Shown: positions 1 to 40,049 of the stretch, in pieces | How positions within the stretch are numbered: position 1 is the first letter of the stretch | Layout: each line of letters begins with the position of its first letter | Source: Natrinema hispanicum | GTDB lineage: Archaea > Halobacteriota > Halobacteria > Halobacteriales > Natrialbaceae | Reading direction: 5' to 3' | NCBI RefSeq assembly: GCF_900111485.1 | Contig: NZ_FOIC01000023.1 | Span: 1 to 40,049 of the forward strand | DNA: 40,049 nt | Position numbers and translations under genes: made by a program | The notes under the pieces: model-generated | Database searches by the model: none | What the model saw: the letters and a program-made list of their open reading frames with translations, nothing else | Told to the model about the DNA's origin: nothing

Positions 1-75
1 AGGAGATCGATTTCCATAGGACAGAATCGAATTCCTCGGCTTCATCCTTCTAAGCCAGTGATATCGGCTGATTAG

Positions 76-1035
76 ATCGCTGTTCAACAGAGCACGCTAA
101 ACGAGGTTGCAGCGATCGAGACCGGCTTCGGGCCGAACTACCCGAATCTAACACCGACAGGTGAGTATTTACTCGCCGCCGCTGGCGGAACGACGACCAT
201 CGAACCCGATCCGGACGATCCGGCGAACCACGTCCTCGTCCGAATCGATGCCGATCGCGATAGCGAGACGTTCGGCGAGGTCACGGGAGAGATAGAGGTC
301 GGCTATACCGGCCCATGTGATATGACACTCAGCCCGGACGGCGAGTACGGGTTCGTCCCAGAGATCGCAAACGAGACGGTGGCCGTGGTTCGCGTCGATC
401 CGTTCGAAATCGCCGCTCGAATCGACGTCGGCGAACCTGCAGGAGACGGACACGTTCTCCCGTTCATGTCCACGGCATCGTTCGACGGCAACCGTCTCTT
501 GGTCGAAAACGGCGAGGGAGAACTCGGAGCCGATCCGGACATCCCACGTCGGGGATCCGAGAGTATCTGGGACATTTCCGATCCCGAGGAACCGACCCAA
601 CTCACGCGCATTACTCGAGACGACGGCTTATCGGCACCACCGATCACGAGCGAGATCGGCCCCGAGACCGACGCAGCATATCTCTTCACCCCCGAGATCA
701 ATGCCGTGACAGTCATCGACCTCGACGCACAGGCAGTCGACCGGGAACTCGACATCGGCGGGAGCGCGATCGCCGGTGCCTGGGGGCCTGCTCGAGAGAA
801 ACTGTACGTTCCAGTCCAGACGGCAAACCACGTCGCAGTGATCGATCACGGCCAACGGGAGGTTAGTACCACCATCGAGACCGGCGAAGCCCCGACGGGT
901 GCTGTCGGCGGAATGATTCGACCTGAAACGTCCGCCAGCCAGCGACTACAGAGTTCGCTGGCAACGCTCGGGCTCTCGATTGGTGACCGAGAACCGACGT
1001 TCTGTCCCGATGGGAACTGTCATTGCGAATACTAG
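76..1035 (+). pseudogene. 5'-truncated YncE-like beta-propeller protein
   Basis: The frame stays open from just after a TAG at 73-75 to the TAG at 1033-1035. It reads as blades of a YncE/lactonase-type beta-propeller, with repeats such as SPDGEYGFVPE, NAVTVIDLDAQAV and NHVAVIDHGQREV. The first in-frame ATG is at 322, yet propeller-like sequence (GPNYPNLTPTGEYLLAAAGG) is already present from about 121. No ATG, GTG or TTG lies between 76 and 322 in frame, and bases 1-75 hold stops in all three forward frames, so the normal N-terminus and start are missing. I read this as the 3' remnant of a longer gene. A shorter product from 322 (237 residues) cannot be excluded. Such proteins are usually secreted or surface-bound and of unknown substrate. 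The tail CPDGNCHCEY, with two Cys, is unusual. Confidence 0.55.
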
Positions 1036-1287
1036 TACCACCGTCCCGATATGCCGGTCGCGTCCTTCTGATGACGCGGACGAGCAGGTCCCGACGCAAA
1101 CGACTGGAACCAGACCGTGAGTGAGTTCAGATTCGACCAATAGTCTCTGGTCAAGACACGAACTGTCGGTCTGGTGGTCTGTGTACTGACTCTGACCGAA
1201 CTATCTTAAAGCGAAAACATATGTCACGTGCTGTCATCGCCCGTCATTTCTATCCAGTCCAGTTCGTGATAATGCCTAACCTACCAC
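1036..1287. other. Intergenic region ahead of the carboxylase cluster
   Basis: No convincing gene. The forward strand has an A/T-rich run (cttaaagcgaaaacatatg, 1204-1222) that could hold the TATA box of the carboxylase operon, which would leave a leader of roughly 50-80 nt. The short ORFs crossing this stretch are Arg-rich and look like antisense noise. Confidence 0.4.
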
Positions 1288-3477
1288 ATGGTATGGCAAC
1301 CCTTGATGGCAAGTTCAGAAGACGATCCCACAACACAACACGACGCACAGATCCTGTCGATCGACGCTGGCGGGACGATGACGGATACGTTCCTCATGGA
1401 CTCGAACGGCGAGTTCACCGTGGGGAAGGCGAAAACCACGCCGGACGACGAATCGCGAGGATTCATCAAGTCCTCTCAGGACGCTCTCGAGGACTGGGAC
1501 CTGAGCGTCGAGGAGGGGTTCCCGGACCTCGTATCGACGGTCTACTCCGGCACGGCGATGCTCAACCGGCTGGTCGAACGAGAAAGCGAAGTCGACGTTG
1601 GCATCCTCATCACCGGCGGAATGGAGGACACCCTTCGCATGGGCCGTGGCCGCCAATCCTACACCGGCTACTCCTATTCGGATCGCCTCCACGTCAACAC
1701 CCACAAACACCCCGAGCCGCTGATCCCACGCAATCGAATTCGTGGCGTTCGAGAACGCATCGACGTTAAGGGGAACACGCTAGTTCCGCTGTACGAAGAC
1801 GACGTCCGCGAGGGGGTCAACGACTTACTCGACCAGGGCGTCGACCACATCGTCGTCATGTTCCTCCACTCTTACAAGAACGGGGAGCACGAACACCGGA
1901 CCGCCGAGATCGCCCGCGAGATCATCGACGAGCGCGGGGCAGAGACGTCGGTGATGCTCTCGAGCGAGTACTACCCGACGCTCAAGGAGTCCGAACGGCT
2001 GAACACGGTGACCGCAGAGGCGTTCGCCGCCGAGCCATCGCGCGACCAGCTGTCGAACATCCAGGAGGCCGTCGACGAACAGGGCGGTACCGTCGGTGTG
2101 CGGGTGATGGCGAGTCACGGCGGCACGATCGACATCAACGCGAACGAGCTAGCACGGACGCTGATCTCCGGCCCGATCGGGGGCATGATCGGAGCGAACT
2201 ACTTCGGGCAGAAACTCGACTACAACAATCTGGTCTGTACCGACATCGGTGGCACCAGCTTCGATATGGGCATCATCATCGACAACGACTGGCAGATCGA
2301 TTACAGCCCGGAGATGGCACGGCTGCTCCTGTCGCTACCGATGGTGAACATGGAAAGTGTGGGTGCCGGGACGGGCAGTTACGTCCGGGTGAACCCGACG
2401 TTCGACAAGATCGAACTCGGCCCTGAAAGCGCTGGTGACCAGGTCGGCGTGAGTGCGGTCGAAACCGACGTCGAGACGGTGACGGTGACGGACTGTCACG
2501 TCGCGATGGGGTGGATCAACCCGGAGAACTTCCTGGGCGGTGACATGCCGATCGACCGTGAGGTGGCCGAACAAGAGATCAAAGAGCAGATCGCCGACCC
2601 GCTCGATATGGGTGTCTACGAGGCGGCCCAGGGTGTCATCGACATCCTCGAGAGCAAGCTGCGAAACGACCTCGAGGCCGTCGTGACCGGCGAAGGATAC
2701 GCGCCATCGAACTTCAAGTGTCTCTCCTACGGCGGCGGCGGTCCGGTCCACACGGCCGGATACACGAAGGATCTGGGCTTCGACGAGGTGCTCATTCCCG
2801 AGTGGGCGGCCGGGTTCTCGGCGTTTGGCTGTGGCGCAGCGGACTACGAGTACCGCTACGACCAGACGACCAGCATCGACATCGATCCCGACCTCTCGAT
2901 GGAGGAAGCAGCGGCAACCGCCGGCGAGGCGCTGACGGAGGTCTGGACGAACCTCGAGCAGAAGGTCGAAAACGAGTTCGAGAATAGCAACATCGGCCGC
3001 GACGAGATCGACTTCCAGTACAACATCCTCGGCCAGTACCAGGGCCAACTCAACAGTATCGACATCGAGTCTCCGGTCGGCCGCGTCGACTCGCCGGAAA
3101 AACTCGAGCAACTGCTGGACACGTTCGAAGAGGGATACCGCCGGCAGTACTCCGAGGAGGCCCGGTCGCCGGAACTCGGCCACACCATCACGCAGGCGTC
3201 CGTCCGCGGCGTCCGGGACGTCGTCAAGCCGGAAATTCCGACGGAGGAACTGCAGGGGCCGGAACCGCCCGCAGACGCCTACAAGGAGACACGGGAGGCC
3301 TACTGGGACGGCGAGTGGCTAGACACGGAGATCTACGATCTCCATGCGCTCCAGCCCGGCAACGAACTCAGCGGCCCGGCGGTCCTCGAGGGCGCTGCCA
3401 CGACCTACGCGTTGCCACCGGACTGTGAGACCCGGTTAGACGAACACCGTGTCCACCACCTCACCACGACCGAATAG
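1288..3477 (+). CDS. Acetone-carboxylase-type beta subunit (HyuA/AcxA-like)
   Basis: A 729-residue HyuA-type protein of the ASKHA-like hydantoinase/oxoprolinase family, close to the usual length of the acetone carboxylase beta subunit. The N-terminal domain begins with the phosphate-binding motif SIDAGGTMTD (about residues 24-33) and the second nucleotide motif TDIGGTSFD lies near 318-326. In the family this subunit uses ATP to phosphorylate the ketone and bicarbonate before carboxylation. The alpha and gamma genes follow on the same strand (gaps 144 and 16 nt), and a gamma-type subunit points to acetone-carboxylase-like chemistry rather than hydantoinase or 5-oxoprolinase. The start is uncertain: an in-frame ATG at 1306 (MASSEDD) is at least as plausible as 1288, and neither has a clear ribosome site. 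The substrate (acetone, butanone, acetophenone-like) cannot be read from sequence. Confidence 0.88.
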   Translation: MVWQPLMASSEDDPTTQHDAQILSIDAGGTMTDTFLMDSNGEFTVGKAKTTPDDESRGFIKSSQDALEDWDLSVEEGFPDLVSTVYSGTAMLNRLVERESEVDVGILITGGMEDTLRMGRGRQSYTGYSYSDRLHVNTHKHPEPLIPRNRIRGVRERIDVKGNTLVPLYEDDVREGVNDLLDQGVDHIVVMFLHSYKNGEHEHRTAEIAREIIDERGAETSVMLSSEYYPTLKESERLNTVTAEAFAAEPSRDQLSNIQEAVDEQGGTVGVRVMASHGGTIDINANELARTLISGPIGGMIGANYFGQKLDYNNLVCTDIGGTSFDMGIIIDNDWQIDYSPEMARLLLSLPMVNMESVGAGTGSYVRVNPTFDKIELGPESAGDQVGVSAVETDVETVTVTDCHVAMGWINPENFLGGDMPIDREVAEQEIKEQIADPLDMGVYEAAQGVIDILESKLRNDLEAVVTGEGYAPSNFKCLSYGGGGPVHTAGYTKDLGFDEVLIPEWAAGFSAFGCGAADYEYRYDQTTSIDIDPDLSMEEAAATAGEALTEVWTNLEQKVENEFENSNIGRDEIDFQYNILGQYQGQLNSIDIESPVGRVDSPEKLEQLLDTFEEGYRRQYSEEARSPELGHTITQASVRGVRDVVKPEIPTEELQGPEPPADAYKETREAYWDGEWLDTEIYDLHALQPGNELSGPAVLEGAATTYALPPDCETRLDEHRVHHLTTTE

Positions 3478-3621
3478 CGCGGAAAACCGCTTTCGTACGG
3501 AGATGCATCTGCCCGTCTCCGTGACCGCCGCGCGCGAGCCCGGTCGACCGGTGTGGCAGGTGCACTGTACGAGCCCGCATCTGGCTCAAAACAGATGTGA
3601 CCAATCCAACACGAATCCACC

Positions 3622-6144
3622 ATGAGTACGGAACCAGACGAGGGGGAAAGCTTTCCCCGCATGCGACGCGAGAAGGAACGGGTCCACGGACAACAACAGG
3701 AGGGTGTCGGCATCGGCTGGGACGGCCAGACGCTTCGCGAACAGTTCGAAGCCCTCGAGGAGCGAACTGAAGAGACGGGCCACTACGCCGGCTTCGAGAA
3801 GCTCGATCTGAAACAGAACAACCCGATCGAGTACGAGCAGATGTTCGCCCAGCTTCGGGGCGACCTCGTGAACGCGCGTGAAACCTCGAAGGAGGTCGCT
3901 GCGACGCCGATCGTCGAGCAGGAGGGCGAACTCTGCTACGGCCTCTTCACCCCGGAGGGCGACTCGATCGCCGTCTCGACGGGGATCATCGTGCACATCC
4001 ACACGATGAGCGAGGCGATCAAGTACATGATCAACCACGACTACGAGGAGAGTCCCGGCATCGAGCCCGGCGACATCTTCGTCAATAACGACACCCACGT
4101 CGGTGACGTCCACGCGTGCGACATCATGACGCTCATCCCCATCTTCCACGAGGGGGAGCTCGTCGCCTGGGCCGGCGGCGTCAATCACGTCATCGACACC
4201 GGGGCGATCGGCCCGGGGAGTATGAACGTCTCGCAGGCGTCTCGCTTCGGTGACGGTGCCTATTACACGGCCCGCAAGGTCGGCGAGGATCTCAAGCTGT
4301 ACAACTCCTGGAAGAAAGACTACCCGGACAAGACGCGGACGCCGGACTTCCTGAAACTCGACGAGCGGACGCGGATGACCGGTTGTCTGATGATCCGCGA
4401 TGCGGTCAAGGACATCATCAACGAGTACGGCGTCGAGCAGTTCAAACAGCTCTCGCGGGAAGCAATCGAGGACGGTCGTCGAGGCTTCCGAAACCGCATC
4501 CAGAAGACGATGCTTCCCGGTACCTATCGCGGGGCCTCGTTCGTCGACGCCCTCTACGAGGGCCAGGAGAACCTGACCCGTGCGTACGCGAACGAAAATC
4601 ACCTCATGCACGCCCCCTCGGAACTGCACGTCCGGGAGGACGGGTCGTTCCAGGTGTCCTTCGAGGGTGCCAACAAGTGGGGCTGGCATCCGTACAACTG
4701 TACGCCCGCAGCCATTCAGGGTGGGATCTGGGTGATGCTCACCCAAACGGTGATCCCGAACTCGAACGTCAACGACGGCGCGTACTACAGCTGTGACTTC
4801 CACCTACCGGTCGGCTCGTGGGCCAACACCCAGAACACGGAGACCGCCCACGCCTACGCCTGGCACTTCCTCGTGTCGGCGTGGGCACCGCTCTGGCAAC
4901 ACCTCTCGAGAGGCTACTTCTCGCGTGGCTTCTGGGAGGAGATCAACGCCGGGAACGCCAACACCTCGAACTGGCTCCAGGGTGGCGGCATCGACCAGTT
5001 CGACAAACTCCACGCCGTCAACTCCTTCGAGTCGGCCTGTGAGGGCGTCGGCGCACGCTACGTCGAGGACGGCGAGCCCCACGCCGCGGCGATCTGGAAC
5101 CCCGAAGGCGACATGGGCGACGCCGAGGTCTGGGAGATGACCGAGCCGCTGCCGTTCCTGGGACGGGCCGTCAAGCCGAACACCGGCGGCGCGGGCCGTC
5201 GTGCAGGTGGTGCCGGCTTCGAATCCATGCGCACGGTTAAAGACGTCAGCAGGTGGTTGCTCTACGAGATGGGCAACGGCTACATGACCAGCGACGGCGG
5301 CCTCTTCGGTGGCTACCCCGCTGCGTCGGGCTACATCCTCAACGCCCAGAACACCGATCTCGAGGAGCGCTTCGAGAACCAGGACGACTACCCACAGCAC
5401 GACCTCGATCCCGAAAGCGGCGACTTCGAGTCGAAGATTGAGGGCGACATCACCCGCCGCCCGGAGGGGATCAGCACGCCCAAGGAGTTCGACGACTACG
5501 ACATGTACCTGAACTACCTCCGCGGTGGCTCGGGGCTGGGCGACCCGCTGGAACGCGATCCCGAGGACGTCGTCGCGGACATTCACGACGGGTACGTGCT
5601 CCCACGTCACGCCAAGGACGCCTACGCCGTCGTCGTCGAGAAAGTCAACGACGAGGCCAAGCACAACTCCGCCGTCCAGGGCGAGTGGGAACTCGACGAG
5701 GAGGCGACCGAGGAACTGCGTGAAGAGCGGATGCAAGAACGCGCCGAGACGGCCAAGCCGGTCACGGAGTGGTACGAAGAACAACGCGAGCGGATCCAGA
5801 ACGAAGAGGATCTCATCGACGACGTCAAGAAGACCTACGAGAGCAGCATGCGGATGAGCAAGCAGTTCGCCGAGTTCTACCACGAGTTCTGGGACCTACC
5901 CGAGGACTTCGAGTTCACGCTGAGCGAGAAGGCGGAAAAATCGCTCGAGAACCGATTCAAAACCGGGCTCAAACAGAAGTGGGACAACCCAACGAAGGGC
6001 CACGAGACGTGGCTCGGCGTCGGCCGCGACGACGAACCGGAAGTGCCCTACACCTGGACGGCCGACCGGACGATTCAGGATCTGCCGACGCCCGACGCAT
6101 CGTTCAGTGACACGAAAGCGGAACCAGCAACGGACGACGACTAA
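3622..6144 (+). CDS. Acetone-carboxylase-type alpha subunit (HyuB/AcxB-like), copy 1
   Basis: An 840-residue HyuB-family protein, somewhat longer than bacterial acetone carboxylase alpha chains. A charged N-terminal stretch precedes the core. The metal region DIFVNNDTHVGDVHACD (about 151-167) and GGVNHVIDTG contain His164, Asp167 and His189. That H-x2-D-x21-H spacing matches what I recall for the Mn ligands of the Xanthobacter enzyme. In that enzyme the alpha subunit holds the metal at which the phosphorylated substrates are joined to acetoacetate. The gene lies between the beta and gamma genes, as expected of an operon. Codon use is strongly GC-ending. A near-identical paralog lies at 10114-12621. 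Long ORFs on the opposite strand are shadows of its codon bias. Confidence 0.9.
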   Translation: MSTEPDEGESFPRMRREKERVHGQQQEGVGIGWDGQTLREQFEALEERTEETGHYAGFEKLDLKQNNPIEYEQMFAQLRGDLVNARETSKEVAATPIVEQEGELCYGLFTPEGDSIAVSTGIIVHIHTMSEAIKYMINHDYEESPGIEPGDIFVNNDTHVGDVHACDIMTLIPIFHEGELVAWAGGVNHVIDTGAIGPGSMNVSQASRFGDGAYYTARKVGEDLKLYNSWKKDYPDKTRTPDFLKLDERTRMTGCLMIRDAVKDIINEYGVEQFKQLSREAIEDGRRGFRNRIQKTMLPGTYRGASFVDALYEGQENLTRAYANENHLMHAPSELHVREDGSFQVSFEGANKWGWHPYNCTPAAIQGGIWVMLTQTVIPNSNVNDGAYYSCDFHLPVGSWANTQNTETAHAYAWHFLVSAWAPLWQHLSRGYFSRGFWEEINAGNANTSNWLQGGGIDQFDKLHAVNSFESACEGVGARYVEDGEPHAAAIWNPEGDMGDAEVWEMTEPLPFLGRAVKPNTGGAGRRAGGAGFESMRTVKDVSRWLLYEMGNGYMTSDGGLFGGYPAASGYILNAQNTDLEERFENQDDYPQHDLDPESGDFESKIEGDITRRPEGISTPKEFDDYDMYLNYLRGGSGLGDPLERDPEDVVADIHDGYVLPRHAKDAYAVVVEKVNDEAKHNSAVQGEWELDEEATEELREERMQERAETAKPVTEWYEEQRERIQNEEDLIDDVKKTYESSMRMSKQFAEFYHEFWDLPEDFEFTLSEKAEKSLENRFKTGLKQKWDNPTKGHETWLGVGRDDEPEVPYTWTADRTIQDLPTPDASFSDTKAEPATDDD

Positions 6145-6160
6145 CACGAGGTGACTACCA

Positions 6161-6676
6161 ATGCCAGAATCATACCCACGCGAGCATATCGAAGACTTGG
6201 TCGACGACAACTTAGAGTGGAACCAGTTGCACGACATGATGAGCGACTTCAAAGACGCGGACCGCTTCCAGCAGGTCCGAGACGTCTTACAGGAACGGGT
6301 CGACTGGGACGACCCGATCATTATCCCCTATGCAGATCACCTGTACGTCGTCGCGAAACCGGATGGCCGATGGGTCATCAAATGTGACTGCGGCCACGAG
6401 TTCTGCGAACACGACGAGAACTGGAAGATGGACGCGCTCATCAACGTCCGCGACTCCGAAGAGGCGTACCTCGAGATCTACCCCGAGGACATGCACCCGC
6501 ATCCCGACTACATGGAGCTACGGGAGTTCTTCTGTCCGGGCTGTAACACGCTGCTCGAGGTGACGAACGTCATGCCGGGCTACCCGCTCATCCACGAGTT
6601 CGAGCCCGACATCGAGACGTTCTACAGCGAGTGGATCGAAGAGCCGATTCCGACGCCCGAGACCGAATCGGCGTAA
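6161..6676 (+). CDS. Acetone-carboxylase-type gamma subunit (AcxC-like)
   Basis: A 171-residue protein that starts 16 nt after the alpha gene. Two metal-binding clusters are visible: KCDCGHEFCEH (Cys75, Cys77, His79, Cys82, His84) and FFCPGCN (Cys125, Cys128). They bracket an acidic, aromatic middle and are followed by a C-terminal segment typical of the family (MPGYPLIHEFEPDIETFY). Size and Cys pattern fit the roughly 20 kDa zinc-containing gamma subunit of acetone carboxylase, which lies at the interface of the alpha-2 beta-2 gamma-2 complex. This is the best evidence that the three genes form an acetone-carboxylase-like enzyme, since hydantoinases and oxoprolinases lack it. The stand-alone alpha paralog downstream has no gamma gene of its own. 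Confidence 0.87.
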   Translation: MPESYPREHIEDLVDDNLEWNQLHDMMSDFKDADRFQQVRDVLQERVDWDDPIIIPYADHLYVVAKPDGRWVIKCDCGHEFCEHDENWKMDALINVRDSEEAYLEIYPEDMHPHPDYMELREFFCPGCNTLLEVTNVMPGYPLIHEFEPDIETFYSEWIEEPIPTPETESA

Positions 6677-6730
6677 CCTCCTGGGAGATTCCTTTCCGTT
6701 CTGCACGATCCGATCATCACGTGACAGATT

Positions 6731-8308
6731 ATGCTAGATGAAAACACACCGACGCTCAGGCAGCTCTACGACTCGGTACTCCGCCGGTACGAGACGGCAC
6801 CAGCCATCTCGTTCGAGGGTGAGACGCTTACCTACGGGACGCTCGACGACCGTTCGGCCCGGCTCGCGAACGCGCTCGTCGATCTCGGCCTCAAGCCGGA
6901 GGATCGGGTCGGGCTCTTGCTCTCGAATCGCCTCGAGTATCCCATCGCGGACATCGCCCTCGCTCGCGCGGGGCTCGCAAAGGTCCCGTTGAACGACATG
7001 CTGTCGGCCGACGACATCGAGTACATGCTCGCCAACAGCGACGCCAGCGCCGTCATCGTTGGCCCGACGTTCAGCGAGACGATCCAGACGGTCGCCCCGA
7101 ACGTCCCGTCGCTGGACCACATCATCACCATCGATACCGCGGCTCTGCCTGCCGTAGCGGACGACCATAGCGTCGCGCGCCTTGAGCAACTCCTCGAAAC
7201 GACAGCCCCCGAACTGCCGGACATCGCCGTTTCGACAGATACCCTGGCCGGAGTCTTCCACACGGGCGGGACGACTGGAGACCCCAAAGGGGTGAAACAC
7301 ACTCAGGAAAACCTCGCGTTGAACGCGCTGGCACACGCGATCGAACTCGATATCCAGCCGCGAGACGACCTCTTGTTGATGACGCCGCTGCCTCATTCGG
7401 CCGGCCTCATCATGGCCGGCGGCCTGACACAGGGCAGCACTCACGTCATTACGCAGGGGTTCGACGCCGAACGGGCCCTCGAGACGATCGAACGCGAGGG
7501 TATCTCGTGGACGTTCATGGTCCCGACGATGATCTACCGTGTCCTCGATCTCCTCGCGGAACGCGAGTACGACACCTCATCGCTCGAGACGCTCGTCTAC
7601 GGAGCAGCGCCGATGAAACCGGCGCGACTGCGCGAGGGGATCGACGAGCTCGGCGACGTCTTCGTGCAACTGTACGGCCAGTACGAGACACCGGACCTCA
7701 TCACCGTCTTGCCGAAGGCGGCACACGACCCCGACGACGAACAACGGCTCTCCTCGTGTGGCCTCCCGACCGCGATGTGCGAGGTGAAGATCGTCGACGA
7801 CGACGGCGAGGAAGTCCCACCCGGGCAGCCGGGCGAGATCCTCGCCCGCGGTGCGTACTCCATGGAGGGCTACTACGAGCTCCCCGAGAAAACCGCCGAG
7901 ACGATCGACAACGGCTGGATACACACCGGCGACATCGGCAAGCGAGATGAAGACGGATACGTCTACATCGTCGACCGCGATTCCGATGTCATCATCAGCG
8001 GCGGGATGAACGTCTACTCGGTCACCGTCGAGGACGTCATCCAGCAACACGGGGACGTCGCGAACGTCGCCGTCATCGGCATCCCCGACGACGAATGGGG
8101 AGAGGCGGTCAAAGCCGTCGTCGTCCCGGCTGACACCACGATCGACCGCGCCGACCTCGAGTCGTTCTGTGCGGATCGACTCGCCGACTACGAATGCCCG
8201 AAATCGTTCGATGTCGTCGACGAACTCCCAACGACGCCGTACGGCAAACTCGACAAGAAACGGCTCCGCGAACCCTACTGGGACGATCAATCACGGGAGA
8301 TCAGCTAA
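6731..8308 (+). CDS. AMP-forming acyl-CoA ligase, probably for the beta-keto acid product
   Basis: A 525-residue ANL-superfamily acyl-CoA synthetase of normal length. Core motifs are intact: the phosphate loop HTGGTTGDPKG from about residue 177, YGQYETP (A5), GWIHTGDIGKRDEDGYVYIVDR (A7) with DVIISGGMNV (A8), and the C-terminal TTPYGKLDKKRLRE, whose YGKLDK lysine serves adenylation. It begins 54 nt after the gamma gene on the same strand. Carboxylation of acetone yields acetoacetate, which needs CoA before thiolysis, and in acetophenone degradation a dedicated ligase activates the carboxylase product in the same way. I therefore infer a beta-keto acid:CoA ligase. Sequence alone does not separate this from a general FadD-like medium- or long-chain ligase. 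The next gene starts 2 nt after the stop, suggesting co-translation. Confidence 0.85.
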   Translation: MLDENTPTLRQLYDSVLRRYETAPAISFEGETLTYGTLDDRSARLANALVDLGLKPEDRVGLLLSNRLEYPIADIALARAGLAKVPLNDMLSADDIEYMLANSDASAVIVGPTFSETIQTVAPNVPSLDHIITIDTAALPAVADDHSVARLEQLLETTAPELPDIAVSTDTLAGVFHTGGTTGDPKGVKHTQENLALNALAHAIELDIQPRDDLLLMTPLPHSAGLIMAGGLTQGSTHVITQGFDAERALETIEREGISWTFMVPTMIYRVLDLLAEREYDTSSLETLVYGAAPMKPARLREGIDELGDVFVQLYGQYETPDLITVLPKAAHDPDDEQRLSSCGLPTAMCEVKIVDDDGEEVPPGQPGEILARGAYSMEGYYELPEKTAETIDNGWIHTGDIGKRDEDGYVYIVDRDSDVIISGGMNVYSVTVEDVIQQHGDVANVAVIGIPDDEWGEAVKAVVVPADTTIDRADLESFCADRLADYECPKSFDVVDELPTTPYGKLDKKRLREPYWDDQSREIS

Positions 8309-8310
8309 CG

Positions 8311-8733
8311 ATGGTTTCCAAGATCGATCACCTCGGGGTCCTCGTCGACGATATCGACCACAACCGGTCGCTGTTCGAACGGCTCGGTCTCGCAGTCGGA
8401 ACCGTCGAGCGGGTGCCGTCGTTCGGCGTCGAGATCGCCTTCATCAGGGTCGGCGAGAGTCTGATCGAACTCGTCGAACCGATCGATCCGGACTCCGGTC
8501 TCGCGGCCGATCTCGAGGCGGCAGACCAGACAGCGATGCTCCACCATCTCGCGTTCCGCGTCGATGATCTCGAGGGCCAACTGGCCGAATTACGGCGTGC
8601 TGGCGTGGCCCTCGCAGACGAAAAACCCCGCCAGGGTGCGGGAGACGCGTCCGTCGCGTTTCTCGAGCGGCGAGCGGCCAATGGCGTTCGAGTCGAACTC
8701 GTCGAGCGGGAGAATGATTTGACACTCAGTTGA
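8311..8733 (+). CDS. Methylmalonyl-CoA-epimerase-like VOC protein
   Basis: A 140-residue vicinal-oxygen-chelate protein built from two beta-alpha-beta-beta-beta units. It has the features of methylmalonyl-CoA epimerases: KIDHLGVLVDD at the start (metal His), ESLIELVEP, HHLAFRVDD (second His) and the closing KPRQGAGDASVAFLE with NGVRVELVE (metal Glu). The ATG lies 2 nt after the CoA-ligase stop, so the two are probably made together. An epimerase does not belong to the plain acetone-to-acetoacetyl-CoA route. It may act on a branched acyl-CoA made from a larger ketone, or be a VOC enzyme with another substrate. An upstream in-frame ATG at 8194 is inside the ligase gene and is not used here. Confidence 0.8.
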   Translation: MVSKIDHLGVLVDDIDHNRSLFERLGLAVGTVERVPSFGVEIAFIRVGESLIELVEPIDPDSGLAADLEAADQTAMLHHLAFRVDDLEGQLAELRRAGVALADEKPRQGAGDASVAFLERRAANGVRVELVERENDLTLS

Positions 8734-8962
8734 GTGGAATCGTCGAAATGGTATGGATTTTTATGGGCGGTCCACATATGCCACCCACACCCGTGGCAAT
8801 AGATAACAATACTGTACCTATTGGACCCCGTACTGGTAACAGAAGTAACAGCTGTCAGCGAACGCCAATCGATGTCTGCATGTGTTCGTAACCGGTCCAT
8901 CGACGGGGATGGGGGAATAACCGCGTTCGTGGCAGAAGACTGCGGAGGAACGTGCTGAAGAG
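8734..8962. other. Intergenic region between the carboxylase operon and its presumed regulator
   Basis: No gene is supported. The stretch is more A/T-rich than its surroundings (gatttttatgggcgg near 8755; agataacaatactg near 8802) and probably contains the promoter of the HTH-10 regulator. A 37-codon frame starting near 8778 has no coding features. Confidence 0.35.
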
Positions 8963-9643
8963 ATGCTTCGAATAGAATTCCAGGTCAAGTTAGCGGGAAT
9001 CTCGTCACACCTGTTCGACATCGACGAGCCAGTCAAGAGCATCGAAATTGACAATGCGCTGCCAGTCTCGGGAGACATGGTGTTCCTCTTCTTATCAGTT
9101 AAATTTGATTCCGAAGTCACAGTAGACCGCCTGTCGGAGGAATTGTCAAGTATAGAAGTAGTCGACGTCACGCAAGCGGAGCTGAACCCTCAGATCTACT
9201 ATCTCGGTGTGATGGCCCAACTTTCCGACGCCTCCGTTCTGTCGCTGTTAACCGAAAATCAGGCGATCCCACACCGAATCGTCGGAAAGAACGCGCATCT
9301 CGAGGTGATGGCGTCCGTCCGTGATTGGAACCATCTCAAGGAGGTGGCCGACGCGATCGAAACCGAACACGGCTCGCTCGAGTTGCTCGGTACGACACAG
9401 ACCGACAGTATCGGGTTTCCACTCGGGAGCAACAAGCTCAAACAAAGCATGTCGGGGAAGCTCTCGGAGGAACAACTGGACGTTCTGGAGACGGCCTACC
9501 GGATGGGCTATTTCAAGGTTCCACAGGAAGTGACCGCAGAAGAGATCGCGAGCGAACTCGATATCAGCAGATCGACGCTGTCCGCGCGTCTGCGCCGTGT
9601 CGAACACAACTTCTGTGCACTCCTCTTCGGCCCTCAAGAATGA
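8963..9643 (+). CDS. Bat-type HTH-10 transcriptional regulator
   Basis: A 226-residue protein. Its C-terminal third is the HTH-10 (Bat/DmsR) domain common in haloarchaea: KLSEEQLDVLETAYRMGYFKVPQEVT followed by the helix-turn-helix AEEIASELDISRSTLSARLRRVE. The N-terminal 160 residues form an alpha/beta sensor region I cannot assign to a named domain; it lacks a GAF or PAS signature. The stop overlaps the next start in an ATGA (9640-9643), so it is translationally coupled to the UspA-like gene. It lies between the carboxylase cluster and the second alpha-subunit gene, which makes control of one or both the obvious hypothesis. Confidence 0.83.
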   Translation: MLRIEFQVKLAGISSHLFDIDEPVKSIEIDNALPVSGDMVFLFLSVKFDSEVTVDRLSEELSSIEVVDVTQAELNPQIYYLGVMAQLSDASVLSLLTENQAIPHRIVGKNAHLEVMASVRDWNHLKEVADAIETEHGSLELLGTTQTDSIGFPLGSNKLKQSMSGKLSEEQLDVLETAYRMGYFKVPQEVTAEEIASELDISRSTLSARLRRVEHNFCALLFGPQE

Positions 9644-10038
9644 CAACGATCATCATCATCAAATCGGTTGAACATCATGCGTCCGTTCGAGAGATCCTCG
9701 GATCGGTCGTAGATGACGGTGAACGAGTCTACTTTCTCAGACTGCCGACTGTCCGGTGTCTCGGACCGCTCATCCAGGAGGTCAATCCGATGATCAACTA
9801 CGGTGTCGACTACACGATCACTCCGCTTCCCGAGGGATACGACGTGTCCACGCTCGTCGAGTTCGCGACCGAATTCGATGCGAATAGAATCTGCATCGGC
9901 ATCTCCGACCGAACGCTAACAGGCAAGGCGCGGATCGACGATCTGACGCAATCGATTTTACTCCACGACGACATTTCGGGCGACTTCGTCGTCGGCGAAC
10001 ACGCGATCATTCTGGAGGAGCTCGAGTATGGAGACTAA
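9640..10038 (+). CDS. Divergent UspA-like protein
   Basis: A 132-residue protein whose ATG overlaps the stop of the HTH-10 regulator by 4 nt. A longer frame starting at 9325 runs out of frame inside the regulator and is not the true start. The C-terminal half carries the universal-stress-protein pattern: EFATEFDANRICIGISDRTLTGKARIDDLTQSILL resembles the usual A-D-x-I-V-I-G ... G-K ... S-x-x-x-L-L segment. The N-terminal strand MTTIIIIKSVEHHASVREIL lacks the usual signature, so nucleotide binding is uncertain. Coupling to the regulator suggests a joint sensory role. A different alpha/beta fold is possible. Confidence 0.6.
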   Translation: MTTIIIIKSVEHHASVREILGSVVDDGERVYFLRLPTVRCLGPLIQEVNPMINYGVDYTITPLPEGYDVSTLVEFATEFDANRICIGISDRTLTGKARIDDLTQSILLHDDISGDFVVGEHAIILEELEYGD

Positions 10039-10113
10039 CCGTACGAGACAGTTGCGAGCCCGAACCGGCCTACGAACACCAGTTTACCGAATCCAAGCAC
10101 CACTCAGTAAGCT

Positions 10114-12621
10114 ATGAGTCCATCCGATCGAGCCGACGACCGACGCACCGAGGCACGACGCGAAAAAGAAGCGGTCCGCGAGAAGCGACGACGAGGGGAG
10201 GGGATCGGCTGGAACGGCCGGACACTCCGCGAGCAGTTGGCCGAACTCGAGGACAAAACGGAAGCGACGGATCACTACTGTGGGCTGTCGGAGCTGGAAT
10301 TGAAAAACGAGGATCCGATTCGATACGAGCAGTTGTACGCGCGCCTCCGTGGTGATCTCGTGACAGCACGCGAGACGTCGAAAGAGGTGTCCGCGACGCC
10401 GATCGTCGAGCAGGAGGGTGAGCTGTGCTACGGCCTCTTTACTCCTGAAGGAGACTCGATCGCCGTCTCGACGGGAATCATCGTCCACGTCCACACGATG
10501 AGTGAGGCGATCAAGTTCATGATCAACCACGACTACGAGGAGAGCCCTGGTATCGAACCGGGCGACATCTTCGTCAACAACGATCCCCACGTTGGCGACG
10601 TGCATCCGTGTGATCTTATGACGATCATTCCCATCTTCCATGAGGGAGAACTCATCGCCTGGGTTGGTGGGGTAAACCACGTCATCGACACTGGTGCGAT
10701 CGGCCCGGGGAGTATGAACGTCTCGCAGGCCTCTCGCTTTGGCGATGGTGCCTACTACACGGCCCGCAAGATCGGCGAAAACTTCGACCTCTACAACTCC
10801 TGGAAGAAGGAATACCCTGCCAAGACCCGGACACCGGATTTCCTCAAGCTCGATGAGCGGACGCGGATGACCGGCTGTCTGATGATCCGCCATTCGGTCA
10901 AGGAGATGATAGCCGAACACGGGGTCGAGACGTTCAAGCAACTTTCTCGTGAAGCCGTTGAGGACGGTCGTCGAGGGTTTCGGAGCCGGATCAAGAAAAC
11001 TATGCTTCCCGGAACCTATCGCGGTGCTTCGTTCGTCGACGCCCTCTACGAGGGCCAGGAAAACGTCACTCGCGAGTATGCCCAAGAAAATCACATCATG
11101 CACGCGCCTTCGGAACTCCACATCCGAGAAGACGGAACGTTTCAGGTCTCCTTCGAGGGCGCGAACAAGTGGGGTTGGCACCCGTTTAACTGTACGCCGG
11201 CTGCGATACAGGGCGGCATCTGGGTAATGCTCACCCAGACGGTGATTCCAAACGAACTGGTTAATGACGGTGCCTACTACGCCTGTGATTTCCACCTGCC
11301 GGTTGGCTCGTGGGCCAACACCCAGAACACGGAAACAGCCCACGCCTACGCCTGGCACTTCCTCGTCTCAGCGTGGGCACCGCTCTGGCAGCATCTCTCA
11401 CGAGGGTACTTCGCCCGCGGCTTCTGGGAGGAGATCAACGCCGGGAACGCCAACACGTCGAACTGGCTGCAGGGCGGCGGTATCGACCAGTTCGACAAAC
11501 TCCACGCCGTCAACTCCTTCGAGTCGGCCTGTGAGGGCGTCGGTGCCCGCTACGTTGAGGACGGTGAACCACATGCCTCGGCGGTCTGGAACCCGGAAGG
11601 TGATATGGGTGATGCCGAAGCGTGGGAAACAGTCGAACCACTTCCGTTCCTTGGACGGGCAGTCAAGCCGAATACGGGCGGTGTAGGCCGCCGGGCAGGC
11701 GGTGCCGGCTTCGAGTCCATGCGAACGGTTAAAGACGTCAGCAGATGGCTGCTCTACGAGATGGGCAACGGGTACATGACCAGCGATGGCGGTCTCTTCG
11801 GTGGCTATCCTGCTGCATCGGGGTATATCCTCAACGCTAGAAATACCGATCTCGAGGAACGCTTCGAGAACCGCGATGACTACCCGCAACACGATCTCGA
11901 CCCCGAAAGTGGTGACTTCGAATCCAAGATCGATGGCGACGTTACTCGCCGCCCGGAGGGAATCAGCACCCCCAAGGAGTTCGACGACTACGACATGTAC
12001 CTGAACTACCTCCGCGGTGGCTCGGGGCTTGGTGATCCACTCGAGCGCGATCCCGAGGATGTCCTCGCAGACATCCACGATGGGTACGTGCTGCCCCGGC
12101 ATGCGGAAGACGCCTACGGCGTCATCGTCGAGAAAGTCGACGACGAAGCAAGGCACAACTCCGCTGTCCAGGGCGAATGGGAGCTTGACGCGGACGCGAC
12201 CGAACAGCTCCGCGAAGAGCGGATGCGAGAACGCGCCGAGACAGCCCAGCCGGTCTCCGAATGGTATGCGGAAGAACGTGAGCGCATTCGTAACGGGGAC
12301 GACCTCATCGACGACGTCAAGAAGACCTACGAGAGCAGCATGCGGATGAGTACGCAGTTCGCCACCTTCTTCCGCGATTTCTGGGAGCTACCGGACGAGT
12401 TCGGGTTCGACCTCAGCAAGAAGGCACAGAAATCACTCGATAACCGGTTCGACTCCGGACTTCGTCCGATGTGGGACAGCCCCACACGGGGACACAAAAC
12501 GTGGCTCGACGTTGGTGACGAACCGTACGTCCCATACACGTGGACCGACCGCTCTATTCGGGACCTCTCTGGTCCGGAATCGACGTTTGGCGATCGGGAA
12601 CAGGCGGCCGATGATGACTAA
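10114..12621 (+). CDS. Acetone-carboxylase-type alpha subunit (HyuB/AcxB-like), stand-alone copy 2
   Basis: An 835-residue paralog of the alpha subunit at 3622-6144. It is collinear along its length and nearly identical through the middle (for example SNWLQGGGIDQFDKLHAV and RTVKDVSRWLLYEMGNG in both). It differs mainly in the N-terminal 60 residues and the C-terminal 80. The metal region is conserved (DPHVGDVHPCD, then GGVNH; His164, Asp167, His189), so it is probably active. No beta or gamma gene accompanies it; the nearest partners are the upstream operon's. Many third codon positions differ from copy 1, with more T and A here, so it is not a recent tandem copy. It may be an alternative subunit that changes substrate range, or a copy gained from a related haloarchaeon. 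Confidence 0.88.
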   Translation: MSPSDRADDRRTEARREKEAVREKRRRGEGIGWNGRTLREQLAELEDKTEATDHYCGLSELELKNEDPIRYEQLYARLRGDLVTARETSKEVSATPIVEQEGELCYGLFTPEGDSIAVSTGIIVHVHTMSEAIKFMINHDYEESPGIEPGDIFVNNDPHVGDVHPCDLMTIIPIFHEGELIAWVGGVNHVIDTGAIGPGSMNVSQASRFGDGAYYTARKIGENFDLYNSWKKEYPAKTRTPDFLKLDERTRMTGCLMIRHSVKEMIAEHGVETFKQLSREAVEDGRRGFRSRIKKTMLPGTYRGASFVDALYEGQENVTREYAQENHIMHAPSELHIREDGTFQVSFEGANKWGWHPFNCTPAAIQGGIWVMLTQTVIPNELVNDGAYYACDFHLPVGSWANTQNTETAHAYAWHFLVSAWAPLWQHLSRGYFARGFWEEINAGNANTSNWLQGGGIDQFDKLHAVNSFESACEGVGARYVEDGEPHASAVWNPEGDMGDAEAWETVEPLPFLGRAVKPNTGGVGRRAGGAGFESMRTVKDVSRWLLYEMGNGYMTSDGGLFGGYPAASGYILNARNTDLEERFENRDDYPQHDLDPESGDFESKIDGDVTRRPEGISTPKEFDDYDMYLNYLRGGSGLGDPLERDPEDVLADIHDGYVLPRHAEDAYGVIVEKVDDEARHNSAVQGEWELDADATEQLREERMRERAETAQPVSEWYAEERERIRNGDDLIDDVKKTYESSMRMSTQFATFFRDFWELPDEFGFDLSKKAQKSLDNRFDSGLRPMWDSPTRGHKTWLDVGDEPYVPYTWTDRSIRDLSGPESTFGDREQAADDD

Positions 12622-13020
12622 CGCGCCGACTGACAGCGGTGGGATCTCCGCACCCGGCGATCGGTGAACGTTCCTCTTCCGTTCCGGCAGTGGGTATGGG
12701 GTTACGACTCGCGGCGAAACACGGTTGGCAAGAACAGGGATCATTCTAAACTGGGAGGACGCATAAAACAGTACGACCCGGTGAGGTCGCGTTCAGTGGC
12801 CCCGCCGGCACGTCTGGTTATGAAGTGCAGGAGTTGTGGGTAGTCGGGGCCATGCGGAAAATAGGAAGGCTCGCAAAAGGATCCGTGGCAGGAACGTGCC
12901 TGCACCACCGCCCCGAAACGTACTTCAGTTGTTGCTATAGCTACGTTGTTTTTCACGAGAATATAATATATGCACGTAGCTGTAACACATTCTTAGGATG
13001 CCTCCGACACAGAGTGAATC
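12622..13020. other. Intergenic region with promoter and dyad upstream of the CPBP protease
   Basis: About 400 bases without a supported gene; short frames here have no coding character. The left half is GC-rich. The right half (12930-13020) becomes A/T-rich and carries the TATA-like run and inverted repeat described as a separate feature. Confidence 0.5.
12939..12981 (+). promoter_or_regulatory. Inverted repeat flanking a TATA-like box
   Basis: AGCTACGT (12939-12946) and its exact complement ACGTAGCT (12974-12981) bracket an A/T-rich run (aatataatatat, about 12960-12971) that looks like an archaeal TATA box. Predicted transcription would start near 12993, some 28 nt before the ATG at 13021. 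Arms on both sides of the box suggest an operator that blocks TBP/TFB access. Which regulator binds is unknown. Confidence 0.4.
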
Positions 13021-13974
13021 ATGAACTCGCGTGGAATAGCTGAGCCGAGCTCGAGTGATTCCGCAGTGAATACGCGAAAAGTGAGTGCGTTTCTCGTCCT
13101 CGCGTTCGGTATCTCGTGGACTGCCGCCGCGATGCTGTACATTTCCGGAATTGAGTACGGCGGAATCACGAGCACGGTACTCGTTGTCGTCTTCTTCATG
13201 TGGGCACCTGCAATCGCCGCCATCGGGGTTCAACTCAGATATGGCGACCCGATCCGAAGGGACACCGGTTTCGTCCGCGGGTGACTCCGCTGGGTCGCCA
13301 TCGCGTGGCTGGCTCCGATCGTTCTCTTGGCCGTGACCATTGGAATCGGCCTCCTACTGCCGAGCGTCGAATTCACCACGGACTACGGCGCGTTCCTCGT
13401 CGAACAGGGGTTGTCGGAGGACCAGATTGCAGAGTCCCTCGCTGTTCTCGACGAGGTTCCGGTTCCGCCGATCGTTCTGTTCGTCGTACAGGGACTCGTT
13501 GCGGGGCTAACGATCAACGCCCTCGCAGCGCTGGGTGAGGAACTCGGGTGGCGCGGCTTACTGTTGGCAGAACTCTCGCCGCTGGGATTCTGGCGTGTTT
13601 CGGGTATCACGGGCGTCGTCTGGGGTATCTGGCATGCACCGATAATCCTGCAAGGCCACAACTTTCCGGACGCACCGGTGGTCGGCGTGATCATGATGTC
13701 CGTCTGGACCGTCGCCGCGTCGCCAGTGTTCACCTATCTGACCGTGCGGGCGCAATCCGTCCTCGCCGCCGCATTCTTTCACGGGACTTTCAACGCGGTC
13801 GGCTGGTTCTCGTTAGTCTATCTCACTGGTGCCACGAACCTCGTGATCGCCCCTGTCGGTATCGCCGGGATCGGAGCGGCGATCCTCGCGACGAGTGCCT
13901 GCGTGGTCCACGATCGCTATCTCGCTCACGAGCCGATTATCACCGGTGGCCCCATCTCACCATGGGGGCGCTGA
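13021..13974 (+). pseudogene. CPBP-family intramembrane metalloprotease broken by an in-frame TGA
   Basis: One continuous reading frame (318 codons with the stop) holds a full CPBP/CAAX-type membrane protease, except for a TGA at 13282-13284 after codon 87. Upstream is MNSRGIAEPS with two membrane segments (VSAFLVLAFGISWTAAAML; TSTVLVVVFFMWAPAIAAIG). Downstream the same frame continues LRWVAIAWLAPIVLLAV and includes the family motifs EELGWRGLLL, IWHAPIIL and FHGTFNAVGW, whose Glu, Arg and His residues form the metal site. The stop falls in TGFVRG-stop-LRWVAIAW, where a Trp (TGG) would fit. All else is intact, so it is a recent nonsense mutation or a sequencing error. A TTG at 13327 could start a shortened product with the active site but without the first helices. 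Confidence 0.75.
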
Positions 13975-14072
13975 GCGGCCGTATTTTCAATCTCGCTGTT
14001 TCGCTGTCATAAATCATTAGAGAGGAGAGACGCGGGTGATGTTTGCAGTCGTTGATTCAACCGACTTCGCGG

Positions 14073-14948
14073 TCAGAGTATGGTGGTCTCTCCACTCTCG
14101 CGGTCGCGACGCGTCTCACTAGTCGCGAAGGCCGCCATGTGGGGGAAGTCTGCAATCAGCCCGTCGACGTTCAACTCGAGCGGGGCTCGTGCCTCCCGCC
14201 AGCTATCGATCGTCCAGACGTTCACGTCCCGATTTTCACTATGTGCAGTTTCCACGAGGTCGCGGTCAAGGATGCCTGTAGATGGATTAACTGCTACAGC
14301 GTCGAGTTCGCGGGCAATGTCTACATTCTCAGCTTTGTTCGCTCCGAAAATCGGAGCCACGTCCACGCGCGGATCGACGTCTCGAACCGCTCGAAGCGCG
14401 TCTGGGTCGAACGAGGACACGTAGTACTCTCCTGGATACTGTGATGCAATACCCAACGCGCGTTCGGCAAACTCGTCCCAAGAGAGAGGCCCTGAATCCT
14501 TGAATTCGATGTTCATCGTCACGCTCGGCTTGACTGCATCGAGCGTTTCGGCGAGCGTTGGGATCGTCTCCCCGGACTCGAGCACTTCGGCTTTCAACAC
14601 TGTTTCGGATGGGGTTTCACTGACGAGGCCGTCTTTATCCGTGAGGTCATCGAGTGCCGCGTCGTGAAAGACGACGATTTTCCCGTCGCTCGTCGCCTCG
14701 ACGTCGATTTCAATTCGATCAGCCCCGAGCCGCGACGAGCCCTCCATGGCCGCGATCGTATTTTGGGGGAACACGTCTCTGAACCCGCGGTGTGCCGTTA
14801 TATGGGGTTTCTCTTGCGATCCTTGGCTTGGGCTCCCATGCGCTGTTCCGGTGCTACTTACCATCGAGACACCGAGCGCCGCGCCAGTCGCTTTGACGAC
14901 GTTCCGTCGTGATACACGGTCCATAATACGGGTATTATCTCGTGACAT
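14073..14948 (-). CDS. Secreted glycerophosphodiester phosphodiesterase (GDPD)
   Basis: A GDPD-family TIM barrel preceded by a twin-arginine signal (MDRVSRRNVVKATGAALGVSMV), so it should be exported folded. Catalytic motifs are clear: ITAHRGFRDVFPQNTIAA (first His, Arg, Asn), RIEIDVEATSDGKIVVFHD (Glu, Asp, second His), and later NIEFKD and VWTIDSWREA. The enzyme hydrolyses glycerophosphodiesters to glycerol phosphate plus an alcohol, which outside the cell would serve lipid turnover or phosphate scavenging. Possible starts are 14963, 14948 and 14924. A TATA-like TTTTATAT on the opposite strand (14981-14988) predicts transcription from about 14958, which argues against 14963. The gene stands alone and is convergent with the broken CPBP gene. 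Confidence 0.85.
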   Translation of the reverse strand: MSRDNTRIMDRVSRRNVVKATGAALGVSMVSSTGTAHGSPSQGSQEKPHITAHRGFRDVFPQNTIAAMEGSSRLGADRIEIDVEATSDGKIVVFHDAALDDLTDKDGLVSETPSETVLKAEVLESGETIPTLAETLDAVKPSVTMNIEFKDSGPLSWDEFAERALGIASQYPGEYYVSSFDPDALRAVRDVDPRVDVAPIFGANKAENVDIARELDAVAVNPSTGILDRDLVETAHSENRDVNVWTIDSWREARAPLELNVDGLIADFPHMAAFATSETRRDRESGETTIL

Positions 14949-14963
14949 CGAGTAAGCCGGCAT

Positions 14964-15339
14964 CGACCTCGCTTATGACGTTTTATATGATGTATATTCC
15001 CCTCTAATTAACGGCTCAAGTATACAAGTTCACAATATAGTGTTACTGACACTATTTGAGAACATCGAACGTGAACAAGAACGAGATATGAAGAGCTACA
15101 CAGGGAACAACGGAGTCGCCAGCGTCCACCGATCACCGATTGTACGGCGACTCGAGACGCCCGCGGATCCGGGCTCCTGCAGAATAGGATATACAGCACG
15201 ATCGAACCACGGCCTGGGAGCTGATCAGAGACGTCGGAGACGCCATCCCGAGCAACCAGTCCAAAGAATGGCTCGACATCCAGCGTCGTGTCCACGACTA
15301 CGCGCAGCGTGGGTGTTGGAACCCTCCTGCGATAACCGA
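14964..15339. other. Intergenic region with a possible gene fragment
   Basis: The left end (14970-15060) is A/T-rich promoter sequence of the GDPD gene. The right half is GC-rich and contains a short coding-like stretch, listed separately at 15188-15342. No complete gene is visible. Confidence 0.4.
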
Positions 15340-15342
15340 TTA
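15188..15342 (+). pseudogene. Possible C-terminal remnant of an unknown protein
   Basis: After a TAG at 15185-15187 the frame runs 51 codons to a TAA at 15340-15342 with strongly GC-ending codons and protein-like content (AWELIRDVGDAIPSNQ, EWLDIQRRVHDYAQRGCWN). No ATG, GTG or TTG lies in frame and upstream frames show no clear continuation, so any gene has lost its start. I do not recognise the family. It could instead be a chance open stretch. Confidence 0.25.
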
Positions 15343-15792
15343 ATTTGCTTCGATAGTTACGTTCGTTGGCGTCGGATTCCCGATATTGTCGCCAACGGGA
15401 CAACGCTCCTCGACTTCCTCGCTCAGCGCATCCAGGGTTTCCTGATCGGCAGCAGACTCGACGTGGATCGTCACGCCAAGTTCCTGGTAGCCTGCGCGAA
15501 CATCGTCGGCCGTGCCGAGGAATTTTCGCGGGTCGAGATCGCCCTGAATTTCGATCTCGACATTGTCGAGGTCGATCCCCCGCTCTTCGCCGACGGTATG
15601 GACGACAACGTTGAGGCAGCCAGCCCACGCGCCGATGAGGTACTCAACTGGGTTTGGGCCGTCGTTGGTGCCACCTAATGCTGTAGGCTCATCAATGACG
15701 AACTCGAAGTCCCGTGCCTCGACGACCGTCTTTGTCTCGCTCTCACTTTCTGCTGAAACCGCGAACTGTTGGATATGGTCTGCCTCGCTCAT
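15340..15792 (-). CDS. OsmC/Ohr-family peroxiredoxin-like protein
   Basis: A 150-residue OsmC-fold protein. Both catalytic cysteines are in place: Cys59 in IGAWAGCLNVVVH and Cys131 in VEERCPVGDNIGNPTPTNV. The Glu50 region (GPNPVEYLIG) is also typical. The family reduces organic hydroperoxides with a dithiol donor in the cytoplasm. This one belongs to the shorter OsmC/YhfA-like type, with PVGDN after the second Cys. The gene is monocistronic. The ATG at 15792 directly opens the conserved part (MSEADHIQQFAVSAES). Another long frame on the same strand (15008-15628) is in a different phase and is Arg-rich noise. Confidence 0.85.
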   Translation of the reverse strand: MSEADHIQQFAVSAESESETKTVVEARDFEFVIDEPTALGGTNDGPNPVEYLIGAWAGCLNVVVHTVGEERGIDLDNVEIEIQGDLDPRKFLGTADDVRAGYQELGVTIHVESAADQETLDALSEEVEERCPVGDNIGNPTPTNVTIEAN

Positions 15793-16026
15793 CGTTTCGG
15801 TTGATGGGACGACATCGCATTAAGCGAACGACAGGGGGCAGATACGCCGCCCTCTGTGACGCTCGCGTTCCGCGTTATTTCGCTCGAGCGTCCTCGAACC
15901 TCTCGTTTGTCGTGGATCGAGATTGCGAAGGAAGTCAGTTCTTCCGGCAAGTGTTTCGAGACGAGCGAGTCGGCAATGGCTTCGCGAACGGAGCGCTATC
16001 GGAGCCAAACGGCGTGGAAACAGCGT

Positions 16027-16206
16027 TCACTTGTGGTGGTGCACCCAGTTAGTGAGTTTAATAAACGAGGACTCCTCACACGCGCCACACGAATCCGGTG
16101 GCTCGAACGTATGCTCGCCTCCAGATTCGTGGATCGGCGTACCTGCATGGGTTATTTGACAGTTCTCGCAGACGTATTGTACCGGCTTCTCTGGAGCATG
16201 TGCCAT
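16027..16206 (-). CDS. Small zinc-ribbon protein
   Basis: A small protein of 59 residues from the ATG at 16206 (MAHAPEKP), or 68 from 16233. It has two CxxC knuckles, VCENCQITH and CGACEESSF, separated by an acidic, His-containing loop (HESGGEHTFEPPDS). This is the layout of the small single-zinc-ribbon proteins abundant in haloarchaea, which often act as regulatory or adaptor proteins. The partner is unknown. It is not obviously in an operon: the OsmC gene upstream (to 15792 downstream on this strand) is separated by more than 230 nt. Confidence 0.68.
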   Translation of the reverse strand: MAHAPEKPVQYVCENCQITHAGTPIHESGGEHTFEPPDSCGACEESSFIKLTNWVHHHK

Positions 16207-16332
16207 GTTACCACTGGCATCGATATCACACATAGTACTGTTGGCTCCACGCCCGGAATTACTTGAATGCCGAGAGCTCCATTCCTGCTCTCAGCGAGGG
16301 AACGAGTCGACAGAGCGACGATAGAACCGGCT

Positions 16333-16458
16333 TCAGGCACTCTCGAGCCAGCCAGCATCGGCGGCGATGGCATACAGTTCGTAGACGAATACGATCGCGA
16401 CGCCGAGTATTGCGCCCCACAACAACACAGCAAACAGCGTCGACCCGATGACAGCCAT
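16333..16458 (-). CDS. 41-residue membrane protein, presumed small subunit of the SSS symporter
   Basis: Its ATG (16458-16456) shares one base with the TGA of the symporter gene (TGATG overlap), and it ends at TGA 16335-16333. The protein is MAVIGSTLFAVLLWGAILG, then VAIVFVYELYAIAADAGWLESA: one hydrophobic helix (residues 2-26) and a short acidic tail. Very small one-helix proteins directly downstream of sodium:solute symporters are known as accessory subunits of some SSS and NSS transporters. The overlap, size and topology fit that role here. It is below usual gene-finding length cutoffs and is easily missed. No motif beyond the helix can be read. Confidence 0.68.
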   Translation of the reverse strand: MAVIGSTLFAVLLWGAILGVAIVFVYELYAIAADAGWLESA

Positions 16459-17996
16459 CAGTCGCGCACCTCCCCGCCGTCGGTCGTCGGCTCGTCGAGT
16501 TGCTGGATTTCGGTTGTGAGCTCGCCGTGGTCGTACTCGCCGGCAAAGAGCTGTGCCGCAACCAGCGTTCCGACGGTCGAGACGAGAAAGGCACCACCGA
16601 AGGCGGTCAAGTAGAGCGGATCCGCAGCCGGGAGGAGACCTCCGAGGACCGGAATCGACCGCAAGAGGCCAGCGAAATCGGGGAAGTACGCGAGCCCGAC
16701 CGCGAGCCCGAGCACGCTACTGGCGAGTGCGCCCGTGCCGGTGAGTCGCTCCGAGTAAAGACCATACAGAAGCGGGAACGCGACCGCCGCGCCGAGCAGA
16801 TCGGCGAGAAAGAACAGTCGGAGGACGCTCCGGGCACGGAGGCTGACGTAGATCGCACTGACGGCGACGACGATGGTCAACAGGCGCGCACCGAGTTTGA
16901 GCGATCGGTCGTCCGGGTCGGACAGTAGCCGGGGCAAATCCGCGGTGACGATGCTCGAGAGGGCATTGAACAGCGTGTCGACGGAACTCATCACCAGCAA
17001 GAGCGCAATGAGGACGACCGCAAGGACGATCCACTCGGGGAACGCGGTCTGCAGGAGCACGAAGAAGGCGATGTCGGCGTTGTATGCTGAACTCGTCACG
17101 TCAGTCACGATGTCAGCGCTGCCGGCCGCGACGAGGCCGAAGAGGCCCGCGAGGAAGACGATGAGACCGTTTGCGATGGTGGCGTTGCGAAAGCCGCGCT
17201 CGACCGTCCGCCCGTCCTCGGCGGCGTAGATCCGCTGCCACCACAGCTGGTTGATCAACTCGGCTCCGAGAATGGCAAAGGCAAGCGCAAGCCCGAACTG
17301 GAGGCCAGGCACAAAGCCAGGATCGAGCAGTGATGGGTTCGTAGCCGTGATTCCGTCGTGGATCTCACCGGCACCGCCGAGTGAGACGATCGCACCCGCG
17401 AAGGCAATGACCAGCAGTGGCAAAACGAGTAACGCCTGAATCGAGTCCGTGAAGATCGACGCCCGGAGACCGCCGTAGCTCGTGTACAACAGGACGAACC
17501 CGCCAACAAGGACGGCGGTCTGCCACTGGGGGACGCCGGCCACGAGCGAGAGTGCGCCGGCGATCCCGGTCAACTCGGCGGCGAGGAAGACGAACATATA
17601 GAGGCAACTCACCAGCAGGACGAACGCGTACATCGCCGTGCCGTACCGTGCGTGGGCGTACTCCGTCAGTGAGTGGCCGTTCGGAATTACTTCCCGGATG
17701 CGTGGCCCGACTCTCGAGTAGGCCAGCATCGGAAGTGCTTCGCCGATCGCATAGCCGACGACGGCGGCGATCCCAAAGCTCGCCCCGGCCTCCGGCGCTG
17801 CCAGCAGAATCCAAACGCCCATCACGGAGGCAACGAGCGTCGCTGTCGTCCGGCCGGTTCCGGTCGAGTTCCGAGCCGTGATTAGATCCTCGACAGTTCC
17901 GACCCGTCGCCGCGAATACCAGAGTCCGATGACGGTAAATCCGACCAGCACTGCGATGGTCAGGCCGAGCGCCACAGCTGTGCTTACCACGATCAA
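16458..17996 (-). CDS. Sodium:solute symporter (SSS family), probable thiamin-precursor transporter
   Basis: A 512-residue SSS-family transporter with about 13 membrane helices, beginning VALGLTIAVLVGFTVIGLWYSRRR. Family features include TARNSTGTGRTTATLVASVMGVW, the GYAIGEALPMLAY segment, and LINQLWWQRIYAAEDGRTVERGF, a typical central SSS motif. It should couple Na+ entry to solute uptake. The likely start is a TTG at 17996 that overlaps the stop of the second TenA gene in a TTGA; a GTG at 17990 is the alternative. Its place inside a TenA operon suggests a thiamin breakdown product such as the aminopyrimidine as substrate. This rests on context only, since SSS sequences do not reveal specificity to the eye. 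Confidence 0.85.
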   Translation of the reverse strand: MIVVSTAVALGLTIAVLVGFTVIGLWYSRRRVGTVEDLITARNSTGTGRTTATLVASVMGVWILLAAPEAGASFGIAAVVGYAIGEALPMLAYSRVGPRIREVIPNGHSLTEYAHARYGTAMYAFVLLVSCLYMFVFLAAELTGIAGALSLVAGVPQWQTAVLVGGFVLLYTSYGGLRASIFTDSIQALLVLPLLVIAFAGAIVSLGGAGEIHDGITATNPSLLDPGFVPGLQFGLALAFAILGAELINQLWWQRIYAAEDGRTVERGFRNATIANGLIVFLAGLFGLVAAGSADIVTDVTSSAYNADIAFFVLLQTAFPEWIVLAVVLIALLLVMSSVDTLFNALSSIVTADLPRLLSDPDDRSLKLGARLLTIVVAVSAIYVSLRARSVLRLFFLADLLGAAVAFPLLYGLYSERLTGTGALASSVLGLAVGLAYFPDFAGLLRSIPVLGGLLPAADPLYLTAFGGAFLVSTVGTLVAAQLFAGEYDHGELTTEIQQLDEPTTDGGEVRD

Positions 17997-18760
17997 TCAC
18001 CATCTGGAACGGTATCTTCCAGCTCGCCAGACGGTTCGAACGCGGCATCAAAGAAAGCGACTTCCAGTTCGACCGTCCGCTCGAAAAGCCGTGCCAGTCG
18101 TTGCTGTCGTCGTTGCGATGCGGCCGCGCCCTCTCGATCCAGTTCCGTCCGGAGCCAGGAGACGAACTCGTCGAACGCGGGATTGTCGTGGATGGTGACC
18201 CACTCTGAAAGGTAGTCCCGGCCCGGTAGCTCAGCCCCCATGCCGGCCCACGACCAATAGATCCACTCGGCCGGGACGAGAACTGCAAGGGTTTCTGCAT
18301 AGCCACCCTCCCGTGCGGCACGCTCGAGCAGGTCCTGTAATGCTCGCGTCACCGGCTGTAGCGGGGGATCGGTTCGCTCGGCAGCGGCTACCTCGAGTGC
18401 GTCAAAGGATCGCTCGAAATAGTCGTCCTCGTCGTCGGTGAGTGTCCCGAGGAAGTCCGCGAGCCGGGACTTGGCAGCCATCGAGGGTGCATCGCCGAGT
18501 GCGTGGCCGAAGGTCCCGACTAATGTCTCGAGGAAGGCGTAGTCTTGGATGAGATACCGACGAAATACCGCGTCGTCGAGCGTCCCGTCGCGTAGTTCCT
18601 CGGTAAACCGGTGTTCGGTCGCACCGGTCCAGTCGGGCTCAGAACGCGCCCGACACCACTCGGTAAACTGCGGTCCGTCGCTGTTCGCGCCATCGCTGGA
18701 CTCAGATTCGACGGTCGCAGCGTACTCCTCGAACGTGTCGGCGACGGAATCGCCGCTCAT
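17993..18760 (-). CDS. TenA-family protein lacking the catalytic Cys (TenA_E type)
   Basis: A helical TenA/PQQC-fold protein of 255 residues. I chose the ATG at 18760 because it overlaps the upstream TenA stop in a classic ATGA; an in-frame start at 18769 would add three residues. Shared TenA features are FRRYLIQDYAFLETLVGTFGHAL, containing the conserved Asp, and FERTVELEVAFFDAAF at the end. Where TenA_C proteins have LLPC, this one has VLVPAEWIYWSW, an Ala-Glu in place of the nucleophile. TenA_E members elsewhere take part in aminopyrimidine salvage with a Glu-based mechanism. An acidic linker (residues about 10-35) extends the N-terminus. Pairing with a Cys-type paralog suggests two successive steps or a hetero-oligomer. 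Confidence 0.8.
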   Translation of the reverse strand: MSGDSVADTFEEYAATVESESSDGANSDGPQFTEWCRARSEPDWTGATEHRFTEELRDGTLDDAVFRRYLIQDYAFLETLVGTFGHALGDAPSMAAKSRLADFLGTLTDDEDDYFERSFDALEVAAAERTDPPLQPVTRALQDLLERAAREGGYAETLAVLVPAEWIYWSWAGMGAELPGRDYLSEWVTIHDNPAFDEFVSWLRTELDREGAAASQRRQQRLARLFERTVELEVAFFDAAFEPSGELEDTVPDGD

Positions 18761-19422
18761 ATCGACCACTCCTCCTGTCGCCAGGCGGCGTCCCAGAAGC
18801 GGTACTCATACCGTGCGGAGGTCCGGAACAGTTCGCGGTAGCGGTCACGCTCGTCGGGAGTCGACTCGGCCCACACCTCGTCCATCAGGTCCTTACACCA
18901 CTCGGTGAGTTCCGTGAATTCCTCGCCGGCGTACATATCGATCCACTCGGCGTACCCCTCGTGGTCGGGCCGGCCCCGATCTGCCAGTCGCTTCCCGGTG
19001 ACGTTGAACCCCCACATGCACGGCAGCAGTGCGGCGATCAGGTCACCGAAACTCCCCGTCGCCGCAGTCCGGACGAGGAAATCGGTGTACCCCTGCGTCG
19101 TCGGCGACGGCTCGGTCGTTTCCAGTTCGGCCTCGCTGATCCCGAAGGTCTCGGCATAGGCACGGTGCAGGTCCATTTCGGTGTTGATCGTCGAATCCAG
19201 CAACTCGGCGAACGTTCCCATCCGCTCAAGGTCGGGAGCCATCGCCGCGCCGTGGGCGAACACGCGGGCGTATTCGATCAGGTAGACGTAGTCCTGACGG
19301 ACCCAATAGCGGAAGGGCGCTTCATCGAGCGTTCCCTCCCCGAGCTGGGAGACCATCGGGTGCTCGAGGATCGCCTCCCAGATCGGGTCCCCGATCGTGG
19401 ACAGTTCATCAGTGGCGCGCAT
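18757..19422 (-). CDS. tenA: Aminopyrimidine aminohydrolase / thiaminase II (TenA)
   Basis: A 221-residue TenA of normal length with the family's active-site residues at nearly the numbering of Bacillus TenA: Asp44 in YWVRQDYVYL, Cys135 in AALLPCMWGF and Glu206 in RYEYRFWDAAW. The enzyme hydrolyses aminomethyl-pyrimidine from degraded thiamin to HMP, and can cleave thiamin slowly, allowing salvage of the pyrimidine for thiamin synthesis. It is first in a four-gene reverse operon with overlapping starts and stops. A TATA-like TTATAA (19448-19453, read on the minus strand) lies about 28 nt ahead of the ATG, predicting a leaderless mRNA. Confidence 0.87.
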   Translation of the reverse strand: MRATDELSTIGDPIWEAILEHPMVSQLGEGTLDEAPFRYWVRQDYVYLIEYARVFAHGAAMAPDLERMGTFAELLDSTINTEMDLHRAYAETFGISEAELETTEPSPTTQGYTDFLVRTAATGSFGDLIAALLPCMWGFNVTGKRLADRGRPDHEGYAEWIDMYAGEEFTELTEWCKDLMDEVWAESTPDERDRYRELFRTSARYEYRFWDAAWRQEEWSI

Positions 19423-19447
19423 ACGTGCTCATGGGTGCTTTGCCGAC

Positions 19448-19481
19448 TTATAACTTCATAATATAGGCCGGTTATCGACCG
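19448..19481 (-). promoter_or_regulatory. Promoter of the tenA operon with an upstream dyad
   Basis: On the minus strand a TATA-like TTATAA (19448-19453) is centred about 28 nt before the tenA ATG. About 20 nt further upstream lies the palindrome CGGTTATCGACCG (19469-19481; arms CGGT/ACCG). It could be an operator for a thiamin-responsive regulator. No TPP-riboswitch core was found in the leader. Confidence 0.4.
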
Positions 19482-19630
19482 CCTGAACATACTGAAAACT
19501 GTTATCGCGGCGGTTGGCTGTCTACGTCGGGACACGAAAACGGTGTGGCGTCTGTACAGGGTCGCAGAACGAGACAGCCGAGATCGAGACCAGACGGCGT
19601 TGACATCATTGCGGCGTCGTCTGGCCACTA

Positions 19631-19690
19631 TTAATAACTCGAATTTGCTTGCACCCAATTATAAATAAGATAAGCACAGTAGTTAATAAC
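19631..19690 (+). promoter_or_regulatory. Promoter region of the COG0523 GTPase gene
   Basis: A TATA-like TTATAAAT (19659-19666) stands about 27-30 nt ahead of the ATG at 19693, the spacing of a leaderless haloarchaeal transcript. The octamer TTAATAAC occurs twice in direct orientation, at 19631-19638 and 19683-19690, flanking the box. It could be a regulator site, but with such A/T-rich sequence chance is possible. Confidence 0.4.
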
Positions 19691-19692
19691 AG

Positions 19693-20973
19693 ATGACTCG
19701 AGAGACGATTCCCGTCACCGTGCTGAGCGGCACTCTCGGCGCGGGGAAGACGACCGTGTTGAACAACCTGCTGAACACGCGAACGGATCTGGACATCGCG
19801 GTGCTCGTCAACGATATGGGTGAGGTAAACGTCGATGCCGACCGCGTTGCCGAACACTCCGACATCTCGGAGGACGACGAGGAACTGGTGGAGTTATCAA
19901 ATGGCTGTATCTGCTGTGAACTCCGTGGAGACCTGCTCGACGCACTCGCAAAGCTCGCACAGGCACGCGACTTCGACTACCTCGTCATCGAATCCACTGG
20001 GGTCGCCGAACCACTTCCAGTCGCCCAGACGCTCACGATGGGGTTCGACCAGTCGGATCTCGATCCGACCGCGTTCTACGAGGAGACCGGCATCGAAGTG
20101 ATGGACTACTACGAACTCGACACGACGGTGACCGTCGTCGACGCCCACCAGTTCTGGACGACGTTCGACTCAAAAGAATCGCTGATGGACGGCGACACCG
20201 AAAAGGACCTCGGGAACCTGCTCGTCGAACAGATCGAGTTCTGTGACATGCTCCTGTTGAACAAGTGTGACCTCGTCGACGCCGAGACGCTCGCGGAAAT
20301 CGAGGAAATGCTCTCCGTGCTCCAACCGCGGGCGGAGATCGTCCGGACCGAACACGGGAACGTCGACCCGGAACTGATCTTGGATACAGGTCGGTTCGAC
20401 CTCGAGGAAGCGAGTCAGTCGGCCGGCTGGCTGCAGGAGCTGCGAGAGCCCCACGAGTCCGCTGAGGACGAACACGGCGTTACCTCGTTCGTCTACTCGT
20501 CGCGGCGTCCCTTCCATCCCGAACGGTTCGCAGAGTTACTCGACTCGCTTCCTACGAACGTCGTCCGGTCGAAGGGACACTTCTGGCTGGCTGGACGAGC
20601 GGAAATCGCGCTAGAGTTGAACGTCGCCGGGCAGTCGATCCGAATCACGCCAGCTGGCAGGTGGATTGCGTCCCTTCCACCTGAAGAGCGCGAGGCCTAC
20701 ATCGAAGACAATCCGGGGCTCGCGGATGTCTGGGACGAGACGTGGGGCGACAGAGGGACCCAGCTCGTTCTCATCGGCACCGAGATGGACCACGATGCCC
20801 TCCGTAGTGACCTCGACGACGCGACGCTGACCGACGAAGAGATGGATGCCGACTGGACTGCCTTCGAGGACCGCTTCCCAACGTTTGGTGGCGAAGAAAA
20901 CGCCGAAGACGCGACCGAACAGGACGACCAGACGAGTGAGGATCAAGCCGAAGAGATCGGCCTGTCGGGCTAA
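19693..20973 (+). CDS. COG0523 G3E GTPase, probable zinc metallochaperone
   Basis: A 426-residue CobW/COG0523 protein. The N-terminal GTPase domain has the P-loop SGTLGAGKTT (12-21), the hallmark metal motif GCICCELRGD (Cys72-x-Cys74-Cys75), the Walker B-like ESTGVAEP, and the base-recognition motif LLNKCDLVD. The C-terminal CobW_C domain contains RPFHPERFAELLDSL and SKGHFWLAGR. The tail after about residue 395 is very acidic. Members load metal, often zinc, onto client proteins and are made under zinc starvation. A zinc ABC operon faces it about 1.6 kb away, which supports a zinc role. The 88-residue gene follows after 2 nt. Confidence 0.85.
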   Translation: MTRETIPVTVLSGTLGAGKTTVLNNLLNTRTDLDIAVLVNDMGEVNVDADRVAEHSDISEDDEELVELSNGCICCELRGDLLDALAKLAQARDFDYLVIESTGVAEPLPVAQTLTMGFDQSDLDPTAFYEETGIEVMDYYELDTTVTVVDAHQFWTTFDSKESLMDGDTEKDLGNLLVEQIEFCDMLLLNKCDLVDAETLAEIEEMLSVLQPRAEIVRTEHGNVDPELILDTGRFDLEEASQSAGWLQELREPHESAEDEHGVTSFVYSSRRPFHPERFAELLDSLPTNVVRSKGHFWLAGRAEIALELNVAGQSIRITPAGRWIASLPPEEREAYIEDNPGLADVWDETWGDRGTQLVLIGTEMDHDALRSDLDDATLTDEEMDADWTAFEDRFPTFGGEENAEDATEQDDQTSEDQAEEIGLSG

Positions 20974-20975
20974 CG

Positions 20976-21242
20976 ATGCCGTCGCCACGCTCGCTCTTTC
21001 AGACGGCCGTCGATGCAAACGTGCCGCGCCAGACACGCGAGGCCGCGATCAATGGGCTTGCCATGGCGGGTGCGACGACGCAACTTCGCGTCATCGCGGT
21101 CACGAGCGGTCTCGCCGGACCGTATCGGCGGCAGGCACTGTCTGCACTCGATCTGTGTGGAGCGACCGACGAACTCGACCGACTCGCTGCCGACTCGAGC
21201 CTTCACCGATCGCTCCGAAAACAGGCTGAAGCGTTGGTGTAG
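20976..21242 (+). CDS. Small helical HEAT-like protein coupled to the GTPase
   Basis: An 88-residue protein starting 2 nt after the GTPase stop, so almost surely co-translated. It consists of two or three helical repeats (QTREAAINGLAMAGATTQL; GPYRRQALSALDLCGATDEL; SLRKQAEALV) spaced like short HEAT/PBS-lyase repeats. It has one Cys and no metal motif. Such scaffolds mediate protein contacts, so it may help the GTPase find its client or partner. I do not recognise a named family. It is convergent with the FAD oxidoreductase gene, about 107 nt away. Confidence 0.68.
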   Translation: MPSPRSLFQTAVDANVPRQTREAAINGLAMAGATTQLRVIAVTSGLAGPYRRQALSALDLCGATDELDRLAADSSLHRSLRKQAEALV

Positions 21243-21348
21243 TCCCGCTTCTCGCGGTTTGCTTTTCGTCGCGTTGTAACTGAAGATCGCAGTTACGATA
21301 TCGGCGCAGTCGAGAGAACACAGCGGGCGAAGATTACGGACACCCCCT

Positions 21349-22596
21349 TCAAGTGGGGTGTGCAGGTTCAACTGCGGTTCGGCGCTGTCCCCGCGAATCT
21401 GGACACCTCGCGAGGAGTCGCTCAGCAACTCGACGCGCGCCGACGATGTTCCGAGCCAGTGGTCCGACTGTTGTCTCCGCGAGTTTCCCCGCGACAGATA
21501 CCCTCGAGTCGGTGCCGTCGGTTCGTCGCCAGGCGAGTGTCCGATCGTTGAGGACGGGAAAGCCGTTTGCACCGCGCTCGAGGCCGAGCGTCTCGGCGGT
21601 CTGGCTGACCAGCGGATGGTTGGGTGCCGGCTCGAGGCCCGTCGCAAGCAGGACTTGTGCGTTCGCTGTGGACGCGCCGTCAGCGAACCGGACGAGCAAG
21701 CCATCGTCGGTGGCGTGGGCGCATGCAATCTCGCCGAGACGGATTGTAAGGGAACCACGATCACGGGCATCGGTCAGTTGGTCCATGACGTAAGGCGGAA
21801 TCGTCGCGTCGTTTCTGGCATTTCGGATTCGGTCGTGTCGTGCCTGAGAACCGGCTGGGAGCGTGTGGAGGTGGGTCTCGATATGTCCCCAGTTGATCCA
21901 GTATGGGTCGGCCTCCGGGAGTGCTGTCTGCAAGTCGTGTCGAGAAAGGAGTGTTACGTGCGTCTGTTCAGCGAGGCGACACGCGAGCTGTGCGGCTGTG
22001 ATGCCGCCACCGACGATGATCGTCGTGCCATCGACCCCTGTCGCCGCCATCGGATCGAATCCGTCATCCCAGACGTGAGCGAGGGGCGCGGTGTCTGGCA
22101 CTGTCGCCGTCCACTCCGGGTGCGTCGGCTGCGGACCGAGCCCGAGAGCGAGAACGACGCGACGAGTATCAAACGCCCCATCATCCGTCTCGACTCGAAG
22201 GGAGTCTCTGGAGCCCGGATCCGTAATAGCGCTCACTGTTCCCTGGACGTGACAGTCAGCAAGGCTGTGGCGGTCGATAACATATCTGGCATGGTCGAGA
22301 AAGAGGTCGAGGGTGGGCCGGTTCGGGTAGTCGTTGGTCGCAACGAGTTCGTCCTCACGGTCGTGTCCCGTTGCGAACGTCTCAAGCGAGAACGGCTCGG
22401 TATCGATGTGGTGGACGAACGACGAACGGAGCGTCTGCATGCCACACTGTCGCGCTTTGGTGGCGAACGATGCGAGCAACTCTTCTTGGGGGTCGATGAT
22501 CCGGAGGTCGTCGTGCGTGTAGCCGCCGCTATCGAGGAGGTAATTTGCGAGACAGGTTCCGTGAACGCCGCCGCCGATGATGACGTACTCGTACAT
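21349..22596 (-). CDS. FAD/NAD(P)-binding oxidoreductase at the end of the zinc-uptake operon
   Basis: A 415-residue flavoprotein from the ATG at 22596 (MYEYVIIGGGVHGTCLANYL). The longer frame from 22671 overlaps znuB and adds only Ser/Thr-rich sequence, so it is not used. A second dinucleotide fold is visible in TTIIVGGGITAAQLACRLAEQ (about 195-215). The overall pattern resembles the FAD/NAD(P)-binding proteins related to SidA/YpdA-type N-hydroxylating monooxygenases. The substrate is unknown. The gene starts 37 nt after znuB on the same strand, suggesting it belongs to the metal regulon, perhaps acting on a metal ligand or cell thiol; that is inference. Confidence 0.78.
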   Translation of the reverse strand: MYEYVIIGGGVHGTCLANYLLDSGGYTHDDLRIIDPQEELLASFATKARQCGMQTLRSSFVHHIDTEPFSLETFATGHDREDELVATNDYPNRPTLDLFLDHARYVIDRHSLADCHVQGTVSAITDPGSRDSLRVETDDGAFDTRRVVLALGLGPQPTHPEWTATVPDTAPLAHVWDDGFDPMAATGVDGTTIIVGGGITAAQLACRLAEQTHVTLLSRHDLQTALPEADPYWINWGHIETHLHTLPAGSQARHDRIRNARNDATIPPYVMDQLTDARDRGSLTIRLGEIACAHATDDGLLVRFADGASTANAQVLLATGLEPAPNHPLVSQTAETLGLERGANGFPVLNDRTLAWRRTDGTDSRVSVAGKLAETTVGPLARNIVGARRVAERLLARCPDSRGQRRTAVEPAHPT

Positions 22597-22633
22597 TGGA
22601 TTTCGGTCGGTGATTGTTGGGTGGCTGTGTGCG

Positions 22634-23698
22634 CTACTGCTGCTCGTCGCCGCCGTCAGCCTCGAGGACATCTCGGGACCGGCCGGCTTGACGTCGATTC
22701 GACGGGTTCAGTGCACGGAGTGAAGCGTCAGCAGGGAGCTTTCGGACGATGAGGACGACTGTATACACCGCAATCGCCGCGACGACGATCGATCCGCCGG
22801 CGGCAATGCCGTAGACGTACGAGAGGGTGACGCCGGCAATCGCCGCGAACTCGGCGGCGAGTATTGCGAGAAGAATGGAATGTTTGAAACTCCGTGCAAC
22901 GAGCGCTGCGGTGGCAACCGGAACGACGAGCATTGCTGCCACGAGGATGACACCCATGATCTGCATCGCACTGACCACGACCAGCGCCGTGAGGACGACC
23001 ATGAGTCGCTTGTAGCGTCTGACGCCGAGTCGTACCGCGCGAGCGGCCGTCGCATCGAAGGTGACGTACAACAGTGGCCGATACGCCAGCGTGACAAGCC
23101 CGCCGACGAAGACGCACATGAAGACGAGACGCCCGACGTCACCTTTCGATACGGTCGCCAGACTTCCAAATAGGTAGGCGTCGATCCCGACGGCGATACC
23201 GCCATCGGTCGCGGTAATGAGGATGCTCCCGACCGCGAATCCGCCGGTCAGTACGATCGCCAGCGACGTGTCGGTATACGCGCCGGCGTGTTCGACTAGC
23301 AACTCGACGAGGAGGGCCGTGACGACCGCGACAATAAACGCGGTCAGCAGCGGCGACAGCGACAGCTCGAACGTCGCGTTGAGAAACAGGCCGACGGCGA
23401 CGCCGGCGAATGCAGTGTGTGCGAGCGTATCGCTGATCATCGATATTTCGCGATGCACGAGGAAAGTACCGACGAGCGGCCCGATCACAGCAACACAGAC
23501 GGCAGCGAGGTATGCTCGCTGCATGTAGGGATAGCCGAGCATCGGAACACCGAGGACCTCGGCGAGAAGCCCCATCGCTGCACCGTAGACGTCCTCGAGG
23601 AACCACTCGAAGAGTCCAGCCAGTTCCCCGAGGAGCCATCCGAGCATCGACATCCTCTCGACTGTCGTTTCAGGTACGGGTGATGGTTGTGGGGTCAT
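22634..23698 (-). CDS. znuB: Zinc/manganese ABC transporter permease (ZnuB type)
   Basis: A 354-residue ABC-3 family permease with about eight membrane helices, from RAYLAAVCVAVIGPLVGTFLV to VVAAIAVYTVVLIVRKL. The family segment VHREISMISDTLAHTAFAGVAVGLFL, which contacts the ATPase, is intact. So is the region AVRLGVRRYKRLMVVLTALVVVSAMQIMGVILVAAMLVVP. It carries metal across the membrane from the ZnuA-like receptor. The N-terminal extension of some 50 residues contains an extra amphipathic or hydrophobic stretch (GWLLGELAGLFEWFLEDVYG) not found in short homologs. It starts 2 nt after the ATPase gene. Metal choice between Zn and Mn cannot be fixed from the permease itself; the His-rich receptor favours zinc. 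Confidence 0.88.
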   Translation of the reverse strand: MTPQPSPVPETTVERMSMLGWLLGELAGLFEWFLEDVYGAAMGLLAEVLGVPMLGYPYMQRAYLAAVCVAVIGPLVGTFLVHREISMISDTLAHTAFAGVAVGLFLNATFELSLSPLLTAFIVAVVTALLVELLVEHAGAYTDTSLAIVLTGGFAVGSILITATDGGIAVGIDAYLFGSLATVSKGDVGRLVFMCVFVGGLVTLAYRPLLYVTFDATAARAVRLGVRRYKRLMVVLTALVVVSAMQIMGVILVAAMLVVPVATAALVARSFKHSILLAILAAEFAAIAGVTLSYVYGIAAGGSIVVAAIAVYTVVLIVRKLPADASLRALNPSNRRQAGRSRDVLEADGGDEQQ

Positions 23699-23700
23699 GG

Positions 23701-24474
23701 TCAGTGGTCGTGGTGAATGACGTGTTGATCGGTGCCGTACGCAGCTGCGAGTGTATCGGTCGAGACGAATTCGTCCGGATCCCCATCGAAATACAGTCGG
23801 CGATTAAGACACGCGATCTCGGTCGCGTACGTCGTGACGACGCCGATATCGTGTTCAATGAGGATAACCGTCAGCCCAGTCGCGTTGAGCGTATGAAGGA
23901 GGTGATAGAACTCCTCCCGGGACTCTGCGTCCACGCCGACGGTCGGTTCGTCCAGAACCAAGAGATCCGCCTCCGAGGCCAGCGCACGGGCGATGAAAAC
24001 CCGCTGGCGCTGGCCGCCAGAGAGACGGCCGACGCGCCGCGACGCGAGATCCGTAATGCCGACTCGGTCCATCGCATCCTCGATCGCACGGCGATCCGCC
24101 CGTGAAAACCGGCCGACGAGCCGGTGGGGGTATCGCCCCATCGTGACCGCTTCGCGCACCGTCACCGGCATATCGCGTGCCGTCTCGGTGACGTTCTGTG
24201 CGACGTATCCGACACGTTTGCCATCGTCAAACTCGTGAGCACGGTCGCCGAAAAGCGTCACCGATCCCGTATCCGGTCGTTTGAGACCGAGCATGAGCTC
24301 GAGGAGCGTACTTTTGCCGCTCCCGTTGGGACCGACGAGCCCGAGAAACGTTCCCGGTTCGACGTCGATCGAGACGTCCTCGAGGACCGGCCGCTCACCG
24401 TAGCGAAACGACACCTCGTTGACGCTGATGATCGGATCCGCTGGGTGCCGTTCGGTCGCTGTTTCGGTTGTCAT
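23701..24474 (-). CDS. znuC: Zinc/manganese ABC transporter ATPase (ZnuC type)
   Basis: A 257-residue ABC ATPase with all motifs: Walker A GPNGSGKST, Q-loop VGYVAQNV, signature RLSGGQRQRV, Walker B LLVLDEPTVGVD and the H-loop IEHDIGVV. The start at 24474 (MTTETATERHP) is chosen because it overlaps the stop of the 73-residue gene in an ATGA; the frame to 24522 would extend back into that gene. The C-terminus is His-rich (HVIHHDH), unusual for an ATPase and possibly a metal-sensing tail. It powers uptake through the adjacent permease. Confidence 0.88.
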   Translation of the reverse strand: MTTETATERHPADPIISVNEVSFRYGERPVLEDVSIDVEPGTFLGLVGPNGSGKSTLLELMLGLKRPDTGSVTLFGDRAHEFDDGKRVGYVAQNVTETARDMPVTVREAVTMGRYPHRLVGRFSRADRRAIEDAMDRVGITDLASRRVGRLSGGQRQRVFIARALASEADLLVLDEPTVGVDAESREEFYHLLHTLNATGLTVILIEHDIGVVTTYATEIACLNRRLYFDGDPDEFVSTDTLAAAYGTDQHVIHHDH

Positions 24475-24692
24475 CGCATGTCCTCGAGATCGACGAACGC
24501 GTCGCCGTGGGCTGTTATCCACGCCGTCGTCCGATACGGGGCGGCCACATCCGGCGGGTAGATCGTACAGGCCGATCGTCCCGTCGTCCCGACGACGACC
24601 GCCAGCAGTCCCGCACGCGATGAGTCAGTCGCCCCTGGTTCTGCCGATCCGGTCCACTCCGGTTCGGAATCGGTCGGCACTGAGTCGCTCAT
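24471..24692 (-). CDS. 73-residue acidic protein inside the zinc-uptake operon
   Basis: A small gene between znuA and znuC, overlapping both: its ATG shares a base with the znuA TAA (TAATG at 24694-24690) and its TGA overlaps the znuC ATG (ATGA). The N-terminal 25 residues are acidic and probably disordered. The rest forms a short beta-rich unit (AGLLAVVVGTTGRSACTIYP, then YRTTAWITAHGDAFVDLEDMR). The ending resembles a small halobacterial domain of unknown function (I tentatively recall DUF7511), whose members sit beside many kinds of genes. No metal motif beyond one Cys and one His is present. The double overlap makes a real, co-translated gene very likely; its role is unknown. Confidence 0.75.
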   Translation of the reverse strand: MSDSVPTDSEPEWTGSAEPGATDSSRAGLLAVVVGTTGRSACTIYPPDVAAPYRTTAWITAHGDAFVDLEDMR

Positions 24693-26146
24693 TACGCGTC
24701 GAGGGCCTCCGTCAGCGTCTCGAGGTTGATGTTCTCCATAATCTCGACGTATCCCCAGCCCTCATCGGCCCACTCTTGGGTCTGTCCGGGGATCGGCGTC
24801 AGTGGGAGCACGTCCGTTGCGTCGGTCTCTTCGACGAGTTGCTCCGCTGCTGTCTGCGATTCGAGCGGATCCGCACAGACGTACTCGAGGTCGTGCTCCG
24901 CGATGACCTCCTGTGCTCGTTCGATATCTTTCGGGGTGGGCTGGTCATCCGGCGAGAGACCGGTAAGCGTCTGCACGTCGAACTCGTAGCGTTGTCCGAG
25001 ATACTGGAATGCGTTGTGTCCGGCGACGAACACGACGTCTTTGGACGCGTTCTGGAGTTTAGATTGGAACGCGTCGTCGAGTTCGTCCAGCCTGGTGCTG
25101 TACGCGTCGGCGTTTTCGGTATACGCCTCGGTATTGTCGCCGTCGACATCGGCGAAGCTGTCGCGGATGGTCTCGACCGCCTGTTTGGCGCGCATTGGAT
25201 CGAGCCAGAAGTGGGGATCGCGACTGCTGGCGTGGTCGTGATCGTGACCGTCTTCCTCGGCCGCGTGCGCTTCCTCGTCGCTACCGGCGTGATCGTGGTC
25301 GTCCGCAGTTCCGTGATCGTGCTCGCCGTCGTCATGAGAGACTCCCTCCGCTAGCACCGTTACAGACGACCCGGTGTCATCGGTAAGCTCGAGCGTGACA
25401 GTCCCGGATTCGGTGTGAACCACGTAGTATTCCGCCATACTGTCGCAACTCTCGACGCTGTGGGCTTCGTGAACGACGGAACCTGAAGTCGGGTGAACGG
25501 TGTCGTGGGTGTCCGTGAAGAACGCGTACTCACCGCCCTCGTCGGCTTCGAAAGCAACGTAGCCGGTCTCTTCGGGAAGTTCGACGGCGTACGGCTGGTG
25601 GGTTTGTGAGAACGTCGCCGCGTTCGCTGCAGACGGAGCTGCGGTGAGTGAGTCCGTATCGCCGTCTTCCATATGGCCACACGCGTGAGACACCGCGTGA
25701 CTGTCGAGGGGGTCGTCACTGTGTGCGACGTCGTGACCGTGGTCATCCTCTCCACCGTGGTCGTGACCGCCCTCAAGGAGGGATATCCCCTCGCCAACGG
25801 CCACGGTTTGCACGTTGGCGTCGTCGTCTTGAACGCTATGGACGAGGTCGTCAGCCCAGGGCTGGAACCCCTCCATCCCGTGGATGAACAGATCGGACTC
25901 GAGAATCGTCCCTTGGACCTTCGGACCCGGTTCCCAGCCGTGTCCGTGCTGTCCGATTGGGACGAGCGTCTCTGCGGTCGCAGTATCGCCTGCGACCTTG
26001 CTCGCAAAATCCCCGAATACGAAAAAGGATGACTGTGCCACTGTCCCGTCGCTGCCCGAAGAATCCGAGAGACATCCTGCGACCGTCCCGAGCGTGGCTG
26101 CTCCAAGGCTCGTTGCAATAACTTGCCGGCGGGTATGTTGCGACAT
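24692..26146 (-). CDS. znuA: Zinc-binding lipoprotein receptor (ZnuA type) with an inserted beta domain
   Basis: A 484-residue cluster-A-I receptor, far longer than the usual 300-330. A Tat-type lipoprotein signal (RRQVIATSLGAATLGTVAGC, lipid Cys25) anchors it outside the cell. The first lobe contains VPIGQHGHGWEP (metal His) and HGMEGFQPW. The second begins DPHFWLDPMRA (His312) and continues with VAGHNAFQYLGQRY (metal His) and CADPLES (metal Asp). Between the lobes, where other ZnuA proteins have one His-rich loop, there are two His/Asp-rich stretches (about 128-158 and 271-305) with a beta-rich domain of about 100 residues between them. His-rich loops are thought to collect zinc. It is first gene of the operon. 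Confidence 0.87.
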   Translation of the reverse strand: MSQHTRRQVIATSLGAATLGTVAGCLSDSSGSDGTVAQSSFFVFGDFASKVAGDTATAETLVPIGQHGHGWEPGPKVQGTILESDLFIHGMEGFQPWADDLVHSVQDDDANVQTVAVGEGISLLEGGHDHGGEDDHGHDVAHSDDPLDSHAVSHACGHMEDGDTDSLTAAPSAANAATFSQTHQPYAVELPEETGYVAFEADEGGEYAFFTDTHDTVHPTSGSVVHEAHSVESCDSMAEYYVVHTESGTVTLELTDDTGSSVTVLAEGVSHDDGEHDHGTADDHDHAGSDEEAHAAEEDGHDHDHASSRDPHFWLDPMRAKQAVETIRDSFADVDGDNTEAYTENADAYSTRLDELDDAFQSKLQNASKDVVFVAGHNAFQYLGQRYEFDVQTLTGLSPDDQPTPKDIERAQEVIAEHDLEYVCADPLESQTAAEQLVEETDATDVLPLTPIPGQTQEWADEGWGYVEIMENINLETLTEALDA

Positions 26147-26179
26147 CTGTTGCTAAGTCTGACCCACTAGATAATAATA

Positions 26180-26211
26180 GCTATGATAGCAAGTGGGGAT
26201 ATTAATAAAAT
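26180..26211 (-). promoter_or_regulatory. Promoter and candidate operator of the znu operon
   Basis: On the minus strand a TATA-like TTTATTAATAT (about 26200-26210) predicts transcription from around 26177. The perfect palindrome GCTATGATAGC (26180-26190; arms GCTAT/ATAGC) lies right at that predicted start, a position suited to a repressor. A metal-responsive repressor is the natural guess; the site is not one I can match to a known consensus. Confidence 0.45.
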
Positions 26212-26389
26212 TGCCCAGTATCACAGAGCGTGTTATCAACATCACTGTGGACCTTGCTACCACCTCTTTGCGAGGTGCGGTGACCGTGCCCGTCACTGTC
26301 GGTCTTCATGAGCGGAGACATCACAACGACAAGCACCGTCCGCTGGATGCACAACGATGAGGGTTGACTACAGGATTCCCCGAGGCAGT
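26212..26389. other. Intergenic region with a short hairpin
   Basis: No gene is supported. A perfect six-base inverted repeat (CACCTC 26261-26266, GAGGTG 26272-26277) with a five-base loop is visible. A reverse 63-codon frame (26202-26393) has poor coding character. Confidence 0.3.
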
Positions 26390-26749
26390 TCACTCGCTTC
26401 GTTCCGCTTCGAGGGCCTGCAGCGTTTCGTAGGCGTCAACCGCGTACGTCATCGCCGGGCCGCCCCCCATGACGACGGCGATTTTCAGCGCATCGACGAT
26501 TTCATCATGGGTTGCACCAGCCTCGAGTGCGGCGTCTGTATGCCAGAGAATGCAGTGGTCACAGCGGGTGACGACGCCGATCGCGAGCGACAGCAGCTCC
26601 TTGGTCTTGTGATCGAGGACGGTTGTTGCTTCTGCCGATTCGATGAAGCCCGAAAACTGTTTCAGTTCCGGTGCTTCCTCCACGAGGTCGCCGAGCGTCC
26701 CCTTGAATTCGTCTAGCTCCTGTGTGCGAGACATCATGTAGCTACTCAC
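26390..26749 (-). CDS. Carboxymuconolactone-decarboxylase-family (AhpD-like) protein
   Basis: A 119-residue all-helical CMD-family protein. The redox motif is complete: Cys63 and Cys66 in VVTRCDHCILWHTDAALEAGAT with His70, followed by HDEIVDALKIAVVMGGGPAM. Members with this CxxC-x3-H unit are AhpD-like peroxidase or thiol-transfer proteins; the single-domain form usually makes a hexamer. Starts at 26749, 26737 and 26734 are possible; the last two skip the unconserved MSSY. It stands alone, so a general oxidative-stress role is the most that can be said. Confidence 0.84.
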   Translation of the reverse strand: MSSYMMSRTQELDEFKGTLGDLVEEAPELKQFSGFIESAEATTVLDHKTKELLSLAIGVVTRCDHCILWHTDAALEAGATHDEIVDALKIAVVMGGGPAMTYAVDAYETLQALEAERSE

Positions 26750-26974
26750 CGAGGAGGACTAAAGCCTGATGGGGTATCCCGGGTAGCGTCAGCCGATACT
26801 GCCTGTTTATCGCGTGACTCCACCAGAACCGGTACCGCTCGAGTTCTCGCTCTCTTGAATTTTACGTACAACGGCACAGTGTTCGCCGTGTAGCATCGTC
26901 CGATTTCGGCGGTTGGGAGAACGAGAAATAACAGTCGTTACTGAGTGGCTCATACGGTCTGCTGTAACGAGTTA

Positions 26975-27010
26975 CCGGTGCAACCGTAGTGCGGGTCGCG
27001 GTTGCACCGG
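26975..27010. repeat. 12-bp perfect inverted repeat
   Basis: CCGGTGCAACCG (26975-26986) and CGGTTGCACCGG (26999-27010) are exact reverse complements separated by 12 bases. In RNA they would form a strong stem with a 12-nt loop. The arms are GC-rich, with no T-run behind either, so it is not a standard terminator. Options are a regulator site or a structured RNA. Confidence 0.6.
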
Positions 27011-27084
27011 AACTGACTGATAGTAGTCCGTATCATAGAAGTATTCCTGCGATGTTGATTACATCCACATTATCATGAATTGGC

Positions 27085-27106
27085 CAATAAGTAGATGTGC
27101 TTATTG
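27085..27106. repeat. 7-bp perfect inverted repeat in A/T-rich sequence
   Basis: CAATAAG (27085-27091) and CTTATTG (27100-27106) are exact complements around an 8-base spacer. The 22-bp span is the right size for a dimeric regulator site, about 560 nt upstream of the winged-helix start on the other strand and not near any clear forward gene. Confidence 0.4.
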
Positions 27107-27308
27107 ACTACTGGGATTCCGACCAATCAGCGTATCTGGCCGAAGAGTCGTGATGAATACAGAGCGCGAATGCAGTCCAGTTCTCGAGGAAAGGTGTTCG
27201 TTCAGTACAGAGGACGTAGCCAGTGCTCCTGGCCACTCACCAATCTTCACCAGTAGAGCCGGACTGGTACCTACGAATCTGGGATCGACACCGGAACGTC
27301 GCTCTGAC

Positions 27309-27662
27309 CTACGGCCAGCCCGCTGGAAGCTCGTCCGGGTGGGCGGTCAGCAACTCGACGAGCGGCGCGATCTCGTCGAAGCGCGGCCCGCGCGTAACCG
27401 TCTCCGAATCGGAGTCCCACTCGATGAAGCCCGCCTCGTCGAGCTTCGGGAGATGGATGTGGTACAGCCTCGTCACGACATCCTCGCGTCGCTCGTCGTT
27501 GGTGAAATCCGCCGGGGCGAACTCGGCTACGTCTCTTGGGTTTGCGTCGACAAGCGCCGTCAGGACGCGGCGCCGAGGGGACTTGCTGAGTACTTCGAAG
27601 AACTCGTCGAGCGTGGGACGCTCCCGTTGAACAGTCTGATCGCGTGGCGAATGGTCGGTCAT
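27309..27662 (-). CDS. Halobacterial winged-helix protein (DUF7344 type)
   Basis: A 117-residue protein with the short winged-helix domain common in haloarchaea: TLDEFFEVLSKSPRRRVLTALVDANP, then VVTRLYHIHLPKLDEAGFIEWDSDSETVTRGPRF. These ArsR-like domains bind DNA and often control nearby genes or act as HTH halves of signalling proteins. The same domain type forms the N-terminus of the response regulator at 31778-32575. No ligand domain is present. The gene is alone. Confidence 0.78.
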   Translation of the reverse strand: MTDHSPRDQTVQRERPTLDEFFEVLSKSPRRRVLTALVDANPRDVAEFAPADFTNDERREDVVTRLYHIHLPKLDEAGFIEWDSDSETVTRGPRFDEIAPLVELLTAHPDELPAGWP

Positions 27663-27844
27663 ATGATTGCGAAGGATCAGATGAGGTTCTCCAACCGACC
27701 CATCTGATTCAGGCTACTGTTTGGCTCGGTCCAGCAAAAAGACTGTGCAAAACGCAGAAAATGGGTTGTGAAATTCGCACCTTTCACTGGTTTAATTGCT
27801 GATTCACTACCTTGCTCGGATGGTTCGACAGTCTGCCGATTGGA

Positions 27845-28342
27845 CTACTCCTCGTCTCCCTCGAACTCGAACTCCGCCCAGGGGCGAGTGTGGTGATTGG
27901 TGACGATTTCGGAGGACTCGATACTGAAGCCCATCGAAGCGAGGTTGTTGGTGATTTCGGTCAGGTCCCGAGTGTCAGTGGCGACGACCTCGACGTAGAT
28001 GTTGTGCGTGCTGGTGAGCATCTCTCGGACGTCGACCACTCCGTGGCGATCCAGTGCGTTGACGGCCAACTCCTCGCGCTCGTCGGCGGGGGCGCTACAG
28101 ACGAACAGCACGTGCAGCGGGTAGTTCGCCAGCTCGTAGTTGATTTTTGGGAAGTACCCCTCGATGATGCCCGTCTCCTCTAGGTTCTCGATGCGGTTGC
28201 GGACGGTGCTGGCGGAGACGTCCACCTCCTCTGCGATTTCGGCGATCGTGATGTTCCGGGCATCCTTCTGTAGCAAAAACAGGATCCCACGATCGACATC
28301 GTCGAGTGCGACTTCACCCATAGGTTCGTACAAACTCGCCAT
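27845..28342 (-). CDS. Lrp/AsnC-family transcriptional regulator
   Basis: A regulator of 165 residues from the ATG at 28342 (MASLYEPMGEV); 28321 (MGEVALDDVD) is the next candidate. The frame to 28393 adds an Arg-rich stretch unlikely to be translated. The N-terminal HTH is LDDVDRGILFLLQKDARNITIAEIAEEVDVSASTVRNRIENLEETGII. The C-terminal RAM-like alpha/beta domain covers LHVLFVCSAPADEREELAVNAL to NIYVEVVATDTRDLTEITNNL. The tail HHTRPWAEFEFEGDEE is very acidic. Lrp proteins sense amino acids or similar small ligands. It is divergent from the HalOD1 gene with an A/T-rich promoter region between them. Confidence 0.82.
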   Translation of the reverse strand: MASLYEPMGEVALDDVDRGILFLLQKDARNITIAEIAEEVDVSASTVRNRIENLEETGIIEGYFPKINYELANYPLHVLFVCSAPADEREELAVNALDRHGVVDVREMLTSTHNIYVEVVATDTRDLTEITNNLASMGFSIESSEIVTNHHTRPWAEFEFEGDEE

Positions 28343-28495
28343 CTGCGTAAATCTTCGTCCGCGTCGCGGGAATTCACACCGTCGATGTATCACACAGCGA
28401 GGGCGACGTATCGGGGCTGCTCATTCGAAAGCCGAACTGCGGTTTTTGCACATACTGGGGCTATATTTGCGTAATGTGGAACATTTGAGCAAATA

Positions 28496-28503
28496 TTTAT
28501 ATA
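28496..28503 (+). promoter_or_regulatory. TATA box of the HalOD1 gene
   Basis: TTTATATA is centred about 27 nt ahead of the ATG at 28526, predicting a leaderless transcript and supporting that start. Confidence 0.45.
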
Positions 28504-28525
28504 TTGTTGCAGCTTAGGGTGGGTA

Positions 28526-28804
28526 ATGGTTTCACACGTCACGTCGTATCGGGTGGTCAAGGCGGTAGCCCGGAAAGAGGGTGTTTCGCCGACCGAGTTA
28601 TCCCCTCCCTTGTTCAGCGTCATCGATCCGGAGGCGCTGGACGCGCTCGTTCAGGAGGATGTGGACTCGAACACCAGTCAGGTGGAAATCGAGTTCACAT
28701 ACCTGGACTACATCGTTCAGATCCGGAACGGCCCCACAGTGAGTATCTCGGTCCAGGATAGAGACACATCGATGGAGAATCCCGAGTCCTTGCCTGAACA
28801 GTGA
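28526..28804 (+). CDS. HalOD1 output-domain protein
   Basis: A 92-residue protein matching the HalOD1 domain: SYRVVKAVARKEGVSPTELSPPLFSVIDPEALDALV, then VEIEFTYLDYIVQIRNGPTVSIS. HalOD1 is a haloarchaeal domain found alone or behind receiver domains and proposed as a signalling output module. It stands near the sensor-kinase/response-regulator genes. The start is supported by the TATA spacing. Confidence 0.8.
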   Translation: MVSHVTSYRVVKAVARKEGVSPTELSPPLFSVIDPEALDALVQEDVDSNTSQVEIEFTYLDYIVQIRNGPTVSISVQDRDTSMENPESLPEQ

Positions 28805-29002
28805 GCCAGCGTTGTGGAGTACTCCCCTTGGAACTCCGTATTCTCAGGAGGGTGCGCATACGCAGAGGAAGCTGCAGTGATTCCTCATTCGCACTCAATC
28901 TTCCAGATTCATCGATAGAATCGTGTGCGAAGATAACACTATGGATTCATCATCAATTAACTAATGTGAGGATTTAAACTGTTTTCGAAACAAGGTCTAA
29001 GT

Positions 29003-29176
29003 ATGAGTGATAAGAAGCCGAACAACCCACTGTCGCCGTACTACCCATCAGAAACTCCCAGTCTCTCAGGGAACGTTCCCAAGTGGATAGCAATCGGTGT
29101 CGTACTGTGGGGGGTTTTCTGGGCGATTTACATGCTTCTTGACCTTCTTTTTGGAAGTATCCCGTCTCCATTCTAA
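29003..29176 (+). CDS. 57-residue single-span membrane protein
   Basis: ATG at 29003 to TAA at 29174-29176 encodes a polar N-terminus rich in Pro and Ser (MSDKKPNNPLSPYYPSETPS) and one strong membrane helix (WIAIGVVLWGVFWAIYMLLDLLF), ending GSIPSPF. A TATA-like TTTAAA (28973-28978) is centred about 27 nt ahead of the ATG, as for a leaderless gene. Together these make it credible despite being too short for most gene finders. I recognise no family. It has no close gene partner, though it lies between the HalOD1 and histidine-kinase genes. Confidence 0.58.
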   Translation: MSDKKPNNPLSPYYPSETPSLSGNVPKWIAIGVVLWGVFWAIYMLLDLLFGSIPSPF

Positions 29177-29335
29177 ATGGAATAAAAGTGTGTGTCTAAG
29201 ATATTTAATCATACTCTGTTACCTGCTTGCTCTGTACTTACCGATTCAATAATGATTCTGCGCGACAGCAAATAGTGAATTTCCACTCGAGACAGATCTT
29301 ATCACCGGATGCGTCCTGCCATCGACCGCATCGTA

Positions 29336-31447
29336 CTACGCCGGATTGCGTTGTGCTGTGGTCACTTCAAATCGTGCGCCCCCGTCCTCGCTTTCGGTCA
29401 CGCCGACTGTCCAGCCATGAGCTTCGGCGATTCCCTTGACAATGGCGAGCCCGAAGCCCGTTCCCTCACTCGTCGTCGAGTAGCCCTGATCGAATATCTC
29501 CTCACGTATCGCGGGTGGAATGCCCGGCCCGTCGTCTGCGACGTAAAATCCATCACGGCTCTCGAGTCGGCCAACGCGGATCGTCACATCGTCGCCGCCG
29601 TGGGTCAGCGCATTCGAGAGGAGATTCTCGATTAGCTGCCGTAGCCGAGCCTCGTCACCTTCGAGGCGATAGTCCCCGAGCGCGATATCGATGGTCGCAC
29701 GGTCGTTCGGAAGCGTCTCACAGACCGACTCGAGTAGCGTCTGCAAGACGATCGGCTGGGTCTCGTCGACCTGCTGGCCGTTGCGTGCGAGGGTTAGCAG
29801 ATCGCCGATGAGCGCGTTCATCCGCTTGTGAGCAGCCTTGATGCGATCGAAGTCCTCCGCTGCGCCGCTCTCACGGCCGAGTTCGAGTGCAGCCTGGGCG
29901 ACTGTCAGCGGGTTTCGGAGGTCGTGACTGACAACGGAGGCGAACTCCTCGAGACGGGCATTGGTCCGTTGAAGTTCACGCTCGCGTTCTTTGCGCTCAG
30001 TAATATCCTGAAACGCGCCGCGCGCACCGATGAGGGTGCCATCGTCGTCGTACCACGGCGCTCCGAGCGTTCGAACCCAGCGTCTCTCATCGGCAGCCGT
30101 GATGATCCGTAACTCTAGATCGTAGCCGTCACCTGTTTTCCGCAGCCGTTCGAACGCGTCCGTAATCGTCGCTCTATCCTGTGGATGATAGAAGTCGATT
30201 CCGTCTTCAACCGCCGGCTCGTACTCGGTTGGCAGTTCGTGGATGCGATAGACTTCGTCCGTCCATCGCATCGTCTCCGTACGGAAGTCGACCTCCCAGC
30301 CGCCGATATCCGCGGCGCTCTGGATCTGCCGAAGGAACTCCCGCTTTTGCTCGAGTTCACGGGCACGTTGTTTGTGTTTGGTAATGTTTCGCCCCTCGGT
30401 GACGAGTAGGACGACATTGTCCCGTTCGTCCGTGATCGGTCGAATCGAGAAGTCGATGATTGCCGTTTCATCAGCACCTTGTACTTCGACGTCGTATCGG
30501 ACGAATTCGCCGTTCGCAGCCGACGTGACGGCGTCTTTCAGCTGCATCCGAGTGTGCTCGTCTCGCTGCCACCAATACGTGTCCCAGAACAGTTCGCCGA
30601 TGACCTCCTCGCGTTTGAGACCGCCGAACTCGAGCGCGGAGTCGTTAGCTTCGAGCAATGTTCCGTCGGTGTCTAACAACCCGATATACTGGTACGTCTG
30701 GTTGAAGATGGCGTCGTACCGGCGCTCTCGATCTTTCTGTGCGGTGATATTGCGCGTCGCTCCGACGAGTTTCTCGACGGTGCCATCGACAATGACGGGA
30801 GCAATCCGCGTCTCCCAGTAGGGTCCCTCGTTGGGGACCGAAACGAGCTCTTCGTATTCGATTGGTTCACGCCGGGCAACGCACTCGCGGTACTTCTCGA
30901 GGATGGAATTTCCCTCTTCAAAACCGAAGACATCACGTAACCCCCGCCCGCTGAGTTCGTCGCTTGTAAGTCCCGTGTGGCGTTCATACGCGGGATTAAC
31001 GCGTTCTAACTGAAACTTGTCCGTCTCCTCGTCGAGATCGATGAGGAAAAGCGCATCCTGCGTGTTCTCGAACAGTGTTTCTGCGAGTTCGACTCGTTCT
31101 TGACGTGCCTTGCGCTCGGTAATTTCGCGGGAAAGTATCGTGAGACCATCCGCGTTAACGTAAATGGACACCTCGATCCACGAGTCGAGTGGATCGCCGA
31201 ATCGTGTCTCGAACGAGCGTGCTTCTTGCGTTTGAATCGCTTCCCGACACTGTCCCTCGAATTTGGACCCCCGAAACGATGGAACGACATCCCACACGAC
31301 TTCGCCTTCGATAGCCGCTGCTGGGACGCCAGTCCACTCATCCATCCGGTCGTTCCAATACGTGACTCGACACTCGGTATCTACTGCACAGCATGCGTCC
31401 GAGATACGCTCGGTCAATCGTTCATATGTTGATTGGCTATTGCTCAT
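29336..31447 (-). CDS. Four-PAS sensor histidine kinase
   Basis: A 703-residue kinase with no membrane segment, hence probably cytoplasmic. Four PAS units lie at about 5-112, 118-238, 242-357 and 370-486, with PAC-like ends such as LSREITERKAR, VGATRNITAQKDR and RGAFQDITERKER. Then come a dimerisation/phosphoacceptor helix with His508 in VVSHDLRNPLTVAQAALELG and an ATPase domain with the N box ENLLSNALTHGG, G1 VADDGPGIP and G2 EGTGFGLAIVKGIAEAHGW. A lone Trp-rich PAS (FWDTYWWQRDEHTR) could bind a flavin or haem, but no diagnostic residue is visible. A 77-residue frame and a response-regulator gene lie directly upstream on the same strand and are the likely partners. Confidence 0.88.
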   Translation of the reverse strand: MSNSQSTYERLTERISDACCAVDTECRVTYWNDRMDEWTGVPAAAIEGEVVWDVVPSFRGSKFEGQCREAIQTQEARSFETRFGDPLDSWIEVSIYVNADGLTILSREITERKARQERVELAETLFENTQDALFLIDLDEETDKFQLERVNPAYERHTGLTSDELSGRGLRDVFGFEEGNSILEKYRECVARREPIEYEELVSVPNEGPYWETRIAPVIVDGTVEKLVGATRNITAQKDRERRYDAIFNQTYQYIGLLDTDGTLLEANDSALEFGGLKREEVIGELFWDTYWWQRDEHTRMQLKDAVTSAANGEFVRYDVEVQGADETAIIDFSIRPITDERDNVVLLVTEGRNITKHKQRARELEQKREFLRQIQSAADIGGWEVDFRTETMRWTDEVYRIHELPTEYEPAVEDGIDFYHPQDRATITDAFERLRKTGDGYDLELRIITAADERRWVRTLGAPWYDDDGTLIGARGAFQDITERKERERELQRTNARLEEFASVVSHDLRNPLTVAQAALELGRESGAAEDFDRIKAAHKRMNALIGDLLTLARNGQQVDETQPIVLQTLLESVCETLPNDRATIDIALGDYRLEGDEARLRQLIENLLSNALTHGGDDVTIRVGRLESRDGFYVADDGPGIPPAIREEIFDQGYSTTSEGTGFGLAIVKGIAEAHGWTVGVTESEDGGARFEVTTAQRNPA

Positions 31448-31454
31448 CTGATCA

Positions 31455-31688
31455 TTATCGTCCGACGGCGTCTTCGAGACACCGTATCAGTAGCGAGTAC
31501 TGGTCACTTCCGGGCGCAGACTGATGAGACGCTGTTACGCCCCGTGCGATGGCTCCAGCGGTCGGGTCGTCGGTTTCGCTTCCCGCAACCGATTCGAAAC
31601 GGGCGTCGGCGGTGACACAGCGGGCGGAGACTGCGCGTTCTGGATGGACCTCCGATACGTTCCGTCGGGACACGTTTTCGGCGTTCAT
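31455..31688 (-). CDS. 77-residue protein between the response regulator and the kinase
   Basis: The frame ends 7 nt before the kinase start. Codons are mostly GC-ending and the C-terminal half is protein-like (FESVAGSETDDPTAGAIARGV, then DQYSLLIRCLEDAVGR). I recognise no family. Its position in an apparent operon supports a gene; its moderate length and overlap with other open frames keep confidence modest. Confidence 0.48.
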   Translation of the reverse strand: MNAENVSRRNVSEVHPERAVSARCVTADARFESVAGSETDDPTAGAIARGVTASHQSAPGSDQYSLLIRCLEDAVGR

Positions 31689-31777
31689 TCGTGGCTGAGA
31701 TAATCATCCAGTCCGACAAGTTGGGCGATCGCCGAACCGTGCTCTGGTCGGCGGTTTCGTCCCAATTCCGCGGGGGG

Positions 31778-32575
31778 TTAGTCTCCAGTGACTGCCTTGC
31801 GGATCCGATCAGCCAGTTCGTCGTACTGTTCGGTATCTGGCCCCTTCTGGACGTAATCGGTTACGCCAGTCTCGATCGCCTGACTGGCCACCGATTCACT
31901 GCCTTTGGCAGTGAAGACGATGAACGGCATCGTCGCGTCCTCCTCGCGGACGGCTTTTAAAAAGTCGATCCCGCTAATCGCTGGCATCTGATAGTCGCTC
32001 ACGATACAGTCGAACGATTCCTCCTCGAGTCTGGTCACCGCTTCGAGGGAACTCGCTCCGGTGGTAACGGTCATATCGTCGTTCTCGCGCTCGAGGTAGG
32101 CACCGATCGTCTCGGGAAGTCCCGGTTCGTCGTCGACGAGTAACACCTGAATTGTCTCGCGCTCGTCAGGCTGACTGTCCGGTTCGTGCACACTCTCGAA
32201 CTGGATCTGATGGCGAACCGCGAGGTCGAGCCACTCGCCAATGTTACCGTGAAGGCTCGTAGACTCGACGATCTGTTGCTCCGGATCGTACGTGATCAGT
32301 CCAGTGTCCACGAGTTTAGGAAAATGGCTGTGATGTAACGACGTGCGCAGGTGCTCGTGATCGACCCCTCGAGACTCGTCTCCATTGACCTCTGCGATCA
32401 CGTCGGCGAGTTCGTCGACCGTCGCAGCTCTATGCTGACGAAGGTGGAACAGAACAGTTCGCCGACTGGCGTCGGAGAGTACGTGAAATAATTCGTCATT
32501 CGAGAAATCGGGGCGGCCGCGGCCGTCCGGAGTACCTTCGTCTACCATACTTGGTAGAGATAACCACACAATCAT
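31778..32575 (-). CDS. Response regulator with N-terminal winged helix and C-terminal receiver
   Basis: A 265-residue protein with reversed domain order. Residues about 22-120 are a halobacterial winged helix (DELFHVLSDASRRTVLFHLR, then LHHSHFPKLVDTGLITYDPE). Residues 142-265 are a receiver domain with every key residue: Asp148-Asp149 in VLLVDDEPG, phospho-acceptor Asp194 in CIVSDYQMP, Thr222 in IVFTAKG, and Lys244 in YVQKGPD. The order suggests phosphorylation controls the HTH from behind. A TATA-like run (about 32600-32608, minus strand) is spaced for a leaderless start at 32575; the ATG at 32548 (MVDEGTPDG) is the alternative. It is probably the partner of the kinase downstream. Confidence 0.85.
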   Translation of the reverse strand: MIVWLSLPSMVDEGTPDGRGRPDFSNDELFHVLSDASRRTVLFHLRQHRAATVDELADVIAEVNGDESRGVDHEHLRTSLHHSHFPKLVDTGLITYDPEQQIVESTSLHGNIGEWLDLAVRHQIQFESVHEPDSQPDERETIQVLLVDDEPGLPETIGAYLERENDDMTVTTGASSLEAVTRLEEESFDCIVSDYQMPAISGIDFLKAVREEDATMPFIVFTAKGSESVASQAIETGVTDYVQKGPDTEQYDELADRIRKAVTGD

Positions 32576-32795
32576 AAGCGTTATTTACAATTCGGAAATA
32601 TTATAAAAATACCCGATAGTCCAGCTATGCGGACGTCCTTCCGGGACAGCAGGATCTCATGGCTGGTAAAACTCTCAAAATTCTGAAAATCAGCCTCCTA
32701 AGTGTTGCTGGCGACAGCAGCGTTCGGTTAATGATAGAACAAATCGCAAGATAGTTAATACAGTTGTCTAATATTTCAGAGAGGAATCGAAACCC

Positions 32796-33488
32796 ATGCG
32801 CCGTCGTCAATTTATTGTCGCCACCGGTCTCGGAGCGGTCACCGCTCTGGGTGGATGCCTCGGTAGCAAGTCACCACCACCACGGAAGTCGAGCGTCGTC
32901 TCCGACTTCGAGGTGAGCGACGGCACACTCGTCGTTGATCTTGCCGACAATAAGTGGGTCATGTCCCGTTACGACGGGTCGCAACAGTCTCCCGCCACGG
33001 TAAGCCCCGTTGGTATCGCCAGCGCGAAAGGCAGTAGTGGCGGTGGCGGTGGCCGAGGCGCAACCGGACGCGGCACCGGCGGATACACCTCCGCGCCACA
33101 TACGAGCCACGGACACGCGTGGTACCACGGTGGCGACTACGCCGACGACTGGTACGAAGATCACGAGGAGGAAGTGACGCAGTACCCTGTTACTGTCGCC
33201 GCACTCGGGGTCGCCTATCTCGGTAGCACCGATCAGATGCAAGACGAGGCACCAGACGCAGGCACAGTCTCCTGGGACGAGACGTTCCAGAATCCGAGCG
33301 GGACCGTCATGTACGACATCACCAACCGTCCGGAATTCTCTCAGGCGGGCTGGTATCGCGTCGGCGCGAACATCGTCGGTGGCGATTCGAATCACGACTT
33401 CCGCTGGGAGTGTTACGATCTCGAGGTCAGCGACGGCGCTACGGGCTTTCGGATCGACGAACAGTGGAAGGTGTCGCCACGCATCTAA
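32796..33488 (+). CDS. Tat lipoprotein of unknown function, first gene of the SpeE/DUF2617 cluster
   Basis: A 230-residue exported protein with a Tat lipoprotein signal: MRRRQFIVATGLGAVTALGGC, lipid Cys at 21. After a beta-rich start (VSDGTLVVDLADNKWVMSRY) comes a Gly-rich stretch with His and Tyr (GGGGGRGATGRGTGGY, then TSHGHAWYHGGDYADDWYED). A second beta-rich half (SGTVMYDI, WYRVGANIVGG, FRWECYDLEVSDG) looks like an Ig-like or extracellular beta-sandwich domain. I recognise no family. The gene leads a forward cluster, with a 70-nt gap to the spermidine-synthase-like gene. A purine-rich GAGAGG lies about 15-20 nt before the ATG. Confidence 0.7.
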   Translation: MRRRQFIVATGLGAVTALGGCLGSKSPPPRKSSVVSDFEVSDGTLVVDLADNKWVMSRYDGSQQSPATVSPVGIASAKGSSGGGGGRGATGRGTGGYTSAPHTSHGHAWYHGGDYADDWYEDHEEEVTQYPVTVAALGVAYLGSTDQMQDEAPDAGTVSWDETFQNPSGTVMYDITNRPEFSQAGWYRVGANIVGGDSNHDFRWECYDLEVSDGATGFRIDEQWKVSPRI

Positions 33489-33558
33489 GCTGTGTGTCTC
33501 CCCTGCCCTCGACGTGCCCGCTCGAGGCAAATCTGAGCAAACGGTGAGCCGCTTTCCC

Positions 33559-35346
33559 ATGTCCGATACACGAACTGCGACGGCTGCCCTCCTCGTGCTG
33601 ACGTTCGTCGTCTCGTTCTGTAGTTTCGTCTATGAGTTCGTCTACTCCGAACTGCTAACGGTGATGTACGGCGGGACCGTGACGCAGTACGTCATCACCG
33701 TCGGGCTGTACTTCTTCAGCCTCGGCGTCGGCGCTGCGCTCTCAGACGACCTGAATCCCGAGGACTACGGCGGGAACTTCTTTCGAACGGAAGTGCTTCT
33801 CGCTGCCGTCGCTCCCGCGGGCTTTCTGCTCATTGTCGGCCTCAACAGCGTTCGGGTTCCACGAGCCGTTCCACCGGAACTGCTCTGGACAGTCGCACGG
33901 CTGCCCGTCGTCGTCGTCGGCTTTCTCTCGGGATTCGAACTCCCGCTTTTGACCCACATGGTCGACGACCGTGACGACGACGGCACGACAACACCCGCGT
34001 GGATCCATCGCCTCGGCGACCGGCTTCACGACTGGACCGTTACCTGCCTCGGCGTCTTCTGGAACGTCGAGCGCAAGGAAGGGCGACGGAGCGGACTGTC
34101 GGTCGTACTGGCGATGGACTACGTTGGCGGCCTCTGTGGGGCGGTCGTGTACGCCAGACTGCTGTATCCAAGACTGGGACTCATCCCGACGATTTTCGTG
34201 CTCGCGCTGCTCAACGCCGTCGCAGCACTCGCCTTCGTCGGCTACTTCAGCGGCTGGTCGTGGCCGTCGTCCGACAACGATGATCGGAGACTGTTCGGTG
34301 ACTCGACGCCGACACCGCTCGTCGGTCGCGTCCCGAAGACACTGCTCGTCGTCTGTCTGTTGCTGACCGCATCGTACGCGGGCGTCGTGGCTAACCACGA
34401 GACGGCAGACGAGCGACTGTCGGAACTCTACCTCGAGCAGCAAATCGAGAACGAGTATCCCCCGGGCGCGATGAGCGTCGAGATCACCGACCAGGAGACG
34501 ACACGATACCAGCACGTCATCCGTTACGAGCGCACCTGGACCGGTGCCGGGCCGAACCCGCATTTCACTGGGCGCTCCGAACAGTGTCTCCGGCTCGGGT
34601 CGGCAGTCCAACTGTGCGATAGCTGGGCCGATAGCTATCACAACGGCCTCGTCGACGTGCCGATGTCGCTGGTCGACCACGGCCCCGAGACGAAGGTGCT
34701 CGTCGTCGGCGGCGGCGACTGGATCGCCATCGACCATCTCCGACAGTACAACGTCACCGTCGACCACGTCGACCTCGACGCCCAGTTCATGAACATGACG
34801 AAGCACGACCCGTTCTTCCGTCACTGGCACGACGACGCCTACGAGTACGACCGCCTGCAGACGACTGCCACCGACGGCTACCGCTATCTCCAGCAGACGA
34901 ACGAAACGTACGATCTCGTTCTCCTCGACGTCCCAGGTGCGACCGACGACGACCTGCTCACGCTCTATTCGAAGGAGTTCTACCGCTCCGTCCGCCAGCA
35001 TCTCACGGACGACGGCATGATGGTGACGTGGGCGTACTCGGCAGACCGCTATCCCGAACATCACAAAGCGTTCGTGAACACGGTCGGTGCCGCCGGATTC
35101 ACCCGACAACTGCCCTACTGGGCGTGGGAGGACATCGACAGCGACGGCGAGACCGAACGGGTCGAGCGATTCTACGCCTTCGCACCCGGCGGTCGACAGC
35201 CGCTATCCGTCGCCGATGGGACCGCGTACGTCCAGCAGTACCGTGACCGCTATCACGACCGTCAGTGGCACCGTGTCCCCCGCTACCGTGGTGTACGGGT
35301 GAACTCCATTTTCCATCCGAACTACGATGTCCTCGTCGATACCTGA
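33559..35346 (+). CDS. Membrane-anchored spermidine-synthase-like protein
   Basis: A 595-residue protein from the ATG at 33559 (MSDTRTATAALLVL); the open frame back to 33379 overlaps the lipoprotein gene and lacks protein character. The first 275 residues hold about seven membrane helices, for example LTFVVSFCSFVYEFVYSELL, FLLIVGLNSV and VVCLLLTASYAGVV. The C-terminal half is a Rossmann methyltransferase-like SpeE domain: VLVVGGGDW (about 380-388), VDHVDLDAQFMNM, DGYRYLQQTNETYDLVLLDVPG. Classic aminopropyltransferases have GGGDG and an Asp in their polyamine-binding loop; here Gly becomes Trp and the loop reads DVPGATDDD, so the amine acceptor may differ. Membrane SpeE fusions occur in bacterial clusters with DUF2617-type proteins. 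The next gene starts 2 nt after the stop. Confidence 0.82.
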   Translation: MSDTRTATAALLVLTFVVSFCSFVYEFVYSELLTVMYGGTVTQYVITVGLYFFSLGVGAALSDDLNPEDYGGNFFRTEVLLAAVAPAGFLLIVGLNSVRVPRAVPPELLWTVARLPVVVVGFLSGFELPLLTHMVDDRDDDGTTTPAWIHRLGDRLHDWTVTCLGVFWNVERKEGRRSGLSVVLAMDYVGGLCGAVVYARLLYPRLGLIPTIFVLALLNAVAALAFVGYFSGWSWPSSDNDDRRLFGDSTPTPLVGRVPKTLLVVCLLLTASYAGVVANHETADERLSELYLEQQIENEYPPGAMSVEITDQETTRYQHVIRYERTWTGAGPNPHFTGRSEQCLRLGSAVQLCDSWADSYHNGLVDVPMSLVDHGPETKVLVVGGGDWIAIDHLRQYNVTVDHVDLDAQFMNMTKHDPFFRHWHDDAYEYDRLQTTATDGYRYLQQTNETYDLVLLDVPGATDDDLLTLYSKEFYRSVRQHLTDDGMMVTWAYSADRYPEHHKAFVNTVGAAGFTRQLPYWAWEDIDSDGETERVERFYAFAPGGRQPLSVADGTAYVQQYRDRYHDRQWHRVPRYRGVRVNSIFHPNYDVLVDT

Positions 35347-35348
35347 CC

Positions 35349-35927
35349 ATGCCCGAAGACATCCCTCACTCCACCGACGACAGGCCCACAAAACTGTACT
35401 TCGGCTATGCCGATACGACGCCGGAGCTCGAGACACTCGACGTGAAGACCGTCCACCCCGACACGCTGCTCGAGTCGCCGGCGGTGTTTACTGTCATCGG
35501 CGAGTCACACTACGTCGGGCTGCCCACGCTCGGCTTTCACGAACTCTGTTCCTGTCGGCCGGTGTCGCTGGAAACTGCCTACGAGACACCACTGTCAACC
35601 GACGTCGAACGCACGTTTCGCTTCGACGGGGACACCCTTCTCGCGACGACGACTGTCTCGGGTCGACCGATCGACGCGTTCCCCGGCCCCGAGGCGGCAA
35701 CGGTTGCATTCCGGTTTGGTCCTAACGCGTGGACCACGATCTGCGTCGACGAGGCAGGCTACGAAACGTATCACACCTATCCGGAGTACGGACTGGCGCT
35801 TTATACCGAGACGAACCTGCGCCCGCATGCGTCGCGTGCCGGGCGCTCGAGCGACGAACTGACTGACGATACAGTCAACGAGACGACTGCCACCACACCA
35901 CAACAGACCAGCGAACACACACGATGA
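35349..35927 (+). CDS. DUF2617-family protein
   Basis: A 192-residue protein starting 2 nt after the SpeE-like gene. It shows the DUF2617 pattern: TVIGESHYVGLPTLGFHELCSC in the first half, AFPGPEAATVAFRFGPNAW in the middle and YETYHTYPEYGLALYTETN near the end. The last 35 residues are polar and probably disordered. The function of DUF2617 is unknown; I recall it beside SpeE-like, DUF350 and DUF4178 genes in bacteria. Its stop overlaps the next start in an ATGA (35924-35927), so three genes here are translationally chained. An upstream in-frame start at 35265 lies inside the SpeE-like gene and is rejected. Confidence 0.8.
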   Translation: MPEDIPHSTDDRPTKLYFGYADTTPELETLDVKTVHPDTLLESPAVFTVIGESHYVGLPTLGFHELCSCRPVSLETAYETPLSTDVERTFRFDGDTLLATTTVSGRPIDAFPGPEAATVAFRFGPNAWTTICVDEAGYETYHTYPEYGLALYTETNLRPHASRAGRSSDELTDDTVNETTATTPQQTSEHTR

Positions 35928-36880
35928 CAGGTAATTCTACGCAGACGACCTACAACGGTGATGTCACGATCAACGGCTCGGAACGCCCACCGATCGAACT
36001 ACACGACCCTGCCGACGTGTTCGTCACAACAGACGGCGTCGGCGGCGACTTCGAGGTTCGCAACGCAGAGTACGTATTCACACACCAGTCCGTCGACAGC
36101 GGCGTCAGCGTCGCCGATGCGGAGACGACGATCCGTGGCGAGCTCGAGGACGGCTACGTCGAACGGACCGATGGCGACATCCGCATTACCGATACGGAAG
36201 ACGTGTTCGTCGCCACCGACGCTGTCAACGGCGAGTTTTCCGCACCCGGCGCGGAGAACGTCTATACGGACGACATTTCGGCAACAGCGACGCCTGACGA
36301 ATACGACGTCTCGACCGTCGGCTGGCAGCAGTCCGGGCACGCGAGCGATCCATCGGCCGGCGTCTACGCGGTTGGAATGGATCACGAGATCGAACTCGAG
36401 GGGGTGCGGACGGACATCGAACTCTACCTCGTCGGCCACGGCCACCAGGTGTCCGTCGACGGTCGCAGCGCCGACGTTTCCGTTCACTTTCTCGGGTACG
36501 ACAATACCGTCCACGTCGGCCCACATCTCGCGACCAACGTCGTCTCCGATACTGGCTTCGACAACGAAATCGACGCCGAACCGTATCCCGCAGCCGACCT
36601 CATCGAGATGTCCCGCAAGGAGGCATACGCGAACGCGGGATTCGGCCGCCGGAAAGTGACCTTTCAGGTCCCAGCAGACGACGAAAACTGGTGTTCGAAC
36701 TGCGGACGGGATGCCGATGCGATTATCGAACGCCACCAGATGGAGGCGTTCTTCCTCTTTCGTATCCCTGTGTGGACCTACGAGCAAAGTACCAACCCCG
36801 CACAGGAGTGTGAACACTGCTCGCCAAACGTCGTTCACGCCGAACTCTTACCCGAAGAACGGCGGCGAGTTTTCGAGTGA
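35924..36880 (+). CDS. Beta-repeat protein with C-terminal zinc ribbon
   Basis: A 318-residue protein coupled to the DUF2617 gene by an ATGA overlap. Residues 1-215 are short beta-strand repeats: VFVTTDGVGGDFEVRNAEYVF recurs as VFVATDAVNGEFSAPGAENVY, followed by DUF3060-like turns (AVGMDHEIELEGVRTDIELYL, FLGYDNTVHVG) suggesting a beta-helix or toast-rack-like stack. The last 75 residues contain WCSNCGRDADA and QECEHCSPN, two CxxC knuckles about 44 residues apart, separated by a hydrophobic segment (MEAFFLFRIPVWTY). No signal peptide is seen, so it is probably cytoplasmic. It may dock to the membrane proteins of the cluster. No family name is certain. Confidence 0.75.
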   Translation: MTGNSTQTTYNGDVTINGSERPPIELHDPADVFVTTDGVGGDFEVRNAEYVFTHQSVDSGVSVADAETTIRGELEDGYVERTDGDIRITDTEDVFVATDAVNGEFSAPGAENVYTDDISATATPDEYDVSTVGWQQSGHASDPSAGVYAVGMDHEIELEGVRTDIELYLVGHGHQVSVDGRSADVSVHFLGYDNTVHVGPHLATNVVSDTGFDNEIDAEPYPAADLIEMSRKEAYANAGFGRRKVTFQVPADDENWCSNCGRDADAIIERHQMEAFFLFRIPVWTYEQSTNPAQECEHCSPNVVHAELLPEERRRVFE

Positions 36881-36989
36881 CGGTCGTATCCACCGAAACT
36901 ATATAGCACACTGAAATCTATCGTGAGTATGACCGTCATATCGAGAGCTACATCGCGTCAATCGGGGTGTCACGAGGTGGTGCAATAAC
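36881..36989 (+). promoter_or_regulatory. Possible internal promoter of the channel gene
   Basis: The 109-nt gap carries a TATA-like ACTATATAG (about 36899-36907), predicting a start near 36930 and a leader of some 60 nt. The channel gene may thus be expressed with the cluster and also independently. Confidence 0.35.
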
Positions 36990-39326
36990 ATGTCGAAAAA
37001 CGAGCCGAAACCGGCCCTGATGTCATCGTCGGCCTGTCGGTACACGTTCGACCCATCGACGCAGACGGACGCCGAACTCCAGACGACGTGGGAGTGTCCA
37101 CACGAGGCACATCCCGAGAGCGAATACTGCGTGTTCCACATGAGTCGGGATGAACGCGTGGCACACGACGTCACCGCCGACGACATCGTCGATGTCCTCC
37201 AAACGAACCTCGAGTCGCCGGACACCCGCGTCAACGAGTACGTGGGTGCGGACCTGCCACACCTCTCGCTTACGTATCAGGACATCAACGGCTCGACGAA
37301 CCACGTTCTCAATTTCCAGCATGCTGACATCGACGGGCTGGACCTCACCCACGGCCGCCTCGATCAAGGACTCATCCTTCGGGAGGCGACCATCGGGCAG
37401 CTCAAGTTCGAAGACTCGGTCGTTACGGGCGTCGTCGAGGCGAGCGACCTGACCGTCCAGGGAACGGTGACGACCGACGAAGCGACGTTCGAACAGGACG
37501 TGCGACTCGACGGGGCCGTCTTCCACGGTGACGTGGACTGTGATGAGACGACGTTTCGAGGCGATACCACGTTCGAAGCGGCGACGTTCCACGGCGTTGC
37601 TCACTTCCGAAACGTCGAAACCAGTGGCAGTAGTCACGTCCTCGAGGATCACATCTCCTTTGCCGACGCGACGTTTCGCGACGACGCGAGTTTCCGACAG
37701 GCGACGTTCGAGTACGTCACGTTCGAAGGCGCACAGTTCACTGCCGGTTCCGACTTCGAACACACTGATTTCAGTGGTAACGCCCGGTTCGACGGCGCGA
37801 CGTTCCAGCAGATGGCTGACTTCGACGAAGCGCGGTTCGACGACGACGCGAGCTTCGAGGACGTACGCTTCATGCAACTCGCCGAGTTTCGCGGCGTCGA
37901 ATTCAACGGCGGCAGTCGAACCACGAACGACGATGTGACCTTCGAGGGGGCAGTCTTCGAGAGTGAGGCCGACTACAAACTCGCTCACTTCCGATTCGCG
38001 GATTTCAAAGACGCGACGTTCAAAGGACAGGTCAACTTCGATCGGGCAACGTTTACCGCCCGTGCGGACTGCCACCGTGTGCAGGTCGCCGACGAACTCG
38101 ACCTCGCCTGTGCGACCTTCGAAGACGAAGTCGAGTTCAGCGAGAGCAGTTTCGGCGACGACGTCATTGCCGTCGAGACGGAATTTCAGGGCGACGCGAC
38201 GTTCGACGAGGTGACGTTCGACGCTCGAGCGCGATTCGACGAAGCCCGCTTCAACGGAGATGCGAGTTTCTCTGCGGCGACGTTCCACGGGCTCGCCGAG
38301 TTTCGCGGAGCGGTGTTCGAAGGTGAAGCGCGACATCTCGAGGAGAACGCATCGTTTAGGGAGGCCGTCTTCCGAAAAGACGCCGAGTTCGAGGCGGCGA
38401 ACTTCACGAACGTCTCGTTCTGGGACGCGACGTTCCACGGGCGGTGTGACTTCCGGCACGCAATCATCCACGAGTCGGCACAGTTCCGGCTGCTCGATGG
38501 TGAGCGCGATACGTACGTCGATTTCACCGATGCGACGATCAATGGCGGAACGATCTCGCAGGTCGGCGGCGACGCGATTCCGTACGACCTCACGCGGGCA
38601 ACGATCGGCGATATTCAGCTCGAGGGACAAGGGAACGAACACGAACTGCTCGACCACTTCCGGTTTTGTCTGACCGAGTTCGACCACTTCGACTTCAGCA
38701 CTCATCACGCGTATCTCGAGCGCAACGACTGGACGATCCACGATTTCGTCGGCAACAACGCGACCGGCCAGTTTGCTGTCGAGATGAACAACGAAATCAT
38801 CGAGGAAACGTATCGCAAAGCTCAGGACAGCGCCGATGCGGTCGGCGATACGCCTGCAAGCAGGGAGTTCGAGTTCAAACGCTACTACTACAACCGCAAG
38901 ACCAACCTCGACATCATCCGCAGCGAATACTCGCTGAATGCGTTGGGACGCGTCAAAAAGAGCGCAAGCGTCATTCTCAATATGTTCATGCAGGTGACCT
39001 GCGGGTACGGTAATCGACTCCCACGGATTGCTGCGTTCACCTTCCTGTTGCCCGCACTATTCGGGCTGTTATATGCCCTCGGCGGTCCGTTCCTGACTCA
39101 GGCAGGAAGCGTCTTCAACGCGAGTGGGGTCGACAAGACGCCACCGGACGTCCTCTTCGACAGCGTCTACTACAGCTACATCAGCTTCAGTACGGTCGGT
39201 TACGGTGACATCAACCCGCTCGGCCCCGCAGCACGGGTGCTCGCCGCGAGTCAGGGGATGTTGAACGGGTTGTTCTTCACCCTCCTTACGTTCACGCTAT
39301 TCAAGCGCGTGCTCGGTGGGAGTTAA
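36990..39326 (+). CDS. Pentapeptide-repeat protein fused to a two-helix K+-channel pore
   Basis: A 778-residue fusion. The N-terminus has a Cys/His cluster (SACRYTFDP, then WECPHEAHPESEYCVFHMS) like a small zinc finger. Residues about 95-540 are pentapeptide repeats of the F type (ATFRGDTTFEAATF, ARFDDDASFEDVRF), expected to fold as a right-handed square beta-helix of some 20 coils. A helical linker (EETYRKAQDSADAVGD to YYYNRKTNLDIIRSEYSL) leads to a pore module: IAAFTFLLPALFGLLYALGG, the filter SFSTVGYGDINPLG (TVGYGD at about 735-740), and LNGLFFTLLTFTLFKRVL. This is a 2-TM K+-selective pore, so four chains would form a channel gated by the repeat domain. Ligand unknown. The stop is at 39324. 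Confidence 0.87.
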   Translation: MSKNEPKPALMSSSACRYTFDPSTQTDAELQTTWECPHEAHPESEYCVFHMSRDERVAHDVTADDIVDVLQTNLESPDTRVNEYVGADLPHLSLTYQDINGSTNHVLNFQHADIDGLDLTHGRLDQGLILREATIGQLKFEDSVVTGVVEASDLTVQGTVTTDEATFEQDVRLDGAVFHGDVDCDETTFRGDTTFEAATFHGVAHFRNVETSGSSHVLEDHISFADATFRDDASFRQATFEYVTFEGAQFTAGSDFEHTDFSGNARFDGATFQQMADFDEARFDDDASFEDVRFMQLAEFRGVEFNGGSRTTNDDVTFEGAVFESEADYKLAHFRFADFKDATFKGQVNFDRATFTARADCHRVQVADELDLACATFEDEVEFSESSFGDDVIAVETEFQGDATFDEVTFDARARFDEARFNGDASFSAATFHGLAEFRGAVFEGEARHLEENASFREAVFRKDAEFEAANFTNVSFWDATFHGRCDFRHAIIHESAQFRLLDGERDTYVDFTDATINGGTISQVGGDAIPYDLTRATIGDIQLEGQGNEHELLDHFRFCLTEFDHFDFSTHHAYLERNDWTIHDFVGNNATGQFAVEMNNEIIEETYRKAQDSADAVGDTPASREFEFKRYYYNRKTNLDIIRSEYSLNALGRVKKSASVILNMFMQVTCGYGNRLPRIAAFTFLLPALFGLLYALGGPFLTQAGSVFNASGVDKTPPDVLFDSVYYSYISFSTVGYGDINPLGPAARVLAASQGMLNGLFFTLLTFTLFKRVLGGS

Positions 39327-39428
39327 CCCACCCACCGGGGAGAATTGTCTATATGAGATATGCCTTCTTAAATATCAGTGAGAATATTGTAGATAAGAAA
39401 TGATAAATAAATCAACTGCATCTGCTTG

Positions 39429-39563
39429 TTAGACGGCCTGGAGATGTTCCTCCCGGAGTTCGTCGTCCGTGACTTCTTGTCCGTGGACCTCCTTCATGTG
39501 TCTCTGAGCCAGTTCTACCGCCTCTTCTTCGTCTTCCGATTGAATATTGACATCCTCCTCCGG
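39429..39563 (-). pseudogene. C-terminal fragment of a DUF1059 protein
   Basis: On the minus strand the frame ending at TAA 39431-39429 reads IQSEDEEEAVELAQRHMKEV then HGQEVTDDELREEHLQAV. That is the C-terminal half of the small DUF1059 proteins common in haloarchaea (pattern SEDE-E-E ... A-x-x-H-x-K-x-x-H-x-x-x-x-T-D-E-E-x-x). The N-terminal half, normally with a CxxC-like unit, is missing. In its place is the hairpin sequence of an apparent IS200/IS605 right end. No start codon remains except an internal ATG 22 codons before the stop. The gene looks interrupted by the insertion. Confidence 0.5.
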
Positions 39564-39600
39564 CTGAAGCCCGAGGAATCCCGAGCGTTGGGATATTAGG
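39547..39600 (-). mobile_element. Probable right end of an IS200/IS605 (TnpB-type) element
   Basis: Read on the minus strand this stretch has two hairpins in tandem: ATCCC-loop-GGGAT, then TCCTCGGGCT/AGCCGGAGGA (39577-39556, ten pairs with one mismatch, two-base loop), followed by GGATGTCAA. This resembles the terminus of haloarchaeal IS1341/TnpB-type elements as I remember it. The right end is also the 3' scaffold of the omega RNA that guides TnpB. Upstream frames hold no recognisable TnpB, so only the end survives. The DUF1059 fragment resumes directly after it. Confidence 0.45.
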
Positions 39601-39770
39601 GTTTGCAGACTCCCTGTTCTCTCGGTGTAAACCGTCCGCTCTCGCGGTCGAACAGGAAGACTCCGGGCTGTGCCAACCAGCCGTTACTCATATCCCCGGT
39701 CGGGGGACTCTGAGTGTAGCTTCAAGCGTGAGCGTATAACGATATATTCTCTGAACGCGTATCTCACAGA

Positions 39771-40049
39771 ATGGGAGCGAAGAAGTATATCGTTGATCTC
39801 AGCGACGAAGACCGCAAGACGCTCGAACAGTTCACGTCCACTGGTGAACAGAGAGCACAAGAGAACACACGCGCACGCATCCTTCTGAAAGCTGACGACG
39901 GGCTCACTGATGCGACAATCAGTGAGCACGTCGGCTGTCATCCCCAAACTGTCCACAACACGCGCAAAGACTACACTGAACGAGGGCTCGCGGCGATTCA
40001 TCGCCGCAAGCCCGATCGGGAGTACGAACGCAAACTTGATGGCAACGCT
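39771..40049 (+). CDS. IS630-family transposase, N-terminal part (runs off the window)
   Basis: From the ATG at 39771 the frame is open to the last base (93 codons, no stop). The protein begins MGAKKYIVDLSDEDRKTLEQ and contains the N-terminal DNA-binding unit of IS630/Tc1-like transposases: RARILLKADDGLTDATISEHVG followed by CHPQTVHNTRKDYTERGLAAIHRRK, then the KLDG linker. The DDE catalytic domain lies beyond the window. Either a full transposase or the first frame of a split one is possible. The element's left end should be within the roughly 80 A/T-rich bases before 39771, but I cannot fix the terminal repeat without the other end. Confidence 0.78.
   Translation, partial: MGAKKYIVDLSDEDRKTLEQFTSTGEQRAQENTRARILLKADDGLTDATISEHVGCHPQTVHNTRKDYTERGLAAIHRRKPDREYERKLDGNA

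Follow-up and report, generated by a model that had tools for sequence, protein, structure and literature searches.

A five-gene haloarchaeal module with a SpeE-like membrane enzyme and DUF2617, a probable distant relative of AdoMet decarboxylase

Five consecutive genes of Natrinema hispanicum (GCF_900111485.1, contig NZ_FOIC01000023.1), at positions 32796-39326, form a discrete module that we consider fairly likely to carry out aminopropyl transfer at the membrane, with its DUF2617 protein making decarboxylated AdoMet for a SpeE-like enzyme whose acceptor pocket has been remodelled. The evidence computed here comprises module integrity, distant homology and motif conservation, and positions refer to the window, the whole stretch of 40,049 nt that was analyzed. 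Our search of openly accessible literature found no assignment of DUF2617 to the AdoMet decarboxylases (AdoMetDC). An earlier note on this DNA missed the likeness as well.

Layout and distribution of the module

All five ORFs lie in a row on the forward strand (Table 1), at the coordinates given in the earlier note and with the spacing it described: a 2-nt gap between the SpeE-like and DUF2617 genes and a 4-nt ATGA overlap between the DUF2617 and beta/zinc genes. That note had stated that its reading would fall if the genes were not co-conserved or if the third protein lacked DUF2617 similarity; neither proved to be the case. Among 242 haloarchaeal genomes, the SpeE-like and beta proteins (thresholds E<=1e-30 and E<=1e-5, respectively) occur in an identical set of 35; DUF2617 and the lipoprotein are present in all of these, plus a few weak or partial matches elsewhere, and relatives of the channel are more widespread (62 genomes). 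As for the third protein, it scores 22.5 bits with Pfam DUF2617 (PF10936), just above the cut-off (22.3), and 26 of the 26 relatives scanned match the family too.

In almost every one of the 34 regions examined, the genes form a cluster spanning no more than about 10 kb, in varying order and orientation; in two genomes (G113 and G211) the channel gene is on a different contig from the rest. Relatives include Haloferax, Haloarcula, Halorussus, Natrinema, Natrialba, Halorientalis and Haloquadratum, and several copies are located on plasmids. No sixth gene emerged, as no other neighbor family recurs in at least four genus groups. The five-gene row is a real, discrete module.

Table 1. Module genes and candidate active-site residues of DUF2617, in window coordinates
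Feature	Position	Strand	Basis
Tat-type lipoprotein (RR...LGGC, Tat/lipobox)	32796..33488	+	Sequence; found in all 35 SpeE-bearing genomes
7TM SpeE-like enzyme: seven-helix N-terminal domain and aminopropyltransferase domain	33559..35346	+	Pfam, hydrophobicity, alignment
DUF2617 protein, proposed single-chain AdoMet-decarboxylase-like pyruvoyl enzyme	35349..35927	+	Pfam, profiles, AF2 model
S53 codon, proposed pyruvoyl precursor, motif GxSH	35505..35507	+	Invariant; hhalign register; bacterial GASH
C69 codon, proposed proton donor, aligned to SpeD TCG cysteine	35553..35555	+	Conservation, hhalign
F123-G-P-N-A-W-T129, putative SpeD FxPxGxS counterpart	35715..35735	+	Profile alignment, conservation
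H142-T-Y-P-E146, putative SpeD HTWPE counterpart (processing His)	35772..35786	+	Profile alignment, conservation
Beta-solenoid-like protein with C-terminal four-Cys zinc ribbon (C257/C260/C296/C299)	35924..36880	+	Pfam, model
Pentapeptide-repeat K+ channel-like protein, C-terminal pore domain, filter STVGYGD	36990..39326	+	Pfam, sequence

The lipoprotein, with a Gly-rich middle and invariant PPR and W/D motifs, has no Pfam or PDB match. The beta protein has only weak Pfam matches to Zn_ribbon_15 and DUF3060; since Foldseek gave no significant match and VIA found beta-solenoid-like similarity confined to residues 121-222 (antifreeze beta-helix Z 8.4, bactofilin 4.3), we claim no family for it. 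One sequence was left out of its alignment. The last gene encodes Pentapeptide_3 (6.8e-63) and Ion_trans_2 (5.3e-11) domains, the latter combined with a TVGYG filter as in a K+ channel.

DUF2617 and AdoMet decarboxylase

Neither the DUF2617 protein, whose genome has no match, nor any of the 26 scanned relatives, one of which came to E 0.058, reaches the gathering score of Pfam AdoMet_dc (PF02675). With a similarity so far below Pfam detection, we regard DUF2617 as a distant relative of AdoMetDC and not as a member of PF02675. A profile of the 26 haloarchaeal proteins matched only AdoMetDCs in the PDB up to E 10, weakly (E 0.29-1.3), and the alignment pairs FxPxAxT...HTYPE with FxPxGxS...HTWPE, ungapped. 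Direct comparison with SpeD by hhalign gave P 8.8e-6 for the 26-sequence set. For the C-terminal half, in a larger set, it gave P 1.4e-7, with a score of 46.7, and none of 300 column shuffles exceeded 21.0. The N-terminal half matched weakly (score 20.4, exceeded by one of 300 shuffles), in a register that sets S53-H54 on the Ser-His of SpeD (ESH) and C69 on its Cys, as expected. Reversed SpeD and two other module families, used as controls, produced no match.

The AlphaFold (AF2) model of DUF2617 has a mean pLDDT of 87, with a core above 90. Foldseek alone returned no significant match for it. When the Foldseek list was re-aligned with VIA, ranks 1-9 were all AdoMetDCs or a prozyme paralogue, with Z from 7.7 to 5.9 for this predicted model, a range (below 8) that can reflect merely shared arrangement. 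The top match, human AdoMetDC, covers 130 residues spanning both halves; rank 10 is residues 5-120 of human spermine synthase (3c6k, Z 5.5), and unrelated proteins score 4.3 and lower. Scanning 84,980 species genomes by motif, a supporting line only because the motif itself favors SpeD, recovered haloarchaeal DUF2617 and eight non-haloarchaeal loci, all eight scoring as SpeD. Distant homology of the single-chain DUF2617 protein to AdoMetDC is well supported.

The residues expected of a pyruvoyl enzyme point in the same direction. S53, H54, E65, C69, F123, A127, T129, T140, H142, Y144, P145 and E146 are invariant in readable haloarchaeal DUF2617 (79 sequences from two overlapping collections, and so fewer distinct genomes). 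Placed by alignment, S53, C69, T129 and H142 are the conserved counterparts of the pyruvoyl Ser, the Cys, the processing Ser/Thr and the His. For human AdoMetDC, we assume the roles of Cys82 and Glu247 as well as the motif numbering. S53 aligns by hhalign with S63 of T. maritima and S68 of the human enzyme; Ser68 is the human pyruvoyl residue, with Ser229 and His243 in processing, and T. maritima has Ser63 and Ser55 (PMC3975893). The rings of Phe7 and Phe223 stack with AdoMetDC inhibitors (PMC5377238). In T. maritima, a Glu before the pyruvoyl Ser assists processing (PMC3975893), and the corresponding haloarchaeal position varies among Ser, Glu, Asn and Asp. Fifteen actinobacterial DUF2617 proteins broadly keep GxSH, E, C (14 of 15, one copy being without Cys), F, A, T and T-x-H-x-Y-P; E146 is not conserved among them.

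DUF2617 shares with AdoMetDC, both SpeD (PF02675) and eukaryotic, probably the fold (by prediction), the Ser/Cys/His set, FxPxGxS- and HTWPE-type motifs and an adjoining SpeE-like gene, and carries its two halves in one chain, as eukaryotic enzymes do. It differs in falling below the Pfam threshold, in the loss of the C-half Ser, in the few helices of its model and in the unconserved Glu before the pyruvoyl Ser.

The actinobacterial DUF2617 profile reaches only P 0.047 against SpeD. All 10 actinobacterial DUF2617 loci inspected (11-12 kb each) have a 7TM SpeE-like ORF nearby and no SpeD; a canonical SpeE active site is readable in nine, and at the tenth (L212) the search pattern did not find the site. 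Proteobacterial plasmid operons with 7TM SpeE (Alteromonas, Novosphingobium, Ensifer) have SpeD in place of DUF2617, and Gemmatirosa has a SpeD-like ORF near 7TM SpeE; the Tritonibacter stretch yielded neither of the two. Across 91 genomes of one actinobacterial order, DUF2617 occurs in 19 and SpeD in 20, and both occur in one, against about four expected (one-sided Fisher P 0.04, uncorrected for relatedness). From these SpeE-neighbor loci and counts, we conclude that DUF2617 tends to stand in for SpeD. Strict exclusion was discarded; the counts show a tendency and not a rule.

The SpeE-like enzyme and its donor

The SpeE-like assignment of the earlier note was borne out by Pfam (Spermine_synth, 5e-18). 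The N-terminus, ahead of the SpeE domain, contains seven hydrophobic segments; 3anx and 1uir (spermidine synthase and polyamine aminopropyltransferase) came out top in the PDB, and the score is well below the PRK03612 cut-off. The altered site to which that note had drawn attention, GGGDW and DVPG in this protein, proved to be family-wide, with GGGD[WY] and D[VIL]PG in 37 of 37 homologues; the corresponding motifs of three bacterial 7TM SpeE proteins read GGGDG, or GAGDG in a single case, and D[LF]PDP. D387 of the GGGD donor motif and D457, the first catalytic Asp, are invariant, G460 replaces the second Asp of the catalytic loop, and W388 (W or Y in relatives) follows GGGD. Because the second Asp of DxxDP and the putrescine site are absent from every homologue, we do not class the protein as a spermidine synthase. 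By alignment, D457 and Y360 are the retained counterparts of human Asp173 and Tyr79, whose roles are described in PMC12812037. The haloarchaeal proteins thus share the 7TM domain, GGGD and the catalytic Asp and Tyr counterparts with SpeE and 7TM PRK03612 proteins, but all differ in GGGD[WY] and the Asp-to-Gly change, so the catalytic core is retained and the acceptor site altered.

Part of this observation was already published. GGGD(W/Y) was reported for HVO_B0357 of H. volcanii, also a 7TM SpeE homologue (PMC6267482), and the putrescine-binding residues of the halophile SpeE homologue were described as not conserved (PMC5178350). In the parts of both papers available, HVO_B0357 is treated as a lone SpeE homologue and partner genes are not discussed; our survey control shows that H. 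volcanii has DUF2617 as well. PMC5178350 also reports that halophiles lack AdoMet decarboxylase, that spermidine is not detectable in H. volcanii and that deletion of HVO_B0357 has no phenotype.

With haloarchaea reported to lack AdoMetDC, the SpeE-like aminopropyltransferase would be without a known donor; PF02675 occurs in 2 of the 242 haloarchaeal genomes, neither of them among the 35 with the module. Its AdoMetDC likeness makes DUF2617 a plausible source, which favors aminopropyl over methyl transfer. The missing AdoMetDC had been considered as an argument against aminopropyl transfer, an objection dropped once DUF2617 looked AdoMetDC-like by PDB profile and fold. The earlier note had suggested an aminopropylated or methylated product; the first option has gained ground and the second has lost it, although a methyltransferase-only reading is retained, weakened, as a rival.

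Two other roles for DUF2617 have to be weighed. It could be an AdoMetDC-fold pyruvoyl decarboxylase of another substrate (e.g., arginine, an amine precursor) that supplies the acceptor instead of the donor, a reading that we find rather unlikely. Such substrate shifts are known, since archaeal arginine decarboxylases are AdoMetDC paralogues (Prunetti et al., PMC5178350), and haloarchaeal DUF2617 is strongly diverged. However, the same paper describes a separate arginine decarboxylase in H. volcanii, and deleting it produces an agmatine auxotroph; in addition, the module genomes hold no other AdoMetDC to serve SpeE, and F123 and E146, equivalent to the adenine-stacking Phe and the HTWPE Glu, are retained in haloarchaeal DUF2617.

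Alternatively, DUF2617 could be a non-catalytic AdoMetDC fold, prozyme-like or an AdoMet-binding regulator, with the SpeE-like enzyme using AdoMet itself as a methyl- or aminocarboxypropyltransferase. The altered site in all homologues (G460, W/Y388), the undetected spermidine of H. volcanii (PMC5178350), the variable residue before S53 and the catalytically dead AdoMetDC paralogue of trypanosomes (PMC5201418) are in line with this. Yet S53, C69, T129 and H142, the counterparts of the Ser, Cys, Thr and His, show no variation in haloarchaea and almost none in bacteria, a constraint for which a dead protein would have no need, and the readable actinobacterial partner SpeE proteins are canonical and would need decarboxylated AdoMet, which leads us to judge this reading unlikely. 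A virus-defense or membrane-depolarizing system, with the K+ channel opened by the product upon infection, is very improbable: patchy occurrence (35 of 242 genomes), plasmid copies, shuffled gene order and a channel that could be an effector would suit it, but the defense-family search gave only a weak mad2 match on the SpeE domain, no conserved gene family neighbors the module, and the bacterial counterparts sit in envelope-stress contexts (PMC11237479).

Proposed mechanism and significance

In the aminopropyl-transfer reading that we prefer, self-processing, substrate, acceptor, product and channel coupling are what we infer. The N-terminal half of DUF2617 would provide the self-cleaving serine and the cysteine, and the C-terminal half, with FxPxAxT and HTYPE, the substrate and processing motifs, as in eukaryotic AdoMetDC. 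After cleaving itself before S53, the protein would decarboxylate AdoMet and pass the product to the adjacent 7TM SpeE-like enzyme, which may aminopropylate an acceptor other than putrescine, possibly agmatine or a membrane-proximal molecule. Agmatine is a candidate because it is a main polyamine of H. volcanii (PMC5178350) and is accepted by several SpeE enzymes (PMC11107197). The lipoprotein, the beta-solenoid/zinc protein and the K+ channel probably serve in sensing or output, with envelope or osmotic stress as the probable setting.

The earlier note had suggested that the product could gate the channel or repair the envelope, both of which stay conjectural. Ravi et al. 2024 had already proposed an envelope-stress and polyamine link for bacterial operons, and described DUF2617 only as a predicted beta-sandwich enzyme (PMC11237479). 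The note's view of the five genes as one functional system is supported, as is the kinship with SpeE/DUF2617/DUF350/DUF4178 operons that it had named: the SpeE-7TM/DUF350/DUF4178/lipoprotein operons and their DUF4247-DUF2617 variant share 7TM SpeE, a lipoprotein, a beta-rich protein and DUF2617 with the module, and a K+ channel appears in a related group (PMC11237479). The haloarchaeal module differs in having the pentapeptide-repeat channel and the beta-solenoid/zinc protein and no conserved DUF350, DUF4178 or PspA; as the note had stated, DUF350 and DUF4178 are absent, both from the five proteins (Pfam) and from the neighbors recurring in at least four genus groups.

A bolder version is tentative and, taken whole, rather doubtful: in haloarchaea and many actinobacteria, DUF2617 may be the unrecognized AdoMet decarboxylase, a prokaryotic lineage of the enzyme built as a single chain like the eukaryotic one, feeding a membrane aminopropyltransferase whose new product regulates the pentapeptide-repeat K+ channel. 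The role of the H. volcanii SpeE-like protein was left open in PMC5178350, and an AdoMetDC-like neighbor makes the question directly testable in that organism. If the proposal is true, DUF2617, a conserved actinobacterial gene, would gain a function, and aminopropylation would be tied to membrane stress and K+ channels.

Genes flanking the module

The channel gene that ends the five-gene module is closely followed, on its 3' side, by the start of an ORF that we take to resemble an IS630-type transposase. On the 5' side, a histidine kinase and a response-regulator-like protein are encoded in divergent orientation, and in a comparison of neighbor families across module regions no sensor kinase or response-regulator type neighbors recurred next to the module elsewhere.

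Variant and fused components

The short beta proteins of four comparison stretches, each of about 200 aa, lack the N-terminal half and retain the zinc ribbon. A lipoprotein homologue (39% identity) occurs in haloarchaeal genome G230, where SpeE, DUF2617, and the beta protein were not detectable, and is perhaps a remnant of a decayed module. Among bacterial SpeE-domain fusions, the GRG/Tyr-rich region of the Herpetosiphon ORFs is reminiscent of the haloarchaeal lipoprotein.

Coordinates of flanking, variant, and fused features
Feature	Source	Positions
Presumed transposase-like ORF start, truncated by contig end	Window	39771-40049
PAS-type sensor histidine kinase	Window	29336-31447 (-)
Response-regulator-like protein	Window	31778-32575 (-)
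Short beta proteins	L052; L062; L063; L064	11348-11956; 7811-8407; 8158-8754; 11016-11612
Lipoprotein homologue	G230, contig C19	78300-78938
Broken lipoprotein-like second copy, in-frame TAG	G155, contig C7	46602-48009
SpeD-SpeE domain fusion, single ORF	L162, Smaragdicoccus	6806-8140
SpeE domain, membrane segment, and GRG/Tyr-rich region, one ORF	L164; L160, Herpetosiphon	1769-4276; 1772-4285
Pentapeptide-repeat channel-like gene	L082, G090	7912-9765 (+)
SpeD gene	L082, G090	9737-10237 (-)

A channel-like gene beside SpeD

Haloarchaeon G090 lacks the module and carries a channel-like gene convergent with a gene for a true SpeD, which constitutes a second polyamine/channel pairing.
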